Below are positions 1 through 64,000 of a stretch of 64,000 nt of DNA, one piece after another. Position numbers and translations under genes: made by a program. The stretch lies in contig NZ_FNJR01000017.1 in NCBI RefSeq assembly GCF_900104475.1, positions 1 to 64,000 of the forward strand. The letters run 5' to 3'. Below the pieces are notes generated by a model that was given only the letters and a program-made list of their open reading frames with translations, did not search any database and had not been told where the DNA came from. Source of the stretch: Actinopolyspora xinjiangensis (GTDB taxonomy: Bacteria; Actinomycetota; Actinomycetes; Mycobacteriales; Pseudonocardiaceae). Positions within the stretch are counted from its first letter, which is position 1. The number at the start of each line of letters is the position of its first letter.

Positions 1-2
1 CC

Positions 3-359
3 ACCCCACCCACCCCCTGGTGGGACAACCGCGTGGTCTGGCTGCTGGCCCAATTCCACGGCCTGCCCGACGGAGTCACGATCGGCATGCGCCTCGACCC
101 GGACACCGGCCGACCGGCGGCGGCCACCATGACCGCCCCCGACGGCTCCACCACCGACATCACCCTCACCACCACGAACAACCGATACGAGGTCACCGAA
201 ACCGGACCCACCCCACTGTGGGAACCCGTCGAACACGCCCACCAGACCTGGCTGACCCACGGCAAACCCGACTGGCCCCGCCTCGGCATCACCGCCACCC
301 AACACCACCAACGGCTCTGGATCGACCACCCCCACAACCCCACCCACTGGACGCTGTAG
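3..359 (+). CDS. Partial 3' end of a peptide-maturation methyltransferase (ATP-grasp/FxLD type)
   Basis: The reading frame is open from the left edge of the window and stops at 357-359, so only the last 118 or so residues are present. They contain a beta-rich stretch (GVTIGMRLDPDTGRP, then a Thr-rich strand) and end in a tail of the form WEPVEHAHQTWL...RLGITAT...RLWIDHP. Tails of this form close the protein-L-isoaspartate-methyltransferase-like proteins that accompany ATP-grasp peptide ligases in RiPP pathways, where the methyltransferase domain lies upstream. The assignment rests on this C-terminal resemblance alone; the catalytic domain is outside the window. Codon use is unusually rich in CCC, CAC and ACC compared with the genes that follow, which could mean transfer. 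Confidence 0.55.
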   Translation, partial: TPPTPWWDNRVVWLLAQFHGLPDGVTIGMRLDPDTGRPAAATMTAPDGSTTDITLTTTNNRYEVTETGPTPLWEPVEHAHQTWLTHGKPDWPRLGITATQHHQRLWIDHPHNPTHWTL

Positions 360-461
360 TCAGCGGAACCCACTGGTTTCCGAGATCAGGAGAACGCGCT
401 CGTGCCGGACAGCGCACCGAATCCAACCCCGTCAGCGGTGCCGGTAAATTTCCGGTGGTGC

Positions 462-1886
462 TCACCGCGCCTGGTTCGGCCCGGTGGAACCGATGGGCGG
501 GAAGTTGCCGGTGCCGGGAACGGTGGTGGTCCGGGGGTCCTGCTGTGGTTCCGCTCCGACCGCCTCGTGGGAGTTGCCGGTATCGCCGGGTGACTTGTCC
601 TGCTCCCGATGCGCCAGCTCCTCGTGCAGCTTCTGCAGCAGGTTCCGTTCCCGGTCGGTGAGCTTGGCGTCCACAGCGGCCGGAACGGCGGGGTTGGAGT
701 TGCCGTCCTCGTGGGACTCGGAGTGCTGCCCGGCGGGGTGGTCGTTCTCGACCGGGGCGGGCTCGAAACTCGCGATCTCCGGAGGAGACGGAAAGTCGCC
801 GGGCTGGGGGTACTCACCGGGTTCCGGGAAGCCGAACGAATCCGCGTGGTTCGTGCTCGGGGCGGGATCGGGCAGGATGAAACCCGTCTCCTCCGGATCG
901 GGTTCCGGGGGCAGGGAGTTTTCCCGCCGGTGGCCGGACTCTCGGTAGTCGGATTCCCGGTAGCCGGACTCCCGACCGGGTTCCCGACGGCCGGACTCCT
1001 GGTAACCGGACTCGGGGAATCCGACCCCGAGCGGGTCCCTGTCGTCCGGCGGGTCCGTGTTCAGCGAGCTGCCGAATTCCGTGGCGGGCCACTCCGTGGT
1101 CATCTCCACCGAGGGCAGGTCCGGCTCCGGAGCGGGGAAGTCGGCGAGCGCGTCGGGCTCGTGAGGCTCCGGGCGTGGCGGGACGCCCAACGGGTCCTCG
1201 TGGGAGGACGGTTCGGCGAAGTCGGTGACCCGCTCCCGGTGCCTGGTGCCCCGTCTGGTCGGCTCCGGGGCGGGGAGGTCGTGGTCCACCCGCACCTCGT
1301 GCGCGACGGCCAGTGCTTCCCGGTGGTAGTCCGGCAGTTCGTCGCCGGTCCGGAAGGCCTCCACGGAGCACTGGATCCCGTGCCGGCGCAGGGCGCGCAG
1401 CAGCTGGTAGTCGGTGGGGCCGACCGCCGTGGCACCGTCCACTTCGACCAGCAGCACCCGGCGTGGCACCGCGCCCGCCGCGACTCCGGCCGCCGTCGTG
1501 CGCGCGGCGCACCACAGTGAGCGCAGGTTCGGCAGTCGTGCGGTGATCTCACGCAACGCCGCGGACACGTCGTCGATCCGCTCCGGTTCGGTGAAGCGGT
1601 GCTTGTCCGAGCTCTCCGGCGAGTCCACCGTGAGCCGCTCGGTGAGCCCGCTGCGGGAGTTGGTGCGGCCCAGAATCGAGGACAGCTCGCGCTGTTCGTC
1701 CCGCGTCACGGGTATCCCGCCCGCCAGCAGCGTTCCGGTGACGAATTCGGCGGCGCTGTCCGGCTGTCCCGCGCCCGCGAACTCGCGTGCCGCGTTGATC
1801 GCGTCGTCGTCCAGTCGGCCGGTCAACGCCAGCAGCAGCTCGTGCAGCCGGTCGACCGGACCGGCGCTGTTCGCCACGTCCACCAC
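462..1886 (-). CDS. Uncharacterised protein with acidic repeat-rich C-terminal half; paralogue of the adjacent upstream gene
   Basis: The 474-residue product starts at GTG 1886, with AAGGAG seven bases upstream. I do not recognise a named family. Residues about 8-75 form a helical segment containing HELLLALTGRLDDDAINAAREFAG; residues about 105-200 look like an alpha/beta domain (PRRVLLVEVDGATAV, then LLRALRRHGIQCSVEAF). After residue 200 the protein becomes Pro/Glu/Asp-rich and low in complexity, with a degenerate ESGYxESG-type repeat encoded at about 930-1020. The neighbour at 2041-2664 shares both ordered segments but lacks the long tail, so the two are paralogues. They are separated by about 150 bp on the same strand and are probably co-transcribed. 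No signal peptide or membrane segment is visible. Confidence 0.7.
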   Translation of the reverse strand: MVDVANSAGPVDRLHELLLALTGRLDDDAINAAREFAGAGQPDSAAEFVTGTLLAGGIPVTRDEQRELSSILGRTNSRSGLTERLTVDSPESSDKHRFTEPERIDDVSAALREITARLPNLRSLWCAARTTAAGVAAGAVPRRVLLVEVDGATAVGPTDYQLLRALRRHGIQCSVEAFRTGDELPDYHREALAVAHEVRVDHDLPAPEPTRRGTRHRERVTDFAEPSSHEDPLGVPPRPEPHEPDALADFPAPEPDLPSVEMTTEWPATEFGSSLNTDPPDDRDPLGVGFPESGYQESGRREPGRESGYRESDYRESGHRRENSLPPEPDPEETGFILPDPAPSTNHADSFGFPEPGEYPQPGDFPSPPEIASFEPAPVENDHPAGQHSESHEDGNSNPAVPAAVDAKLTDRERNLLQKLHEELAHREQDKSPGDTGNSHEAVGAEPQQDPRTTTVPGTGNFPPIGSTGPNQAR

Positions 1887-2040
1887 GGGTTTCTCCTTAG
1901 TTGCCTACTCGAGGTGCCCCGCGCGGCCGCGAGGCGCCGGCTTCACGTCGACCACCGACCGGCCACGGAACACGCCGGATGCCGAGAGATCCGAGGGAAG
2001 AGCGTTTCGGGGCGTCGTGGTGCTGGTCGGTCACCGGTGA

Positions 2041-2664
2041 TCAGTGCGAGCCCGTGAGTTCGCCGCTGCCGGTGCAGATCAGGTTCGAGGCGAGCTGTGC
2101 GCGGCCGTGGTACTCCGGCGGCTCGATCTCGGTGGGAAGCACCTCCACGAGGGGGGTGTGGTTGCCGAGGGCGCGCAGGATTCGTTGGATCTCGCCGGTC
2201 AGTTCGACCGGATCGCCGCTGGTGCTGACCAGTACCACCCGACTCTGGGGCTCCGAGGCCGCCGCGGTGGTGTCGCGCCGCCAGCTGTCGCGGACCTCGC
2301 CGACTCCGGGGCGGCCGCGCAGCGTCGCGCCCAGCACGAGCGCCTCCGAGTCACCCTTGTCGTCCCCCGGGGCGGCCGCCGTGAACGCGTGGCGGCGCTG
2401 CGGTGATCCGTCCTCCGGCAGGATCGCCCCCACAGCGGCCGGATCGGCTCCCATGGGCAGCAGTGCCTCGGAGAGCAGCCGGTGATCGGCATCGGTCAGC
2501 CCGATGCGCTCCCGTACCAGTTGCTTCGGCAGCGAGACGGCCACCACTTCCCCGGCCGCGCCCGCCAGCCAGTCGCGGTAGCGCCACAGTGACTCGTCCG
2601 GGATGCGGCCCGCGAGCCGGAGCAACAGCTCGTGACACAACAGGCTGGTGTCGCGGTCGGTCAC
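2041..2664 (-). CDS. Uncharacterised protein, short paralogue of the following gene
   Basis: The 207-residue product starts at GTG 2664 with GGAGGGG about ten bases upstream. The N-terminal segment (CHELLLRLAGRIPDESLWRYRDW, then LTDADHRLLSEALLPMG) matches the start of the 474-residue neighbour. The C-terminal segment (SRVVLVSTSGDPVEL, IQRILRALGNHTPLVEVLP, PPEYHGRAQLASNLI) matches that neighbour's alpha/beta domain. The Tyr-His pair in PEYHGRA is also present there as PDYHREA. No catalytic motif or transmembrane segment is visible, and I cannot assign a function. The two genes probably form an operon led by this one. Confidence 0.7.
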   Translation of the reverse strand: MTDRDTSLLCHELLLRLAGRIPDESLWRYRDWLAGAAGEVVAVSLPKQLVRERIGLTDADHRLLSEALLPMGADPAAVGAILPEDGSPQRRHAFTAAAPGDDKGDSEALVLGATLRGRPGVGEVRDSWRRDTTAAASEPQSRVVLVSTSGDPVELTGEIQRILRALGNHTPLVEVLPTEIEPPEYHGRAQLASNLICTGSGELTGSH

Positions 2665-2926
2665 GTCTCGTCATCCCCTCCGGGGCGAGGCCCCAGCACG
2701 CTGCGTCGAACTGCTATCGGCATTTGCATCCGTATGGGTGATTTTCCCTCGGAAATCTCTGCGATCAACCCGCAACACGCATCCGGCTCTTGTTACTCAC
2801 AGCTCACTATAGACAGCACTGTCCTCTGAATGGGTGAGTGCATGCTCTTCCGATTCGCCGAGGAGGACGTGGCTCCGGGCAGCGATGCGGACACCCGTTC
2901 CCGTGATGACGAGCCCCGGCCCGGCA

Positions 2927-3394
2927 TCAGTGGCCCTCGGCGACCTCGGCGATCAGTTCCACCTCGACCGGCGCTCCCATCGGAAGTTCGGCCACACCGA
3001 CCGCCGAGCGCGCGTGTGCCCCGGACTCGCCGAACACCTCTCCGAGCAGCTCCGAAGCGCCGTTGAGCACCCCGGGCTGACCGGTGAACCCCTCTGCCGA
3101 GGCGACGAAACCGACCACTTTGACCACCCCGGCCAACGAGTCCAGCCCGACGACGCCGTCCACCGCCGCCAGCGCGTTCAGGGTGCAGATCCGTGCCAAC
3201 CCCCGCGCCGTGTCGGGATCGACCTCCCCACCCACCTTGCCGGTGGCCGACAACGTGCCGGAGACGATGGGCAGCTGTCCCGCGGTGTGGACGTGGTTCC
3301 CGGTTCGCACGGCGGGAACGTAAGAGGCCACGGGACGTGCCACTTCCGGCAGCTCCACCCCGAGCTCGGCCAAACGGTCGGTCCAGATACCCAT
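2927..3394 (-). CDS. RidA/YjgF-type enamine/imine deaminase family protein
   Basis: The 155-residue product fits the single-domain Rid family, which hydrolyses reactive enamine/imine intermediates released by PLP enzymes. Visible family features are a GNHVHTAGQLPI segment near residue 32, a central helix (GLARICTLNALAAVDGVVG), and the C-terminal HARSAVGVAELPMGAPVEVELIA block whose Arg129 sits where Rid proteins carry the carboxylate-binding arginine. I chose ATG 3394; an open frame extends upstream but loses similarity. In M. tuberculosis the equivalent gene (Rv3678c) lies beside a DUF4177 gene and the ArsA-like pair, exactly as here. The substrate is not deducible. Confidence 0.9.
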   Translation of the reverse strand: MGIWTDRLAELGVELPEVARPVASYVPAVRTGNHVHTAGQLPIVSGTLSATGKVGGEVDPDTARGLARICTLNALAAVDGVVGLDSLAGVVKVVGFVASAEGFTGQPGVLNGASELLGEVFGESGAHARSAVGVAELPMGAPVEVELIAEVAEGH

Positions 3395-3454
3395 GGCGAA
3401 CGCACCAATCTCTCGGCAACGGGACCGGCGGTGAACTCCGCCGGCCCCACGGAA

Positions 3455-3490
3455 CCGGTCGTCCCCGCACCGCTGAGCGGGGACGACCGG
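3455..3490 (-). terminator. Perfect 14-bp stem hairpin between the DUF4177 and RidA genes
   Basis: CCGGTCGTCCCCGC (3455-3468) and its exact complement (3477-3490) flank an 8-base loop. No T-tract follows on either strand, so it is either a factor-assisted terminator after the DUF4177 gene or an mRNA-stability structure in a two-gene transcript. It lies in the 244-bp gap between the two minus-strand genes. Confidence 0.5.
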
Positions 3491-3638
3491 AGAATCACTC
3501 GATTCGAGGACGGGAGCGCGGTCGCACGCCACCGTCCCGACGTCCCTCGTTCGACCTCCGGTTTCCCGGAGAGGAGTGGGCGGGGAACACCGCCGGACGA
3601 GCACCCCGCGGCCCCGGCCGGAGAACCCGGCGGGCTCG

Positions 3639-3794
3639 TTATTCCTTCGGACGCTTCATGTAGGCGACCATCTGCTCACCGGTCGGTCCCGGCAGGACGG
3701 CGACGAGCTCCCAGCCGTCCTCACCCCACTGGTCGAGGATCTGCTTGGTCGCGTGGCTGAGCAGCGGCACTGTCGAGTACTCCCACTTGGTCAT
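3639..3794 (-). CDS. DUF4177 small protein (Rv3678A-like)
   Basis: This 51-residue protein reads MTKWEYSTVPLLSHATKQ, then ILDQWGEDGWELVAVLP, and ends TGEQMVAYMKRPKE. The aromatic KWEY start, the Trp-Gly-x-x-Gly-Trp-Glu-Leu core and the final YMKRP are typical of DUF4177. Function is unknown. It sits between RidA and the divergent ArsA-like operon, as in mycobacteria (Rv3678A). The start ATG is 3794; the 152-bp gap to the divergent GTG at 3947 should hold both promoters. Confidence 0.85.
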   Translation of the reverse strand: MTKWEYSTVPLLSHATKQILDQWGEDGWELVAVLPGPTGEQMVAYMKRPKE

Positions 3795-3946
3795 GCCGCC
3801 ACCCTAAGAGGCTGTCTCGAGCCCGGTACCTCGGGCTGGCGTGTTCGACCCGGTCAGGGCATCAACCGAGCCGGGTCCGGCTCGCACCGCCACCCCACCA
3901 GCTCGCCGAGCGGACAACGCCCCCCGGATGAGCCTAGGCTGATCGT

Positions 3947-4951
3947 GTGAGCTCTGAATGGGATCGCGACCTCGATCGTGCGAGGCTGCACTTCGTCAGC
4001 GGCAAGGGCGGAGCGGGCAAGACCACCGCCGCCGCTTCCCTGGCGCTCGCCCTGGCCACCGGCGGTCGCCGGGTACTGCTCGCCGAGGTCGAGGGCAGGC
4101 AGGGGCTGGCACAGCTGTTCGACACCCCGCCGCTGGAGTACTCCGAGCGGCGGTTGGCGGCGGCACCCGGCGGGGGAGAGGTGCGAGCCCTGGCCATCGA
4201 GGCGGAGGCCGCCCTGCTGGAGTACCTGGCCATGTACTACAGCCTCGGCGTCGCCGGGCGCACGCTGCGCAGGATGGGGGCCATCGAGTTCGCCACCACA
4301 TTGGCCCCGGGACTGCGCGACGTGCTGTTCACCGGCAAGCTCAAGGAGTGCGTGCGCCGCACCGACCCCAACGGGCGGCACACCTACGACGCCGTGGTGG
4401 TGGACGCGCCCCCCACCGGCCGGATCGTCCGCTTCCTCGACGTCACGCGGGCCATGGCCGACCTGGCCAGGATGGGCCCCATCCACGGCCAGAGCGAGGA
4501 GGTCGCGGGCCTGCTGCACTCCTCGGACACCGTGGTGCACCTGGTGACGTTGCCGGAACAGCTGCCCGTGCGGGAGACCCTGGAAACGGTGGAGGAACTC
4601 GACGCGGCCGAGCTGCGCCCGGGAGCCGTGCTGCTGAACCGGGTCCGCCCCCACCGGCTGGCGACCCGCTCGGTGCTGGCCGCCGCGGGAGGCAGGGTCG
4701 ACGCCACCAGGATCCGGGGTGGTCTGGAGTCGGCCGGGCTGGACTGGAACGACGAGGTGCTCGACGGCCTGGTAGCCGAGACCATCGAGCACGCCGGGCG
4801 GGCCGGTGCCGAACTCGCGGCCCGCGAACAACTGGACAACGCCGCGCTGCCGTTCGTCGAGCTGCCCGACTACATCGACGGGATCGACGTCGCGGCGCTC
4901 TACGAACTCGCCGAAGGTCTCGTCGGTCGCGGTGTCGGAGGAAGCAGATGA
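3947..4951 (+). CDS. ArsA/Get3-like ATPase, first subunit (BagA/Rv3679-like)
   Basis: The 334-residue P-loop ATPase belongs to the ArsA/Get3/MinD superfamily. A deviant Walker A GKGGAGKT at residues 19-26 retains the signature lysine (K20); the switch-like [10 protein letters not shown] motif lies near residue 147. It lacks transmembrane segments and is predicted cytoplasmic. In mycobacteria the homologous pair Rv3679/Rv3680 (BagA/BagB) has been studied as Get3 homologues rather than arsenite pumps; no arsenical-resistance gene is nearby here. The start is GTG 3947. Its stop overlaps the ATG of the second ATPase (ATGA), pointing to translational coupling and a heteromeric complex. Confidence 0.9.
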
Positions 4952-6084
4952 ACGAACGGTCGGGCCCCGGACGACTCGACATCGATCGGTTGCTCGACGA
5001 CCCCGGCAACCGGATTCTCGTGTGCTGCGGCTCCGGTGGGGTCGGCAAGACGACCACGGCGGCGGCGCTGGGAATCCGAGCCGCCGCCCGCGGCCGCAAG
5101 ACCGTGGTGCTGACCATCGATCCGGCACGCAGGCTGGCCCAGGCCCTCGGGCTGGCCGAACTGGACAACAACCCCCGCGAGGTGGAGCTCGAACAGGGCG
5201 AGTCCGGCGAGCTCCATGCCATGATGCTCGACATGCGCAGGACCTTCGACGACATGGTCCTGGCGCACGCGGGACGCGAGCGGGCGCGCCAGATCCTGGA
5301 CAACCCCTTCTACCAGACCGTGTCGACCTCGTTCTCCGGAACGCAGGAGTACATGGCGATGGAGAAGCTCGGGCAGCTGGCGGCCGAGGACACCTGGGAC
5401 CTGATCGTGGTGGACACGCCGCCGAGCCGTTCCGCGCTGGACTTCCTCGACGCGCCGCAGCGGCTGTCTACCATCCTGGACGGCAGGTTGATCCGGATGC
5501 TGGCCAGCCCGGCCCGGGCGGGCGGCAAGGGGCTCCGTCGGATCGTCGGGGCGGGGTTCGGCATGTTCGCCAAGGCCGTCTCCACGATCGTCGGCCGCCA
5601 ACTGCTGGCGGACGCCGCCGCCTTCGTGCAGGCCTTCGATTCCACGTTCGGCGGTTTCCGGGAACGGGCCGACCACACCTACCGGCTGTTGCGCTCGGAG
5701 GGAACCCGCTTCCTGGTGGTGGCCGCGCCGGAACCGGACGCGTTGCGGGAGGCCTCCTACTTCGTGGAACGCCTCTCCTCGGAGCACATGCCGCTCGCGG
5801 GGATGGTCGCCAACCGCACGCATCCGGTGCTGGCGGACCTGCCCGCCACGAGGGCGCTGTCGGCCGCCGAGGAGCTGGAGGCCGCCGGTTCGGCGCCGCT
5901 GGCCGCCTCGGTCCTGCGGCTGCACGCGGACCGGGTGGCCGTGGCGGAACGGGAGAAACGCCTGCTGGCGCGGTTCACCAGAGCACATCCCGAGGTCGAG
6001 CTCGGCAGCGTTCCCGCGCTGCCGGACGAGGTCCACGACCAGTACGGCCTGCGCGAGATCGGTCGCAGGCTGGCCCGGGAGTGA
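4948..6084 (+). CDS. ArsA/Get3-like ATPase, second subunit (BagB/Rv3680-like)
   Basis: The 378-residue partner of the preceding ATPase starts at the ATG inside an ATGA overlap. Its P-loop is GSGGVGKTT (residues 28-36): the catalytic lysine K34 is present, but the MinD/ArsA signature lysine is replaced by Ser29, unlike the first subunit. A second nucleotide motif [19 protein letters not shown] follows near residue 153. The asymmetry suggests the two subunits form a heterodimer in which one supplies the signature lysine in trans; this is inference. The longer upstream open frame is a shadow of the first gene. Confidence 0.9.
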
Positions 6085-6428
6085 GGCCGCTCTCCGGGCG
6101 GGCTACCTCCGGCAACCCGGGGACGGGCAGGGCCCGTACCCCGAGGTCGGACAAGAGTGGCTCGTCGATCCGGCGCGGCAGCGCCGAACCACCACTCGCG
6201 ACACCGGCACCGTCGCGATCCTGTTGAGCCGTCCCTGACTCATCAGCCCCGGTCCTGACAGCTCCGTCGGAACCACCACCGCGCTCACAGGGTTCCCCGG
6301 TGCGGTTCTCGCGCGGAGGGCCGACGTGGCGCGGTACCTGCCCGACGTCGGGCCCGGCCGTTCACGGGACCGCGCGAGGTTCCGCCGCTCGACCAGCCGC
6401 GAAACCCCACGCTGCGGGCAGCTTTCCC
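6085..6428. other. Intergenic gap between convergent ATPase and whiB genes
   Basis: These 344 bp carry no convincing gene. The main content is one copy of a dispersed palindromic repeat (6297-6386, listed separately). Upstream of the repeat I see no T-tracted terminator. Confidence 0.6.
6297..6386 (-). repeat. Dispersed imperfectly palindromic intergenic element, copy 1
   Basis: Read on the minus strand, this copy begins GGCGGAACCTCGCGCGG, carries GGGCAGGTACCGC in the middle and ends with GCGCGAGAACCGCACCGG. The same ordered blocks occur at 10865-10957 and 56359-56452 on the plus strand. The two ends are partly complementary, so the transcript could fold into a long hairpin. It lies between the convergent ends of the ATPase operon and whiB. 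Confidence 0.7.
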
Positions 6429-6728
6429 TCAACCCAGCTGGTAGGCGTCGGCCTGGGAGTAGTCCTCACGGGCCGCCTCCAGCAGCTCACGCCAGTTGCG
6501 CACGTCCGGACGCCTGCGCAGTAGCGCGCGCCGTTCGCGTTCGGTCATGCCGCCCCAGACACCGAACTCGATCCGCTTGTCCAGCGCCTCCGCCAGGCAC
6601 TCGGTCCGGACGGGACAGCCGAAGCAGATGGTGCGCGCCTTGCGCTGCTCCGCGCCTCGTACGAAAAGCTGGTCCGGGTTCTTGTCGCGGCACGCCGCGT
6701 TCACCCGCCAGTCCCCCTGTTCGAGCAT
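6429..6728 (-). CDS. whiB4: WhiB-family iron-sulfur transcription factor (WhiB4-like)
   Basis: From ATG 6728 the product has 99 residues. Four cluster-binding cysteines are C13, C35, C38 and C44 (C-x21-C-x2-C-x5-C), followed by the family turn GVWGG at 56-60 and a basic MTERERRALLRRRP segment. This spacing and the segment around LFVRGAEQRKA match mycobacterial WhiB4, and the position between the ArsA-like pair and ponA2 is the same as Rv3681c. WhiB4 proteins are redox-sensing DNA-binding regulators linked to oxidative stress. A GTG at 6851 would extend the N-terminus by 41 residues without similarity; GGGGGA just upstream of 6728 favours the shorter form. Confidence 0.9.
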   Translation of the reverse strand: MLEQGDWRVNAACRDKNPDQLFVRGAEQRKARTICFGCPVRTECLAEALDKRIEFGVWGGMTERERRALLRRRPDVRNWRELLEAAREDYSQADAYQLG

Positions 6729-6964
6729 CAAATCCCCCAGCTCCTCACTGGATCGTCGGCGACCGTACAACCACCGGGCCCCCGGCACCGGCCCTCGTGA
6801 ACGTGCCCCCGGCACGCTCACGAAACCTTGTCGCTGGACGTGGACGCACACTAGGAGATCTCGGTTCCGTAGCCAACCGACTTTCGTGGGAATTTTCTTT
6901 CACGCTCATCACATCGGGGGTTATTGACCGTGACAGCGAGTGGTGTGAAGCCGCTGGTCTTACC

Positions 6965-9430
6965 GTGTGTCTCGTGCGGCTACGTAACGGCGTGCTCAAG
7001 CTGTTCGGTCTGTGTGTGCTGGCCGGCGTACTGGTCGCCGGCATGGCGTTTCCCGCGGCGGGAGCGCTCGGAGTGATCTCGAACCGTGCCGGTGACGCGG
7101 TGAACAGGATTTCCACCAAACTGCTCACCGAACAACCACCCCTGGTCACGACGATGACAGACAGGGCGGGCAACCCGATCGCCTACCTGTACGAGCAGTA
7201 CCGGACACCGGCCACCAGCGACCAGATCGCCGACACGATGAAAGCGGCGATGGTCGCCATCGAGGACCAGCGGTTCTACGAGCACGAAGGGGTGGACTGG
7301 CCGGGTACGGCGCGTGCTTTCGTCAGCAACCAGGTGGCGGGCAGGATCACCCAGGGGGCTTCGACGATCACGCAGCAGTACGTCAAGAACTATCTGGTCC
7401 ACGTCACCTCCGCCGGTGACCCCGTCAAGCAGGCCGAGGCGACCGAGCAGACCGTGGCGCGCAAACTGCGCGAGATCCGAGTAGCCCTCCAGCTGGAGAA
7501 GCGGCTGAGCAAGGAGGAGATACTCACCCGCTACCTGAACGTGGTCCCCTACGGAAACCGCGTCTACGGCATCGCCGCCGCCTCGCACGCCTACTTCGGA
7601 ACCACTCCCGACCAGCTCACGATCGCGCAGGCCGCGCTGCTCGCCGGTGTGGTCAACCGCCCGGGCTCGTTGAACCCGGTGACCCAGCCCAAGGAGGCGC
7701 TGTTCCGGCGCGGGCTGGTGATCGACGCGATGGCCGACCAGCACCGGATCACCCAGCGGGCCGCCCGCGAAGCCAAGGCCGCTCCGCTCGGCATCGAACA
7801 GCCGCTGGACAAACTGCCCAACGGATGCGTGGGCGCGGGGGCCCAGAACGGCTTCTTCTGCAAGTACGCGGAGAACTACCTGCAGCGAGCGGGTTTCTCC
7901 GCCGAGCAGCTGCGCCGAGGGGGATACACCATCCGCACCACGCTGGACCAGCGGATCACCGCCGCCGCCAAGAAGTCGGCGGAGGAGGGCGTTCCCAAGG
8001 ACAGCGAGCAGATCGCCAATGTCATGTCCGTGGTCGAACCCGGCCAGGACAAGCACCGGGTCCGCGCGCTGGTGGCCAACCGGGACTTCGGGTTCGACAA
8101 GGAGGCGGGGGAAAGCGCCTACGCGTTGCCCAGCTCCATGGCCCCGCCCGGGGCCGGCTCGGTCTACAAGACCTTCACCGCCGCGGCGGCCCTGGAACAG
8201 GGCATGGGAATCAAGGACGTGGTCCCGGCGCCGGGGTCCTACACCTCGAAGAAGTTCAGCAACGGCACCAACCCCTACGTGGTGGGCAACGCAGAGGGAG
8301 TCGGAGCCGGTTCCCGGACCATTCAGGAGGCGCTGGCCACCTCGCCCAACACGGCGTTCGTGATCCTGGAGGAGCGCGCCGGGCTCGACAACACGGTCGA
8401 CATGGCCGCCCGCCTGGGAATGCGCCGCACGCTCAAGCACCACGACCTGGCCGGTGTGCCGATGGTCGCGGATCGCGCGCGGGAACGGACCCAGGCCGAG
8501 GAGATCAAACAGCGCAGGATCGGTGCGTTCACCCTGGGGTTCAGCCCCACCAGCCCGCTGGAGCTGGCCAACGTGTCCGCCACCATCACCAGCGGTGGTG
8601 TCTGGTGCCCGCCCACCCCGATCAAGGAGATCCGCGACCGGCACGGCAACAGGGTCGCGATCACCGAGAAGCCCTGTGAGCAGGCGGTGGACCGGGAACT
8701 CGCCGACGCCATGGCCGTCGGGATGTCCGACGACACCACGTCCGGGACCGCGGCCCGCGCGGCGAGTGCCAGCGGCTGGAGCCGCCCCACCGCCGCCAAG
8801 ACCGGAACGACCGAGACGTTCGGCTCCGCCGCGTTCATCGGGGCGACCCCGCAGCTGGCCGGGGCGGTGCTCACCTACATCGACCGGCCCGAGTCCCCCG
8901 GAATGGGGATCTGCCTGGGCAGTCCGCCGACCGTCTGCGGCAGCGGCAACATCTACGGTGGCACCGTTCCGGCCAAGACCTGGATGCGTGCCATGAAGAC
9001 CGCTCACGAGGGGCTGCCCGTCGTCGAACTGCCCTCCACCACCGAGCGCTACCGGCACGGTGGTTCCGGCAAGCACGTCCCCGAAGTGGTGGACATGCAG
9101 GTCGACGAGGCGGCGAAGAAGCTGCGTAAGGCGGGGTACGAGGTCGAACGGCGTACCGTCAGCAGCAGTGACTCCGAGGGAACGGTGATCAGCCAGTCGC
9201 CGCGCGGTATCGCGGAGGAGGGCGCCTCGGTGCTCCTGTCGGTCAGCAGCGGCTACATCCCACCGCCGCGTACCGTCGCCGAGGACTCATCTTCCGAAGC
9301 CGAGGCCCCGGCGGGCGACGGCGGCGGTGACGGGGAAGGTGGTGGCCCCGGAAACGGCCCGGAGGGAAGCCCCGGCGGGGGCGGACAGCAGCCGCGCCGA
9401 ACCTCCGGGGAGACTCCGGGGGGCAACTAG
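6965..9430 (+). CDS. ponA2: Bifunctional penicillin-binding protein with PASTA domain (PonA2-like)
   Basis: This is a class A PBP of about 821 residues that polymerises and cross-links peptidoglycan at the outer face of the membrane. In order: an N-terminal membrane anchor (LFGLCVLAGVLVAGMAF), a GT51 glycosyltransferase domain with EDQRFYEHEG (catalytic E100), GASTITQQYVKN and RKLREIRVALQLEK, then a transpeptidase domain with the SxxK serine S399-V-Y-K402, a TSPNTAF motif and KTGTTE (612-617). One PASTA domain (VPEVVDMQVDEAAKKLRKAG) and a Gly/Pro-rich tail close the protein. GTG 6965, 6974 and 6992 are all possible starts with weak ribosome sites; the open frame further upstream is not protein-like. 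It is divergent from whiB4, as in mycobacteria. Confidence 0.92.
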   Translation: MCLVRLRNGVLKLFGLCVLAGVLVAGMAFPAAGALGVISNRAGDAVNRISTKLLTEQPPLVTTMTDRAGNPIAYLYEQYRTPATSDQIADTMKAAMVAIEDQRFYEHEGVDWPGTARAFVSNQVAGRITQGASTITQQYVKNYLVHVTSAGDPVKQAEATEQTVARKLREIRVALQLEKRLSKEEILTRYLNVVPYGNRVYGIAAASHAYFGTTPDQLTIAQAALLAGVVNRPGSLNPVTQPKEALFRRGLVIDAMADQHRITQRAAREAKAAPLGIEQPLDKLPNGCVGAGAQNGFFCKYAENYLQRAGFSAEQLRRGGYTIRTTLDQRITAAAKKSAEEGVPKDSEQIANVMSVVEPGQDKHRVRALVANRDFGFDKEAGESAYALPSSMAPPGAGSVYKTFTAAAALEQGMGIKDVVPAPGSYTSKKFSNGTNPYVVGNAEGVGAGSRTIQEALATSPNTAFVILEERAGLDNTVDMAARLGMRRTLKHHDLAGVPMVADRARERTQAEEIKQRRIGAFTLGFSPTSPLELANVSATITSGGVWCPPTPIKEIRDRHGNRVAITEKPCEQAVDRELADAMAVGMSDDTTSGTAARAASASGWSRPTAAKTGTTETFGSAAFIGATPQLAGAVLTYIDRPESPGMGICLGSPPTVCGSGNIYGGTVPAKTWMRAMKTAHEGLPVVELPSTTERYRHGGSGKHVPEVVDMQVDEAAKKLRKAGYEVERRTVSSSDSEGTVISQSPRGIAEEGASVLLSVSSGYIPPPRTVAEDSSSEAEAPAGDGGGDGEGGGPGNGPEGSPGGGGQQPRRTSGETPGGN

Positions 9431-9541
9431 CACCGTGTGCCATTCGGAGCCGTCGGGACCTCGGGCACTCGGCGGACGGATGGTCCGGCCGGGCGAAGCA
9501 GGAAGGATCAACGTGCGAAGCAGTTCCGTCGTCCCCGGGAC

Positions 9542-10348
9542 ATGACCGTGACAGCCACCCACAGCACACCCGACCGGGCACCGGTACGCGCTCGGTACCG
9601 ACAGTTGGAAGTACGTGCGGTCGAACGCCTCACCCCGCGCATGGTGCGCGTGGTCCTGGGCGGTGACGAGCTGGCCGACTTCGTCAGCAGCGGTACCGAC
9701 CAGCGCGTCAAGCTGTGCCTGCCTCGCCCGGGCATGCCGGTGCCGCTGGGCGGCAGTCGTGGCGAGGTGTTCGCGGGGCCACCGGAGCGGCAACCCAGGC
9801 AACGCACCTACACCGTCCGCTGGTTCGCGCCGGAACGCCGCGAACTCGCCGTGGACCTCGTGCGGCACGAGCACGATGCCCCGGGATCTCGGTGGATCAC
9901 CGAGGTGGCGGTCGGCGACCACGTCGTCACCGTGGGGCCGAGTCCCGCCTACCGGCCGGACCCCGCCGCCGACCCGCTCGTGCTGGTGGGTGACGAGACC
10001 GCGCTGCCCGCGATCACCGCCATCCTGGAGGAAGTCCCGAGCACCACCCCGGTGCTGGTGCTCGCGGAAGTCGCCGACGAGGCCGAGCGCGCCTACGCGC
10101 CCCACTTCGACGGTGTCCGGTGGAACTGGCTGTGCCGGGACGGCCTCGCCCCGGGAGAGAGCGACCTGCTGCCGGAGGCGCTGCGCACGGTCGAGCTCGG
10201 CGCCGACCCGCACGTGTGGATCGGCGCCGAAGCCGATGTGGTCCGGCGCGCCAGGGAACTCTGCGAGACCGAGCTGGAACTGGGCCGTTCCCGGCTGCAC
10301 GCCCTGGCCTACTGGCGCCGTGACAGTGGGTGGCGGGTCAGCGGTTGA
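9542..10348 (+). CDS. Siderophore-interacting flavoprotein (SIP family reductase)
   Basis: The 268-residue protein has the two-domain ferredoxin-reductase-like fold of SIP/ViuB proteins, which bind FAD and use NAD(P)H to reduce ferric siderophores in the cytoplasm. The FAD motif RQRTYTVRWF lies near residue 82, and the C-terminal half has LVLVGDETALPAI and the closing YWRRDSGWR block typical of the family. ATG 9542 is chosen because similarity begins there. No siderophore biosynthesis or uptake gene lies next to it. Its last 11 bases overlap the end of the convergent YqeY-like gene. Confidence 0.87.
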   Translation: MTVTATHSTPDRAPVRARYRQLEVRAVERLTPRMVRVVLGGDELADFVSSGTDQRVKLCLPRPGMPVPLGGSRGEVFAGPPERQPRQRTYTVRWFAPERRELAVDLVRHEHDAPGSRWITEVAVGDHVVTVGPSPAYRPDPAADPLVLVGDETALPAITAILEEVPSTTPVLVLAEVADEAERAYAPHFDGVRWNWLCRDGLAPGESDLLPEALRTVELGADPHVWIGAEADVVRRARELCETELELGRSRLHALAYWRRDSGWRVSG

Positions 10349-10808
10349 GCTCCGCCTTGACCGCGGCCGCGACCCTGCCGCCCTCCGCCTGATCGGCGAC
10401 CTTGGCGTTGGCGATCTTCATGACCTGTCCCATGTGCTTCGGTCCGGGAGTCTCCCCCAGCTCGGCGGCCACCTCACCGACCGCCTCCTTCGCCAGCCGG
10501 GTGAGCTCCTCGTCGTCGAGCTGGGCGGGCAGGTACTCCCGCAGGATGTCGCCCTCCGCCCGCTCGGCGGCAGCCTGTTCGGCGCGGCCCGCCGAGTCGA
10601 AGGCCGAGGCCGACTCGTCCCGCTTCTTGACTTCCTTGGAAAGCACCGCTCGGACCTCCTCGTCGGAGAGCTCCCGCGCCTGTTTCCCCGAGACCTCCTC
10701 GGAGCCGATCGCGGACAGTGCCATGCGAAGCACTCCGGTGCGAGTGGTTTCCCGTTGTTTGATAGCCGCGGTCAGATCGCTCCGCAGGCGTTCCTTCAGC
10801 TCGGACAT
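10338..10808 (-). CDS. GatB/YqeY domain protein
   Basis: The 156-residue product begins MSELKERLRSDLTAAIKQRE and has the two helical blocks of the YqeY family: RTGVLRMALSAI near residue 24 and EYLPAQLDDEEL near residue 92, followed by GPKHMGQVMKIANAK. The domain resembles the tRNA-binding tail of GatB and has been suspected to take part in tRNA-linked amidation, but the role of free-standing YqeY is not settled. It converges on and slightly overlaps the SIP gene. Confidence 0.9.
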   Translation of the reverse strand: MSELKERLRSDLTAAIKQRETTRTGVLRMALSAIGSEEVSGKQARELSDEEVRAVLSKEVKKRDESASAFDSAGRAEQAAAERAEGDILREYLPAQLDDEELTRLAKEAVGEVAAELGETPGPKHMGQVMKIANAKVADQAEGGRVAAAVKAELNR

Positions 10809-10864
10809 GCCCCCGATTGTCCCCTGAGCGAGAAAGGTTCACCCCGGCGCGTGGGAGCTCGTTC

Positions 10865-10957
10865 GGCGGAACCTCGCGCGCGGCTCTCACCGCCGCCAGG
10901 CTCGATACCGGGTAGGTACCGCACAGCGCCGGGCCTTCCTCGCGGGAGCGCACGCGA
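10865..10957 (+). repeat. Dispersed imperfectly palindromic intergenic element, copy 2
   Basis: Begins GGCGGAACCTCGCGCG, followed by CGGCTCTC, GGGTAGGTACCGCACAG, GGGCCTTCCTCGCGGGAG. The order and spacing match copies at 6297-6386 (inverted) and 56359-56452. It lies in the 291-bp divergent gap between the YqeY gene and the metallophosphoesterase gene. Confidence 0.75.
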
Positions 10958-11099
10958 CGGTGCCGATCGCGGGAGTGGGCGGAGTCGGCGTCGGGGACAG
11001 CGTGACCGTTTCGCGGGAGAGCACCGAGCGCGAGGGGAGATTCCGAAACACGCGGCGGCCGGACGGCTCGGATTCGCACGTTCTCGTAGGCTGGAAGGT

Positions 11100-12062
11100 G
11101 TGAACACCTTCGGTCGTACTCTGCTCGCCGCCGGTGCTCTCGGGGCCTCGGCGCTCGGTTACGCGGCGGGAATCGAGCGCACCCACTGGACGCTGCGCAA
11201 GGCGACGCTACCGGTGCTCGGGGAATCGAGCCCGCGGCTTCGGGTGCTGCACATCTCGGATCTGCACATGACCCCGAACCAGACCTCCAAACAGCGGTGG
11301 GTCGAGGCACTCGACGAGCTCGAACCGGACCTGGTCGTCAACACCGGTGACAACCTCGCCCATCCGCAGGCCGTCCCCGCCGTGCTGCGTGCCCTCGGCC
11401 CGCTGCTGGACCGCCCGGGGATGTTCGTGTTCGGCAGCAACGACTACTACGCCCCGAAACCCAAGAACCCGGCACGCTACCTGCTGCCCTCCGGCAAGAA
11501 GAAGCGGATCAGAGGCAGGCCGTTGCCCTGGCGGGACCTGCGCGCCGCGATGACCGAACGCGGCTGGCTGGACCTGACGCACCGGAGGCTGCGGTCGACG
11601 GTGGGTGGGGTCGCGATCCACGCGGCGGGACTGGACGATCCGCACCTCAAACGGGACCGCTACTCGGAGATCGAGGGAAGGCCGCCCGCGGATGTCGACC
11701 TGAGCCTCGGTGTCACGCACTCGCCGGAACCCCGGGTGCTGGACGCCTTCGACGGGGACGGTTACGACCTGGTGCTCGCCGGGCACACCCACGGTGGTCA
11801 GCTCTGCCTACCGGGATTCGGCGCGATCGTGACCAACTGTGAACTGGACCGGGAGCGGGCCAAGGGGCCTTCCGAATGGGGAGAGCACATGCGGCTGCAC
11901 GTCTCGGCGGGACTCGGCACCTCGCCCTACGCCCCGGTGCGGTTCGCGTGCCCGCCGGAAGCGACGTTGTTGACGCTGGTGCCGCGTTCGCAGGGGGGAG
12001 AGCAGCGGTCCGTTGACGCGACCCCGGGGGCCCCTGTGGAGTCCGGTACGGGTGTGGGATAG
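11100..12062 (+). CDS. Calcineurin-like metallophosphoesterase (Rv3683-like)
   Basis: The 320-residue product starts at GTG 11100 with an N-terminal hydrophobic helix (LLAAGALGASALGYAAGI), so it is probably membrane-associated. The dimetal motifs appear in order: ISDLHM (D-x-H), NTGDN, GSNDY, and AGHTHGG near the end. The protein corresponds in position and type to Rv3683, next to ponA2 in mycobacteria, where the physiological substrate is not established; related proteins act on lipid or nucleotide phosphodiesters. Upstream sequence in frame is non-coding, and GGAAGG lies very close to the start codon, so the start is less certain than the gene. Confidence 0.85.
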   Translation: MNTFGRTLLAAGALGASALGYAAGIERTHWTLRKATLPVLGESSPRLRVLHISDLHMTPNQTSKQRWVEALDELEPDLVVNTGDNLAHPQAVPAVLRALGPLLDRPGMFVFGSNDYYAPKPKNPARYLLPSGKKKRIRGRPLPWRDLRAAMTERGWLDLTHRRLRSTVGGVAIHAAGLDDPHLKRDRYSEIEGRPPADVDLSLGVTHSPEPRVLDAFDGDGYDLVLAGHTHGGQLCLPGFGAIVTNCELDRERAKGPSEWGEHMRLHVSAGLGTSPYAPVRFACPPEATLLTLVPRSQGGEQRSVDATPGAPVESGTGVG

Positions 12063-12145
12063 ACTTCTCGGTGTCGGCGGGCGGCGATCTTCCGCTTCGT
12101 CGGTGCGCCGGTCGGGACTGCCGATTCGGAAGTTCCCGGCGAGAC

Positions 12146-12219
12146 CGGGGTGTAGCGCAGTTTGGGAGCGCGCCTCGTTCGGGTCGAGGAGGTCGTGGGT
12201 TCAAATCCCGCCACCCCGA
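12146..12219 (+). tRNA. tRNA-Pro (anticodon CGG)
   Basis: The cloverleaf is complete: acceptor stem CGGGGTG (12146-12152) with CACCCCG (12212-12218), anticodon stem CCTCG/CGAGG around loop TTCGGGT giving anticodon CGG, and T arm GTGGG-TTCAAAT-CCCGC. The discriminator base is A12219 and no CCA is encoded. Confidence 0.95.
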
Positions 12220-12226
12220 CGGTACT

Positions 12227-12270
12227 GGTCCGGCTGTCGACTCCACGGGAGTCGGCAGCCGGACCTTTTT
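12227..12270 (+). terminator. Rho-independent terminator after tRNA-Pro
   Basis: A near-perfect 16-bp stem, GGTCCGGCTGTCGACT (12227-12242) with AGTCGGCAGCCGGACC (to 12265), is followed directly by TTTTT. It also faces the 3' end of the convergent GH25 gene. Confidence 0.9.
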
Positions 12271-12283
12271 CGTCCGGATTCCC

Positions 12284-13285
12284 TCAGTTCGCGGACTCGC
12301 CGCTGGTCTCGGGGGAGACCGGTGCGCTCAGCCGTGCCGTCACGGCGTCGACCACGTCCTCGTGCCGTGGATCGTCCGGTCCCAGTGCCGAGGCGACCGC
12401 CTCGGAGATCATCGAACGCAGCACTCGATCCGGGGACTCGTGCGTCTCGCCTGCTGCGTACTGGCGCATCCCGCCGCCACGTCCGTACTGCTTGTGCAGT
12501 TCGAAGGTGTGTTTGTCGACGGCTCTGATGAAGTCGACGGCGGTCATGCTCTCGCTACGGTCCACATAGGATGACCATCCCGGGTATTCCCCGGGGGTGC
12601 GGCTGCCGGTGAGTTGTTCCAGAATCCGGAAAAGAGCGTCCCGTTCGTCCTCGCGCATGTCCTCTCCCTGTGGATCGAGCAGTGCTTGCAGCTGTGCGCG
12701 GCTCCCCCGGTAGGCGTTGGCGTCGACGGGCCGCTGCCCCGCGACGGTCGCGGAGCTGGTGAACTGCAGCACGGCCACCCGGTTGCCCCCGTAGTCGTTC
12801 CAGAAGTGCTCCGGCACGCGCTGGTAGATCTCGCTGGCGTGCCCGCCGTCGTTGTCCGGATAGCGCGATTTCCACAACGGCGGGAAACCGGACAGGTCCG
12901 GCTTGCCCAGTTCCCTCCAGTACCACTCGGGCAGGTAGAGCAGCGGTGTCCGGAAGCCGCGTGCGTGCAGTTCGCCTCGCAGTGCGTGCGTCAGGCCGGT
13001 TCCACCGCCTCCCCGCTCCACGTCGAGAATCACCGGTACGTCGGCGGGGACAACCCGGGCGATGTGATCGGCCTGTGCGGCCGCGGCGACGCCCTCCCGC
13101 TGATAGTGGTAGGCGGCCACCAGCAGTCCCGCGCCCCGGGCGGTGGCCAGGTTGTCCGCGAACCTGTCGTCGACGAAGCCGGACCCCTCCGTGGCCTTGA
13201 TGAACACGAACTCGAACGCCTCCGACCGAGCCCGGCGCATGTCGAACGAGCCCTGGTAGTGCGAAACGTCGATTCCGTAGATCAT
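12284..13285 (-). CDS. GH25-family lysozyme-like protein without a secretion signal
   Basis: The 333-residue protein opens directly with a GH25 muramidase domain: MIYGIDVSHYQG (catalytic-site Asp6), a KATEG strand near residue 30, and VILDVERG with D88 and E90 in the usual acidic positions. The GH25 domain ends near residue 200; the remaining 130 residues are helical, contain no recognised wall-binding repeat and end in an acidic tail. There is no signal peptide, which resembles phage endolysins or contractile-injection cargo more than a housekeeping autolysin. It lies back to back with a tRNA terminator and is divergent from the S9 peptidase gene. No holin or phage gene is adjacent. Confidence 0.8.
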   Translation of the reverse strand: MIYGIDVSHYQGSFDMRRARSEAFEFVFIKATEGSGFVDDRFADNLATARGAGLLVAAYHYQREGVAAAAQADHIARVVPADVPVILDVERGGGGTGLTHALRGELHARGFRTPLLYLPEWYWRELGKPDLSGFPPLWKSRYPDNDGGHASEIYQRVPEHFWNDYGGNRVAVLQFTSSATVAGQRPVDANAYRGSRAQLQALLDPQGEDMREDERDALFRILEQLTGSRTPGEYPGWSSYVDRSESMTAVDFIRAVDKHTFELHKQYGRGGGMRQYAAGETHESPDRVLRSMISEAVASALGPDDPRHEDVVDAVTARLSAPVSPETSGESAN

Positions 13286-13544
13286 CGCTGCTCCACGTGA
13301 GGTCGGGGAGGTGGTGCGTACTCGGGCTCCCGCGTCGTGTCCGATGCTCCTCGTGCCGTGGCCGACACCCCCGGTGGTCGCCGGGTGAGGTCCTCGCGAC
13401 GAGCCTCGCCGAGCGAAACGCCTCGATCATCCTGGTTCGTCGAGCAGCGCGACAATCCACCGACCGGCTTGCGTTGCTCACCTTTCCGTGGGATACCGCA
13501 TCCCCGATGCGTAGGAGATTGCCCGATCGGGCAGTATCGGTGTC

Positions 13545-15389
13545 GTGAGCACGTATCCCAGCGCCGAGATCCCAGAGTCCCTGTTCGCCGACCCGGACAA
13601 GGAGGAGCGCTGGCGCGCGCGTTTCAGCGCTCCGCGTGTCTCGCTGCCGGACTGGGCACGCGACGCCCCCGAGCGGAGCCTGTACGTCTCGAACGTCAGC
13701 GGTACCTGGGAACTGTACGCGTGGAACCGTGCCGACGACTCCCACCGCCAGGTCACCGACCGCCCGAACGGCACGTTCCACGGCACCCTCTCGGCCGACG
13801 GGGAGCACGTCTGGTGGTTCGACGACACCGACGGTGACGAGTTCGGGGTCTGGCGCAGCGAACCGTTCGACAAGCACGACACCGCCCCCCGCGAGGGGCT
13901 GCCGGGCACCCACGCGGGCTATCCGGCCGGACTGGAGCTGGGGTCGAGCGTGATCGCGCTCGGGATGTCCACCGATGACGGGGTGACCGTCTGGATCTCC
14001 CGCGACGGCGCGGAGCCCGAAGTGATCTACCAGCACGAACAGGACGGCGGCCTGTCCGGCATGTCCTGGGACGAGAGCCTGCTGGTGCTGTCGCACTCCG
14101 AGCACGGGGACAGCAGGCATCCCGCGTTGCGCGTGCTGCGCTGCTCCGACGGCTCCAGGCTCGCCGAGAAGTGGGACGGTTCCGGGCTGGGACTGGCCGC
14201 ACTGGACTTCGCCCCGGTCTCCGGCGACACCAGGCTGTTGGTCTCGCACGAGCGGCGCGGTCGCGAGGAACTGCTCATCTGGGACGTGGCGACCGACACC
14301 GAGACCGAACTCGACCTCGGCCTGCCGGGGGAGGTCTCCGCGGACTGGTACTCGGACGGCTCGGCCCTGCTGATCGCGCACACGCACCAGGCGCGCACCA
14401 CGCTGTACCGCTACGAGATCGCCACGGGTTCGCTCACCCAGCTGCCCACCTCGAAGGGGACCGTGGGCGCCGCGTCCGTACGCCCGGACGGTGCCGTGGA
14501 GTACACCTGGTCCTCGGCGGCCGTGCCGGGACGGGTGCGGGTGCTCCCACCGGAGGGCGAGGACGGCGTGCTGCTCACGCCCGGCGGAATCCGGGCTCCC
14601 GAGTCGCAGCCGGTCGAGGACGTGTTCGTTCCCGTCCCGTACGGACCCAACGACACGGTGCACGCGCTGGTCGCCCGTCCGGAGGAAGCGGGGAGCGAGC
14701 CGCTGCCCACCGTCTTCAGCCTGCACGGCGGTCCGCACGCGGCCGACGAGGACCGGTTCTCCTCCTACCGCGCCGCCTGGTTGGAGGCGGGGTTCGCGGT
14801 CGTGGAGGTGAACTACCGGGGGTCCACGGGATACGGCTCGGCCTGGCGCGACGCGATCGAGGGGCGCCCCGGGCTCACCGAGCTGGAGGACGTGGCCCGG
14901 GTGCAGGACTGGGCCGTCGAGGCAGGGCTGACCACCCCGGAGCTCAGCGTGGTCGCCGGGGCTTCCTGGGGTGGCTACCTCACGCTGCTCGCGCTGGGCA
15001 CCCAGCCGGACCGCTGGGCCTGCGGCGTGGCCGGAGTGCCGGTGGCCGACTACGTCTCGGCGTTCGCCGACGAGATGGAGCCGTTGCGCGCCTACGACCG
15101 CGCGCTGTTCGGCGGGGCCCCCGAGGAGATCCCGGAGGTCTACCGGGAGTGTTCGCCCATCACCTACGTCGAACGGGTGCGGGCCCCCGTGCTGGTGCTC
15201 GCGGGTGACAACGATCCGCGCTGCCCGATCCAGCAGGTGCTGAACTACCTCGACCAACTGGGGGAACGCGGAGTCCCGTTCGAGTTCTACCGTTACGACG
15301 CCGGGCACGGTTCGCTGGTGATCGCCGAGACCCTCAAGCAGGTCGCCACCGAGATCCACTTCGCCAGGCGGGCGGTAGGGCAGGTCTGA
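13545..15389 (+). CDS. S9-family (prolyl oligopeptidase-like) serine peptidase
   Basis: The 614-residue protein has an N-terminal beta-propeller-like region (to about residue 360, with repeated YVSNVSGTWELYAWN- and SADGEHVWWFDD-type blades) and a C-terminal alpha/beta-hydrolase domain. The catalytic triad reads as S474 in GASWGGY, D557 in GDNDPRCP and H588 in DAGHGS; the oxyanion segment HGGPH lies near residue 396. No signal peptide is present, so it is probably a cytoplasmic acylaminoacyl- or oligopeptidase. The start is GTG 13545; AGGAG upstream is too distant to be decisive. Confidence 0.9.
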   Translation: MSTYPSAEIPESLFADPDKEERWRARFSAPRVSLPDWARDAPERSLYVSNVSGTWELYAWNRADDSHRQVTDRPNGTFHGTLSADGEHVWWFDDTDGDEFGVWRSEPFDKHDTAPREGLPGTHAGYPAGLELGSSVIALGMSTDDGVTVWISRDGAEPEVIYQHEQDGGLSGMSWDESLLVLSHSEHGDSRHPALRVLRCSDGSRLAEKWDGSGLGLAALDFAPVSGDTRLLVSHERRGREELLIWDVATDTETELDLGLPGEVSADWYSDGSALLIAHTHQARTTLYRYEIATGSLTQLPTSKGTVGAASVRPDGAVEYTWSSAAVPGRVRVLPPEGEDGVLLTPGGIRAPESQPVEDVFVPVPYGPNDTVHALVARPEEAGSEPLPTVFSLHGGPHAADEDRFSSYRAAWLEAGFAVVEVNYRGSTGYGSAWRDAIEGRPGLTELEDVARVQDWAVEAGLTTPELSVVAGASWGGYLTLLALGTQPDRWACGVAGVPVADYVSAFADEMEPLRAYDRALFGGAPEEIPEVYRECSPITYVERVRAPVLVLAGDNDPRCPIQQVLNYLDQLGERGVPFEFYRYDAGHGSLVIAETLKQVATEIHFARRAVGQV

Positions 15390-15498
15390 GCACCCGCGCG
15401 GTGAGAGGTCGGTGCGGGTCCGGGGTGGCTCGTACCGGCCGCCAGCGCCCCTGGAGCGACACCGCGAGTCGATACCGTGGCCCCACGTGGCCGAGCCC

Positions 15499-15532
15499 CG
15501 GCTCACGTGGTGGTGTGCCCGGCGGTGATCGG
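15499..15532 (+). repeat. 34-bp direct repeat, left copy flanking the Abi-like gene
   Basis: The sequence starting CGGCTCACGTGGTGGTGTGC and ending GGCGGTGATCGG is repeated without mismatch at 16490-16523, 991 bp away. A CACGTG core lies inside. The two copies bracket exactly the HEPN/Abi-like gene and its surroundings. Confidence 0.85.
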
Positions 15533-15567
15533 CTCGTGCCCCCGGAAGGCCCTCGAGAGAAACTAAA

Positions 15568-15593
15568 AGGTGCCGCCCCGAAGGACGGCACCT
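15568..15593 (-). terminator. Hairpin with minus-strand T-tract upstream of the Abi-like gene
   Basis: AGGTGCCG (15568-15575) pairs with CGGCACCT (15586-15593) around a 10-base loop. Read on the minus strand the stem is followed by TTTAG, on the plus strand by no T-run. No minus-strand gene ends here, so it may be an imported boundary element or simply a structure in the leader of the Abi-like gene. Confidence 0.4.
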
Positions 15594-15682
15594 CGTCAAG
15601 CCGCAACCCCAGCGGTGTGGCCTGCCACGAAAAGTGGCTACCAGGGACCGTCCCGGGATCTTCGTGACCTAGGATACCGACC

Positions 15683-16369
15683 GTGCGCTCCCAGGACAAT
15701 CCTGACCCCGCCGAATCCGCGAAGGATGCGCTGTTCTCGTTGTTCGGATCGCCGAGGATGTGGGGCTATTCGCATGCCTGCGGCGGTGACCCAGTCGCCG
15801 CGCTCGAACTGTACCGATGGAACACCCGGATAAGCGGTGCGTTCTGGGAAACTCTGAGCCATCTGGAGATTGCGCTTCGCAACGTCCTGGCCGAACGTCT
15901 CGCGGCCCGCCATGCGGCGGCTGGTCGAGCGGGTTCGTGGTTGGATGACCCGAGTCGTGAGCTCGATCGGCGGGCTCGACGTGATATCGCCAGTGCCCGC
16001 CAACGTGTCCGTGTCAAGGGAAAGACCGCCAGCGAGGGACAGGTCCTGAGTGAGTTGTCTTTCGGATTCTGGCGATTCCTGCTCGCGAGGCGCTACGCGA
16101 CTACCTTGTGGCCCGACCTCGCGCGTGGTTTTCCCCGAGCCCCCGGCCGGGACCGAGCGATCATCGAACAGCCGGTCACCCGGCTGCATGAGTTCCGCAA
16201 CAGGCTGGCCCATCACGAACGGATCTGGAACCAGCCGTTGAAGGAACGGTATGACGACATAACGGATCTGCTCGGTTTCGTCGGCGACGATCTCCACGAC
16301 TGGGTCGCAGCGGGTTGCCGGGTGGCTTCCGTATTGGCTACCTGCCCGATCGAACGCCCCTTCCCGTAG
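15683..16369 (+). CDS. Abi-like protein with HEPN ribonuclease motif
   Basis: The 228-residue product starts at GTG 15683. It contains LYRWNTRISGAFWETLSHLEIALRN near residues 43-67 and, near the C-terminus, FRNRLAHHERIW, which holds a HEPN R-x4-H motif (R172, H177). This arrangement is characteristic of Abi-like proteins, many of which are abortive-infection or toxin RNases. No antitoxin or nucleotidyltransferase partner is adjacent. Exact 34-bp direct repeats at 15499-15532 and 16490-16523 frame the gene, and codon use is somewhat less GC-biased than its neighbours (GAT, ATT, TTG are common), so it is probably acquired. Defence activity is inferred from family, not shown. Confidence 0.78.
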   Translation: MRSQDNPDPAESAKDALFSLFGSPRMWGYSHACGGDPVAALELYRWNTRISGAFWETLSHLEIALRNVLAERLAARHAAAGRAGSWLDDPSRELDRRARRDIASARQRVRVKGKTASEGQVLSELSFGFWRFLLARRYATTLWPDLARGFPRAPGRDRAIIEQPVTRLHEFRNRLAHHERIWNQPLKERYDDITDLLGFVGDDLHDWVAAGCRVASVLATCPIERPFP

Positions 16370-16489
16370 GCGTGAGTACGAGGCGTCGTCCGCACCTGCC
16401 TGCGCTGTCCTGAGCGTTCTCGCCCGCGGAATACGAGGTGCCGTGCACAGCCCGAGACCGAGTGGTCGAAAGGTCGCGAGGTCACGCTG

Positions 16490-16523
16490 CGGCTCACGTG
16501 GTGGTGTGCCCGGCGGTGATCGG
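16490..16523 (+). repeat. 34-bp direct repeat, right copy flanking the Abi-like gene
   Basis: Exact copy of 15499-15532, ending 16 bases before the ATG of the LysR gene. This copy therefore lies in the regulator's promoter/leader region and is likely the ancestral one; the left copy would then be the duplicate. Confidence 0.85.
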
Positions 16524-16539
16524 TTCGTATGCTGCGGGA

Positions 16540-17448
16540 ATGGTCGATCCTCGTTATATCGGCGTGTTCCACGAGGTGGTGCGTACCGGTTCCTACACGG
16601 CGGCGGCACGCAACCTCGGTTACAGCCAGCCCGCCGTGAGCCAGCAGATGCGCGCCCTGGAGCGGGTGCTGGAGACCCCGCTTTTCCTGCGAGCGAGCGG
16701 CGGGCTGGAGCTCACCGAGGCGGGCCGGATACTGGCCGGGCACGCCGATTCGGTGGTCGAGGACCTCACCGCCGCCGAGAACAAGATCGCCGCGGTCCGC
16801 GAGCTGCGGCGGGGCAGCATCCGGTTGTGCGCCTTCCCCAGCGCCAGCGCCACGCTGGTGCCCAGCGCTGTCGCGCGCGTCACCGAGCACCACCCCGAGC
16901 TGCGCATCCGGCTCAGCGAAGCGGAACCGCCCGATTCGCTGGAGGCGCTGCGCAGGGGGGAGTGCGATGTCGCGCTGGCCTTCAGCTATCCCGGTACCGA
17001 GGAGCCCGCCGCGGCCGACATCACCGGCACCGACGTGCTGGACGACCCGATGGTGGCGGTGCTTCCGGTGGCGCACCCGCTGGCCGACCGCGACTCCGTG
17101 GCGCTGGAGGAGCTGGCCGGGCAGCGTTGGATCGCGGGCTGTCCCAGATGCCGCGACCACTTCCTGCGGTCCTGCGAGGCCGCCGGGTTCGAGCCGGACA
17201 TCGCGTTCACCACGGACGACAACCTCGCGGTGCAGGGGCTGGTCGCCGCCGGGGTGGGGATCGCGCTGATGCCCGCGCTGGTGCTGTCCTTCCTGCGCCA
17301 CCCCGACGTGGTCGGCAGGCCCGTGGCCGGGTTGCCCCACCGCAGGGTGACGGCGTACGCGTTGTGGGAACAGCACCGGATACCGGCCACCGCGCTGATG
17401 CTGGAGACCTTCGGGCGGATCGGTGCGGAGATGGCCGTCGGGAGCTGA
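16540..17448 (+). CDS. LysR-family transcriptional regulator
   Basis: The 302-residue protein has an N-terminal winged helix (FHEVVRTGSYTAAARNLGYSQPAVSQQMRALE, residues about 8-40) and the LysR substrate-binding domain from about residue 90. ATG 16540 is chosen since similarity starts there; an in-frame ORF extends through the 34-bp repeat. The cysteine-dioxygenase-type gene follows 229 bp downstream on the same strand. A role in sulfur-compound sensing is plausible only from that neighbour. Confidence 0.88.
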   Translation: MVDPRYIGVFHEVVRTGSYTAAARNLGYSQPAVSQQMRALERVLETPLFLRASGGLELTEAGRILAGHADSVVEDLTAAENKIAAVRELRRGSIRLCAFPSASATLVPSAVARVTEHHPELRIRLSEAEPPDSLEALRRGECDVALAFSYPGTEEPAAADITGTDVLDDPMVAVLPVAHPLADRDSVALEELAGQRWIAGCPRCRDHFLRSCEAAGFEPDIAFTTDDNLAVQGLVAAGVGIALMPALVLSFLRHPDVVGRPVAGLPHRRVTAYALWEQHRIPATALMLETFGRIGAEMAVGS

Positions 17449-17677
17449 CGCGGCTCCCGCGCCGAGACCGCCCCGGCCCGTCCGACGGAGCCTCCGTGCC
17501 CGCTCCCGCCCCGTGGGCAGCCCGCACGAACCCAGCGGTGGCCGGCGGCAGGGGAGTGGTGGCGATCACACCGGCCTCCGGTCGTCGGGCTCGTTTCGTG
17601 CGGCTATAAGTCCCGTTGGCCCCCACCAAAGAATCCGGTGGTCGACCCGGTCCGACCTCGCTGTGCATGGTTTCGAC

Positions 17678-18229
17678 ATGACCACCATGCGGATCGAACA
17701 GCCGAGTCAGCGGTTGACCGAGCTCACGGACGCGATCCGTGACCGCGTGCGCCAGGGGACGAGCCAGGCGCACACCGCCGAGCTGGTCCAGGAGGCGCTG
17801 CGTCCGTTCCTCGGTGTGCCCGGGCTGCTTACCGAGCAGCAGCGGCGCGGCGACCCGGAGCGCTACCTGCAGCACGTGCTGCACGTGGAACCGGACGCGA
17901 GTTTCTCCGTGGTCGCGCTGGTCTGGCTGCCGGGGCAGCAGACCCCGATCCACGACCACGTCGCCTGGTGCGTCACCGGTGTCTACCAGGGAGCCGAGAG
18001 TGAGCAACACTACCGGCTGTGCGACTCCGAGGAGGGCGCCTACCTGGTCCCCGGCAGGCTGGTCACCAATCACGAGGGTGAGACCTGCGGCTTCGCCCCG
18101 CCCGGCGATATCCACCTCGTCCGCAACTGCGGTACCGGAACGGCCATCTCGCTGCACGTCTACGGCGCCGACATCGGTGAGCTCGGGACCAGCGTGCGCC
18201 GGATCTACGAGCTGCCCGTGCACGAGTGA
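17678..18229 (+). CDS. Cysteine dioxygenase-type cupin protein
   Basis: The 183-residue cupin resembles bacterial thiol dioxygenases that oxidise cysteine or a related thiol to the sulfinate. The iron ligands are readable as H92 and H94 in PIHDHVAWCVTGVYQG and H146 in GDIHLVRN. A cysteine (C98) lies shortly after the HxH motif, close to the cysteine that forms the Cys-Tyr cofactor in animal enzymes but shifted by one residue. ATG 17678 and 17687 are both possible. The upstream LysR gene may control it. Substrate choice (cysteine or mercaptopropionate) cannot be read from sequence. Confidence 0.82.
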   Translation: MTTMRIEQPSQRLTELTDAIRDRVRQGTSQAHTAELVQEALRPFLGVPGLLTEQQRRGDPERYLQHVLHVEPDASFSVVALVWLPGQQTPIHDHVAWCVTGVYQGAESEQHYRLCDSEEGAYLVPGRLVTNHEGETCGFAPPGDIHLVRNCGTGTAISLHVYGADIGELGTSVRRIYELPVHE

Positions 18230-18294
18230 GTCCGTCGGGGCGTCCTCCCGCTTCTCTCGGATTGTCCCCGCCGAGTCCGGCAGCGACGGGCCGG

Positions 18295-19257
18295 TCAGGA
18301 GCGCAGCGCACGCAGCGCCTCGCGCACGTAGCCGTCGGCTTCGGCCAGCGCTGTCGAGGCGCTGGCCACATCCACCTCGGCCAGCAGGTGCACCAGGGCG
18401 GTCTTGAGCTCGCCGCCGGTCTCGTGCAGCGCCAGTTCGCAGGTTTCCACCGAGGCCCCGGTGGCCTCCCGGAGGATGCGCACGGTTCGGGCCCGCAGCT
18501 TGGCGTTGGTGGCCACCATGCTGACCATCAGGTTGGAGTAGGTGTGTCCCAGCCGCACCATGACCGCGGTGGAGAACGAGGTCAGCACCAGCTTCTGGGC
18601 CGTCCCCGCCTTCATCCTGGTGGAACCGGTGACCGGTTCCGGCCCGGTGTCCACCGTGATCGCCGCGTCGACCAGGGCGATCGCCCGGCACCGCGGATTG
18701 GCGGAGACCAGGCCGGTTCCGGCGCCGATCCGTCCGGCGGCTTCCAGCGCGCCCAGCACGTAGGGGGTGCCCCCGGAGGCGGCCAGCCCCATCACGAAGT
18801 CACCGGCGGCCGCGCTCTCCTCGATCGCCGCCGCTCCGGCGCCCGCGTCGTCCTCGGCGTTCTCCACCGCTTCGTACAGTGCTGGTTCGCCACCGGCGAG
18901 GTGCGGCACGAACCAGTCCCCGGGTGTGTTGAAGGTGGGGACGAGTTCGGCGGCGTCGAGCACCGCCAGGCGCCCCGAGGTTCCGGCGCCGACGTAGTGG
19001 ACCCTGCCGCCGGACCGCAGCGCCGCCACCGCGAGGTCCACGGCGTGCGCGAGCTCGGGCAGGGCCCTGCCGACCGCCTCCGGCACCGAGCGGTCCTCGG
19101 CGTTGAGGCGTTGCAGCAGGTCCAGGGTGTTCAGCAGGTCGATGTCGGTGGTGTGCGGATTCCTCCGCTCGGTGGGCGGCTCCTCGTGGGCGGTGTGGTC
19201 CCCGCGTGGCAGGGGCCACCCCGCCGGGGAGTGGTGAGGAGCACCGTTTCGGTTCAC
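18295..19257 (-). CDS. murQ: N-acetylmuramic acid 6-phosphate etherase
   Basis: The 320-residue enzyme cleaves the lactyl ether of MurNAc-6-phosphate, giving GlcNAc-6-phosphate in cell-wall recycling. Diagnostic segments are PTERRNPHTTDID near residue 28, the SIS-domain GAGTSGRLAVLDAAELVPTF, VENAEDD, and PVTGSTRMKAGTAQKLVLTSFSTAVMVRLG. The first 27 residues are not part of the family core and may reflect a later start. Its ATG overlaps the stop of the RpiR-type regulator gene (ATGA), so the two are translationally coupled. It is the last gene of the recycling locus. Confidence 0.95.
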   Translation of the reverse strand: MNRNGAPHHSPAGWPLPRGDHTAHEEPPTERRNPHTTDIDLLNTLDLLQRLNAEDRSVPEAVGRALPELAHAVDLAVAALRSGGRVHYVGAGTSGRLAVLDAAELVPTFNTPGDWFVPHLAGGEPALYEAVENAEDDAGAGAAAIEESAAAGDFVMGLAASGGTPYVLGALEAAGRIGAGTGLVSANPRCRAIALVDAAITVDTGPEPVTGSTRMKAGTAQKLVLTSFSTAVMVRLGHTYSNLMVSMVATNAKLRARTVRILREATGASVETCELALHETGGELKTALVHLLAEVDVASASTALAEADGYVREALRALRS

Positions 19258-20183
19258 CGCCCCTCCTCCCGGTGTCTGCGCCGGTCGGGGCGCACTCGTA
19301 GCCGGTGGTTGCCGACAGCTTGGAAGGTGGCCTGCAGTGCGGTCTTCGCCTCGTCGATGTGGCGCTGGGCGACCCCCACGAACAGGCAGTCGATCACGGT
19401 CAGCTGGGCGATCCTGCTGGCCATGGCTCCGGAGCGGTAGGTGGTCTCGCGGGCGGCGGTGGTCAGGACCAGATCGACGATCTCGGTGACCGGGGAACGT
19501 TCGAAGTTCGTGATCGCGGCCGTCGTGGCGCCGCGTCCCCTGGCTTCGCGCAGCACCTCCACGGTCTCGGTGGTGGCCCCGGTGTGCGAGACGCCGATGG
19601 CCACGTCCCCGGGGCGCAGGATCGCCGCCGAGGTCAGCGCGTTGTGCGTGTCGGGCCAGGCGAAGCAGGTCAGACCTATGCGGTGCAGTTTCTGTTGTAG
19701 GTCGAACGCGACGAAACCGCTGGCGCCGACCCCGTAGACGTCGATCCGGCGCGCCTGTGCGACAGCGTCGACCAGGGAGCGCAGCGTGGCGACGTCGAGC
19801 TGTTCCGCGGTCTCCTCCACGGCCCTCGCGTCCGCGTAGCCGATTTTGTCGACTATTTGGGTGATGTCGTCCGTCTCGGAGATCTCGCTGCCCAGATCCC
19901 GATCCCGGCTGGTCGTGCGCGCGGTGTCGGCGGCCAGCGCGATGCGGAGTTCGGGATAGCCGCTGACCCCGACGGCCTTGCAGAACCGCGTAACGGTGGT
20001 CTCGCTCGTCTCGGCGGCCTCGGCCACGTCGGTGATGCTGCGATGCGCGATCGAGGAGGGGTCGGCGAGCACTATTCGGGCCACCCGCTGCTCGGCCCGG
20101 GCCAGTCCGGGCAGCAGCGAACGAATCCGGACGAGAGGGCTGTGCTCACCGGATTCGATGCCGGATTCGTGAGGAGTGGCCAT
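19254..20183 (-). CDS. murR: RpiR/MurR-family regulator with SIS domain
   Basis: The 309-residue protein has an N-terminal HTH of the RpiR type (RIVLADPSSIAHRSITDVAEAAETSETTVTRFCKAVGVSGYPELR, residues about 34-80) and a C-terminal SIS sugar-phosphate-binding domain (RIDVYGVGASGFVAFDLQQKL; VAIGVSHTGATTETVEVL). Overlap with murQ makes it very likely the MurR repressor, which senses MurNAc-6-phosphate in other bacteria. It probably regulates the locus that runs from nagZ to murQ. The name is assigned by context. Confidence 0.88.
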   Translation of the reverse strand: MATPHESGIESGEHSPLVRIRSLLPGLARAEQRVARIVLADPSSIAHRSITDVAEAAETSETTVTRFCKAVGVSGYPELRIALAADTARTTSRDRDLGSEISETDDITQIVDKIGYADARAVEETAEQLDVATLRSLVDAVAQARRIDVYGVGASGFVAFDLQQKLHRIGLTCFAWPDTHNALTSAAILRPGDVAIGVSHTGATTETVEVLREARGRGATTAAITNFERSPVTEIVDLVLTTAARETTYRSGAMASRIAQLTVIDCLFVGVAQRHIDEAKTALQATFQAVGNHRLRVRPDRRRHREEGR

Positions 20184-20366
20184 GTTGGAAAGTTACTAAC
20201 ATCACTGTTGCTCGGTCAAACGCGGTGGCGGGCGCGAGCGCTGCCACCTCCGCCACGGTCAGACTATGCCAACCGGGCCGGTTTCCGCTGCTCTTCCGAG
20301 GAAGTTACTCCGCGTGGCGGGTTCAGCGGTCGCCGAGGAGCTCCGACGGCCGGACACCCGCGCCGT

Positions 20367-20754
20367 TCACCCCCGGAGCGCCCCCGGCTCCCCGGTCCGC
20401 CCGGGGCACGGGGTTCCCCGGTGGTGCAGCAGTCGCCAGCCGTCGTCCTCTCTGGCCCACACCGAACTGCGAAGCGTCGTCACGCCCCCCCAGGTGCGCC
20501 GTGTAGGTCAGCAGGACGGCGTCGGCGCCGAGCCGCACCGGTCGCAACGCCGCGGCCGTGATCGGCTCCGAGGGTTCGGAGCCGATGGCCGTGGTGATCG
20601 TGTCGCGGTCCCAGGCCCGTCCGGAAGCGCCGAACTCCGTGAACTCCTCGCTCAGCAGCGCCCGCACGGCTTCGGGATCGCCGCGCACCCCGGGATCGAG
20701 CAGTTCCAGTTCGTGCGCGACGACCGCCTCGAAGTCCGTTCCGGGATCCGCCAT
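20367..20754 (-). CDS. DUF4440/SnoaL-like protein, frameshifted in a G7 run
   Basis: The first 90 residues (ELELLDPGVRGDPEAVRALL, EEFTEFGASGRAWDRDTI, LGADAVLLTYTAHLGG) are a standard DUF4440 (NTF2-like) domain. Just after LTYTAHLGG the frame runs through seven G residues on the coding strand (C7 at 20485-20491). Continuing in the annotated frame gives an arginine-rich tail to 20323 with no similarity; dropping one G gives VTTLRSSVWAREDDGWRLLHH, RGTPCPGR and a stop at 20367-20369, the expected family ending. So either the gene is broken by +1 or the assembly has one G too many. Function of the family is diverse. Confidence 0.75.
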
Positions 20755-20817
20755 GCGCGGATCGTAGGCGGTCCCCCGGCCGTCGGTCGAGCCGTTTCCA
20801 CCGGCCGCGCGGCTGCT

Positions 20818-21210
20818 TCACATCCGGGTGGTGTGCTCCGGCTGGACGTAGACGATCACCCGGTGGTCCCCAGGCTGGTCGTAGGGGTACTCGTCGGCGT
20901 CCATGTATTTCTTGGCCATCCGGTTGATGAACGCCCGGTCCGGGTCGTCCTCCACCCGCGCGACCCTGCCGCGGACCTCGAGGTAGCGGTAGGGCTGTTC
21001 CGGGTCGAGCGCGGACACCGCCAGGCGCGGCTCCCGTTGCAGGTTCCGGTACTTCTGGCGGGTGGTGGTCTGGCTGAACTTGAGGTACTGCCCGTCCCAG
21101 TCGATCCACACCGGACTGGACTGCGGTTCCCCGCTCGGGCCGATCGTGGCGATGTGGGCGAACGACCTCTTGCTCAGGATGTCCTCGAGGTCCTGCGGAA
21201 TGACTGACAA
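20818..21210 (-). CDS. PPOX-class F420-dependent oxidoreductase family protein
   Basis: The 130-residue split-barrel protein opens IPQDLEDILSKRSFAHIATIGPSGEPQSSPVWIDWDG and continues with FSQTTTRQKYRNLQREPRLAVSALDPEQPYRYLEVRGRV. This pattern is the small PPOX-type group that in actinobacteria usually binds coenzyme F420 (Rv1155-like) rather than FMN. It lies between the wall hydrolase gene and the DUF4440 gene on the same strand; a link to wall recycling is not evident. Confidence 0.85.
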   Translation of the reverse strand: MSVIPQDLEDILSKRSFAHIATIGPSGEPQSSPVWIDWDGQYLKFSQTTTRQKYRNLQREPRLAVSALDPEQPYRYLEVRGRVARVEDDPDRAFINRMAKKYMDADEYPYDQPGDHRVIVYVQPEHTTRM

Positions 21211-21378
21211 CGCGCTCTCCTTCCTGCCGGGTGCACAGTCGACATCGGCGACGCTACCGCGAAAACACTCCGAGTGCCCGTGCCGAACGGAATCGTGTTC
21301 GCCCGGCGCGGGCGGCCGTCCGAACCACGCGTGGGGCGGCGACGGCGCGGCCCCGGGGTCGTCCGAAACGGCCGCTGA

Positions 21379-23139
21379 TCAGCGCTGCGCAACCAGGAAG
21401 CCCGCCCCGCGCAGCCGGTGCGCGTCGGCCTCGCCGTCGAGCACCGTCCGCCCGTGCGCGGAGATCCTGATGCCGTCCAGGTAGACCCCCCTGCCCACGT
21501 AGCGCTCGTCGGGGGTGAAGCGCCACCGCACCAGCGCCTCCCCGGCGCGGCCCTCCGGAACGGTGCCGCGCACCCGCCACCAGGCGCGGTGACCGGAACC
21601 GGCCAGCTCGGTCACGGGACGCCGAGGTGAGCCGGGGCCCCTGGTGTGCATCCGCACCACGTGCCAGGAGCTCCCGCCGTCGTGGCTGTACTCCAGGCGC
21701 AACCGGTCCACGCCGTCCGGATTCCGCTGGGTGTCGACGAAGGTCTCGAACGAGACCCGGAGGGGAGAGTCCGCCCGGACGGGCTCGGTGGTCAGCGTGG
21801 TTTCCCCGTGGGCCGTTCCGCCACCGGTGAACCAGGCGGTCGGGCCGTGGCGCGGCTCGACGGCCATGGAGCGGGCCAGCCCCTGCGCCAGTGCCACCCG
21901 CGCCGGGTTGTTGGACCCCCACTCCCGCGAGGGGTGCACGCGGTTCGTCAACAGGATCGCCATCGAGCGCGATCGTGGATCGAGCACCATCGAGGTCCCC
22001 GTGTAGCCGGTGTGCCCCGCGCCGCGCGGGCTCGTGAGCCCCGCCATGTACCAGCGCTGCTCCAGCTCGAAGCCGAGCCCGTGCGAGTGCTCGGGGAACT
22101 CGGTGTTGTGGTCGGTCAGCATCAGCTCCACGCTGTGCTCGCTGAGGATGCGTTCGCCGCCGTACGTCCCGCCGTTGAGGATCGCCTGCCCCAGCACGGC
22201 CAGGTCCCGAGCCGTGGAGAAGATCCCCGCGTGACCGGCTATTCCCCCCAGTGACCAGGCGTTCTCGTCGTGCACCCGGCCGTGGACCATCCCGCGTGGC
22301 GGATCACTCTGGAACTCCGTGGCCGCTGTCCGGTGCAGCTTCGAGCGCGGTGGCCGGTAACCCGTGTCCGCCATCCCCAGCGGTTCGGTGATCCCACGTG
22401 CCACCACCCGGTCCAACCGTCGTCCGGTGACCCGTTCCAGGAGTTCACCGAGCACGATCATGTTCGGGTCCGAGTAGTTGTACGCGCTGCCCGGCTCGGT
22501 GACCGGTTCGAGGTCCATCACGTGCGGTATGCGCCGCTCGGCGGGCAGTTCCCACAACCTCACCACCGACTGCAGCCCGGAGGTGTGCGTCAGCAGCTGG
22601 CGAACCGTGATCCCGGACTTGCCGTGGTCGCCGAACTCGGGCAGGTACTCGGCCACCGGCACGTCCAGTCCGACGCGACCCCGCTCGACCTGCTGGAGCA
22701 CCGCGACGGAGGTGAACAGCTTGGTCATCGAAGCGAGGTCGAAGATCGTGTCCGGAGCGACTTTCTCCCTGCGTTCCGGTGGGAGCTGTGTGCCCTTCCC
22801 GTCCGCGTAGCGCAGTTCGTAGCCCGCGGCCTCGTGACTGACCACCAGACCGTCGTGTGCCAGCAGGCTCACCGCGCCCGCGTACATCGGGTGCTCGCGT
22901 TCCGGGGTGGTTTCGGTCCACTCCGCGATCCGCGCGGTGGCTTCCCGGATGGGAGTCGGCGCGAGCCCGGCCTCGCGGGGCGAGGCCTCCCGCAGTCGCG
23001 TGTCGGAGGGGGAGAACCCCTGATGCGGCAGGTCGAAGCGGCCACCGCCCCTGACCTCTGGTGCGGGGGCGGACGCGCAGGTCGTCACGGTCAGCATCGA
23101 CAGCAGGGCCGTCACCAGCATCGGATTGCGCATCCTCAC
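21379..23139 (-). CDS. Secreted beta-lactamase-fold serine hydrolase with C-terminal beta-sandwich
   Basis: The 586-residue protein has a short hydrophobic leader with a cysteine at position 21 (MLTVTTCAS), a possible but imperfect lipobox. The class C beta-lactamase/PBP4-like domain follows: SxxK motif S137-M-T-K140, YSD at 222-224 and HTGYTG later. After about residue 440 a separate beta-sandwich-like region follows. In the Bacillus subtilis recycling operon a beta-lactamase-family gene (ybbE/amiE) lies beside nagZ, namZ and murQ and is reported as an N-acetylmuramyl-L-alanine amidase. The same neighbours here suggest this enzyme removes the stem peptide from MurNAc. An esterase or DD-peptidase activity remains possible. 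Confidence 0.82.
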   Translation of the reverse strand: MRMRNPMLVTALLSMLTVTTCASAPAPEVRGGGRFDLPHQGFSPSDTRLREASPREAGLAPTPIREATARIAEWTETTPEREHPMYAGAVSLLAHDGLVVSHEAAGYELRYADGKGTQLPPERREKVAPDTIFDLASMTKLFTSVAVLQQVERGRVGLDVPVAEYLPEFGDHGKSGITVRQLLTHTSGLQSVVRLWELPAERRIPHVMDLEPVTEPGSAYNYSDPNMIVLGELLERVTGRRLDRVVARGITEPLGMADTGYRPPRSKLHRTAATEFQSDPPRGMVHGRVHDENAWSLGGIAGHAGIFSTARDLAVLGQAILNGGTYGGERILSEHSVELMLTDHNTEFPEHSHGLGFELEQRWYMAGLTSPRGAGHTGYTGTSMVLDPRSRSMAILLTNRVHPSREWGSNNPARVALAQGLARSMAVEPRHGPTAWFTGGGTAHGETTLTTEPVRADSPLRVSFETFVDTQRNPDGVDRLRLEYSHDGGSSWHVVRMHTRGPGSPRRPVTELAGSGHRAWWRVRGTVPEGRAGEALVRWRFTPDERYVGRGVYLDGIRISAHGRTVLDGEADAHRLRGAGFLVAQR

Positions 23140-23212
23140 CTCACGGCTTCGGGGTTCTCGGCTCGGGGTCCACGGGTGTTCTCCCGGGCTTCTCCACCTT
23201 CGGCGTGCCCGG

Positions 23213-24508
23213 TCAGCGGTACAGCAGGTAGGGGCGGCGCCTGCGGCGGAACTCGGCCAGCTCCTCTTCCCAGGCCCCGACGATCTCGGCGGTGTCGGCT
23301 CCGGCGTCGGTCATCTCGCGCAGTCGGGCGGAACCGGTGAGCTTGTCGATCCAGTTGTCCGGCCGCCACCCGAACACGTCCGGGTAAAGCCGCCTCGCCT
23401 GCACGAGCATCGTCACCGCCGTGCTGATCGCGTCGAACTCCGCCGTTTCGGTGCGGCGTACCAGAACCCCACCGCAGGTGGTGTCGCGGTGCTTGGAGAA
23501 CGTCGGTACGAAGTAGGTCTCCTGGAAGTACGCACCGGCCGGTCCGACCGAGTTGAGCCGCTCCGCCCAGCGCCAGTCGACCCCGGGCGCGCCGACGATC
23601 TCGAACGGTCTGGTGGTGCCCCGCCCCTCGGAGAACAAGGTTCCCTCGAACATTCCGGTTCCGGGATAGACACGCGCCGTGTCCGGGGTGGGCATGTTCG
23701 GGCTCGGCGGTGTCCAGGGCAGTCCGGTCTCGTCGAACGTGTGCTCGCGCGACCAGCCGGAGGTCTCCACCACGTCCAGTCCGGGCAGCCGCCCGCCCTC
23801 CTGGTCGGGTAGGAACTCACCGTCGAACATGCGTGCCAGCTCGCCGACGGTCATGCCGTGCCGCTGCGCGATCGGCAGCTCACCCACGCCGGAGGCGAAC
23901 GCCGGGTGCAGCACCGGTCCGGCGGCGAATCCACCCAGCGGGTTCGGCCGGTCCAGCACCGTGAACGGCACTCCGACACGCACCGCCGCGCGCATCGCGG
24001 TGTACATCGTCCAGATGTAGGTGTAGAAGCGGGTTCCGACGTCGGCGATGTCGAACACCAGCCGCTCGATCGAGGCCTGCCGCAGCATCCCGGCCAGTTC
24101 CGCCACGTCGGACCCGTAGGTGTCGTACACGGCGATGCCGGTGCGCGGGTCGGTGTGATCGCCTTCCGATCCTCCGGCCTGGGCGGTGCCCCGGAAGCCG
24201 TGTTCCGGTCCGAAGGCCGCCGCCACCCGTACCCCGTCGGCGGCGTGCATGTCGTCGACGACGTGTGGCAGCCCCGCCGCGGGGCGGGTGAGCACGGAGG
24301 TCGGGTTGGCGATCACGCCCACCCGGAGTCCCCGCAGGCGGTGCCATCCCTCGGCTGCGAGCTCGTCCGCCCCAGTCCGCACGGCACGACTCCCGCCGCG
24401 GCCTTCCGGGCCCCGCTCGGTACCGGCGGCCGAGGCGCCGGTGAGTCCGAGCATCGGAGCGGTCACGGCAGTGGAGAACAGGAATCTCCTGCGGTCCAGC
24501 TCGTTCAT
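23213..24508 (-). CDS. namZ: NamZ-type exo-beta-N-acetylmuramidase (DUF1343), Tat-exported
   Basis: The 431-residue protein starts at ATG 24508 with DRRRFLFSTAVTAPMLGL, a twin-arginine signal. The mature part is a full DUF1343 protein: LRGLRVGVIANPTSV, AAFGPEHGFRG, VFDIADVGTRFYTYIWTM, VLDRPNPLGG, FEGTLFSEGRGTTRPFE. DUF1343 proteins related to B. subtilis YbbC (NamZ) release terminal MurNAc from peptidoglycan fragments. It follows nagZ by ten bases. The pair would dismantle glycan strands outside the cell from the GlcNAc and MurNAc ends. Confidence 0.9.
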   Translation of the reverse strand: MNELDRRRFLFSTAVTAPMLGLTGASAAGTERGPEGRGGSRAVRTGADELAAEGWHRLRGLRVGVIANPTSVLTRPAAGLPHVVDDMHAADGVRVAAAFGPEHGFRGTAQAGGSEGDHTDPRTGIAVYDTYGSDVAELAGMLRQASIERLVFDIADVGTRFYTYIWTMYTAMRAAVRVGVPFTVLDRPNPLGGFAAGPVLHPAFASGVGELPIAQRHGMTVGELARMFDGEFLPDQEGGRLPGLDVVETSGWSREHTFDETGLPWTPPSPNMPTPDTARVYPGTGMFEGTLFSEGRGTTRPFEIVGAPGVDWRWAERLNSVGPAGAYFQETYFVPTFSKHRDTTCGGVLVRRTETAEFDAISTAVTMLVQARRLYPDVFGWRPDNWIDKLTGSARLREMTDAGADTAEIVGAWEEELAEFRRRRRPYLLYR

Positions 24509-24518
24509 CGTGACTACC

Positions 24519-26357
24519 TCACCAGGTGATTCCGTGTCCGAAGCGGTAGCGCTCGCGGTCGGGCCGGTCCGGTTCGGGTACCGGGACCGGCAGCCTGCCG
24601 GTGGGTGAGACCCGCCCGAACAGCACGCGCACCAGCGACTCCATCGAGATCTTCCGGTAGGAGTAGGTGGCCAGCCAGACGTGGACGTCGTCGACGCAGG
24701 CGGCATCGTAGGGGTCGCGCACCGCCACGGCGATCACGGGTTTTCCCGAGCTGCCCAGCGCTCGTAGCAGTTCGCGCTGCGCGCCCCCGGAATCCCGCCA
24801 GGCTCCGTTGGTCAGCACGATCGTCACGTCGTGCCGCCCCGCGCTCTCGACCGCCTCGATGATCATCCCGCTGTCCGGGGAATCACCGGTGTGCAGCGTT
24901 TCCGTTCGCGGCCGAAGTCGTTCGAGCTCAGCGGCCAGCGCGGCGGTGGTCGTTTCGCCCCAGCCGGTGACGAACACGCTGCCGACCTCGGGTCCAAGCG
25001 GCAGCGTCCCGGCGTCGTCGCGCAACACCGTGACGGTGTCGTCGGTGATCCGCAGCGCCTGCCGCCGATGACGGGGCGTGCCGACCCGCCGTCCCACCGC
25101 CCCGGTGTCCACCAGCGGGTTCGACACGCTTCCACGTCGGTCCTTCATGCTCAGTATCCGCAGCACGCTGCGGTCCACGTCCCGTTCGGACAGTCTCCCG
25201 GAGCGTACGGCCCCGATCACCGACTCGATCGCCGAGGGCAGGTTCTCCGGCATCAACAGCTGGTCGGCGCCGGCCTCCAGGGCCAGCACGGGGATCTCCT
25301 CGGCGGGGTGTAGCTTGTGCACCCCTTCCATCCGCAGCGAGTCGGTGACCACCACGCCCTCGAAACCGAGCTCCTGGCGGAGCAGCCCGGTGATGATCCG
25401 GGGGGACAGCGTGGCTGGTTCCCCCGAGGGGTCCAACCCGGGGAACTTCAGGTGCCCCGTCATCACGGCGTCGACGCCCTCTTCGACGGCGGCGCGGAAC
25501 GGTGGCGCGTCCAGGCGCCGCCACTGTCGTTCGTCGTGGTCGATCACGGGGAGGTCGGTGTGGCTGTCCACACTGGTGTCGCCGTGGCCGGGGAAGTGCT
25601 TGGCGGTGGCCGAGATCGCGTTCCGCGCGGTGGCGTTCCACTGGTAGCCGCGCACCTGGGCACGGGTCAGCGCCGCGGCCAGCTCGGGATCGGAGGCGAA
25701 GGAGCGCACCCCGATGACCGGGTTCTCCGGATTGACGTTGACGTCGCCGACCGGTGCGAAGTTCTGGGTGAAGCCCATGGCGCGCAGTTCCCGGCCTGTG
25801 ATGCGCGCCGCCCGGCTCGCCAGGCGGGGGTCCCGCGCCGCTCCCAGCGCCATGTTGCCCGGCAGCACCGTGGCGGGCTCGCTTATTCGGGTGACGGCGC
25901 CCTGTTCCTGGTCGGTGGCGATGGTGAGCGGGATGCCCGCTCCGGAGCCACTCGCGGCGCGTTGCAGCCCGTTCGAGAGCTCGGCGATCTGGCCGGGATC
26001 GTGCAGGCTGTCGGTCCAGGAGAAGTGGATGACACCGCCGAGCAGGTACCGCCGCACCACCTCGGCGGGGCTGGCCACTCCGTACTCAGCGCGGTTGGTG
26101 GGGTGCGCCGCGTCCGCGTCGGCCCCGTAGACCACCGTGACGAAGAGCTGCCCGACCTTCTGCCGCAGCGACATGTTCCGGAGCGTGCGCAGCGCCCACT
26201 CGGTCGTTCGGGGCGGTGGCACGGGGTCGGCACGTGCGGAGTGGCCCCTTCTCCGCTCGCCGCGTTCGCCGGTCCCGTCCGCGGCCGCCAACGTCCCCAG
26301 CGTGGCCGTTCCCAGCGCGATCGTACCGAGGCGGCGTCTGCCGAATATCGCTGCCAC
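24519..26357 (-). CDS. nagZ: GH3 beta-N-acetylglucosaminidase (NagZ), exported
   Basis: The 612-residue protein has an N-terminal RRR-hydrophobic stretch (GRRRLGTIALGTATLGTLAAA) suggesting Tat-type or Sec export. The GH3 TIM barrel carries the NagZ signature KHFPGHGDTSVDSHTDLP with the His-Asp dyad (D264, H266) and the nucleophile D339 in VVTDSLRMEGV. A second alpha/beta domain from about residue 430, present in the Gram-positive two-domain NagZ, follows. It cleaves terminal GlcNAc from muropeptides. It is the promoter-proximal gene of the recycling locus; murQ is distal. Confidence 0.93.
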   Translation of the reverse strand: MAAIFGRRRLGTIALGTATLGTLAAADGTGERGERRRGHSARADPVPPPRTTEWALRTLRNMSLRQKVGQLFVTVVYGADADAAHPTNRAEYGVASPAEVVRRYLLGGVIHFSWTDSLHDPGQIAELSNGLQRAASGSGAGIPLTIATDQEQGAVTRISEPATVLPGNMALGAARDPRLASRAARITGRELRAMGFTQNFAPVGDVNVNPENPVIGVRSFASDPELAAALTRAQVRGYQWNATARNAISATAKHFPGHGDTSVDSHTDLPVIDHDERQWRRLDAPPFRAAVEEGVDAVMTGHLKFPGLDPSGEPATLSPRIITGLLRQELGFEGVVVTDSLRMEGVHKLHPAEEIPVLALEAGADQLLMPENLPSAIESVIGAVRSGRLSERDVDRSVLRILSMKDRRGSVSNPLVDTGAVGRRVGTPRHRRQALRITDDTVTVLRDDAGTLPLGPEVGSVFVTGWGETTTAALAAELERLRPRTETLHTGDSPDSGMIIEAVESAGRHDVTIVLTNGAWRDSGGAQRELLRALGSSGKPVIAVAVRDPYDAACVDDVHVWLATYSYRKISMESLVRVLFGRVSPTGRLPVPVPEPDRPDRERYRFGHGITW

Positions 26358-27069
26358 GAGGAGGCTCCCGTTCTTCGGAAACTCGATTCGCCGGTGGCGG
26401 CCGTCGGTGGTTCTGCGGCGGCGGGGAGAACCGTGGGTGTCCCACCGGATGCGGGTCGGCTTCGCAAGTTACCCACGCTGCGTAGTGTAGTCAAAGTCAC
26501 GCGCCGCGTCGCCGCCCTTCGCGCCGGCGTTCCCAGCGGCGTGAGCCTCGGCCCGGCACGCGGGGCGTCGTCGATCGGCGGGAGCCCGTCGTTGTTCGTG
26601 AGGGGGCGCCGCTCGGTCCTCGGCAGAGGCGTTCCGGAGGTTTCTTCGAACCCGGAGGCCGAGTCCGGGATTCACACGTGCTCGCCCCCGTACATGATGG
26701 TGGCGCCCGCCAGTTCGCCTGACGAGCGCCACTCCCGGCGCGAACCTGCGGGTTACCAAGCGTGTGTTCGCTGTCGTATCCTGCGGGCTCGGCGTCCGGC
26801 GTCCCGGTACGCAACCCTGAGAACGACTGTGCCTTTATTCAGCGGCTGCGCGTGGGTTCCCGCCATCGCGCCCCGGAGCCCTGTCGGGGGGACGCCGCTT
26901 CTCCTCCGTGACGTCCCTGGCCAACCAGGGGTCCGTACTTCCTTTGTAGACCGCACCGCGAGTTGCCGCAAGCCCCGGTGCGAGATCATTCGCTCGGTGC
27001 TGTTCGGTGAACCGGGGCCGGTGGGGCCCGCGTACTCCGGAGTGTCCGCCGATGGCCCCTTCGGAGGTG
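26358..27069. other. Gene-poor gap upstream of nagZ
   Basis: These 712 bp contain only short open frames without ribosome sites or similarity. The nagZ promoter must lie in the part nearest 26358, where the sequence is locally AT-richer (around 26465-26500), but I cannot point to convincing -35/-10 boxes. Confidence 0.5.
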
Positions 27070-27894
27070 TCACCCGCGGCCGCGCCGGCGCCACCACAGT
27101 CCGTAGGCCACCCCGGCGGCGGTGGCCCCCAGTCCCAGGGCGGCCGTGGTGACGGCGGTCGCCGAGGGAGTGGGGAAGCGGGCCCGCAGTGATACCGGGT
27201 GTTCGAACACCAGGGCGGGCCAACCGCGTTGCACCGCCTCCTTGCGCAGGCCCCGATCCGGGTTGACCACGGTCGGATGCCCCACCAGCTCCAGCAGCGG
27301 CAGATCGGTGATCGAGTCCGAGTAGGCGTGGCAGTCCGACAGGCGGTATCCTCCGCGTTCCGCGATCTCGGCCGCCGCGCGCGCCTTCTCCGCGCCGGTG
27401 CAGTAGAACTCCAGCTCCCCGGTGTAGCGCCCGTCCTCGATCCGCATCCGGCTGCTCGCCCAGCTCGTGACACCGAGCAGCTTGGCTATGGGGGCCACGA
27501 TCTCCTCGCCGGAGGCGGAGAGCACCGCCACTTCGTCGTTCTCGGCCCGGTGCTCGGAGATGAGCTGAGTGGCCTCCCGGTAGACCAGCGGGTCGACGAT
27601 GTCGTGCAGCGTCTCCTCGACGATCGCGTCGACCTGCTCGACGTCCCAGCCCTCGCACAGCGAGGTCAGGTGCTGCCGCATCCGTTCCATCTGGTCACTG
27701 TCGGCGCCGGCGAGCATGAACATGAACTGCGCGTAGGTGCTTTTCAGCACGGCCCTGCGGTTGATGAGCCCTTCCCGGAAGAACGGCTTGCTGAACGCGA
27801 GCGTGCTCGACCTCGCGATGATGGTTCTGTCCAGGTCGAAGAACGCCGCTCCGCGCCGCTCGTGGTTCTCGGCAGGATGCTCGGACTGGGTCAC
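27070..27894 (-). CDS. HAD-IB family phosphatase with C-terminal membrane helix (Rv3661-like)
   Basis: From GTG 27894 the product has 274 residues. The HAD motif I is FFDLDRTII near residue 18; motif II VLSASGEE near residue 132 and a YSDSITDLPLLELVG motif III/IV follow. These are the features of SerB-like HAD-IB hydrolases. A hydrophobic helix (TAVTTAALGLGATAAGVAYGL) followed by WWRRRGRG ends the protein, so it is probably membrane anchored. In M. tuberculosis the homologue Rv3661 is divergent from ssd, the same layout as here. The physiological substrate is unknown; upstream in-frame sequence is non-coding. Confidence 0.88.
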   Translation of the reverse strand: MTQSEHPAENHERRGAAFFDLDRTIIARSSTLAFSKPFFREGLINRRAVLKSTYAQFMFMLAGADSDQMERMRQHLTSLCEGWDVEQVDAIVEETLHDIVDPLVYREATQLISEHRAENDEVAVLSASGEEIVAPIAKLLGVTSWASSRMRIEDGRYTGELEFYCTGAEKARAAAEIAERGGYRLSDCHAYSDSITDLPLLELVGHPTVVNPDRGLRKEAVQRGWPALVFEHPVSLRARFPTPSATAVTTAALGLGATAAGVAYGLWWRRRGRG

Positions 27895-28041
27895 CCCGCC
27901 AGCATAAGCGCCGTACCGCTCGTGGGCGTGCCAGTCGGATGCCTGTCCGTGTCCCGTGCGGCCGGATGGGGTTCGTGGTGTGGTCCGCCGCCGCGTTCCG
28001 GGCCCGCGTCGTGTGCCGGCGGCTTCCCTCATGCCAAGGCA

Positions 28042-28285
28042 CTCGTTCGAGTGAACGAATTGGCTGTTCTTTAGCCACGTTACGTGCAAATACAGTTGCA
28101 CGTGAACGGTTCGGTTAGTGCGAATGCAGGTTTCCGGGGGACCATGTTCCCCCTAATGGACGCAACGCGTCAGCTGGAGGATGAGCGATACAGTGGAGAC
28201 TGTCCGGTGCACCGGACAGTTCAGCCCGACCCCCCGGGGCTGAACCACTGGCGGCCCTCGTCCCTCCCCCCTGGCGAGGGCCGCC
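28042..28285. repeat. Cluster of inverted repeats in the HAD-ssd divergent region
   Basis: Within 245 bp are five inverted repeats: TCGTTC/GAACGA (about 28043-28058), ACGTGCAA (28082-28089) with TTGCACGT (28096-28103), a perfect uninterrupted 22-bp palindrome at 28199-28220 with half-site ACTGTCCGGTG, TTCAGCCC (28220-28227) with GGGCTGAA (28237-28244), and GGCGGCCCTCG (28250-28260) with its complement (28275-28285). The last three are contiguous and could form tandem stem-loops in an ssd leader RNA; the first ones look like operator sites. Confidence 0.7.
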
Positions 28286-28476
28286 CCTCATTCGGCCTCC
28301 TCGTTTCGTCCACGAGTCCTCCAGCGGTCCACAGCTCGTCGTTCGCGCTCTGGCATCCCGCTCACGCCCGGCTACATGGTGAAGCGGTGAAGGGGCGAGC
28401 GTGGCGGTTCCACGTCACACCTCGCCGGCAGAGCTCGTCCCCCGGGGCGGCACGACCCGACCGGAGGTGTACCGGG

Positions 28477-29586
28477 ATGGCGGGAGAACCGCTGATCGTT
28501 ACCGAGGACCCCGACCTCGCGGAGGAGCTGGCCGGGATAGCCGCGGCCGCGGGGTGCGAGACGCGTCGGGCCGCCGAAGCGGACACGGTGGGGCGAGCTT
28601 GGCACGAGGCGCCGTTGGTGCTGCTGGACGTGCGAGCGCTGCGGCGCTGCCTCGCGGCCGGGCTTCCATCTCGTCCCGGACTGGTGCTGGTGACGGCGGA
28701 GGCGGAACCGGAGTTCTGGCGCACGGCCTTTCACGGTGGAGCGCAGTACGCGATGGAGCTGGCCTCCGAGGAACAACGGCTGGTGGGGCTGCTGACCGAA
28801 CTGACGGAGGAGAGTGCGTTCGGCGAGGGGAAAGTACTCGCGGTGCTCGGCGGCAGCGGTGGCGCCGGGGCCTCCGTGCTGGCCGCCGTCACGGCGGTGC
28901 TCGCCGCTCGTACGGGCAGAAGCTGCACCCTGCTCGACTGCGACGCGTTGGGTGGTGGGCTGGACCTGGTACTGGGGGAGGAGCACGCCTCGGGGTTGCG
29001 GTGGTCTGAGCTTTCGGTCGGAAGCGGCAGGTTCACGGTGACCGCGTTGCGCGAGGCACTCCCCTCACGGCGGCTCGGCTCCGGCGAGATATCCACGTTG
29101 AGCTGCGCAAGGGAAAAGGCCCAGCACGGTATGACGGCCGAGTCGGTTCGGGCCGTCCTCGACGCGGCCCGCAGGGCGGGGCAGACCGTGGTGTGCGATC
29201 TGCCCCGGAACCGGGACGAGACCACGCTGGCGGTGCTGCGCGGGGCCGACCTCACGGTGATGGTGGTACCTGCCGAGATACGAGCCTGTGCGGCGGCGGC
29301 CGGTGTGCTGAATGCCCTGGGAGACGCCGTGCCCGGACCGGTGCGGGCCGTCGTGCGGGGTCCTGCTCCGGGTGGGCTGCGCGTGACCGACGTGCACCGG
29401 GCCGTGGGGCTGGAGGTGCTCACCACGATGCGAACCGACCGGGGACTACCCGCCCTCATCGACCGGTTCGGACTCTGCGGGGTTCGGCTCGGTGGGCACC
29501 GACCACCGGTGCGCGCCGCTCGGAAGTTGCTCCGGGCTCTCGACGGGAGTGCCGATGAGTCCGTCCGAACAGGGGATTCCCGGTAG
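28477..29586 (+). CDS. ssd: Septum-site-determining-like CpaE/MinD-family protein (Ssd)
   Basis: The 369-residue protein starts at ATG 28477 with GGAGG about ten bases upstream. The N-terminal 110 residues resemble a receiver-like domain (VTEDPDLAEELAGIAAAAGCE; PLVLLDVRAL); a MinD/CpaE-type domain follows. Its P-loop equivalent is GGSGGAGAS near residue 124, lacking the catalytic and signature lysines, so ATP hydrolysis is doubtful. Mycobacterial Ssd (Rv3660c) lies directly upstream of the tad genes and affects septation. Here tadA begins only 2.26 kb further on. Confidence 0.87.
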   Translation: MAGEPLIVTEDPDLAEELAGIAAAAGCETRRAAEADTVGRAWHEAPLVLLDVRALRRCLAAGLPSRPGLVLVTAEAEPEFWRTAFHGGAQYAMELASEEQRLVGLLTELTEESAFGEGKVLAVLGGSGGAGASVLAAVTAVLAARTGRSCTLLDCDALGGGLDLVLGEEHASGLRWSELSVGSGRFTVTALREALPSRRLGSGEISTLSCAREKAQHGMTAESVRAVLDAARRAGQTVVCDLPRNRDETTLAVLRGADLTVMVVPAEIRACAAAAGVLNALGDAVPGPVRAVVRGPAPGGLRVTDVHRAVGLEVLTTMRTDRGLPALIDRFGLCGVRLGGHRPPVRAARKLLRALDGSADESVRTGDSR

Positions 29587-30481
29587 CGGCGAGGAACTCG
29601 CCCCGCTCGGATGCCGTCGGCGGTGTGGGTCGCCTCCCGGAAGCCCCTGACCCCTAGGAGGAAGGACCGCCCAACGTGTTCCGCTGTACGATTCCGCTAC
29701 GAGGTGTCCGGTCCCGCCTGGGAGCCCCGGGGGCGTGATCGAGCCCAGGCGGCGTTGATCCCGGTGGTAGTGCTGTCCGTGTTCGACGACCGGTGAAGCG
29801 GATCATCCGACCCAACGAGTTCCGAAACGGCCGTCACGACGGCCGTTCCACGTTACGTGTTCGGCTTTCGTCGGCTCCTCCTCGTCAGAGCTGGATAAAG
29901 ATCACGATTTCATTCGGTCAAAATCGTGCCTCTTTTCGATTGCGATTCGGAATACATGTCCGGGTGGCAGTTCGTCCCTCGTGTGAGTCGCTTCCTCACG
30001 TCTGGAAAATCGGTACGGGTGCTCTCGACTTCGTCGCGCCGAGTCGAGGACGGATCCCGTTTTCGCTGCCGGTGCGTGCTCACCCTGGACACATGTCTCC
30101 CGACCAGGGGCGCAGTGGTGTTCCCGAAGGTGTTCGCGGGCGACGTCGTTCCGGTGACCCCACCGGTGGCCCCCAGGAGTCTTTCGTGGTCACGGATACT
30201 CGCCGGACATCCTAACCCCGTCGTGGCGGGTTCGCACGCCGGATAGGCCGATGGGTCCTCCGAGCAGGTGTGAAGCGAGCTGTCGATCTTCGGTGAAGAT
30301 TCTTTTTCGTTGATGTCGAATTTGATCCGGCAAACTTCGGGGCAATGCCGGTAAACTCGCCGCAGAGTTCTTGCGCGAAGCCCGTGAATGCGACCAGGGG
30401 TGTCGTGTTCCGTGTTCGCACACTTGTGGATCCCTTCCGGGGCCACGACTATTTCGGACAGTTGTCGGGAGGAGGTTCGCG
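29587..30481. other. Long non-coding gap between ssd and the next small gene
   Basis: I see no gene in these 895 bp. Contents: a strong hairpin at 29826-29847, an AT-richer stretch at 29890-30000, and a weak hairpin ATCTTC-GGT-GAAGAT (30286-30300) followed by TTCTTTTTC that could terminate plus-strand transcription. An AGGAGGAAGGA at about 29656 precedes only a 20-codon frame. Confidence 0.5.
29826..29847 (+). terminator. Hairpin downstream of ssd
   Basis: AACGGCCGTC (29826-29835) pairs with GACGGCCGTT (29838-29847) around two bases; no T-run follows. It probably marks the end of the ssd transcript, which would uncouple ssd from tadA. Confidence 0.5.
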
Positions 30482-30865
30482 GTGTCCGAGTCTTCCTGCT
30501 CCAACCCGCGACCCATGGATGTCACGATCGCCGAGAGTGTTGTTCGAACCGCCACCGGAACCGTCGATTCCGAAATGGTGGACCAGATCGCCCGAGTCCT
30601 GGCTCGTCACTCCGCGTTCAGCTCGGAACTCGCGGATACGGCAGCTCGGGGGATGCTTACCCCTGAAGAGGTGACGGAAGTGAGTGCGCGTGCACATGAG
30701 GTGACTGAGCGAGAGATTCAGCGCGTGCTCGCACGCGCACCGGTGCACGACTCGGAAGTTCCGGTACCGCCCCAACCACGCGGGCGACCCGCCGTGGAGA
30801 CGTACGAATCGGACCCCGCGCCGGTGTCCAGGACGGCCGCGGCGATGTTGGGCGTACACCCCTGA
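30482..30865 (+). CDS. Uncharacterised 127-residue helical protein
   Basis: GTG 30482 is preceded by a near-ideal ribosome site GGGAGGAGG (30467-30475) six bases away, which decides the start. The protein reads MDVTIAESVVRTATGTVDSE, then two amphipathic helices (MVDQIARVLARHSAFSSELAD and PEEVTEVSARAHEVTEREIQRVLARA), then a Pro/acidic tail. No membrane segment, cysteines or catalytic motif. I do not recognise the family. It lies in the gap that separates ssd from tadA. Confidence 0.65.
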   Translation: MSESSCSNPRPMDVTIAESVVRTATGTVDSEMVDQIARVLARHSAFSSELADTAARGMLTPEEVTEVSARAHEVTEREIQRVLARAPVHDSEVPVPPQPRGRPAVETYESDPAPVSRTAAAMLGVHP

Positions 30866-31175
30866 GGGGGTCACCGCTCCGTTCGTCGGAAGTCCTGGTG
30901 GGAGGAAACCGCACGGCGGGTGCGCTCGTCCACGCACGCCCGCTGCACCGAGCCGCGGCCGCCCGTACCACGTCCGGAGTCGCCGGCGAGTACGTCGGCG
31001 GAGAACGACTCGGGGCCCGTGACCGGTTCCGCTCAACCGGACGGATTCGTTCGGCGGAGCGCTGTTCGGCGCTTCCTCGGAACGCGACTCCCCGTGGAGC
31101 GAGGAGTGCTCGCGTTGAAGCGGAACCTTCGGGGAGGACGAGTGCCTCCGGTGAGGGACCGCGGAGGCGTACGCC
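30866..31175. other. Gap with a long-range inverted repeat
   Basis: No gene seen in 310 bp. GGTTCCGCTCAAC (31025-31037) is matched on the other strand by GGTTCCGCTTCAAC (31113-31126), one base longer, giving an 11-14-bp stem around 75 bp of GC-rich sequence with further internal complementarity. Confidence 0.45.
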
Positions 31176-31364
31176 TCAGTGCTCGGGTTGGTGGGCGCGC
31201 GCGGCCAGGGCGTCGATGACGTCGTCCAGCTCCGCCAACCGGTGTCGGAGGAGCACCGCACGTGCCGGTTCCTCGGTTTCCTCCAATTCCGCCGCCAGTT
31301 CCCCGTAGCGGGTCAGCAGTCCGACGATGTCGTTGCCGGATGTTTTCCACCCCTGCTCGTCCAT
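31176..31364 (-). CDS. Uncharacterised 62-residue helical protein
   Basis: ATG 31364 follows GGTGGGAG by five bases; a GTG four codons upstream is the alternative. The product (MDEQGWKTSGNDIVGLL, RYGELAAELEETEEPARAVL, LRHRLAELDDVIDALAARA) is strongly acidic and predicted as two antiparallel helices, coiled-coil-like. No family recognised. It faces the preceding small gene and is divergent from tadA. Confidence 0.6.
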   Translation of the reverse strand: MDEQGWKTSGNDIVGLLTRYGELAAELEETEEPARAVLLRHRLAELDDVIDALAARAHQPEH

Positions 31365-31843
31365 CTTGACTCCCACCTTCGTCGTGTGAGGTTCGCCGAA
31401 CCGCTCGGACCGGTGCGCGGTGGGCTCCGTTCGCCACCGCCCGGAACCGGTCCTTCCCGAGCCCGGTACGCGAGTGTGTCCGCCGAGCTCGTCGTGGGCG
31501 CGCGCCGATCATCGCCTCCCCACTCCCGGGCGCACGTGATCTCCCCGTCGCGGAGTCCGTTCTCGGTAACCGCTTCGTACCGCGAAGAGTCCTAACACGA
31601 ATGGAGCATCGGTGCCACGCGATCGCCTTTCTCGGGCCGGGACGCTTCGAACCAGCGGCGGCCTCGTGTGCTCGTAGGAGCTCCCGTCATGGACGAGGGG
31701 TGGTTGTCCACAGCTGCTTCGGTTATCCCCAGCTCCGAAGCTCCGGGGTGCCGCCACTCCTCGAACCGGAGCAGGCTGATCGGTGCGGACGACGACACGG
31801 CACGGGAAGCTCCCTGCCGTCGCACCGAACGGAGGTGGGATCG
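31365..31843. other. Divergent gap upstream of tadA with two DnaA-box-like sites
   Basis: No gene seen. TTGTCCACA (31704-31712) and TTATCCCCA (31723-31731), ten bases apart on the same strand, resemble actinobacterial DnaA boxes. The tadA promoter should lie here too; I cannot identify it. Confidence 0.4.
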
Positions 31844-33073
31844 ATGCCGCTGTCCACCGAGAGGTACTCCACGGCAGACCCGAGCACGCCCGACGGGGCA
31901 CGGGTGGACGAGGAGTTGGCGAACCGGGTGCGGGCACGTCTGGTCTCGGAAGGAGCACGGCTGACCTCGCGGGACATAGCCCTCGCCGTGCGGGAGGAGG
32001 CCGGAACCCCACTCGGCGACGGCGAGGTCCTTCGCACGATCCGCCTGCTGCACCGCGAGTTCCTCGGGGCGGGACCGCTGGAGTCGTTGCTGAATCGTTC
32101 CGACGTCACCGATGTTCTGGTCAGTGGCCCGAACGAGGTGTGGTTGGACCGCGGTCACGGTCTGGAGCGCGCCGAGGTGAGTTTCGCGGACGAAGAGGAG
32201 GTGCGCAGACTCGCCCAGCGACTCGCCCTGGCAGCCGGGAGGAGACTCGACGACGCGCAACCCTGGGTGGACGGGTGGTTACCCGAGAACGCGACGGGGA
32301 ACACCGTGCGACTGCACGCGGTACTCGCTCCGGTGGCCGCCGACGGAACCTGCGTCTCGTTGCGGGTGCTGCGCCAGACCTCGCACGACTTGGCGAGTCT
32401 CCGTCGCCTTTCGGCGTTCGACTCCGAGATCTGCGCACTGCTGCGTTCGATCGTCACCTCCCGGCTGGCGTTCCTGGTCACGGGCAGCACCGGCTCGGGC
32501 AAGACGACCCTGCTCGGCGCGCTGCTGGGTGAGGTGCCGAGCACCGAACGCATCGTGTGCGTCGAGGAGGCCCGGGAGCTCCGGCCTGCCCACCCGCACT
32601 TCGTCCGGCTCGTGGCACGTCCGCCCAACGTCGAGGGCACCGGACAGGTTCGGATGAGCGAGCTCGTGCGGCAGGCCCTGCGGATGCGTCCGGACCGCAT
32701 CGTGGTGGGGGAGGCGCGTGGCGCCGAGGTCCGGGAACTGCTCGACTGCCTGAACACCGGTCACGAGGGCGGAGCGGGTACGGTGCACGCCAACTCACCC
32801 GCCGAGGTGCCCGCGCGCATGGAGGCGCTGGCGGCGCACGGTGGAGTGGAGCGCGATGCGCTGCACAGTCAGCTGTCGGCGGCGATCCGCGTGGTGTTGC
32901 ACATGCGCCGCACCGCTCGGCACGGGCGGCATCTCGCCGGAATAGGCGTGCTGCGACGGTTCGGTTCGGAAACCACGGTCACTCCGGTCTGGGAACCGGG
33001 GGCAGGTTGGGGGCGGGAATCCCACCGACTGCTGGACATGCTCGCCGAACGCTCGGACGCCGAGGAATGCTGA
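31844..33073 (+). CDS. tadA: TadA/CpaF-type secretion ATPase
   Basis: The 409-residue traffic ATPase powers assembly of Flp/Tad pili at the inner membrane. ATG 31844 follows GGAGGTGGG. The N-terminal CpaF domain (FLGAGPLESLLNRSDVTDVLVSGPNEVWLDRGHGLE, residues 73-109) precedes Walker A GSTGSGKTT (214-222), the Asp-box-like CVEEARELRP, and RMRPDRIVVGEARGAEVRELLDCLNTGHEGGAGTVHANS. It matches Rv3659c in type and position. Its end overlaps tadB by seven bases. Confidence 0.93.
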   Translation: MPLSTERYSTADPSTPDGARVDEELANRVRARLVSEGARLTSRDIALAVREEAGTPLGDGEVLRTIRLLHREFLGAGPLESLLNRSDVTDVLVSGPNEVWLDRGHGLERAEVSFADEEEVRRLAQRLALAAGRRLDDAQPWVDGWLPENATGNTVRLHAVLAPVAADGTCVSLRVLRQTSHDLASLRRLSAFDSEICALLRSIVTSRLAFLVTGSTGSGKTTLLGALLGEVPSTERIVCVEEARELRPAHPHFVRLVARPPNVEGTGQVRMSELVRQALRMRPDRIVVGEARGAEVRELLDCLNTGHEGGAGTVHANSPAEVPARMEALAAHGGVERDALHSQLSAAIRVVLHMRRTARHGRHLAGIGVLRRFGSETTVTPVWEPGAGWGRESHRLLDMLAERSDAEEC

Positions 33074-33912
33074 TCACGGCTCACCACCCGGATACGCGGA
33101 TGGTCCCGGTCGCGATCGCGCTCGTTTCGGCGGCGGTTCTGCTCGGGATGCCCGACCGGCTCGCCGCGAACAGGTTGGCGGGACTGCGTGGTCGGGGCGA
33201 GCCCGCGCTTCGACAGTGGCCTCGTCTGGTCGTACCGGTGCTCGGTTCAGCGACGACGGTGCTGCTCACGTCGCTGGCAGGTGTGGCGGTGGCTCTCGCC
33301 GCCGTCCTGTTGGGTTGGCTCGCTCTGCGACATCGCCGCTGGCGAGCGCGTGCGGCGCGCAGGTTGCGGATGCTGCACGCGCTGGTCGTCGGATTGCGGG
33401 TGCTGGTGGGCGAACTGGAGGCGGGGGCACACCCCGCCACAGCGGCCGAGAGCGCCGCAGCCGACAGTTGCTCGGAGGAGACGCGGGTGTTGTTCGCCGA
33501 ACTCGCCTCCACTGTCCGGTTGGGAGGGTCCCCAACTGACGATTTCGGTGCCGTACACCTTCCGGCCGAGACCCGTCGGGATGCCTCTCGGATCGCTCGG
33601 CGGTGGCGGCTGGCGGAACGGCACGGGATTCCACTGGCACGCCTGCTCGAAACCGTGCGGGTCGACCTGGACCACCGGCTCCGTACCGCCCGCGAGGTCG
33701 AAGCCAAGCTGGCGGGGCCACGCGCCACCGCCGCTGTGCTGCTCGTGCTACCGGTCCTCGGACTGGTACTCGGGCAGCTGAGCGGGGCCGGCGCCCTGGC
33801 GGTGCTCACCACCGATCAGCTCGGGAGGATCATGCTGCTGGTGGGGGTAGGGCTGCTGTGTGCCGGGGTGTTGTGGATCCAGCGATTGACCGAGAGCGGG
33901 GCGGAGCCGTGA
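33067..33912 (+). CDS. tadB: TadB-type pilus assembly membrane protein
   Basis: The 281-residue protein has hydrophobic segments near residues 12-28, 57-83 (two) and a C-terminal pair (AAVLLVLPVLGLVLGQLSGA; RIMLLVGVGLLCAGVLWI), with a cytoplasmic GspF-like helical domain between (GELEAGAHPATAAESAAA...ERHGIPLARLLETVRVDL). Start ATG 33067 lies inside the tadA end. It is short for TadB, as in other actinobacterial tad loci. Confidence 0.88.
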   Translation: MLITAHHPDTRMVPVAIALVSAAVLLGMPDRLAANRLAGLRGRGEPALRQWPRLVVPVLGSATTVLLTSLAGVAVALAAVLLGWLALRHRRWRARAARRLRMLHALVVGLRVLVGELEAGAHPATAAESAAADSCSEETRVLFAELASTVRLGGSPTDDFGAVHLPAETRRDASRIARRWRLAERHGIPLARLLETVRVDLDHRLRTAREVEAKLAGPRATAAVLLVLPVLGLVLGQLSGAGALAVLTTDQLGRIMLLVGVGLLCAGVLWIQRLTESGAEP

Positions 33913-34718
33913 ATCCGCCGGCCGCGCTGTTCGAACCCCCGGTCCTGCCGATGGTCGCCGCCGCGCTTCTGCTGTCGGGAGAAGGCTCCGCTGTCCGGCG
34001 GCTCCGTGGCCTGCTGCCACTCCGACGAGCCGCGAAGTCGGCGAGGCCATCCCGAGGGGCGGGTGGTGGACGGGAGAAACGTGCCCGGTCGCGGTCGGTG
34101 CGGACCGAGGTACGTCGAGGGGCGCTCGTATCGTTGTCACTCGGTTCGGTGGCCGGAGGCTGCTTGATCACGGTGCTGCCGGGGACCCCCGATGTCGTGG
34201 TGCTCTCCCTGGCAGTGGGGGCAGCGCTCGGAACCGGTTCCGTCCTGCTCGGTAGGAGGAGAAGGCCGCCCACCACTTCGCCGCTGCGGGTGGCGGCGGG
34301 TTGTGATCTGCTGGCCGCGGGACTGCGGGCCGGATTGCCACCTACCGCACTGCTGGACGAGATGGCCGCGGAGTTCGAGGAACCGGCCGCCGAGGGTCTT
34401 CGCGAGGTGTCCCGCTCGCTGTCCCTGGGAGCCGATCCGGCCACGGGGTGGGAACCCGCGGCACGGCACGCGGAGACCACCGAACTCGCCCGAGCGGCGC
34501 GTCGCAGTCTGGGCAGCGGCAGCGGCCTGGCGAGGGTGGCAGCGGAGATCGCCGTGCGGAAACGAGCGGTCGCTTCCGATGACGCGGTGGCGCACACGGA
34601 GCGGACCGCCGTGCGGGTGACGGCACCACTGGGCCTGTGCTTCCTGCCCTCCTTCTTCTGCCTCGGTGTGCTGCCGACGGTGTTGGGGATGGTGCACCGG
34701 CTCGATATCCACTGGTGA
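33909..34718 (+). CDS. tadC: TadC-type pilus assembly membrane protein
   Basis: The 269-residue product starts at GTG 33909 in a GTGA overlap with tadB. The order is N-terminal hydrophobic segment, basic linker (REKRARSRSVRTEVRR), two further helices (LVSLSLGSVAGGCLITVLPG, VVVLSLAVGAALGTGSVLL), the GspF-like domain (AAGCDLLAAGLRAGLPPTALLDEMA) and a final helix (APLGLCFLPSFFCLGVLPTVLG). TadB and TadC together form the inner-membrane platform. Confidence 0.88.
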   Translation: MNPPAALFEPPVLPMVAAALLLSGEGSAVRRLRGLLPLRRAAKSARPSRGAGGGREKRARSRSVRTEVRRGALVSLSLGSVAGGCLITVLPGTPDVVVLSLAVGAALGTGSVLLGRRRRPPTTSPLRVAAGCDLLAAGLRAGLPPTALLDEMAAEFEEPAAEGLREVSRSLSLGADPATGWEPAARHAETTELARAARRSLGSGSGLARVAAEIAVRKRAVASDDAVAHTERTAVRVTAPLGLCFLPSFFCLGVLPTVLGMVHRLDIHW

Positions 34719-34893
34719 CCGCTTGTTCGACCGGGTGAACCGCAGCTCGGACACGGTTCGCTGGAGCGGAAGTCGGCGGAAGGTTCCCGCCCCGGCGTTC
34801 CGGAGCGCGGGGACCAGAACACCCGCCCGGTGGTCCGGTCGAACCGTGCTCAGGAGAACCACTCACCGAATGTTCGGACGAAAGGAGTTGAGT

Positions 34894-35130
34894 ATGACGC
34901 TGTTCCGGCTACCGCAGCGCCGGGCCCGGGCGGTGCTCCGAGATGTCCTCCTGCCGCGAGCACGCCGTGTGCTGGAGGGGGACTCGGGGATGAGCACGGC
35001 GGAGTACGCACTCGGGACCTTGGCCGCCGCGGCATTCGCCTCCATGCTCTACATGGTGGTGACCAGTGATTTCGTCACCGAGGCGCTGACCTCACTGCTG
35101 CGGGAGGCGCTTTCGGGACAGGCACGTTGA
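34894..35130 (+). CDS. DUF4244 Flp-pilin-like protein
   Basis: The 78-residue product starts at ATG 34894, six bases after AAAGGAG; an ATG at 34870 is less favourably placed. After a basic leader comes DSGMSTAEYALGTLAAAAFASMLYMVV: a prepilin-type cleavage site G/MSTAE with Glu at +5 and a hydrophobic helix. This is the DUF4244 family found in actinobacterial tad operons (Rv3656c-like) and is the likely major Flp pilin. No prepilin peptidase gene lies in this window. Confidence 0.9.
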   Translation: MTLFRLPQRRARAVLRDVLLPRARRVLEGDSGMSTAEYALGTLAAAAFASMLYMVVTSDFVTEALTSLLREALSGQAR

Positions 35131-35171
35131 TCCGGGGCGACGTACCGAGCTCGGTAACTCGGAGGAGCGGT

Positions 35172-35792
35172 GTGCTCGGTAGGGGTAAGCCGGCTGCGGT
35201 TCTCTCCGGGCTCCGCTCGCGGAGCGCGACGTCCCCAGAACCCCCGGACGGTCCTCGCGGTGGTGTCCACGGTGACTCCCGAGGCGATGTCCACCGCGCG
35301 GCGGAACGTTGCGGCCCCGGGAGTACCGTAAAGGTTTCGTCGGACGAGCCCTCCGGGAACCACCAGTCAGCTGAGCGGGAGGCGGTTTGCGCCCCCGACG
35401 CGGGGAGCGCGACCGTGGAAGCGGCGTTGGGGATCTGTTCCGTGGTGGCGGTGTTCCTGCTCGCGCTGGGCGGCGTCACGACCGTGTTTCTCCAGCTGCG
35501 CTGCACCGATTCCGCGATCGAAGCCGCCAGGCTCCACGCTCGTGGTGACGGTGCCCGCGCGGAACAGGTCCTCGAACGTTCGGTCCCCCCAGGCGCTCGA
35601 CACCGGGTCACCGTCTCGGACGGACACGTCACTGTCACGGTCTCCCTCCGGCCACTCGGTGGAGTTCTTCCCCTCCGGTTGCGGGCCCGAGCCCATGCGG
35701 TGCTCGAACCGGGGGTCGCCGGTTCACTTACCACGAGCGGGTCGCCCGCCGAAATCCATGGTGGAGAGGAACTTTCCGAGGAGGAGCGGTGA
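35172..35792 (+). CDS. TadE-like minor pilin
   Basis: I place the start at GTG 35172, four bases after GGAGGAG; a TTG at 35127 overlapping the previous stop would add 15 residues. A long unstructured leader of about 75 residues precedes DAGSATVEAALGICSVVAVFLLALGGVTTVFLQL, a TadE signature with Gly/Ser cleavage and Glu at +5. The remainder (TDSAIEAARLHARGDG...) is a small extracellular domain, as in Rv3655c. The unusually long leader is odd for a pseudopilin and may mean a downstream start that I could not find. Confidence 0.82.
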   Translation: MLGRGKPAAVLSGLRSRSATSPEPPDGPRGGVHGDSRGDVHRAAERCGPGSTVKVSSDEPSGNHQSAEREAVCAPDAGSATVEAALGICSVVAVFLLALGGVTTVFLQLRCTDSAIEAARLHARGDGARAEQVLERSVPPGARHRVTVSDGHVTVTVSLRPLGGVLPLRLRARAHAVLEPGVAGSLTTSGSPAEIHGGEELSEEER

Positions 35793-36208
35793 GGGCGAAG
35801 GACAGCTACGGGCCTACCGGGACAGTGCGCGAGGACGATTCCTCGCCAGGTGAAGGGGGCAGCGCGACGGTCCCGGCCGCGATGCTGACGCTGGCGGTGC
35901 TCGCGGTGTGCTGGCTCGGAGTCCAGTTCGGCGCTGTCGTCGTGGCCGGGCATCGGGCGCGGGGAGCGGCCGATCTCGCGGCGCTGGCAGCGGCGGCGTA
36001 CGCCCCCGAAGGGCAGTGGGTGGCCTGCTCTCGGGCGGCGGAGGTGACCCGGCGCATGAATCTCGAATTGTCCGACTGCCGGGTACGAGGTCGGCGGGCA
36101 TGGGTACACACCGAGTTGGCAGTACCGGGCGCGCCACAGGGAGCGTGGCTCGTGACGGGCCGTGCACTGGCTGGTCCGATCGAGGGGCGCGGGGCGGCAC
36201 AGGAATAA
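35789..36208 (+). CDS. TadE-like pseudopilin, Rv3654c family
   Basis: The 139-residue protein overlaps the previous stop (GTGA). EGGSATVPAAMLTLAVLAVCWLGVQFGAVVVAGHRARGAADLAALAAA is the Rv3654c-type signature: prepilin-like helix then an ARGAADLAAL helix. The +5 glutamate of pilins is replaced by proline here, so it may not be processed in the same way. Two cysteines (CSRAAE, DCRV) may form a disulfide outside the cell. It ends the tad operon. Confidence 0.87.
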   Translation: MRAKDSYGPTGTVREDDSSPGEGGSATVPAAMLTLAVLAVCWLGVQFGAVVVAGHRARGAADLAALAAAAYAPEGQWVACSRAAEVTRRMNLELSDCRVRGRRAWVHTELAVPGAPQGAWLVTGRALAGPIEGRGAAQE

Positions 36209-36580
36209 GCGGCTCGGAAGGACTGTTGTGAGACAAAGAGGTTCCCCACTCGGCTGTTGCCGAAGTGGGGAATCCCGAGGACGGACGGCTACTTGATCGG
36301 AAGCGCCGATCCGGTGTTGTGAGGGGTCGTGTGTATACGGAAATACGATCTCCGACTCCAGGGTGGGGAGCTCGGAGAGTCGCCGTTCGCGGCTCGATTG
36401 GTGGACAAGCTTTCCGGGGAATTGGCTCGAAGTCCGGAAAGAATGGTGTGCCAATCGTCGCACCCCTGGTTTTTCGGAGTGTCAGGACCGTGTTTAGCCG
36501 TCACGGTAAGTATACGCCGAGCACTCCGATGGGTGAATCGTTGGTCAACTGATGTTTTCGATACCTGTCAGAGGTGCTGC
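36209..36580. other. Boundary between tad operon and AT-richer accessory cluster
   Basis: No gene seen in 372 bp. It contains the tad terminator hairpin (36242-36272); beyond it the base composition falls and codon-like periodicity is lost. This is the left edge of the accessory cluster. Confidence 0.55.
36242..36272 (+). terminator. Terminator-like hairpin after the tad operon
   Basis: TTCCCCACT (36242-36250) pairs with AGTGGGGAA (36264-36272); an inner CGGC/GCCG stem with loop TGTT extends it. No T-run follows, but the stem is strong and correctly placed 33 bp after the last tad gene. Confidence 0.65.
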
Positions 36581-37768
36581 TCAGCTGGCCGCTCCAGAAG
36601 GGCTCCTGGTGTCGTCGTCGATTTTCTCAACAGGGGGACAGACCAAAGATCCGTGCTTCATTCCGTCGGGAGACCTGCCCCAACGGCGCATGGCCGGGAG
36701 CTCGACCCACCGGTAGAGAAGGTTGGCGAAGTACAGGGTGACCAGAAGCAGCACGGTGCTTACGCAAAGTCCCACGAACAATGACCAGCTCACGTTCTCG
36801 CCGAGCGCCTTGAGCGTGAAGTGGAGAATCAGGTAGTGCACCAGATAAAATGCAAAGGAAATCTCTCCGAGCCATATCATCCTCGGCCCCCGCAGCGGAG
36901 AAGGGGTTCCTCTCAGATCGGCCGTGGCGGCAGTGGCGATCACCATACTCAGGGGGATGGCCGCGACCGTGGTCATGCCGTATTCCGGTGGAACCAGCAG
37001 TACCGCCAGGTAACCGACCGCGAAAATTCCGATGCTGGACGACCAGCTCAGCGAGATCCAACGACCGCTCAGAACGATCCGAGCCAGGAGTATCCCCAGT
37101 GTGAACTCCAGCATTCGCACGGGCGGTAAGTTGTATACACCCCAGAAGTGCCAGAAAGGCATGTCGGCCCAAACTATACCCGGACGTTCGGGGAAGACGA
37201 AGAAAACCAGGGATGTCCAGGCGAATATGGTTGCCGTGACGGCGGCGAACCAACCCCATAGATGTTCGGGTCGAATTTTTCTTATGAACCTGTAAATGTA
37301 AGGAAAACACAGATAGAAAACGAGTTCGCAACCCAGAGACCAGTTGGGGCCGTTCGTTCCGGTCAGCGCGTCCATTCGAGGAATCCAGGTATGCACCAGG
37401 AAGGCGCTTGGAATCACATGGAACAAGTTCAGGGCCTCGCCGGCTATGATCATCAGAAGTAAACCGGCGAACCAGGTCACAAGGTGGTTCGGAAATATTT
37501 TTACCACTCTGCGTCGCCAGAATGAACGAACCGTGTCGTTGTCCTTTAATGACCAGGTGAGAACAAATCCGCTGAGGATGAAGAAGAACTCGACTCCGAC
37601 CCAGCCTGCTGGATTGAATATTTGATAGAACGCCTCGTTCGTGTCAGGGCTGTTGAATATCCTGTTCTGTGCTATGTGTGATACGAACACCATCGCGGCC
37701 GCGATGAATCGTAATCCTGTGATCGACGGAATGTGGGTGGGTAACTCGGAACCTAATTTTGTTTTCAT
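36581..37768 (-). CDS. Acyltransferase 3 (OafA/YrhL-type) membrane protein
   Basis: The 395-residue integral membrane protein has about ten hydrophobic helices. ITGLRFIAAAMVFVSHIAQN at residues 15-34 with the catalytic-type histidine, EFFFILSGFVLTWS, the SFWRRRVVKIFPNHLVTW segment and GPNWSLGCELVFYLCFPY are the family landmarks. Such enzymes O-acylate sugars or small molecules, often antibiotics. ATG 37768 follows AGGT by seven bases; a GTG three codons upstream is possible. Codons 5 and 9 are TTA, the rare leucine codon that in streptomycete-like bacteria makes expression depend on bldA tRNA. It is the last gene of the VOC-cupin-acyltransferase group. Confidence 0.9.
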   Translation of the reverse strand: MKTKLGSELPTHIPSITGLRFIAAAMVFVSHIAQNRIFNSPDTNEAFYQIFNPAGWVGVEFFFILSGFVLTWSLKDNDTVRSFWRRRVVKIFPNHLVTWFAGLLLMIIAGEALNLFHVIPSAFLVHTWIPRMDALTGTNGPNWSLGCELVFYLCFPYIYRFIRKIRPEHLWGWFAAVTATIFAWTSLVFFVFPERPGIVWADMPFWHFWGVYNLPPVRMLEFTLGILLARIVLSGRWISLSWSSSIGIFAVGYLAVLLVPPEYGMTTVAAIPLSMVIATAATADLRGTPSPLRGPRMIWLGEISFAFYLVHYLILHFTLKALGENVSWSLFVGLCVSTVLLLVTLYFANLLYRWVELPAMRRWGRSPDGMKHGSLVCPPVEKIDDDTRSPSGAAS

Positions 37769-37802
37769 TGCTGGCACCTGTCCGTTCGATGCGGGTGAGA
37801 AT

Positions 37803-38279
37803 CTAGAAGTAGGACGATCTGTACTGGTCGTGCAACTCCGAGAATTTTTCCAGTTCTTCCTCCGTCGGAAGGGTCTTACTGTTCAGCAGGTCCGCGAGGC
37901 CGTAAAAAAACTTTTCTCTGTTTCTTCCGGGTGTGAAACTGATCAACAGCTCCGCTGGTGAGTCCGAGACGTTGGCGAATCCGTGGGGAATACCCGGCGG
38001 GACGTACAGTGCTGTTCCGGGCTTGGCGTTTATTTGCTCTGCTCCCCGAGTGAGTAGCACTTCGCCGGAGTGGACCACGAACAGTTCCGTCATTTCTTTG
38101 TGGAAATGTGGTTTGGCGTACGGACCGTTGGGAGCGAGTGAGAGTCCGAACAGCCCCAGTTCGTTTCCGGTTTCGCCGGTGGGAACTATGATTTTGCAGA
38201 AGTTTTCCCCTATGTGGACGCCCTCGGCCTGCTCGGGGGTGCCGATATATGACTTCTTCTCGCTGGTGTAAAAAGTCAT
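37803..38279 (-). CDS. Single-domain cupin protein
   Basis: The 158-residue protein starts at ATG 38279. The cupin core is readable: KPHFHKEMTELFVVHSGEV (His-x-His and Glu ligands), GTALYVPPGIPHGFAN (third His), then a C-terminal helix ending EKFSELHDQYRSSYF. The fold is metal-binding, but substrate and reaction are unknown; epimerase, isomerase and dioxygenase roles all occur in this group. It starts ten bases after the VOC gene ends. Confidence 0.82.
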   Translation of the reverse strand: MTFYTSEKKSYIGTPEQAEGVHIGENFCKIIVPTGETGNELGLFGLSLAPNGPYAKPHFHKEMTELFVVHSGEVLLTRGAEQINAKPGTALYVPPGIPHGFANVSDSPAELLISFTPGRNREKFFYGLADLLNSKTLPTEEELEKFSELHDQYRSSYF

Positions 38280-38289
38280 GGTTTTCCGT

Positions 38290-38736
38290 TCAGTCGCGCT
38301 CGATGGCCCTGATCTGTTCTTCCAGTGGGGTGGGCGGTGGCACGTCGGGAGCCGGGACACCGTGCCGGAACGGGTGGTCCTGTGGCACCTCGACGATGTA
38401 GATCAGCACGCCGTCCGGATCTTTGATGTGCATCTCCCACAGACCCCACTTCTCTACCCGGGCTTCTCTGGCAGGGGAGACGCCGTTGGCCATCAGCTCG
38501 GCTCGCGCGGTCGCCAAGTTGCGAACCTGAAGCCAGATTCCCGGTTGTTCGTCCGGAGGGGTTTCGGAGCGTCCGACCAGTTCCAGGTGACCGCCCCCCA
38601 GGTGGAACACGGTGCCTCTCTCCGGACCACTGCCGAACTCCTGTGCCACGGGGAGTCCGAGTTTCTCACGATAGAATTCACGACTGGCTTCGGGATCGGT
38701 CGGGCGTAGCACGATCCTACTGGAAAGAATTTCCAT
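38290..38736 (-). CDS. VOC-superfamily (glyoxalase/bleomycin-resistance fold) protein
   Basis: The 148-residue protein (ATG 38736, GGAGAG six bases upstream) has paired beta-alpha-beta-beta-beta units: RIVLRPTDPEASREFYREKLGLPVAQEF and, in the second half, WEMHIKDPDGVLIYIVEVP. GGGHLELVG and the His-Glu positions could bind a metal. Members act as dioxygenases, isomerases or drug-binding resistance proteins. In a biosynthetic cluster with an exporter a self-protection role is as plausible as catalysis. Confidence 0.83.
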   Translation of the reverse strand: MEILSSRIVLRPTDPEASREFYREKLGLPVAQEFGSGPERGTVFHLGGGHLELVGRSETPPDEQPGIWLQVRNLATARAELMANGVSPAREARVEKWGLWEMHIKDPDGVLIYIVEVPQDHPFRHGVPAPDVPPPTPLEEQIRAIERD

Positions 38737-38770
38737 TCTGACTCTCCGAGAAAATGGTTCCATTGGTACG

Positions 38771-38817
38771 AAAAAGACGCCGTCCGCCGTTGGTGAATTA
38801 CTCGACAGACGGCGTCT
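38771..38817 (-). terminator. Rho-independent terminator after the MFS gene
   Basis: On the minus strand AGACGCCGTC (38817-38808) pairs with GACGGCGTCT (38784-38775), followed by TTTTT. It closes the psuG-HAD-MFS transcript 11 bases after the MFS stop, so the VOC-cupin-acyltransferase genes need read-through or their own promoter. Confidence 0.88.
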
Positions 38818-38827
38818 GAATCCGATG

Positions 38828-40249
38828 TCAGGAACTTGCCTCTACTTTTTTGCCGTACATTCCGAATGCTGCGATCAAAGTGCCCAGGACCGCCATGCTC
38901 GCGGAGAATCCGAACGTGATCAGGTAGTTTCCTGGATCGGGGGCGTGCCCGAGGATGAGTACCAGAACGGCCAGACCCAGTGCGCTGAAGACGTATTGAC
39001 TCGTGGTGAGCATCGCCGCTCCAACGCCTTGGTGGTCGCTGGGGATGTCCGAAGTCGCCGAGATGAACAGCGCGGGGAAAGCGATACCGTTACCAAGTCC
39101 GGACAGGAGCAGGCCCGGAAGCATACCGATCGCGTAGTTGTCGAAGTTGACGCAGGCCGCGATCAATGCCAACCCGAAGGCCGAGACGAGCAATCCGGTC
39201 ATCACCATGGCGCGAGCGCCCGCCTTGGGGATGATCCGGTCGGTGATGGCGTTTCCTACCAGGACCGTGATCGTCAGTGGCAGGAATCCGATACCCGCGG
39301 CCAGCGGTCCGTAGCCGTGCTCGTTCTGCAGGAAATGTGTAACGAGGAAGAACTCCAGTCCGATGCTGAGTACGTAGCAGCCGACGATCCCGCAAGCCAC
39401 CATCAATGAACGGGTCCGCCACAGCTCGCGAGCGATGAGCGGGTTCTCGGAGGCTCGTTCCCTCGCGACCCAGATCCCAGCCAGTACGACGAATCCGACG
39501 GCGCCGGACAGCGTCGACGTGTCGGTGAGTCCGACCTCGCCGAGTTGGGTGAGCGCGAATACCAGGGACAGGATGGCGCCTGTACCGAGTGCGGCATTGA
39601 TTCCGTTCACGGGCCTGGATGCCTCCGAGTCCTTGCCCTTGGGGAGCAGGACCATACCGAAAGCGATTACCAGGATGACGATCGGAACGTTGACAAAGAA
39701 GATCAACTTCCAGGAGAAAGCGGTCAGCAGTCCACCGAGCACGACGCCACCGACAAGGCCGATGGCACCGACGGCTCCCCACACCGCCATAGCCCTGTTC
39801 CGCTTCGGTCCGGCAGGGAAGATTTTTTGTATCAGACCTAGGGTTGACGGGTCGAGCAAACCTGCGCCGATTCCCTGGAAAGCCCGTGCTATGACGAGGG
39901 TGGCGAAATTGTCAGCCATGCCCGCGGCCAATGAGCCTATTCCGAAAAGCCCCGTGGAAAGGAGGAAGACGCGCCCGGCCCCGAACCTGTCGCCGATACG
40001 ACCTCCCACGAGGAGAAAACCGGCGAAGAGGATAGCGTAAGCACTGACGACCCATTGCAGCCTGTTGTCGCTCAGGGCGAGATCGTTACCGATACTTGGC
40101 AGCGCCACGTAAACGATGGAGAAATCCAGGGTGGCCAGGAACAGACCGCAGCCGAGTACGGCCAGAGCCAATACTTGGAGCCGGCTCATCTTCGACGAAT
40201 CGGGGTCTGTAGTATTGCTCGCTGGACTCGCGGTCGTTTCCGCAGTCAT
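38828..40249 (-). CDS. MFS multidrug-type exporter (DHA2/EmrB-like)
   Basis: The 473-residue permease has at least 12, probably 14, hydrophobic helices. Family motifs: LDFSIVYVALPSIGNDL in the first helix region, motif A GGRIGDRFGAGRVF near residue 82, RAFQGIGAGLLDPSTLGLI, and motif C-like GAIGLVGGVVLGGLL. Drug:proton antiporters of this type commonly export the product of the surrounding cluster. ATG 40249 follows GGAGAG. It lies 27 bp after the HAD phosphatase gene. Confidence 0.92.
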   Translation of the reverse strand: MTAETTASPASNTTDPDSSKMSRLQVLALAVLGCGLFLATLDFSIVYVALPSIGNDLALSDNRLQWVVSAYAILFAGFLLVGGRIGDRFGAGRVFLLSTGLFGIGSLAAGMADNFATLVIARAFQGIGAGLLDPSTLGLIQKIFPAGPKRNRAMAVWGAVGAIGLVGGVVLGGLLTAFSWKLIFFVNVPIVILVIAFGMVLLPKGKDSEASRPVNGINAALGTGAILSLVFALTQLGEVGLTDTSTLSGAVGFVVLAGIWVARERASENPLIARELWRTRSLMVACGIVGCYVLSIGLEFFLVTHFLQNEHGYGPLAAGIGFLPLTITVLVGNAITDRIIPKAGARAMVMTGLLVSAFGLALIAACVNFDNYAIGMLPGLLLSGLGNGIAFPALFISATSDIPSDHQGVGAAMLTTSQYVFSALGLAVLVLILGHAPDPGNYLITFGFSASMAVLGTLIAAFGMYGKKVEASS

Positions 40250-40276
40250 TTTCTCTCCATTTGTGGAATAGATATG

Positions 40277-40948
40277 TCAGGATACGAATGCTGATTCGGT
40301 GTCGCACGCATTTACGACTGCCATGAAATCGTCACAGCACGTGACACCGTTCAATTTGTTCAGTTCGGAGCGCGGAGCGACTCCGTAAGTGACCGCAACC
40401 GCGCCCATGCCGGCCTCCCGTGCCATTTGCATATCGCTGACGGTGTCGCCGACGTAGACGCACTCCTGGACGGGAACTCCCAGCTCGTAAGCGCTGCGTT
40501 GTCCCATCTCCGGGTTCGGTTTTCCTCGTGACACCTTGTCGTGCCCGACCACCACGTCGAAAAAATCACGGATCTCCATCGCCGACAATAAAGCTTCGGC
40601 GGTAGGGGTGATTTTTGAGGTGCCAACCGCCAGTTTGGCACCGCTGTCACGCAGTATCCGTAGCCCCTCCACCACCGATGGGTACAGCAACTCGGTCTTT
40701 TTGCCGATCACTCGCTGCTCGAAAAGTTCACGGTAGCGGGTCACGGCCGATTCGGTTTCGCTGTCTTCCTCTCGCTTTCCCAGCAGTTCACCGAACGACT
40801 CCTCGAGCGGCCTTCCCACCGTTTTCGCCGCTTGTTCGGGGGTTACGGTCACCCCGAACTCCGCCGCGACCTCGACGAGTAATTCCGCGATCGCCGCTGG
40901 TGTGTCGGCCAGCGTGCCGTCCAGGTCGAATACGATCGCACGTGTCAT
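40277..40948 (-). CDS. HAD-superfamily phosphatase paired with PsuG
   Basis: The 223-residue protein is a phosphoglycolate-phosphatase-like HAD enzyme with FDLDGTLAD (motif I), VGTSKI (motif II), KVSRGKPNP (motif III lysine) and [10 protein letters not shown] (motif IV). Its ATG overlaps the psuG stop (ATGA). PsuG/HAD pairs occur in C-glycoside pathways such as alnumycin (AlnA/AlnB) and in indigoidine loci (IndA/IndB), where the HAD member removes the 5'-phosphate after C-C bond formation. The same reaction, pseudouridine 5'-phosphate to pseudouridine, is my inference here. Confidence 0.87.
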
Positions 40949-41871
40949 CGACGCTCACTCCTCTGGTTCGAGTAGGACACCGCCAGCTGTCCGGCCACAT
41001 CCGCTGTGGAAATCAGTACCGCTCGATTGGCTTGCGAGCTCTTGCCCTCGGTCGCCTTGGAGACCGCCTTCATCAGGTAGGGAGTGATGGCGGCGCCAGT
41101 GATCCCTTCGGAATCGGCTTCCTCGAGAGCGCGAGTGATGACGCTTTCCATCATTTCGCTGTCCAGCGCGTCCTCTTCGGGGATAGGGCTGGTAACCAGC
41201 GGTCCGCCGGGAAGTCCGGTTTGCCAGTGCATGTCGACTGCCCGCGCCACGAGGTCCATGTCGTCCAGCCGCTGCGGGTTGCGGAAGCCGCTCGAACGGC
41301 AGTAGAACGCCGGGAAGTCGTCACACCGGTATCCCAGAACCGGCACTCCGACGGTCTCCAGATACTCGAGGGTGAGCCCGAGATCCAGAACGCTCTTCGC
41401 GCCCGCGCAAACCACCGCTACCTTGCTGCGAGTGAACTGCACGAGATCAGCGGAGATGTCGAAGGTCGTCGAAGCTCCTCGGTGCACCCCGCCGATCCCG
41501 GCTGTTGAGAAAACCGGGATTCCAGCCATGTCCGCGGCTACCAATGTGGAAGCCACCGTGGTCGCTCCCAGGCCGTTCCCCGCCATCACGGCCCCGATGT
41601 CTCGGCTGCTCACCTTGGGAACGCCGGTGGAGGTGCCCAGCCGTTCGACGTCTTTCTCCTCGAGTCCGACGACGAAACGACCATCCATGATGGCGATCGT
41701 CGCCGGAACGGCCCCGGAGTCACGCACCGCCTTTTCGATGGCGAATGCCGTTTCCACGTTGTTCGGGTAAGGCATCCCGTGCGCGATCACGGTGGATTCC
41801 AACGCGACAACCGGTCGTTGCTCGGCGAGCGCTTGGCTCACCTCGTCACTGATGCTCAGCAACTCGTTCAT
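40945..41871 (-). CDS. psuG: Pseudouridine-5'-phosphate glycosidase family protein (PsuG/IndA)
   Basis: The 308-residue protein starts at ATG 41871 (GGAG eight bases upstream). PsuG interconverts pseudouridine 5'-phosphate with uracil plus ribose 5-phosphate, with synthesis favoured in vitro. Family segments: [16 protein letters not shown] with catalytic-type Glu25, [16 protein letters not shown] with Lys86, [33 protein letters not shown] and [15 protein letters not shown]. Near the C-terminus the usual Asn-Asn pair of the family (ANxALVKNNA) reads [10 protein letters not shown] here, an active-site-region change. No pseudouridine kinase gene is present, which argues for synthesis rather than salvage. 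A strong promoter lies at 41959-41987. Confidence 0.93.
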
Positions 41872-41958
41872 CACTACCACTCCAGAGCTTGTTCGGTTCG
41901 CTTGCCTCGCCGGTTTACTACGTTTCGTGTTCAACCAGGTTCGCTCAATGACTACCCA

Positions 41959-41987
41959 AGAATAAAACCAACCGTATGGTATGTCAA
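41959..41987 (-). promoter_or_regulatory. psuG promoter with embedded 14-bp operator-like element
   Basis: On the minus strand TTGACA (41987-41982) and TATTCT (41964-41959) are separated by 17 bp. The spacer contains ACCATACGGTTGGT (41980-41967), whose ends are inverted (ACCA/TGGT). The same element in the same position occurs at 49958-49986. A repressor bound there would block RNA polymerase. The leader to the psuG ATG would be about 80 nt. Confidence 0.75.
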
Positions 41988-42198
41988 CTGTATCGTACTG
42001 GTTGGGCTGTTCGCTCCGTGTTGGGGGTGTCTTGTGGTGCGCCGATCTTGAATCGGCGGCCTCTGGCAGTAATATGCCTGTTCATAGGGGTTTACCGTCG
42101 CTCGGTTCGTGTCGTTGTCGAGTGGCGCACCCACTGGAGGGCGCTATCTGGAGGGGTATGTAGGTTACTGGGTGGAGCGGAGCAACCCGCTCCACCCA

Positions 42199-42221
42199 AC
42201 TATAAAAAAACCAAATGGTTT
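42199..42221 (-). promoter_or_regulatory. AT-rich palindromic element with possible -10 box
   Basis: AAACCA-AA-TGGTTT (42208-42221) is a perfect 14-bp palindrome resembling the outer halves of the two 14-bp elements. On the minus strand it is followed by TATAGT (42204-42199), but no good -35 box lies 17 bp upstream. A strong hairpin (42170-42197) would start the transcript. Function uncertain. Confidence 0.4.
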
Positions 42222-42349
42222 CTTTTTATGGTAGTGTTCGACCCTACTGCCCCTTCGGGGGACGGGGTAGGTCGGCCCGGACTGGCGCTCAGGGCGGCCT
42301 ACCGACAGGTGGACGGAGTCCAGGAGAGGCGATGGCCACCCGGCGGGGA

Positions 42350-42910
42350 TCAGCCCACGACGGATTCGCCCGGCTGTCGTCGCAACGACTTCGTCCGATC
42401 CGAAGTCACCTTCGGAACCCGCTCGATCCGGTGAAAGCCGCGTTCCTGGTAGATCAGTGGGCGACCGTCGCAGGTGTCCACTTCCCGTACTCGTCCCAGA
42501 AGGATGGTGTGATCACCGGCGTCGATGGTCCTTTCCCTGCCGCAGTGCACACGGGCCAACGCGTCCGGGTGAACCGGGACCCCGCCGCGGCCGGCTATGA
42601 ATCCCGTTTCGGCGAACCGCTTGGCTCCCGGTGTGGAGAAGTGCACTGCCAAGTCGCGTTGCTCCTCGTTGAGGAGGTTGATCGCGAATTCCGAGCAAGT
42701 CGAGAAGATCGGGTGCGTGCGTGCGGACTTGTCCTGGCACACCAGCAACAACGGTGGATCCATCGAAACCGAGATCACCGTGCTGGCGGCGAAACCGACC
42801 GGTTCTCCGTCCTCGTCCAGGGAGGTGGCCAGGGTCACGCTCGCCGCGAGTGATGCCATGGCTTCCTTGAAGATCGGAACCAGATCTGTTTCCGACTGTA
42901 ATCGCTGCAT
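42350..42910 (-). CDS. Flavin reductase (HpaC/RutF-like)
   Basis: The 186-residue protein has the flavin-reductase split barrel: FKEAMASLAASVTLATSLDEDGEPVGFAASTVISVSMDPPLLLVCQ, SEFAINLLNEEQRDLA, FSTPGAKRF, and DHTILLGRVREVDTCDGRPLIYQERGFHRI. It would supply reduced FMN/FAD to a partner monooxygenase; the acyl-CoA-dehydrogenase-fold enzyme two genes upstream is the obvious candidate. Its ATG shares one base with the amidohydrolase stop (TGATG). It is the last gene of the six-gene operon. Confidence 0.9.
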   Translation of the reverse strand: MQRLQSETDLVPIFKEAMASLAASVTLATSLDEDGEPVGFAASTVISVSMDPPLLLVCQDKSARTHPIFSTCSEFAINLLNEEQRDLAVHFSTPGAKRFAETGFIAGRGGVPVHPDALARVHCGRERTIDAGDHTILLGRVREVDTCDGRPLIYQERGFHRIERVPKVTSDRTKSLRRQPGESVVG

Positions 42911-44490
42911 CAGCGAAACTCCTTCGCGAGTCGCTTCCCGTTGATTGGCGGGTGGCTCTGTTCGAGTATTTCCTTGTCCGTGCTACTCGCCGGTGGAAGA
43001 ATCTTTTCGGAACTCCCGGTGGGAGCTTCTCGGATACTTTCCTCCTGGTCATCGTTCGTTTTCGACGGAGTGGAGTTCTCGTAGCGCCCGAGGGGGAGCC
43101 AGGTGCCGTTCGGTTCTCCGAAGCGCATCTCTCCTTCAGCTGTCCGTTCGAAGACGGTTTCACCGCGTCGGATCGTGCGTTCGACCACCCCGGTGAAGAT
43201 CCACCCCTGGTAGGCGGACCACCCGCACAGCGATTGAATGGATGAGTGGTTGAGTGACCACCGGTGGCTCGGATCGAAGATGACCAGGTCGGCATCGTAG
43301 CCGGCGGCTATCCTTCCCTTCCTGCCGAGCAGGCCGAACTTGCGAGCCGGTCCGTCGCTGAGCACTCGGGAGCAGATTCGCAGCAGGTCCTCGGTGTCGT
43401 GTTCCGGAAGGCGTGAACGAAGCCCGTTGAAAAGCGCGTGGAACAGCTCTTGAGTTCCGGGCAGCCCGGGGGGCGCTTCGTGAGGAAGGAGCATCTTGCA
43501 CTCCTCCGGGTGAGGAGCGTGATCACTTCCCACCGTCATCGCTTCCCCGTTGATCACAGCTGACCACAGTCTGTCCTGGTCCGCCTTGTCCCGAATGGCG
43601 GGGCTGAGTCGGATGCGGGCGCCACAGCGCTCGGTGTCGTTCGCCGTGAAGGAAAGATGATGAGTTGTCACCTCGAAGGTGATGGGTAGACCTTCCGCCG
43701 CGGCCGCACTGAGCATGTCGACTTCTTCCTTGCTGGAGACATGCACGATGTGCGCTGAAACGCCGTAACGCCGCACGAGTTCGATCAGACCGGCCACCGC
43801 CACGATGGCGCCGCTGCGCGGACGATGGGCCTCGTAGTCCCGGTACTCCCTGGGTTCACCGTGCCAACGGTCCAGCATGGAGAAGATCGCGTCGTGCTCG
43901 GCGTGGAACAGCAATCGCAGATCGCGCTCCGCGCTCACTCGAAACAGCTCCTCCAGTGATTCGCGGTCACGCAATACGTGGGAGGCCGTGTGGTGGCTCG
44001 TCAGAAACGCCTTCGCAGAGTTGGCCTCTTCCGGAGCAAAAGCACCCACACCTCCGACGTTCCGCGGATCGACACCAGCGTGAAAACGGAAGTCCACCAG
44101 ACTTCCGCCGGAGATGATCCCGTGCTTGAAGTGGGCATCCGCCGGCGTGAACATCGGCGGTTCCGTGTTCGGCATGTCCATCACGGTGGTGATGCCGCCG
44201 CTGACGGCGGCCCTCGAACCGTGCTGCCAAGTTTCCTTGTTCGTCATTCCCGGAGTGCGGAAGTGCACGTGAGAGTCGATCATCCCGGGTAGGACGTACT
44301 TCCCCTTAGCGTTCAGGAACTCATAGGCAGAAGTGGCACTTTCCGGGGGAAGTACAGCCACTATTCTCCCGTTGCGGATTCCCAGGTCCGCGGGTCGGAC
44401 ATCCCGGTGAGTCACCACGGTTCCACCGTGGATCACCAAATCGTAGTTCTCGGTGTCTATCTGCCCTGCCAATTCTTTCAACTCAGCCAT
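42910..44490 (-). CDS. Dihydroorotase/dihydropyrimidinase-like cyclic amidohydrolase
   Basis: The 526-residue protein is a metal-dependent amidohydrolase of the DHOase/allantoinase/hydantoinase group. Visible landmarks: GMIDSHVHFRTPG with metal ligands H74 and H76, NSAKAFL with K160 as the candidate carbamylated lysine, LLFHAEHD, SAHIVHVSS and GSDHAPHPEECK with the catalytic Asp. Such enzymes open or close cyclic ureides, including reduced pyrimidines. A Ser/Glu-rich extension of about 65 residues after the barrel (from ENSTPSKTNDD) is not part of the family. Next to psuG it could act on the uracil-derived ring of a C-nucleoside. It overlaps the upstream gene by 13 bp. Confidence 0.88.
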   Translation of the reverse strand: MAELKELAGQIDTENYDLVIHGGTVVTHRDVRPADLGIRNGRIVAVLPPESATSAYEFLNAKGKYVLPGMIDSHVHFRTPGMTNKETWQHGSRAAVSGGITTVMDMPNTEPPMFTPADAHFKHGIISGGSLVDFRFHAGVDPRNVGGVGAFAPEEANSAKAFLTSHHTASHVLRDRESLEELFRVSAERDLRLLFHAEHDAIFSMLDRWHGEPREYRDYEAHRPRSGAIVAVAGLIELVRRYGVSAHIVHVSSKEEVDMLSAAAAEGLPITFEVTTHHLSFTANDTERCGARIRLSPAIRDKADQDRLWSAVINGEAMTVGSDHAPHPEECKMLLPHEAPPGLPGTQELFHALFNGLRSRLPEHDTEDLLRICSRVLSDGPARKFGLLGRKGRIAAGYDADLVIFDPSHRWSLNHSSIQSLCGWSAYQGWIFTGVVERTIRRGETVFERTAEGEMRFGEPNGTWLPLGRYENSTPSKTNDDQEESIREAPTGSSEKILPPASSTDKEILEQSHPPINGKRLAKEFR

Positions 44491-45626
44491 GAGTTTCCCA
44501 CCAGTTCTTTGCTGAGGTCGTTGGTCGGCCCCATCAGCGCCACCGCGCGGGAGTCGTTGATCAGTTGATTTACCGGGTTGTCGGACACGTATCCGGCGCT
44601 TCCCAGCATTCGCGACAAGTTGATGATGACCTCTTCGGCGGTCTCCGAGGCGAAGATCTTGCTGTGCAACGTGGTGTTACCGGGCTCGTCCGAGACGCGG
44701 GAACCGGCGCGCTCGACCAGGCCACGGGCGGCCTCGACCCTGCCGCGCAGCTCCGCGAGACGGTGTCGCTGCGCCTGGTGCTCGAGCAGGTTCTTCTTCC
44801 GAGCTGTTTCGTAGCTCAGGTCCCAGGCCGCTTCGGCGATGCCCACGGACACCGCACCCAGGGAGGCACCGGAGCGTTTGACCTCGGCTATGACCCGGTG
44901 CGCCGCGTCGCGCGGTCCCAACAGTGAGTCAGGGGAAACGGTGCAGCCGGTAAGACGCACGAAGCCGGTCGCCGAGGCACGCATCCCGATGAGGTCCATA
45001 TCGGTGTCGGGCTCGATCCCCTCGCTGGTCGCGGGAACCAGAAAGAAGCTCTGCCCGGACGAGCCGTAGGAGAGGTCGTCCTCGACGTCCTCACCGGTTT
45101 GCGCGAGTATCAAGTACACATCGGCCAGCCCGGCCCCGGTGGTGAATGCCTTGCCGCCACTGACGAGCCAACTTCCGTCGGCCTGCTGTGTTGCCGTCGT
45201 AGCAAGATTCCTCTTGCTGGCACCGGCTCCGGACTCACTCCAGGCCGAGGCGGCGAGCCAGTCTCCCGAAGCCAGTGGGGGAAGAAGTTCGGCACGCTGC
45301 CTCGATGTTCCGAATTCGGCTATTCTGCTGCACACGGCCATGTGCTGGAACGCGATGATCGCCACCGAAGGATGGTGGTAGGCCAGTTCGGCCACGCGCC
45401 GATTGGCCTCCAGCGAGTCGGCTCCCGAACCGCCGTAGTACTTCGGCACCACCAATCCCGGTAACTCTGATTCACGTAAAGCGTGCAGCACTTCCGGTGC
45501 CAGCCGTCCGTCCCGGTCCGAGCGGGCGCGGTGCTCGTCGAGCACGGCGTAAAGTTGTTCCCAACCGATTCGCTGCCGCACGAGAGACTCGGTGGTGCGG
45601 ATCGAGGTCATGTCGGTGACAGCCAT
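44478..45626 (-). CDS. Acyl-CoA-dehydrogenase-fold flavoprotein
   Basis: The 382-residue product starts at ATG 45626 with GGAAGGAG five bases upstream. Landmarks are LPGLVVPKYYGGSGAD, SAWSESGAGASKRNLATTATQQADGSWLVSGGKAFTTGAG, TDMDLIGMRASATGFVRLTGC and RVEAARGLVERAG. The fold covers dehydrogenases and class D flavin monooxygenases that use flavin supplied by a reductase. A flavin reductase in the same operon and no CoA-ligase favour a monooxygenase, as an inference. The catalytic base of acyl-CoA dehydrogenases is not obvious. It overlaps the PrpF-like gene by 19 bp. Confidence 0.87.
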   Translation of the reverse strand: MAVTDMTSIRTTESLVRQRIGWEQLYAVLDEHRARSDRDGRLAPEVLHALRESELPGLVVPKYYGGSGADSLEANRRVAELAYHHPSVAIIAFQHMAVCSRIAEFGTSRQRAELLPPLASGDWLAASAWSESGAGASKRNLATTATQQADGSWLVSGGKAFTTGAGLADVYLILAQTGEDVEDDLSYGSSGQSFFLVPATSEGIEPDTDMDLIGMRASATGFVRLTGCTVSPDSLLGPRDAAHRVIAEVKRSGASLGAVSVGIAEAAWDLSYETARKKNLLEHQAQRHRLAELRGRVEAARGLVERAGSRVSDEPGNTTLHSKIFASETAEEVIINLSRMLGSAGYVSDNPVNQLINDSRAVALMGPTNDLSKELVGNSWLS

Positions 45627-46654
45627 AGCGACTCCTTCCCGCGAACATGTGGTTGCAGCGCTTTGATGTCCAACGCGCCTCGGAAGACCACTTCTTTGTG
45701 CGGCACGCTCGCCCACGACAACGTGCTCGTTATCCGGTTCCCCGACACCGCCGCGGTAGTCGTCACGGTGTTGCCCGGTGTTCGGATCAGCAGCGGTTCC
45801 TCTGGGTGTGCGGCTCTTCCCGCCAATTGGTTCGGGATGGTTCCCTCGATCTTGCTCGCCACACCCAGGCAGACAGCCCCGGTGAGCGCGATCGTCGGAT
45901 GCCACGAGGGCACCGAGATGGCACGGACCGCGACGGTTCCGTCGCCGTCCGGAAGCAGCGCGGCGACTTTCGGAAAAGCACCGTTCTCCGGGAAGCCGCG
46001 TTTCAGGGCGACCTCCCGCCGGACATCGTTCATCTTCTCGTAGAGATCCGGGTTTTCTCCCAGCAGTTCGGAGACGTCGTTCACACCGAACTCTTCGGCC
46101 GAAACGAATACGTACGGGTTTCCTACCGAAATCTCGCTGATCCTCGCGATGCCCAGTGGTAGACTGAGCCCGGTAACCGGTTCCCCTCCGGAGAGAAGGC
46201 TGCCCAGTCGTATCTCCGGATGATGCAGAAAATGCGCGGTGAAAGTAACACGGTCCCGGACGGACTCATCCACCTCGCAAACCATTTGATCACCGTTGTT
46301 GAGGACTCGCACCCTGGCCCGGATTCCGGGTGCGAGTCGATCGATCCAGCCGAGCCTGCTGGCTACGACGGTGGAGGCCAATACCGAGTGCCCACAACTG
46401 CCCCGCAGATCGAATTCCATCGGATCATTGGGGAGGACCTGGACGAACTGGTAGTCCAGGTCGAAAAGAGGATGCTCGGACATGGCTATCAACGCGATCT
46501 TCGTGATCGAGTCGAATCCTTGCTCGGTCAACCACTCCCTGGCATCCCGCAAGGCGTACCGTAACTCGGTTTCGCTCTCGGGAAGCGAATCGGAGCTGAG
46601 AACGAGTGTAGGACTCGGTGCACCGGCCGCATAGGCCACGTGGGCCAGCATCAA
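45608..46654 (-). CDS. PrpF-family isomerase (diaminopimelate-epimerase fold)
   Basis: The 348-residue protein is of the PrpF/4-oxalomesaconate-tautomerase type. AYAAGAPSPTLVLSSDSLPES near residue 8, the Cys motif LRGSCGHSVLAS near residue 83 and the second-half block WHPTIALTGAVCLGVASKIEGTIPNQLAG are visible. Characterised members shift double bonds in unsaturated di- and tricarboxylates. In this operon it may isomerise an unsaturated acid made after ring opening. Its start overlaps the asparagine-synthetase-type gene (ATGA). Confidence 0.85.
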   Translation of the reverse strand: MMLAHVAYAAGAPSPTLVLSSDSLPESETELRYALRDAREWLTEQGFDSITKIALIAMSEHPLFDLDYQFVQVLPNDPMEFDLRGSCGHSVLASTVVASRLGWIDRLAPGIRARVRVLNNGDQMVCEVDESVRDRVTFTAHFLHHPEIRLGSLLSGGEPVTGLSLPLGIARISEISVGNPYVFVSAEEFGVNDVSELLGENPDLYEKMNDVRREVALKRGFPENGAFPKVAALLPDGDGTVAVRAISVPSWHPTIALTGAVCLGVASKIEGTIPNQLAGRAAHPEEPLLIRTPGNTVTTTAAVSGNRITSTLSWASVPHKEVVFRGALDIKALQPHVRGKESLWLSPT

Positions 46655-48456
46655 ACCACCTCTCTCGAGACCGTCTCGTGCCGGGTGCGTTCGTGCGCGA
46701 ACTGCTTGACCCAGAGCTGGTGAACCATCAGTGACCAGATACTCAGCGCGGTTTCGTCCGATGGATGTGCGATTTGTCGTTTAATCAAACCGTTCACCGC
46801 GGTGGGGTCGAGCTGACCGGTCGCCGCGAGCTCGCCCGAGGACAACGTGTCCCTGGCGAAGTCGAGCAGACGATTCCCCTCGGTGAGCATCGAGGTGATC
46901 GGTAATGTGAACGGCTGTTTGGGTCGATTCAACACCGATTCAGGGAGGCGACCGCGTGCCCCGGCGTACAGCGCGCGTTTCCCCTCCTGCCCCCGAATTC
47001 GGTAGTCGTCCGGCAAACCGCGCGCCAGTCCGATCACAGCGGGCTGGCAGAACGGCAAACGGGCCTCGACCGAGTGCGCCATGCTCAGGTGGTCCACTCT
47101 GCGCAGATGATAGGCGGGAAGTCTCTCCTCGACTTCCAGGTCGGTTATCGCTTCCAGCCTGTTCCCGGGAAAGTCCAGCAGTCGGTTTTCCAGCCGCTGC
47201 GCCGTTGTTTCCCGTGACTTCAGATATTCGCGGTAGTCCTCGGTGTAGATCTGACCGCGCAGCCGTGCGGGTACCGCGGCCAACGAGTCGACGTAGTTCG
47301 ACGCCCAGTCCGCACCGTCCCACAGGGCCTGACGCATGCGTCCGTATCCGCCGAAAATCTCGTCCGCCGCGTCACCGGTAACCGCCACCTTGAAGCCGTT
47401 CTGGTGTATGGAGCGAAAGAGGAGGAAAGTGCTCACAGTAATAGGATCGGCGTTGGGCTGGCCCAGGTGCCAAATGACTTCGTTTATCAGATCGGGGAAA
47501 CTCGCGGGGTCGGATTCGACCTGATGATAAGTTGTGCCGACCCGCTCCGCGACTTCGCGGGCGTACACGCGTTCGTCGAACGGCCAGTCGCCGGTGTAGG
47601 AGATGTTGAAGCTGTGCAGATTCGGCACGTCGTCCGCCAGCATCGCCGTTACCAGGCTCGAGTCCAGTCCACCGCTGGTGATGGCCGATACCGGCACGTC
47701 CCCGATCGTCAACCGCCTTGTCTCCAGCTCCAGCAGCTCGCGGACCGTTTCTCCCGCTTGCTGGAGGCTGCTGAAACTGTACTCCGACCGAGGAAGCGAA
47801 CGCCTGGAGACGCGCAGACCTTCGGACGGGCGGAACGTCGCGGTGGCCCCCCGCGGCAGAACCCGTACATCGGCGAACATCGTCTGTTCGCCGAAGGGGG
47901 TCTTGGTGGACAGGTAGGAGTCCAGGCCCTCCGGGTGGAGGTCACGGCTTGTTCCTGGCATGGCGAGCAGCGCCGGTAGTTCCGAGGAGAAGGAGAGCGT
48001 TTCCTCGCTCTCGTCCCAGTGGTAGTACAGCGGCTTCATGCCCGCTTCGTCCGTCGCGAGTACCAGCTGGGGGTCTTCCCGCATATCCATCAGGGCGATG
48101 GCGAACATGCCGTTCAGATGCTCGACGAAATCCAAGCCGTACTTGTGGTAGAGAGCCGGGATGATGGAGCCGTCGCACTCATCGGAAAAAGAATATCCCA
48201 TTCCCGCGAGTCGGTGTCGCAGCTCGCGATGATTGTATATCTCGCCGTTGAATACGACTTTGATGATGTTCCCCAGGTGGTACGGTTGTTCCCCGTGGTC
48301 CAGATCGACGATCGCCAGCCGGTTGTTCCCCAGGACCCACTCGTCCGTATTCTCGAAATTTTGGGAGTCGGGACCGCCGTGGCGTTGCAGCTCCGACAAT
48401 AATCGGATGCGTTCCGAAGGGAGTGCGCTCCCAAAATGTCCGTATATCCTACACAT
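46651..48456 (-). CDS. Asparagine synthetase-type glutamine amidotransferase
   Basis: The 601-residue protein has an N-terminal Ntn glutaminase domain with nucleophile Cys2 (MCRIYGHFGS), RHGGPDSQ and NGEIYNHREL. The C-terminal synthetase domain begins about residue 215 and carries the PP-loop SAITSGGLDSSLV and GDAADEIFGGYGRM. Both half reactions look intact, so it should use glutamine ammonia and ATP to amidate a carboxylate. In secondary-metabolite clusters such AsnB proteins form amides or are reused for amide-bond formation. Substrate unknown. It starts 12 bases after the bicupin gene. Confidence 0.9.
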   Translation of the reverse strand: MCRIYGHFGSALPSERIRLLSELQRHGGPDSQNFENTDEWVLGNNRLAIVDLDHGEQPYHLGNIIKVVFNGEIYNHRELRHRLAGMGYSFSDECDGSIIPALYHKYGLDFVEHLNGMFAIALMDMREDPQLVLATDEAGMKPLYYHWDESEETLSFSSELPALLAMPGTSRDLHPEGLDSYLSTKTPFGEQTMFADVRVLPRGATATFRPSEGLRVSRRSLPRSEYSFSSLQQAGETVRELLELETRRLTIGDVPVSAITSGGLDSSLVTAMLADDVPNLHSFNISYTGDWPFDERVYAREVAERVGTTYHQVESDPASFPDLINEVIWHLGQPNADPITVSTFLLFRSIHQNGFKVAVTGDAADEIFGGYGRMRQALWDGADWASNYVDSLAAVPARLRGQIYTEDYREYLKSRETTAQRLENRLLDFPGNRLEAITDLEVEERLPAYHLRRVDHLSMAHSVEARLPFCQPAVIGLARGLPDDYRIRGQEGKRALYAGARGRLPESVLNRPKQPFTLPITSMLTEGNRLLDFARDTLSSGELAATGQLDPTAVNGLIKRQIAHPSDETALSIWSLMVHQLWVKQFAHERTRHETVSREVV

Positions 48457-48468
48457 TCGTTCGTTACC

Positions 48469-49260
48469 TCACTTCACTTCGGTGGGGACGGAGGCTCGTT
48501 CGTACAGCACCTTGTCGAAGGGGGTCGGTCCGCCGCACGTCACGAACTCATCGGGCATCTCGTCGCTTCTGGGAAGCCGTGTTCCGTGCGGAACCCCGGG
48601 CGGAGCGAACAGGACGTCCCCCGCCTCGGCGGGGTACCAACCGTCCGCCAAGTAGAACTGCCCGGATCCGGAGAAAGCCATGAAAGCTTCTTCGCTCTCC
48701 GGATGGACGTGCACGTTGAAGGTCTGTCCTGGTTCCATGTGTCCGCAGTGCAGACACAGTCTGCTGCTCCCCGTCCCCGGCCAGAAGACGAAATTCATTA
48801 CCGCTGTTTCTTCGGACGGGTCCATTCCTTCTGTTCCGTAGAAATTTTTCAACTGTGTCTCATCGTTGTCCAAACGGTTGAATGTCCTCGGGTTTTCGCT
48901 CCGTTGCTCGTCGCCGCGCAGCGTGCTGCGCCAGACATAAACGTGCAGCCCGGTTTTTCCCGACAGCAGCTCCAGCGGTTGTCCGGTCGGCGAGTAAAGC
49001 GCCGCCCCCCGGTCCAGGACGTGATGGCCGTTGATCGTCTCGGCTTCCCCGGAACCGTCGAAAACTACGACGATGTTTTCCTCCGATGCCGATCGATCTA
49101 GTTTCCACTTCTCTTCGGGGGACATCCGAACGACGTTGAGGGCTATTTTCTCCGCGCCGGTGTGTGTGCCCACCGGTTCGGCTATGCTCCCTTCCGGGAT
49201 CGCGCGGTAATCAAAATCGGAATGCCTGAGAATGGCCGGTTTCGCGGGGCTGCTCACCAC
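48469..49260 (-). CDS. Bicupin protein, first gene of the six-gene operon
   Basis: I place the start at GTG 49260 because CAGGAG lies six bases upstream (263 residues); an ATG at 49443 is in frame and would add 61 residues but has no ribosome site. The N-terminal cupin (KIALNVVRMSPEEKW...NIVVVFDGSGEAET) lacks metal histidines. The C-terminal cupin keeps them: FNVHVHPESEEAFMAFSGSG and VLFAPPGVPHGT. CLHCGHMEPG precedes it. Fold gives no substrate. Possible roles are a metal-dependent oxygenase or isomerase on the pathway intermediate. Confidence 0.8.
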   Translation of the reverse strand: MVSSPAKPAILRHSDFDYRAIPEGSIAEPVGTHTGAEKIALNVVRMSPEEKWKLDRSASEENIVVVFDGSGEAETINGHHVLDRGAALYSPTGQPLELLSGKTGLHVYVWRSTLRGDEQRSENPRTFNRLDNDETQLKNFYGTEGMDPSEETAVMNFVFWPGTGSSRLCLHCGHMEPGQTFNVHVHPESEEAFMAFSGSGQFYLADGWYPAEAGDVLFAPPGVPHGTRLPRSDEMPDEFVTCGGPTPFDKVLYERASVPTEVK

Positions 49261-49534
49261 AATTTTCTCCTGGGACGTCGTGTCTCTCTTCGGATCGTTG
49301 TCGATTTTAATTTCTCCGCGGAGGAGTGGTAGCGCTCGTTTTTCGAACCGCTCCAAAAACTCTCGGGGCAGCTTCGGATCGCCGATCGCGTGGCCGCGTT
49401 CGGAGTTGTGCGGTATTCGGTGGAGAACTCCCACTCGCGCCATGCCGGGGCATGTCCGGTGTGTACCGCTGGATTCGGTTCTCGTGCGTTCGGCTTCGGA
49501 GTCCTGTCACCTCCTCTCGGTCCGAGCGAGGTTC

Positions 49535-49564
49535 AAACTACAAACCGGACATGCTGTTTGTCAA
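49535..49564 (-). promoter_or_regulatory. Promoter proximal to the bicupin operon
   Basis: On the minus strand TTGACA (49564-49559) and TAGTTT (49540-49535) are 18 bp apart. An inverted repeat ACAAAC...GTTTGT overlaps it, but the 14-bp element of the other two promoters is absent. Confidence 0.6.
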
Positions 49565-49807
49565 CTACTTTGTGCTGTTCCCGGGCCTGGTGGCTGTCTG
49601 CTCCGACACCGTTGCGGAGTGGTTCAAGCGGCGTGGTGTCGCTTCGGTGTGGTTCGTCCGGGGCTGTTTCGCGGGAACGCGCAGCGGGAAGGCGATCATT
49701 ACTCTGAGTCGCCCAAGGTGTCCTTGTTCTGCTGGTGTCGATATACTATTTTCGCAGTTCAAATGGGATAAATGATCCTCGGGAGTGTTGTGCTTCACCT
49801 ACTGTGG

Positions 49808-49821
49808 TCGATCATGATCGA
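49808..49821. promoter_or_regulatory. 14-bp perfect palindrome
   Basis: TCGATCATGATCGA is its own complement. It lies between the two minus-strand promoters and could be a binding site for a dimeric regulator; no partner copy was found elsewhere in the window. Confidence 0.35.
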
Positions 49822-49957
49822 TTACGCTTAGTCGTGTTCGAGGTGTTGTTGTCTCGTTGCCCCGGTCGCCTGGTGCCCCGGGGCGAGGTGGTGGTTCGGC
49901 GGTGGGGCTTTCGGGTGATTGACCTGTCTCGGCTGGGTGCTTCCATCAACTCCGCGT

Positions 49958-49986
49958 ATTAAAATACCAAACGGATGGTTTTTAAA
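49958..49986 (-). promoter_or_regulatory. Distal bicupin-operon promoter with the shared 14-bp element
   Basis: On the minus strand TTTAAA (49986-49981) and TTTAAT (49963-49958) are 17 bp apart, and ACCATCCGTTTGGT (49979-49966) fills the spacer. It differs from the psuG-promoter element at two positions only and sits at the identical offset (two bases from the -10 box). Confidence 0.65.
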
Positions 49987-50384
49987 TTTCTTTCCAGTGT
50001 GTTCCGCATGACGAAACGACTACTTCGGGGGTGTCTCCCGATCGCGTGGCGTGTCACCAGGTCCACGAGTTCGGTGATGATTCGCTCGCCGGTGTCCGTC
50101 GATATGACGGAGTGATGCCGGGCGGGTGCGTTCTCAACGGTGTGGCGTCGGTCGTGGCGCGGCCCCCACGCGCCCCGTACGTCTGGAACCGGATGCCTTC
50201 GCGCCGCTCGTCACACGATGAGCGGTATCGGAGCGACCATTCGGCACCACGCGGAGTTCGGTCGCCCTGTTACCCGGATCACGCTCGTCGCCTTTCGGCG
50301 ACCGGTCATCGACGCGGGGGTGTACGAAACGCCTTCGGTTGCCGTTTCTTGGGGTACCAGCGCGGAACAAGGAGGCGAAGCGGA

Positions 50385-51014
50385 ATGGATTTGGCGGCGG
50401 AAGGTTGGCACAACGCCTTCCGGATCGAGCTGCGTGTGCAGGTCTTCGAACTGGCCTCGCGCGGTTGGCCGGTGTTTCCGGGAAGCTACCCGTCGGCGGA
50501 GGGATGGATCGGCCACGAGACCTCGGCCGAGGATCTCGGGCACGGACCGGTTCCGGTGCACCGCGACTGGCGGGACCGGCTCACCGCGGACGCCTCGGAC
50601 GTCGCGGGATGGTGGGCCAACCGGCCCTACAGCGTCCTGCTGGCCACAGGGGACGGAGTCGAGGCGATCGAGGTCGACGCCGATCTCGGACGCCGTGCCG
50701 CGATCGCGTTGCGTGCGTTGGCGACCCCCACGCCGATCGCGGCGACCCCCTACGGCCGGTGGTACTTCTTCACCGCGGCGGGGCGAGGACTCGACGAGGA
50801 ACTGGCCGGTACGGCCGGGGTGCGACTGCACTCCACCGGCAGCTGGCTGCCGCTGCCGCCCTCGACGTTCCCGAACGGGGTGTTGCACTGGCGTGTCAAG
50901 CCGCAGCTCTGCGACTGGCGCCTTCCCGATTCGGCGCACGTCCAGGACGCGCTCACCACGGGACTGCATCAGCTCTCCGGTACCCGGGGGAGGGTGCTAA
51001 CCGCCGCGGTCTGA
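50385..51014 (+). CDS. Bifunctional primase/polymerase-domain protein
   Basis: The 209-residue protein starts at ATG 50385 after AAGGAGG. It consists of one prim-pol-like domain: FELASRGWPVFPGSYPS, DVAGWWANRPYSVLLATGDGVEAIEVDADLGRRAAIAL with the acidic ExDxD-like pair, RWYFFTAAGR, and VRLHSTGSWLPLPPSTFPNGVLHWRV. Stand-alone versions without helicase domain are common in actinobacteria and not necessarily replicative. The long upstream open frame is non-coding. It converges on the helicase gene. Confidence 0.85.
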   Translation: MDLAAEGWHNAFRIELRVQVFELASRGWPVFPGSYPSAEGWIGHETSAEDLGHGPVPVHRDWRDRLTADASDVAGWWANRPYSVLLATGDGVEAIEVDADLGRRAAIALRALATPTPIAATPYGRWYFFTAAGRGLDEELAGTAGVRLHSTGSWLPLPPSTFPNGVLHWRVKPQLCDWRLPDSAHVQDALTTGLHQLSGTRGRVLTAAV

Positions 51015-51147
51015 GGGCTGTTCGCTCTCGTTCGGGTGATGGTCGAACGACTCGACCGAGTCGGAGCCCCCGCGGTGTCGCGTGCCACGACGTGCACCCG
51101 GGAACCGGTGAGGTCGCTCGCACAACAGAATCCGGTGGTTCGCGCGG

Positions 51148-53502
51148 TCAGGACGTCGGAGCATCGGCCAGTTCGGCCAGCACCACGTCCAGTATCGCGA
51201 TCGCACCCGCCTTGTCCAGCGGTTCGTTGCCGTTCCCGCACTTCGGTGACTGAACGCAGGACGGGCAGCCGGCCGAGCAGTCGCAGGCGATGATCGCCTC
51301 CCGCGTCGCGGCCAACCACGGGAACAGCGCGGCGAAGCCGCGATCGGCGAACCCGGCACCCCCTGGGTGTCCATCGTGGACGAACACCGTCGCCTCCCCG
51401 GTGTCCGAGTGCAGTGCGGTGGACACCCCGCCGATGTCCCATCGGTCACAGGTCGCGAACAGCGGTAGCAGGCCGATCGCCGCGTGCTCGGCAGCATGCA
51501 GCGCGCCGGGGACGCGCGCCGGATCCAGCCCGGCGCCCCCCGGCGCGCTGCTCGTCAGCAGCTCCTCGTCGAGGCTGTACCACACCGCCCTGGTGGCCAA
51601 CCTGCGTTCGGGCAGGTCGAGCGGTCGTTGGTCCAGCACCTCGCCACTGGGCAGCCGTCGCAGGTAGCCGGTCACCCGGGAGGTGACCTCCACCTCGCCG
51701 AGATTGGTCGACAACCCGTTCGGGGTGCGGTGCCGCCGCAGGGTGCGCAACACCGCGATGTCGGTCTCCTCGCGTGGCGAGGTGTTCCACTCCGGGTCCT
51801 CGGCGTGCACCAGCGCTATTCCCTCGTCCAGGTCGAGCTCGTCCACGACGAACGATTCGCCCTGGTGCAGGTAGACCGCGCCCGGGTGAACCAGGCCGTG
51901 CGCGGACTCCTGGTCCACGGTTCCCAGCAGTCGACCCGAGTCGCTCTCGACCACCGCCGTCGGCTCCCCACCGGATCCCCGCAGTTCCACCGAGTGATGC
52001 GGTCGCTGCCGGTCCGTCCAGTACCACCCGTTCCGGCGAGCCCGGAGCCGCCCGTCCCCGGTCAGCACGGCCACGTTCTCGCGCGCCGTCTCCCCGCCGA
52101 ACTCGTGCAGTGCCCGTTCGTCCAACGGAAGTTCCGCCGCCGCGCAGGCCAGGTGCGGACGCAGCACGTGCGGATTGCCGGGATCCAGCACCGTCGCCTC
52201 CACGGGACGGTCGAAGACGGCGCCGGGATTGTTCACCAGGTAGGTGTCCAGCGGATCGTCCCGGGCCACGAAGACGACCAGCGCCCCCTCGCTCTCCCTG
52301 CCCGCTCGGCCGGCCTGCTGCCACAACGAGGCGAGGGTTCCCGGGTAGCCCGCGACCACCACCGCGTCCAGCCCGGAGATGTCGACCCCGAGCTCCAGCG
52401 CGTTGGTGGTCGCCAGCGCGCGGAGGTCGCCGGAGAGCAGTTCGCGTTCCAGTTCCCTGCGCTGCTCCGGGAGGTAACCCCCTCGGTAGGCGGCGACCCC
52501 GCGCGCGAGTCGCGGAGCGACCTCCTCCAAGGAACGCCGCGCCCCCAGCGCGGCCAGTTCCGCACCGGCGCGGGAACGGACGAACGCCAGGCAGCGGGCG
52601 GACTCGATCACCAGGTCGCTGATGATCCGCGCGGTCTCCGCGCCCGCGGAGCGCCGGATCGGAGCACCGTTCTCCCCGGTGACCTCCTCCAGCAGCGGTG
52701 GTTCCCACAGTGCCACGGTGCGGTCACCCCGTGGTGAGCCGTCCTCGGTGACCGCTCGACAGGTTCGGCCGGTGAGCGTGCTCCCCAACTCGGCCGGTTC
52801 CGCCACGGTGGCCGAGGCGAGCACGAAGACCGGCCGGGCACCGTAGTGTTCCGCGATGCGCCGCAACCTGCGCAGCAGCAGGGCGATGTGGGAGCCGAAC
52901 ACGCCGCGGTAGGTGTGGCACTCGTCGACGATGACGTAGCTCAGGTTCCGGAAGAACCGGGACCAACGTGAGTGCCGGGGCAGGATGCCGTGGTGCAGCA
53001 TGTCCGGGTTGCTGAACACCCACCTGGAGTGGGCGCGCACCCAGTCCCGTTCCGTGTCGGGAGTGTCCCCGTCGTAGGTGGCGGGACGAACGCCCGACAG
53101 GTCGAGTTCGGTGATCGAGCGCAGTTGGTCGGCCCCCAACGCCTTGGTCGGTGCCAGGTACAGCGCCGTGGCGCGGCCGTCACCGTCCAGATGGGACAGT
53201 ACCGGAAGTTGGTACGCCAGTGACTTGCCCGAGGCGGTGCCGGTGGCGATCACGACGTTGTCCCCCCGGTGGGCCAGTTCGGCGGCTTGGACCTGGTGGG
53301 TCCACGGACGTTCCGTGCCCTTGGAGCGCAGCGCCGTCACGAGTCGCTCCGATGCCCACTCCGGCCACTCGCCGTGCCGGGCGGGACGCCTGGGAAGGTG
53401 TTCGACGTGGCGCACCGGGGAGTCCTCCGGCGGAGTGGCCGCCAGCACCCTGTCGAGCAGCCGATTGCCCCCGTGCGCACGGCCCTGTTCCGTTGAGCTC
53501 AC
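51148..53502 (-). CDS. DEAD/DEAH-box helicase with DUF1998 Zn-binding tail (MrfA/Rv3649-like)
   Basis: The 784-residue superfamily 2 helicase starts at GTG 53502. Motifs in order: Q-like WTHQVQAAELAHRG, Walker A GTASGKS, YLAPTKAL, DECH in VIVDECHTYRGVFG, ASATVAEP, then ATTNALELGVDISGLD and QQAGRAGR in the second RecA domain. The C-terminal domain ends in CDCSAGCPSCVQSPKCGNGN, a four-cysteine cluster. This is the MrfA type implicated in nucleotide-excision-like repair of mitomycin damage in Bacillus. In mycobacteria Rv3649 holds the same place next to the topA neighbourhood. Confidence 0.92.
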   Translation of the reverse strand: MSSTEQGRAHGGNRLLDRVLAATPPEDSPVRHVEHLPRRPARHGEWPEWASERLVTALRSKGTERPWTHQVQAAELAHRGDNVVIATGTASGKSLAYQLPVLSHLDGDGRATALYLAPTKALGADQLRSITELDLSGVRPATYDGDTPDTERDWVRAHSRWVFSNPDMLHHGILPRHSRWSRFFRNLSYVIVDECHTYRGVFGSHIALLLRRLRRIAEHYGARPVFVLASATVAEPAELGSTLTGRTCRAVTEDGSPRGDRTVALWEPPLLEEVTGENGAPIRRSAGAETARIISDLVIESARCLAFVRSRAGAELAALGARRSLEEVAPRLARGVAAYRGGYLPEQRRELERELLSGDLRALATTNALELGVDISGLDAVVVAGYPGTLASLWQQAGRAGRESEGALVVFVARDDPLDTYLVNNPGAVFDRPVEATVLDPGNPHVLRPHLACAAAELPLDERALHEFGGETARENVAVLTGDGRLRARRNGWYWTDRQRPHHSVELRGSGGEPTAVVESDSGRLLGTVDQESAHGLVHPGAVYLHQGESFVVDELDLDEGIALVHAEDPEWNTSPREETDIAVLRTLRRHRTPNGLSTNLGEVEVTSRVTGYLRRLPSGEVLDQRPLDLPERRLATRAVWYSLDEELLTSSAPGGAGLDPARVPGALHAAEHAAIGLLPLFATCDRWDIGGVSTALHSDTGEATVFVHDGHPGGAGFADRGFAALFPWLAATREAIIACDCSAGCPSCVQSPKCGNGNEPLDKAGAIAILDVVLAELADAPTS

Positions 53503-53892
53503 GGCTCCGAGCCTCGCACAGCTCCCTGTCGGTGGTCCCCGCCGTGGGAGTCCGGCCGACTCCTGGTCCTCGCGCACCGCTGCCCGCCCGGAGGGCAAGG
53601 GCCCGTCTGGGGCTCGTCGCGACGGGTCCGCCGGGCTCCATCGCTTCACTCGGCCAGCCGGTCCCCCTGAACGGGTGATCATCCGGATGCCTTGATCGAT
53701 CCATGGTGGAAGAATGCGCACCCCGGAACGAGTGGAAGATCACAAAGTGAGAGATCGCACTTTGCATGGCGAGGGTCGCTGACACCGCGTAGCGCCCGGG
53801 CACCGCCGGCCGCCTCGGTGGGACGCCGGTGTCCGAAGCAGCCGGATCCGAAGCTCTCCGGCACGTGACCCGAGCACAACCGAGGAGGACGA
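53503..53892. other. Divergent helicase-hppA promoter region
   Basis: 390 bp without a gene; the small cold-shock gene found near here in mycobacteria (Rv3648c) is absent. CAAAGTG (53743-53749) and CACTTTG (53758-53764) form an inverted repeat 130 bp before the hppA start and could be an operator. Confidence 0.5.
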
Positions 53893-56316
53893 ATGTCCCT
53901 GCTCAACGTTGCCCGGTCCGGGTGGGCCGCGAGCACCGGACCGCGACCCGCGCCCCCGGGTGGTGAATTCGCGGGCACGACGGCGGAACCGCGAGCCGTA
54001 CCGCACGGCGGGCACGTCCTGGCCCAGGAGCCCTCGTCCCTGCTGCGTCTCGACGCCGCCGACTACACCATCGTCGGAGTCGTACTGGTCGTCGCACTGG
54101 CCGCTCTCGTCTTCGGCTACGTGCTCATCAGGGAGGTGCTGGCGGCCGCTGAGGGTTCCGAGCGGATGCGCGAGATCGCGCGGGCCGTCCAGGAGGGCGC
54201 CTCGGCCTACCTCAACCGCCAGTTCCGCACTCTGGCTTTCTTCGCGGTGGTCGTGTTCCTGCTGCTGTTCGCGCTCCCGGCCGAGACTCCGGCGCAGCGG
54301 ATCGGCAGATCCGTGTTCTTCCTGTTCGGCGCGGCGTTCTCCGCCGCCATCGGCTATCTGGGCATGTGGTTGTCCACGCGGGCGAACCTGCGCGTCGCGG
54401 CGGCGGCCAACGATCCGACGGCGGGCAGGACCAAGGCGATGCGGATCGCCTTTCGCACCGGCGGGGTGGTCGGTATGACCACCATCGGGCTGGGGTTGTT
54501 CGGGGCGGCACTGGTAGTGCTCGTCTACGCGGGGCAGGCACCACGCGTACTCGAAGGGTTCGGCTTCGGCGCGGCACTGCTGGCGATGTTCATGCGTGTC
54601 GGTGGCGGGATCTTCACCAAGGCCGCGGACGTCGGAGCCGACCTGGTCGGCAAGGTGGAGCAGAACATCCCCGAGGACGACCCCCGCAACGCCGCCACGA
54701 TCGCCGACAACGTGGGCGACAACGTCGGCGACTGCGCCGGTATGGCGGCCGACCTGTTCGAGTCCTACGCGGTAACCCTGGTGGCCTCGCTGATCCTGGG
54801 AACCGCCGCGTTCGGCACCAAGGGGCTGCTGTTCCCGCTGATCGTGCCCGCCATCGGGGTGATCACCGCCGTGATCGGTGTCTACATCACCAAGGCGCGT
54901 GCCGGTGAGGGAGCGCTGGTCGCCATAAACCGATCCTTCTACCTCTCCGCGGCGATCGCCGCCGTGGCCTGCGCGATCGCCGCGTTGCTCTACCTGCCGG
55001 GCTCCTACTCCGGCCTCACCGGAGTTCCGCCGGGAATCCTCGAACTCGACGGCAACCCCGCCGTCCTCGCGCTGGCCTCCGTGATCATCGGCATCGTGCT
55101 CGCCGTCGTCATCCTCAAGCTCACCGGGTACTTCACCGCCACCGAGCGCAGGCCGGTGCGTGACGTCGGCAGGTCCTCCACGACCGGTCCGGCGACGGTG
55201 ATACTCACCGGTTTCTCGGTCGGATTCGAATCGGCCGTTTACACCGCGCTGGTCATCGCCGCCGCCGTGTTCGGGGCCTTCCTGTTGTCCGGCTCCATAT
55301 CGGTGGCGCTGTTCGCCGTCGCCCTCGCGGGGTGCGGGCTGCTGACCACCGTCGGTGTGATCGTCGCGATGGACACCTTCGGGCCGGTGGCGGACAACGC
55401 GCAGGGCATCGCGGAGATGTCCGGGGAATTCGAGGGTGAGGGAGCCGACGTGCTGACCGAGCTGGACGCGGTCGGCAACACCACCAAGGCGATCACCAAG
55501 GGCATCGCGATCGCCACCGCCGTGCTGGCCGCCACCGCCCTGTTCGGTTCGTACCGTGACGCGATCGGCACCGCCCTGGCCGACATCGGTGCCCAGCTCA
55601 CCGTCGGCGAATTCCTGGTGTACGCACCGAACGTGCTCGTCGGGGTCGCCATCGGCGCGGCCGTGGTGTTCCTGTTCGCGGGCCTGGCCATCAACGCGGT
55701 CTCCCGGGCGGCCGGAGCGGTGGTCCACGAGGTGCGCAGGCAGTTCTCCGCGAAACCCGGCATCATGGACGGCTCGGAGCGCCCCGAGTACGGCCGGGTG
55801 GTCGACATCTGCACCAAGGACTCGCTGCGGGAGCTGGCCACTCCGGGGCTGCTGGCGGTCCTCGCCCCCATAGCTGTCGGTTTCGGGCTCGGGGTCGGGC
55901 CGTTGGCCGGTTACCTGGCGGGCGCCATCGCGGTGGGAACCCTGATGGCGATCTTCCTGGCGAACTCGGGCGGTGCCTGGGACAACGCCAAGAAACTCGT
56001 CGAGGACGGCTACCACGGCGGCAAGGGGTCGCAGGCGCACGAGGCCACCGTCATCGGCGACACCGTCGGGGACCCGTTCAAGGACACCGCCGGTCCCGCC
56101 ATCAACCCGCTGCTGAAGGTGATGAATCTGGTGTCGGTGCTGGTGGCTCCGGCCGTGGTCACCGTGACGGTCGGTGCGGGGGCATCGCTGCCGCTGCGGA
56201 TCACCATCGCCGTGATCTGTTTCCTCGTGATCGCCGCCGCGGTGATCTCCTCCAAGCGCAGGAGTACCGCCATCGCCGAGAGCTCCGGAGACGAGGTCGT
56301 CAACGGCGCCAAGTGA
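53893..56316 (+). CDS. hppA: Membrane-bound H+-translocating pyrophosphatase
   Basis: The 807-residue protein has the 16-helix layout of V-type pyrophosphatases that couple PPi hydrolysis to proton export. After an unusual 45-residue extension the core includes VGGGIFTKAADVGADLVGK, NIPEDDPRNAATIADNVGDNVGD, GPVADNAQGIAEMSG and the C-terminal ANSGGAWDNAKK and VIGDTVGDPFKDTAGPA. The position deciding cation dependence is lysine (K532 in GNTTKA), which marks the potassium-independent type. ATG 53893 follows GAGGAGG. The copy of the dispersed repeat begins 42 bp after the stop. Confidence 0.95.
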   Translation: MSLLNVARSGWAASTGPRPAPPGGEFAGTTAEPRAVPHGGHVLAQEPSSLLRLDAADYTIVGVVLVVALAALVFGYVLIREVLAAAEGSERMREIARAVQEGASAYLNRQFRTLAFFAVVVFLLLFALPAETPAQRIGRSVFFLFGAAFSAAIGYLGMWLSTRANLRVAAAANDPTAGRTKAMRIAFRTGGVVGMTTIGLGLFGAALVVLVYAGQAPRVLEGFGFGAALLAMFMRVGGGIFTKAADVGADLVGKVEQNIPEDDPRNAATIADNVGDNVGDCAGMAADLFESYAVTLVASLILGTAAFGTKGLLFPLIVPAIGVITAVIGVYITKARAGEGALVAINRSFYLSAAIAAVACAIAALLYLPGSYSGLTGVPPGILELDGNPAVLALASVIIGIVLAVVILKLTGYFTATERRPVRDVGRSSTTGPATVILTGFSVGFESAVYTALVIAAAVFGAFLLSGSISVALFAVALAGCGLLTTVGVIVAMDTFGPVADNAQGIAEMSGEFEGEGADVLTELDAVGNTTKAITKGIAIATAVLAATALFGSYRDAIGTALADIGAQLTVGEFLVYAPNVLVGVAIGAAVVFLFAGLAINAVSRAAGAVVHEVRRQFSAKPGIMDGSERPEYGRVVDICTKDSLRELATPGLLAVLAPIAVGFGLGVGPLAGYLAGAIAVGTLMAIFLANSGGAWDNAKKLVEDGYHGGKGSQAHEATVIGDTVGDPFKDTAGPAINPLLKVMNLVSVLVAPAVVTVTVGAGASLPLRITIAVICFLVIAAAVISSKRRSTAIAESSGDEVVNGAK

Positions 56317-56708
56317 TCTCGGAACCGTGATCACCTCGTCTTCCGTGGTTACTTCAGTGGCGGAACTTTTCGCACGGCTCTCGCTCCGGGCAGGCCCGAC
56401 ATCGGGTAGCGACCTACACAACGTCGGGCCTTCCTCGCGAGAGCCGCACCGGAGAACCCGCGCCGGTGCCGGCTGCCGGGGTGGTTGGGGTTCGGTCCGC
56501 GAGGGCGGTGGGAGTCGTGGGAGCTCGGTACCGCGCCGAGGGCTCGGCGATTTCGCGGGAATTCGAGCCTCACCGGGCCGCGCCGCCGTACCCTCCCGGC
56601 GAGCTCGCTCGAATCAGCCGCCACTGAAGAGCGCACCGGTTATCCTCCCGGCTTACGGCGATCGTGTGCCCTGGCGCCCGGCGTGCGGGTGACTCTACGA
56701 TCACCGGA
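56317..56708. other. Intergenic gap after hppA
   Basis: 392 bp without a gene. It is occupied by the third dispersed repeat (56359-56452) and GC-rich sequence; no promoter was identified. Confidence 0.55.
56359..56452 (+). repeat. Dispersed imperfectly palindromic intergenic element, copy 3
   Basis: GGCGGAAC, CGGCTCTCGC, CAGGCCCGACATCGGGTAG, ACAACGTCGGGCCTTCCTCG and GAGAGCCGCACCGG occur in the same order as in the copies at 10865-10957 and 6297-6386. Here the internal complementarity is clearest: GGCTCTCGC near the left and GCGAGAGCC near the right, with GGCCCGAC/GTCGGGCC inside, so the transcript could fold into a rod. Confidence 0.75.
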
Positions 56709-57293
56709 GTGGGCCAGCTTTCGTTCTTCTCGGCCGAGGCGCGGCCCGCTCGTGTCGCCGATCTGGCTGGACTGCTGTGCGGTCACGGCGAGCTGACCGG
56801 CTTCGGTCGCGGCACCGCCGCGCGCCTGTCGGTCGTCCTCGCCGAATCCTGGCGGGCCCACGCGCTGGTCGAGGTGTTCCGGGCCCGGGGAGTTTCCGTC
56901 GAGCTCTCCCACACCGAGCGCGGCGAGTCGCTGCTGCGAACCTCGTTCCGGGCCGATCTGACCCAGCTGGCGACGGAGTGGTTACACGGCGCGGTAAAGT
57001 CGGTGCCGAACGGATTCAACCCGGATGGTTCGGCGCTTCGCGTCTGGACTCTCACGGCGGGCGTCCCCACCGGGGGCGGCTACCTACTCGGGCTGGATCC
57101 GGACGTGCCTGAGACACACGGCCCACTCGCTTCGTCGCTCGGTCGTGCGGGCCTGCCCGCCAGGGTGGTCGGCCCGTCGGGGGCGGAGCCCGCGTTGCGG
57201 ATCGTGGGTCGGCGCCGCCTGACTCGGTTGGCCGAGCTCGTCGGACCCGCGCCGGAAGGCGCTCCTGGGGGAGCCTGGCCGTCGTCGCCGTGA
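56709..57293 (+). CDS. Conserved actinobacterial protein of unknown function (Rv3647c-like)
   Basis: The 194-residue protein starts at GTG 56709. It opens QLSFFSAEARPARVADLAGLL, has a basic/acidic mixed core (LSVVLAESWRAHALVEVFRARGVSVELSHTERGESLLRTSF) and WLHGAVKSVPNGFNPDGSALRVWTLTAG, and ends with RIVGRRRLTRLAELVG. This matches the type and place of Rv3647c, beside topA. No catalytic motif or membrane segment is apparent; the repeated basic C-terminal helix could contact nucleic acid, which is speculation. Confidence 0.78.
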   Translation: MGQLSFFSAEARPARVADLAGLLCGHGELTGFGRGTAARLSVVLAESWRAHALVEVFRARGVSVELSHTERGESLLRTSFRADLTQLATEWLHGAVKSVPNGFNPDGSALRVWTLTAGVPTGGGYLLGLDPDVPETHGPLASSLGRAGLPARVVGPSGAEPALRIVGRRRLTRLAELVGPAPEGAPGGAWPSSP

Positions 57294-57477
57294 GTCGTTC
57301 GACACACATCACTTCGGTCGTCGCGGCGGAACACTGCCGGAGATGGGGGCGTTCGGCCTGGTGAAGTGAGCGGAACCGGGCCGACGTGTGTCACGCTGTG
57401 CGTTCCCCGGACAGCGAACGGGACCGTGCACGGTGCACACTGACGGATCGGACACCTCCAGACGAGAGCAGGTAGGC

Positions 57478-60400
57478 GTGGCTGGCTCGACACGGACGAA
57501 GAAGGACGGCGCCAAGGGGCGCGCTTCTAGGGCATCCAACGGGGGCTCCGGCGGTCGGCGGTTGGTGATCGTCGAGTCCCCGGCGAAAGCGCGCAAGATC
57601 GCTTCCTTTCTCGGCTCGGACTACGAGGTCGAGTCTTCGCGCGGGCACATCCGGGACCTGCCGCGCGGTGCCGCCGACGTGCCCGCCGACTACAAGGGGC
57701 AGTCCTGGGCGCGCTTCGGTGTGAACGTGGACAACGACTTCGAACCGCTGTACCTGGTCACCGACGACAAGCAGGACACGGTCGAGGAGCTGCGCCAAGC
57801 CCTCTCCGGAGCCGAGGAGCTCTACCTGGCCACCGACGGTGACCGGGAGGGTGAGGCGATCGCCTGGCACCTGCTGGAGACGTTGCAACCCTCCGTGCCG
57901 GTGCACCGGATGGTCTTCCACGAGATCACCGAGTCCGCGATCCGGGCGGCCGTGGCCAATCCGCGAGAGCTGGACCACAACCTGGTGGACGCGCAGGAGA
58001 CCCGCCGGATCCTGGACCGCCTCTACGGCTACGAGGTCAGCCCCGTGCTGTGGAAGAAGGTCATGCCGAAGCTGTCGGCCGGCCGGGTGCAGTCGGTGGC
58101 GACCCGCATCGTCGTGCAGCGGGAGCGGGAGCGCATCCGGTTCGTGCCCGCCTCCTACTGGGACATCGCCGCCACGCTGCACACCGACGGTGAGGTGGAC
58201 GAGCGGCAGGGCGGCTTCGGCGCCAGGCTGGTCAACGTCGACGGGGCCAGGCTGGCGACCGGGCGCGACTTCGGCTCGGACGGCGAGCTCACCGGCGACG
58301 CCCTGGTGCTGGACGAGCAGCGCGCCCGCGCGCTCGCCGAGGGGCTGGCCACCGCCGAGCTGACCGTCTCGTCGGTCGAGGAGAAGCCCTACACCCGCAA
58401 GCCCTACGCGCCGTTCATGACCTCCACGCTGCAGCAGGAGGCCGGCCGCAAGCTCCGGTTCTCCGCCGACCGCACCATGCGGACCGCGCAGCGGCTCTAC
58501 GAGAACGGCTACATCACCTACATGCGTACGGACTCCACCACGCTGTCGGAGACCGCGATCGCGGCGGCACGGCAGCAGGCCGGGGAGTTGTACGGCCAGA
58601 GCCACCTGTCCGCCCAGGCGAGGCAGTACACCCGCAAGGTCAAGAACGCGCAGGAGGCCCACGAGGCGATCCGTCCCGCCGGGGAGAACTTCCGCACCCC
58701 GGGCCAGGTCTCGGCGGAGCTGGACACGGACGGCCACAAGCTCTACGAGCTGATCTGGCAGCGCACCATCGCCTCCCAGATGGCCGACGCCAAGGGCACG
58801 ACCATGTCGGTGCGCGTCACCGGAACGGCCGAAACCGGTGAGGAGTGCACCTTCGCCGCCTCCGGCCGGACGATCACCTTCGCCGGCTTCCTCAAGGCAT
58901 ACGTGGAGTCCGTGGACTCCGAGGCCGGTGGCGTGGCCGACGACGCGGAATCGAGGCTCCCCCGGCTGACCGAGGGGCAGCGGGTCTCGGCCGGAGAGCT
59001 CGACCCGGACGGGCACACCACCAGCCCGCCCGCGCGCTACACCGAAGCCAGCCTGGTCAAGGCGCTGGAGGAACTGGGGATCGGACGTCCCTCCACCTAC
59101 GCCTCCATCATCAGCACCATCCAGGAACGCGGCTACGTCTGGCGCAAGGGTTCGGCGCTGGTTCCGTCCTGGATCGCGTTCGCCGTGGTGGGACTGCTGG
59201 AGCAGCACTTCTCCAGGCTGGTCGACTACGACTTCACCGCCGCGCTGGAGGACGAACTCGACCGGATAGCCGAGGGCGCGCAGCAGCGCACCAAGTGGCT
59301 CAACGGGTTCTACTTCGGCGGGGACATCGGGCCGCAGGACTCCATCGGCCGCGCCGGGGGGCTCAAGAAGCTCGTCGGCTCCGGTGTCGAGGAGATCGAC
59401 CCCCGGCAGGTCAACTCCATCCCGATGTTCACCGACGACGCGGGGCGCACGGTCTACGTCCGGGTAGGAAGGTACGGCCCCTATCTCGAACGCAGTGCCT
59501 CCGCCGAGGGAGAGGGCAACGGCGAGTCGCAGCGTGCGAACCTGCCGGACGCGCTGCCGCCGGACGAGCTCACCCCCGAGGTCGCCGAGAAGCTGTTCGC
59601 CACGCCGATGGAGGGAAACACCCTCGGCACCGATCCGGAGACCGGCAACGAGATCGTCGCCAAGGACGGGCGGTTCGGCCCCTACGTCACCGAGATCCTT
59701 CCCGAAGGGACCAAGACCAAGCCGCGTACCGCCAGTCTGTTCAAGTCCATGTCGCTGGACACGGTGACGTTGCAGGACGCGCTGCGACTGCTCTCGCTGC
59801 CCCGCACGGTGGGCACCGATCCCGACACGGGGGAGGAGATCACCGCGCAGAACGGCCGCTACGGCCCCTACCTGAAGCGGGGAAGCGACTCCCGCTCGCT
59901 GGAGAGCGAGGAGCAGATCTTCTCGATCACGCTGGAGGAGGCCCGTCGGATCTACGAGCAGCCCAAGCAGCGCGGTCGCAGGGCGGCGGCTCCTCCGCTG
60001 CGCGAGCTGGGCGAGGAACCCGACACGGGCCGCAACCTGGTGGTCAAGGACGGGCGGTTCGGCCCCTACGTCACCGACGGCGAGACGAACGCCTCGCTGC
60101 GCAAGGGTGACAGCGTCGAGGAGCTGACCAAGGAACGCGCCATCGAGCTGGTCGCCGAGCGGCGTGCCAAGGCGCCCGCCAAGAAGGGCGGCAAGAAGAC
60201 CAAGAGCTCCGGTTCCAGTGCTACGAAGAGCGGTTCCAAGTCCGGCGGGAGCAAGGGCTCGTCGGGTTCGGGGGCGTCGGACTCCGCCTCGACGGGTGGC
60301 GGGAGCACCAAGAGCACCAAGAAGAGCGGTACGAGCTCCGGCAGCACGAGCAAGAGGTCCACCACGAGCAAGGCGAGTGGTTCCGGGAGCGGGAGTTCCA

Positions 60401-60585
60401 CGAGCGGGAAGGGCTCGACCACCAAGAGTTCGACGGCGAAGAGCTCCGCTGCGAAGAGCTCGACGGGGGCCACCGGAGGGAGCAACGGCTCCAAGACCAA
60501 GGGGGGCACCGAGAACTCCGCCACGAACGGGTCCGCGTCCGCGAGCTCGAACGGGCGGCGCACCGCGAACCGCTCCAACACGTGA
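57478..60585 (+). CDS. topA: DNA topoisomerase I (type IA)
   Basis: The 1035-residue enzyme relaxes negative supercoils. GTG 57478 begins an unusual Ser/Lys/Gly-rich leader before the Toprim domain (RRLVIVESPAKARKIASFLG, then LATDGDREGEAIAWHL). The active-site tyrosine is Y348 in GYITYMRTDS; EAHEAIRP and the GIGRPSTYASII motif follow. Three or four C-terminal DNA-binding repeats of the type KDGRFGPYVTE occur between about 700 and 880, instead of zinc fingers. After residue 895 a low-complexity Lys/Ser/Gly/Thr tail of about 135 residues, longer than in mycobacteria, ends the protein. No other gene intervenes before holB. Confidence 0.97.
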   Translation: MAGSTRTKKDGAKGRASRASNGGSGGRRLVIVESPAKARKIASFLGSDYEVESSRGHIRDLPRGAADVPADYKGQSWARFGVNVDNDFEPLYLVTDDKQDTVEELRQALSGAEELYLATDGDREGEAIAWHLLETLQPSVPVHRMVFHEITESAIRAAVANPRELDHNLVDAQETRRILDRLYGYEVSPVLWKKVMPKLSAGRVQSVATRIVVQRERERIRFVPASYWDIAATLHTDGEVDERQGGFGARLVNVDGARLATGRDFGSDGELTGDALVLDEQRARALAEGLATAELTVSSVEEKPYTRKPYAPFMTSTLQQEAGRKLRFSADRTMRTAQRLYENGYITYMRTDSTTLSETAIAAARQQAGELYGQSHLSAQARQYTRKVKNAQEAHEAIRPAGENFRTPGQVSAELDTDGHKLYELIWQRTIASQMADAKGTTMSVRVTGTAETGEECTFAASGRTITFAGFLKAYVESVDSEAGGVADDAESRLPRLTEGQRVSAGELDPDGHTTSPPARYTEASLVKALEELGIGRPSTYASIISTIQERGYVWRKGSALVPSWIAFAVVGLLEQHFSRLVDYDFTAALEDELDRIAEGAQQRTKWLNGFYFGGDIGPQDSIGRAGGLKKLVGSGVEEIDPRQVNSIPMFTDDAGRTVYVRVGRYGPYLERSASAEGEGNGESQRANLPDALPPDELTPEVAEKLFATPMEGNTLGTDPETGNEIVAKDGRFGPYVTEILPEGTKTKPRTASLFKSMSLDTVTLQDALRLLSLPRTVGTDPDTGEEITAQNGRYGPYLKRGSDSRSLESEEQIFSITLEEARRIYEQPKQRGRRAAAPPLRELGEEPDTGRNLVVKDGRFGPYVTDGETNASLRKGDSVEELTKERAIELVAERRAKAPAKKGGKKTKSSGSSATKSGSKSGGSKGSSGSGASDSASTGGGSTKSTKKSGTSSGSTSKRSTTSKASGSGSGSSTSGKGSTTKSSTAKSSAAKSSTGATGGSNGSKTKGGTENSATNGSASASSNGRRTANRSNT

Positions 60586-60606
60586 TCGGGTTTCGAGGTA
60601 CCAGTG

Positions 60607-61860
60607 ATGGCGAGCGAGACCGTGGTTCCGGACGCCGGAGCCGTCGCGGCCGACGGTGACCGGGAGTCCGGGGGGATCTGGGCCGAGATCGTCGGTCAAC
60701 CCGAAGCGGTGCGCACGTTGCGCACGGCGGCCCGGGCGGCCCGGGATCGCCTGGCGGGACGGCGCGCCGCCACCGGGGCCATGACCCACGCCTGGTTGTT
60801 CACCGGCCCGCCGGGGTCGGGGCGCTCGGCGGTGGCCCGCTCGTTCGCCGGGGCGTTGCAGTGCACCGACCCGGAGACGGTCGGCTGCGGCCGGTGCGGT
60901 GCCTGCGAGACGGCGTTGGCGGGCACCCACGCCGACGTCACCACGGTGGCGCCCGAGGGGCTGTCGATCTCGGTAGCCGAGATGCGTTCCCTGGTGCAGG
61001 CCGCCGCCAGACGACCCAACACCGGCAAGTGGCGGGTGGTGCTGATCGAGGATGCCGACCGGCTCACCGAGGGCGCCGCCAACGCGCTGCTCAAAGCGGT
61101 CGAGGAGCCACCGGAGCGCACCGTCTTCCTGCTGTGCGCGCCTTCTGACCACCCGGCCGACGTGTCGGTGACCATTCGGTCCCGTTGTCGCGGTGTGCGG
61201 TTGCGCACTCCCCTCGCGGGATCTATAGCAGAGGTGCTGCGCGACCGGGACGGTGTCGAGCACGCCATGGCCGAGTGGGCCGCCTCGGTGTGCGGCGGGC
61301 ACGTCGGACGGGCGCGGCGGTTGGCCACCGATCCGCAGGCCAGGGAACGCCGCGAGGCGGTGCTGCGCATCCCGCTCGGGCTGCGCGGTCTCGCCGAGGT
61401 GTTCGAGGAGGCGGGGCGGCTGGTGCGTGCCGCGGAGGCCGAGGCGGGCGAGGTCAACGAGTCGCGGGACGAAGCGGAGAAGGAAGAGCTGCGCACCGCC
61501 ATGGGGGCCGGGGGAACCGGCAAGGGGACCTCTTCGGCGACCAAAGGGGCCAACGCGGCGCTGAAGGAGCTGGAGAAGAAGCAGAAGGCCCGAACCACCA
61601 GGTCACAGCGGGACGCGCTGGACCTGGCGCTGGTGGATCTGGCCGGGTTCTACCGGGACGTGCTGGCGCTCGGCTTCGGGGCCGAGGTGCCGCTGAACCA
61701 CCCCGACTTCGCGAACCAGGCACGCAGGGCGGCCGAGGAGTGGACTCCCGAGACCGCCCTGCGCCGGTTGGAAGCGGTGCTCGGCTGCCGGACCGCCCTG
61801 GACCGCAACGTCAAACCGATCATCGCGGTGGAGGCGCTGGCCGCCGAGCTGTACCGGTGA
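60607..61860 (+). CDS. holB: DNA polymerase III subunit delta'
   Basis: The 417-residue clamp-loader subunit starts at ATG 60607 (a GTG lies one codon upstream), eight bases after GAGG. IVGQPEAVRTLRTAARAARD, a Walker A-like GPPGSGRSAVARSF in which the catalytic lysine is Arg, the zinc module C-x8-C-x2-C-x2-C (CTDPETVGCGRCGAC), IEDADRLTEGAANALLKAVEEPPERTVFLL and SRC sensor (SVTIRSRC) are typical of delta' or gamma/tau-like ATPases that no longer hydrolyse ATP. A charged linker (RDEAEKEELRTAMGAGG...) splits the C-terminal collar domain. Mycobacterial Rv3644c is the counterpart. Confidence 0.92.
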   Translation: MASETVVPDAGAVAADGDRESGGIWAEIVGQPEAVRTLRTAARAARDRLAGRRAATGAMTHAWLFTGPPGSGRSAVARSFAGALQCTDPETVGCGRCGACETALAGTHADVTTVAPEGLSISVAEMRSLVQAAARRPNTGKWRVVLIEDADRLTEGAANALLKAVEEPPERTVFLLCAPSDHPADVSVTIRSRCRGVRLRTPLAGSIAEVLRDRDGVEHAMAEWAASVCGGHVGRARRLATDPQARERREAVLRIPLGLRGLAEVFEEAGRLVRAAEAEAGEVNESRDEAEKEELRTAMGAGGTGKGTSSATKGANAALKELEKKQKARTTRSQRDALDLALVDLAGFYRDVLALGFGAEVPLNHPDFANQARRAAEEWTPETALRRLEAVLGCRTALDRNVKPIIAVEALAAELYR

Positions 61861-61886
61861 CCGACTCGTCCCCGTTCGCGGGGGTC

Positions 61887-63437
61887 TCACCTCCGGCGGC
61901 GCGGTAGTGCCGCCACCAGGACCGCACCCAGCAGCAGCAGGGCCGTTCCGGTCCAGAACAGCGGCACCGCGTGGTAGGCCCCGGAGGTCTTGGCCAGCGG
62001 CGGGGACTCACCTCCTGGCGCGGGCGGGTTGCTCGTCGTCGGCTGCGCCGAGGTCGAGCAGTCGACGCCGCCCTCGGGCGCGTTCGCCCTGGCGAACTGC
62101 TCGCCGAACGAGACCTGTGCCAGGGCGCTGGAGAATCCGAGTAGGTCGTTCGGCAGGATCTTCAGGTCCAGCAGTCGGGCCCCGGCCCGTACGGCCGTGC
62201 CCTCCTTGTGCTCGGTGAGTTCGCCGAGGCTGAGCCGCAGCACGCCGATGTCGAGCACGTTGGGTTCGTCCGAGTGCCCCACCAGCGGGACGTCGGAGTC
62301 GAGTCCCGAGGCGGGCAGCGGGACGCCGATCGGGAGTTCGAACTCGGGGTTGGCGGCGTCCAGGGTGAACAGCTCCTCGCCGCCGCGGCTGACGCGCAGC
62401 ACCGGCGCGCTGTAGTCCACCGTGGATGTTTTCGGATCGCCGGTAGCCGTGGCGGTCAGCGTGGGTTGGCTGATGACGTCGATGCGCAGTTCCTGCGAGG
62501 TTCCGGCGAACAGCCGGATGCTGGCCACGTCGAACCGCGAGGTGGCGCGAACCGCCTTGTTCGACTGCCCCGCCACGTCCACCAGTCGCACGTTGGAGCG
62601 GGCGTGCATGAGCTCGGGGACCCGTAGTACCGAGCCGGACGCGCCGGAGCCGTCACCCCCGCCGAGCAATCCGCCGAGCCGTTCGAGCGGCCCCGCCAGC
62701 TGGTTCAGCCCTTCGCGCACCGAATCGGTCCGGTCGGCGGCGAGCTCACTCGCTCCGCTGGAGACCTTCTCGGCGAGTTCGTCCTCCCTGCTCTTCAGGG
62801 AGGGAAGTACGTTCAGCGCCGAGATACTGGCCAGCGAGGTCTCGGCGTCGGCGATCGGCTCCACACAGGGGCCGAGCTTCTCGTCCCACCTGGCGTGCAC
62901 ACTGCCTTTCAGCAGGCCGAGGTCGAGCAGCGCGTCCAGCGGTGAGGAGGGCGGCTCGAGCCCGCGGGATCTCGGATCGGCGTGATCGGGCACCGCGGTC
63001 TGCGCCAGCGAACCGGGCAGCGCTGGCGCGTCGCCTCCCACCGCGAACCCGAACGGAGCCGACTCGGCGATCGCGTGTTCCTGGGCCAGGTATGCCTTCG
63101 AGTTCGCCTTGGCGGTCGCCAGGCCCATCCCGGTTTCCAGCAGTGCCTGCCTGGGCAGCTTCTCGTCGAACTCGGGAGCGTCCAGGATCGACTCCCCCGG
63201 TACCGCGTTCGGCAGTACCCGCAGCAGCCCGATTCCGGTGCCCGCCTCGGCCACCACCGGTCCGGGCACCGGCTTCTCCGGTTCGCTCCTGCCGGGGGGT
63301 TGTCCCGGGAGTTCGGGAGTGGGGGTCGGGGTGCTCGGCGGGGTGCTCTGCGCGGTCGCGGCGGGAAGGCTCAGACACGCGACGGCCAGCGAGACGACGG
63401 AACAGATCGCGATCCGGTGGACAGGGGGTATGCGCAT
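61887..63437 (-). CDS. Large secreted, C-terminally membrane-anchored protein of unknown function
   Basis: From ATG 63437 the 516-residue protein has a Sec signal (IAICSVVSLAVACLSLPAATAQS), a Pro-rich linker (PPSTPTPTPELPGQPPG), a long soluble region and a C-terminal helix PLFWTGTALLLLGAVLVAALP followed by RRRR, a typical actinobacterial surface anchor without an LPXTG motif. The soluble part alternates Ala/Ser-rich helical stretches and beta-rich blocks (GSVLRVPELMHARSNVRLVDVAG; QELRIDVISQPTLTATATG). Related proteins are known in actinomycetes only as hypothetical. Two cysteines (C in GPCVEP and GVDCSTS) may be paired. Confidence 0.75.
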   Translation of the reverse strand: MRIPPVHRIAICSVVSLAVACLSLPAATAQSTPPSTPTPTPELPGQPPGRSEPEKPVPGPVVAEAGTGIGLLRVLPNAVPGESILDAPEFDEKLPRQALLETGMGLATAKANSKAYLAQEHAIAESAPFGFAVGGDAPALPGSLAQTAVPDHADPRSRGLEPPSSPLDALLDLGLLKGSVHARWDEKLGPCVEPIADAETSLASISALNVLPSLKSREDELAEKVSSGASELAADRTDSVREGLNQLAGPLERLGGLLGGGDGSGASGSVLRVPELMHARSNVRLVDVAGQSNKAVRATSRFDVASIRLFAGTSQELRIDVISQPTLTATATGDPKTSTVDYSAPVLRVSRGGEELFTLDAANPEFELPIGVPLPASGLDSDVPLVGHSDEPNVLDIGVLRLSLGELTEHKEGTAVRAGARLLDLKILPNDLLGFSSALAQVSFGEQFARANAPEGGVDCSTSAQPTTSNPPAPGGESPPLAKTSGAYHAVPLFWTGTALLLLGAVLVAALPRRRR

Positions 63438-63540
63438 CCAACACCTTCCGGTATTCCCGTGATCAGTCTCACTTCTCATGCCAACGAACCGGGGGGCTGC
63501 AAGTGACGTTCACGTACCCGCTACACTCGTACGCGGTTTC

Positions 63541-63617
63541 GCCGCCTTAGCTCAGTCGGTCAGAGCGACGCACTCGTAATGCGTAGGTCAGGGGTTCGAC
63601 TCCCCTAGGCGGCTCCA
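63541..63617 (+). tRNA. tRNA-Thr (anticodon CGT), CCA encoded
   Basis: Acceptor GCCGCCT (63541-63547) pairs with AGGCGGC (63607-63613). The anticodon arm ACGCA-CTCGTAA-TGCGT gives anticodon CGT, and the T arm is AGGGG-TTCGACT-CCCCT. The discriminator T is followed by genome-encoded CCA (63615-63617). Confidence 0.95.
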
Positions 63618-63623
63618 CCGGTG

Positions 63624-63658
63624 ACCGGCCGTTTTCCGCGATGCGGGAAGCGGCCGGT
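63624..63658 (+). terminator. Hairpin after tRNA-Thr
   Basis: ACCGGCCG (63624-63631) pairs with CGGCCGGT (63651-63658), with an inner TTCCGC/GCGGGAA stem. Only TTC follows, so termination may be factor-dependent. Confidence 0.6.
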
Positions 63659-63851
63659 TCTCGTTGGTCTCAGTTCTGGTCTCAGTTGCCCCTTCCGAGG
63701 TGCCCTCACCGCTCCCGACTCGTTCGGGCGGCCCGCCGATCCGCTCGGGTGTGGCGGTACAGCCCAGCGGCGCGGCGGACCGAGAAGCCGGCACCGGCTC
63801 GCGGGCTCCGCGTCCGCGTGGGATGTCGGGGCTGCCCGATAACTTCCGCCC

Positions 63852-64000
63852 ATGACCGATCAACATCAGAGCCGCGCCGTCGAGGTCCCGTTCGAGGTCC
63901 TGGAGTGGGACGAGTCCGTCTACGAGGAGCCGGCGGAGGGGCCCAGGCTGTCCCGGGTATCGATCCGCAAGCGCTACCGGGGCGCGCTCGACGGGACGGG
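63852..64000 (+). CDS. Partial 5' end of a DUF3224 family protein
   Basis: ATG 63852 begins MTDQHQSRAVEVPFEVLEW, then DESVYEEPAEGPRLSRVSIRKRYRGALDGTG, and runs off the right edge after 49 codons. VPFEVLEWDESVYEE...SRVSIRKRYRGALDG is the N-terminal strand pattern of DUF3224 (small beta-barrel, function unknown). Confidence 0.78.
   Translation, partial: MTDQHQSRAVEVPFEVLEWDESVYEEPAEGPRLSRVSIRKRYRGALDGT

Follow-up and report, generated by a model that had tools for sequence, protein, structure and literature searches.

Where does a PsuG-type C-glycosynthase obtain its base when no NRPS is encoded beside it? This question is raised by a locus of Actinopolyspora xinjiangensis, which we analyzed within a window of 64,000 nucleotides (contig NZ_FNJR01000017.1). 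An ORF check of the window found twelve consecutive minus-strand ORFs (36,581 to 49,443), and Pfam agreed with the families that an initial annotation had named for them. They form two tight blocks, bicupin-AsnB-PrpF-ACAD-AmHyd-FlvRed (block A) and PsuG-HAD-MFS-VOC-cupin-AT3 (block B), with 0.4 kb between the flavin reductase gene and psuG (Table 1). The bicupin had been given 49,260 as its outer limit, whereas its ORF opens at 49,443; because its homologs are shorter, an internal start near 49,260 is nevertheless possible. The initial annotation had assigned block A to the remodeling of a finished C-nucleoside. We instead consider it probable, at about 0.7, that block A supplies a uracil-like base by an NRPS-free route and that block B C-ribosylates and exports it.

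Table 1. The island, its twelve genes and a promoter-like site, by position in the window.
Feature	Position	Strand	Remarks
Inserted island	36058..50204 (approximate limits)	.	Tad-type genes on one side, a prim-pol gene on the other; basis: genus-mate homology break and low G+C
AT3, acyltransferase-3 family membrane protein	36581..37777	-	PF01757, 119 bits; 45-62% identity in L074, L075, L203
Single-domain cupin	37803..38360	-	PF07883; 51-70% identity in L074, L075, L203
VOC/glyoxalase-fold protein	38290..38763	-	PF00903; 72-77% identity in L074, L075, L203
MFS exporter, DHA2-like	38828..40249	-	PF07690
HAD phosphatase	40277..40948	-	PF13419, 132 bits; 4-bp overlap with psuG
PsuG-type C-glycosynthase	40945..41934	-	PF04227 (Indigoidine_A), 395 bits
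Promoter-like TTGACA-17-TATTCT upstream of psuG	41959..41987	-	10/12 consensus matches; weak evidence
FlvRed, flavin reductase	42350..42910	-	PF01613, 125 bits
AmHyd, dihydroorotase-like amidohydrolase (Amidohydro_1)	42910..44490	-	Nearest profile match dihydroorotase 2gwn
ACAD-fold flavoprotein	44478..45626	-	Acyl-CoA dehydrogenase Pfam domains; usual catalytic Glu missing
PrpF-fold isomerase	45608..46654	-	PF04303; kin of 3-methylitaconate and oxalomesaconate isomerases
AsnB-type glutamine-dependent amidotransferase	46651..48456	-	GATase_7 and Asn_synthase
Bicupin	48469..49443	-	C-terminal cupin only scored by Pfam; conserved H245, H247, E252, H286

The twelve-gene cluster seems to be horizontally acquired DNA. 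Homology to the closest genus-mate (L169) ends at about 36,058 and picks up again at about 50,204, which delimits an island of roughly 14.1 kb, and all nine of the nine same-genus genomes compared hold an island-free site with the flanks together. In 2-kb windows, G+C is 0.57 to 0.63 between 36 and 50 kb versus 0.67 to 0.72 elsewhere. A search for repeats at the island ends gave none that were convincing, and a tRNA search found none at the island; terminator-like sites in it were fewer than in shuffles (8 versus 12.9), and promoter-like sites were not enriched (4 versus 2.9 expected). The full set of twelve genes also occurs in Streptomyces eurythermus and Streptomyces G1023, and eleven of the twelve in Actinokineospora enzanensis, where the flavin reductase was not found. 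Genes in the compared loci were called with a codon-usage script that misread some of them, such as psuG in L206 and L219.

Judged by its position in two phylogenetic trees, the island PsuG is a member of the biosynthetic C-glycosynthase clade. It groups with AlnA and the NRPS-linked and showdomycin-like PsuGs (support 97/94 and 98/94), separate from the other PsuGs of the family, which number 10 in the first tree and 6 in the second; the latter omits 10 earlier rows (6 NRPS-linked and 4 other family PsuGs). E. coli PsuG sits on a long branch just outside this clade. The NRPS label on 14 PsuG loci derives from one of them, L146 (A, T and TE domains), and from clustering, and L154 was counted as NRPS-linked in the residue comparison and second tree although a full NRPS was not seen there. 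Among solved chains, AlnA is the closest to the island PsuG, followed by E. coli PsuG, whose E31, K166 and N289 are all kept as E46, K180 and N303. The N289 equivalent is also kept in every other PsuG compared except AlnA and L137 and so does not single out the island's base.

The HAD gene adjoins psuG here, as in those compared PsuG loci that carry one, and the best NCBIfam matches of the MFS protein are drug-efflux models, although all among the matches listed fall below cut-off. A PsuG of this clade, an adjacent HAD phosphatase and an exporter are what a PsuG (YeiN)-type C-nucleoside cluster contains. Pfam and NCBIfam scans of the twelve genes found no PfkB-type kinase, NRPS or Rut-type oxidase, in agreement with the initial annotation, and no PKS was found in the island. 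Pseudouridine salvage would place a PfkB-type kinase beside a salvage-type PsuG, and neither is seen among the twelve genes. Pfam likewise found no AMP-binding or PP-binding domain in them, hence no NRPS of the IndC/MinA kind. The PsuG trees and locus comparison thus bear out the earlier view of a biosynthetic C-nucleoside cluster apart from both the family's salvage-type PsuGs and the NRPS-linked loci. The VOC gene proved useless as a cluster marker, as 116 of 394 class genomes match it.

The enzymes of block A are individually familiar. In AmHyd, residues H74, H76, K160, H196, H250 and D323 are conserved together with R78, N108 and H327 in at least 97% of 78 rows, and we take the last three to be the carboxylate-binding Arg/Asn/His triad of dihydroorotases. 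AmHyd therefore carries the metal ligands and triad of a canonical dihydroorotase, and the allantoinases 3hm7 and 8hfd differ from it at R78 and H327; the best 25 of 63 NCBIfam models all score below their curated cut-offs. We propose that it is the ring-closing enzyme. The ACAD-fold protein (start 45,626; a longer ORF start was judged too early) has Gly in the catalytic Glu column when aligned with 9w60 and so lacks the residue expected of an acyl-CoA dehydrogenase, and no conserved Glu was seen at the alternative base position among the variants listed. At least 97% of the 69 rows keep M365, G366 and P367. It is proposed to be a flavin-dependent oxygenase, with FlvRed as its presumed partner: a flavin reductase, from either of two unrelated families, occurs in 46 of 69 ACAD-bearing loci versus 1 of 11 ACAD-less loci, while the other 23, including that of A. 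enzanensis (L074), have none within reach. In PrpF, K52, C87 and C262 are shared by 97% or more of the 82 rows; oxalomesaconate tautomerase is its top NCBIfam match (below cut-off, as are both models listed), and its best structural-profile match is 3-methylitaconate isomerase. Cys2 of AsnB is found in the commonest N-termini. For the bicupin, an AlphaFold model predicts two beta-rich domains (mean pLDDT 77).

Beyond the families, conserved residues, PsuG clade, modularity and repeated block association established by these comparisons, we infer the substrates, order of steps and product. Block A would build a uracil-like N-heterocycle from a small polycarboxylic acid without an NRPS or PKS: AsnB would convert a carboxylate to an amide, PrpF would shift or isomerize a C=C bond, AmHyd would cyclize the amide and carboxylate to an imide, and oxygenation of the ring would fall to the ACAD-fold enzyme with reduced flavin (and to the cupins). 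Ribose 5-phosphate would then be bound by PsuG as a Schiff base and linked through a C-C bond to the nucleophilic ring carbon, after which the HAD enzyme is expected to remove the 5'-phosphate, the MFS protein would export the product and AT3 may O-acylate it. Among the observations that count against this scheme, AsnB exceeds the cut-off for ordinary asparagine synthase (TIGR01536), and the module-linked PsuGs group weakly (76/86; 67/88).

Which ring would be made is less certain. One tentative and, in its details, rather unlikely route runs from aconitate by way of its amide to citrazinate (2,6-dioxopyridine-4-carboxylate, a deaza-orotate); we suggest it because aconitate amide is the carba-analog of carbamoyl-aspartate and MinB of minimycin reportedly acts on a base of this type. 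Since maleimide and 6-chlorouracil are given, in part of the published account, as compounds not used by E. coli PsuG (YeiN), a carboxylate beside the attacked carbon may need prior removal. A different heterocycle within the same two-block scheme is a serious contender at somewhat under even odds, namely an imide with a five-membered ring, as in showdomycin (maleimide or succinimide), or else a pyridone dicarboxylate derived from oxalomesaconate. The PrpF matches point that way, as does an HpaI aldolase found with the module at 20 of the 80 loci, but the maleimide result for YeiN argues against the imide, and the dihydroorotase-type residues would fit a six-membered ring.

A rival reading takes the blocks to be two unrelated neighboring clusters making separate metabolites. 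In its favor, two genomes of this genus (G150, G177) have block A by itself, and its closest relatives in the module tree (AsnB-PrpF-ACAD-amidohydrolase) lack PsuG. Against this, when PsuG was the sole criterion for choosing places (identity of 68% or more; 297 + 392 genomes), the module adjoined seven of eight, and the contig of the eighth ends first. The initial annotation had named independent scattering of the genes in relatives as evidence against itself; this is half borne out, as the module travels alone, but a PsuG of the island subtype without the module on an uncut contig was not seen in those genomes. Both blocks occur together in two orders, three genera and four branches of the module tree, where PsuG-bearing modules occupy four places and 4 changes are needed, forced by supported branches (SH-aLRT support only). 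Rows scored PsuG-less were checked by a genome PsuG search: the genomes of L038 and L079 contain a PsuG (58-61%) at an uninspected location, and that of L060 carries one at another locus (L074). The L048 module, wrongly scored PsuG-less in a tree built on 10-kb flanks, was corrected in a later one. These short flanks also gave the false impression that PsuG and the CysK-like gene exclude each other; over longer stretches, S. dioscori, S. tauricus, Streptomyces sp. M41, G789 and G884 each combine the PsuG block with CysE/CysK-like genes at a single locus. Two unrelated clusters are thus an improbable explanation.

Slightly less probable again is the remodeling proposed at the outset, in which uracil is first turned into pseudouridine by PsuG and HAD, and its pyrimidine is afterwards oxidized, opened, isomerized and amidated by block A. 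The uracil-contact Asn of E. coli is kept in PsuG, and the amidohydrolase family hydrolyzes cyclic ureides, but AsnB requires a free carboxylate, which pseudouridine does not have, and block A mostly lacks PsuG and keeps other company. The AsnB-PrpF-ACAD-amidohydrolase genes form a widespread module: they stand next to each other in 62 of the 80 named loci, mostly with no PsuG nearby, and of 38 module genomes checked, 31 gave no PsuG match at E ≤ 1e-95. A module so often found alone presumably makes something of its own; it does not exist to remodel pseudouridine and is better read as a base maker, so this part of the initial annotation is not supported. Some PsuG-less modules adjoin serine-acetyltransferase/cysteine-synthase-like genes; all three Paenibacillus loci place the module beside a xanthine/uracil-family (nucleobase-family) permease and an FMN reductase; Amycolatopsis-type loci add an aromatic hydroxylase and a berberine-type oxidase; and the ring hydroxylase of other loci is nearest to HpxO and to salicylate and 6-hydroxynicotinate monooxygenases. 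These neighbor labels come from scans of one or two proteins in each predicted-protein cluster, and the ATP-grasp label is poor (one relative at 9e-8; no Pfam match in L045, no NCBIfam match in L063). The TauD/HpaI and nitroreductase module types lack the bicupin and the latter also a close ACAD, so chemistry may differ among types.

The least probable reading is that the island is catabolic and serves to break down pseudouridine, ureides or pyridines. In its favor, catabolic relatives exist for PsuG, the amidohydrolase and the flavin reductase, the bicupin bears a weak resemblance (29 bits) to ureidoglycine aminohydrolase, Amycolatopsis-type loci carry those oxidative enzymes, and the Paenibacillus permease could import a substrate. 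Against it, the PsuG falls outside the clade formed by the other PsuGs of the family, glutamine and ATP are consumed by AsnB, the transporter in the window is of efflux type, and other loci pair the module with serine-acetyltransferase/cysteine-synthase-like genes.

If the two-block reading is true, a base route whose steps are carried out by single soluble enzymes would add another supply line, easily reconstituted in vitro, and the cluster would give nucleoside-antibiotic-like molecules with a uracil-like ring C-C bonded to ribose. A broader and doubtful extension is that AsnB-PrpF-ACAD-dihydroorotase constitutes a widespread, undescribed, carrier-protein-free pathway to a pseudo-nucleobase (deaza-orotate/2,6-dioxopyridine) that is joined to ribose by PsuG, perhaps to alanine by the serine-acetyltransferase/cysteine-synthase-like enzymes, or to both in one hybrid cluster; this would imply a combinatorial family of anti-nucleobase natural products. 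The module itself offers a mining hook for dozens of uncharacterized loci and raises the evolutionary question of why one C-ribosylation block joins four branches of the same base-making module.

Among the matches listed by full-text literature searches, which covered a minority of subscription papers, we recognized no published pathway with this gene set. A siderochelin cluster shared only words with ours (O-acetylserine, cupin, asparagine synthetase), and the available part of its text names no PrpF, dihydroorotase or acyl-CoA dehydrogenase. AmHyd and PrpF resemble dihydroorotase and the PrpF/LigU isomerases in family, metal ligands, Arg/Asn/His triad and isomerase Lys and Cys, but differ in their below-cut-off model scores and in being clustered with AsnB. 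Alnumycin's AlnA/AlnB offers the nearest solved chain to the island PsuG, AlnA, and an adjacent HAD partner is a shared feature; AlnA, however, lacks N289 and is reported to ribosylate a naphthoquinone (PMC7722734), and the island has no PKS. The showdomycin-like loci compared share the PsuG, HAD, MFS order and an ACAD-family gene. The showdomycin locus is described as having a disassociated NRPS (PMC8724604), whereas Pfam found no free-standing adenylation or carrier enzymes and no glutamine cyclase (transglutaminase-like or ectoine-synthase-like) in the twelve genes; such genes were seen in L152. The minimycin (oxazinomycin)/indigoidine loci, as far as that account describes them, comprise the NRPS MinA, C-glycosynthase MinB, HAD-DUF4243 protein MinC, UPRTase MinD and exporter MinT (PMC8724604). 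The PsuG-type C-glycosynthase, HAD phosphatase and exporter are common to both, but the island lacks the NRPS, UPRTase and DUF4243 fusion, and AsnB-PrpF-ACAD-amidohydrolase would supply the base instead; a 2,6-dioxopyridine-like base is reported for minimycin (PMC8724604) and is a guess for the island. As PsuG-type C-nucleoside antibiotics such as showdomycin and minimycin are reported to take their base from an NRPS (PMC8724604), the NRPS-free supply predicted here is best read as a new route within a known class of C-nucleoside clusters.

The initial annotation's claim of twelve consecutive minus-strand genes was borne out by ORF calls and Pfam matches, and the genes fall into two blocks. 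Block A, whose AsnB-PrpF-ACAD-AmHyd core we call the module, runs bicupin, AsnB, PrpF, acyl-CoA-dehydrogenase-fold protein (ACAD), dihydroorotase-like amidohydrolase (AmHyd) and flavin reductase, in which adjacent genes either overlap or are separated by 12 bp. Block B runs PsuG, HAD, MFS, VOC, cupin and acyltransferase-3. We propose, with a probability of roughly 0.7, that block A builds a uracil-like base without an NRPS and that block B joins this base to ribose. A promoter-like sequence precedes psuG, although matches of this kind occur at little above the expected frequency. The 5.04-Mb genome has one Indigoidine_A match in all.

The gene set is an island. G+C drops from about 0.70 to 0.57-0.63 across it, and homology with the closest genus-mate (L169) is interrupted there. 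Tad-type genes, a prim-pol gene and a helicase are contiguous in 9/9 same-genus genomes; the gap from the last TadE-like match to prim-pol measures 167-407 bp. Block A occurs at other sites in genus-mates G150 and G177 (57-70% identity per protein), in which the PsuG search found no match.

Positions of the gene set, its surroundings and related loci
Feature	Sequence	Coordinates	Strand	Observation
Blocks A and B	window	36,581-49,443	minus	twelve genes
Lowered G+C	window	36-50 kb		
Homology break	window	~36,058 to ~50,204		ends and restarts against L169
Left flank	window	28477-36208	plus	ParA-like and Tad (flp pilus)-type genes (our labels) directly left of island; same order in nine genus-mates
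PsuG locus	L147 (G117, same genus)	5127-10234		PsuG beside single-module-NRPS-like gene; block A absent there
PsuG locus	L137 (G093:C26)	9119-14785		PsuG beside DeoC-type aldolase, 3-dehydroquinate synthase II, amidohydrolase-2, AMP-binding enzyme
Stand-alone module	L110 (Paenibacillus alba)	5294-14435		Firmicute, with ARD-like cupin; also L111, L112

PsuG of some kind is present in 250 of 297 family genomes. Besides the window's PsuG, 24 places show 52-71% identity, and the others among the matches listed show 42-49%. Neighbourhoods were fetched for 20 of the 23 former places other than Actinokineospora enzanensis, also of the Pseudonocardiaceae; 14 have a single-module-NRPS neighbour, four a showdomycin-like set and one (L137) a DHQ-synthase-II/aldolase set, while no NRPS was seen in the fetched stretch of L154. 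These PsuGs form one clade with the window's PsuG and AlnA in two trees (97/94; 98/94), apart from the other family PsuGs sampled (10 and 6, respectively), and E. coli PsuG sits on a long branch just outside. Module-associated PsuGs lie on one side of a weakly supported branch (76/86; 67/88). All 11 compared keep E31, K166 and N289 (E. coli numbering), whose roles in the E. coli enzyme are described in PMC7722734. Among the rows of a separate comparison, N289 is absent in AlnA and L137 only. The L137 PsuG is biosynthetic and groups with AlnA (99/98); its locus perhaps yields a C-ribosylated aminohydroxybenzoate, by GriH/GriI logic.

A search with PsuG alone (E<=1e-122) matched seven of 392 Streptomyces genomes. 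S. eurythermus and G1023 hold all twelve genes, and S. griseoruber holds the set rearranged. S. dioscori, G789 and G884 carry PsuG-HAD-MFS-cupin, a large regulator-like gene and CysE/CysK-like genes, then block A; G768 starts the same way, its contig ending 6.9 kb past psuG. In the family search, the sole place besides the window with that PsuG identity was A. enzanensis. Thus seven of these eight PsuG-chosen places adjoin the module, the eighth being the cut contig of G768. In the reverse direction, the genomes of 38 of 80 module loci were searched for PsuG (E<=1e-95), and seven had a match anywhere in the genome, four close and three at 58-61%. Close PsuGs lie near the module in Streptomyces sp. 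M41, S. tauricus and S. dioscori; the fourth, A. enzanensis, was sampled through its PsuG-free locus L060, and its PsuG sits at L074. Among the 17 CysE/CysK-type genomes of the 38, three had a close PsuG and 14 had none.

In a tree of the four joined module proteins (30 rows, SH-aLRT), the eight PsuG-bearing rows amount to four changes, each forced by supported branches: the window with genus-mates; A. enzanensis with S. eurythermus and G1023; S. griseoruber; and the hybrid Streptomyces. Gain and loss of PsuG are indistinguishable in this tree. The recurrence of the PsuG-module coupling nevertheless argues for one pathway for both blocks. The hybrid loci, where a single block A is accompanied by the PsuG block as well as by CysE/CysK-like genes, are L206/L220 (S. 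dioscori), L207/L217, L201/L202/L216, L218 and L219; they may join one base to ribose and to alanine, or make a peptidyl nucleoside.

The module is widespread. PrpF matched in 28 of the 297 family genomes, and among 15 neighbourhoods of close matches, AsnB, PrpF, ACAD and AmHyd occur together in 10, three of the four in 3 (in one, L034, the ACAD is a distant relative elsewhere in the stretch) and fewer in 2. In a scan limited to a single genome for each species, 80 of the 90 loci confirmed were retained, from 77 strains (three of them twice). By our gene calls, the four core genes are adjacent in 62/80 and all six, bicupin to flavin reductase, in 26/80. Within 10-kb flanks, and with names from NCBIfam and Pfam matches of representatives only, the context is TauD dioxygenase, HpaI aldolase and a cysteine-synthase-like gene at 20 loci, a serine-acetyltransferase-like and a cysteine-synthase-like gene at 18, TetR/MFS at 7, nitroreductase at 7, a cysteine-synthase-like gene alone at 5, PsuG at 3 and other at 20. 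An FAD hydroxylase cluster occurs at 32/80; the structures nearest to the one member scanned include urate hydroxylase HpxO and the monooxygenases of salicylate and 6-hydroxynicotinate. At 3/3 Paenibacillus loci, the module adjoins a xanthine/uracil-family permease and an FMN reductase. The nitroreductase-type loci (L104, L105, L107-L109, L113, L115) have PrpF and mostly AsnB and AmHyd, lack a close ACAD and, in L105, include an MbnB/TglH/ChrH-family protein; there the module may act on a peptide scaffold.

Among active-site positions, AmHyd keeps six metal ligands plus R78, N108 and H327 (at least 97% of the 78 rows aligned). The R78 and H327 columns hold Arg and His in dihydroorotase 2gwn but not in allantoinases 3hm7 and 8hfd; in dihydroorotase, Arg, Asn and His hold the substrate carboxylate. 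PrpF keeps K52, C87 and C262 (at least 97% of the 82 rows aligned), and LigU uses the Lys and Cys as its catalytic pair. The ACAD-fold protein has Gly in the catalytic-Glu column, inside a conserved MGP motif, and a flavin reductase of either of two unrelated families accompanies 46/69 ACAD-bearing loci versus 1/11 others; the ACAD-fold protein is probably a flavin-dependent oxygenase.

In the proposed pathway, the base would be made before ribose attachment. AsnB would form an amide, PrpF would act on an aconitate-like polycarboxylate, and AmHyd would close the amide onto one carboxylate with another held in place. The mono-amide of aconitate corresponds to carbamoyl-aspartate as its carba-analogue, and cyclising this amide gives citrazinate, a 2,6-dioxopyridine. 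Flavin-dependent oxygenation and cupins could then tailor the ring before PsuG, HAD and MFS complete the route. This aconitate/citrazinate chemistry is a tentative and rather unlikely version of the scheme. According to PMC7722734, YeiN does not accept 6-chlorouracil, which counts against unmodified citrazinate, so decarboxylation may come first.

A literature search, with subscription papers and MIBiG outside its scope, recognised no published description of such a route, which would be a new means of base supply for PsuG-type C-nucleoside clusters. For minimycin, PMC8724604 reports that an NRPS releases a glutamine product, cyclised and tautomerised, which MinB takes as its substrate.
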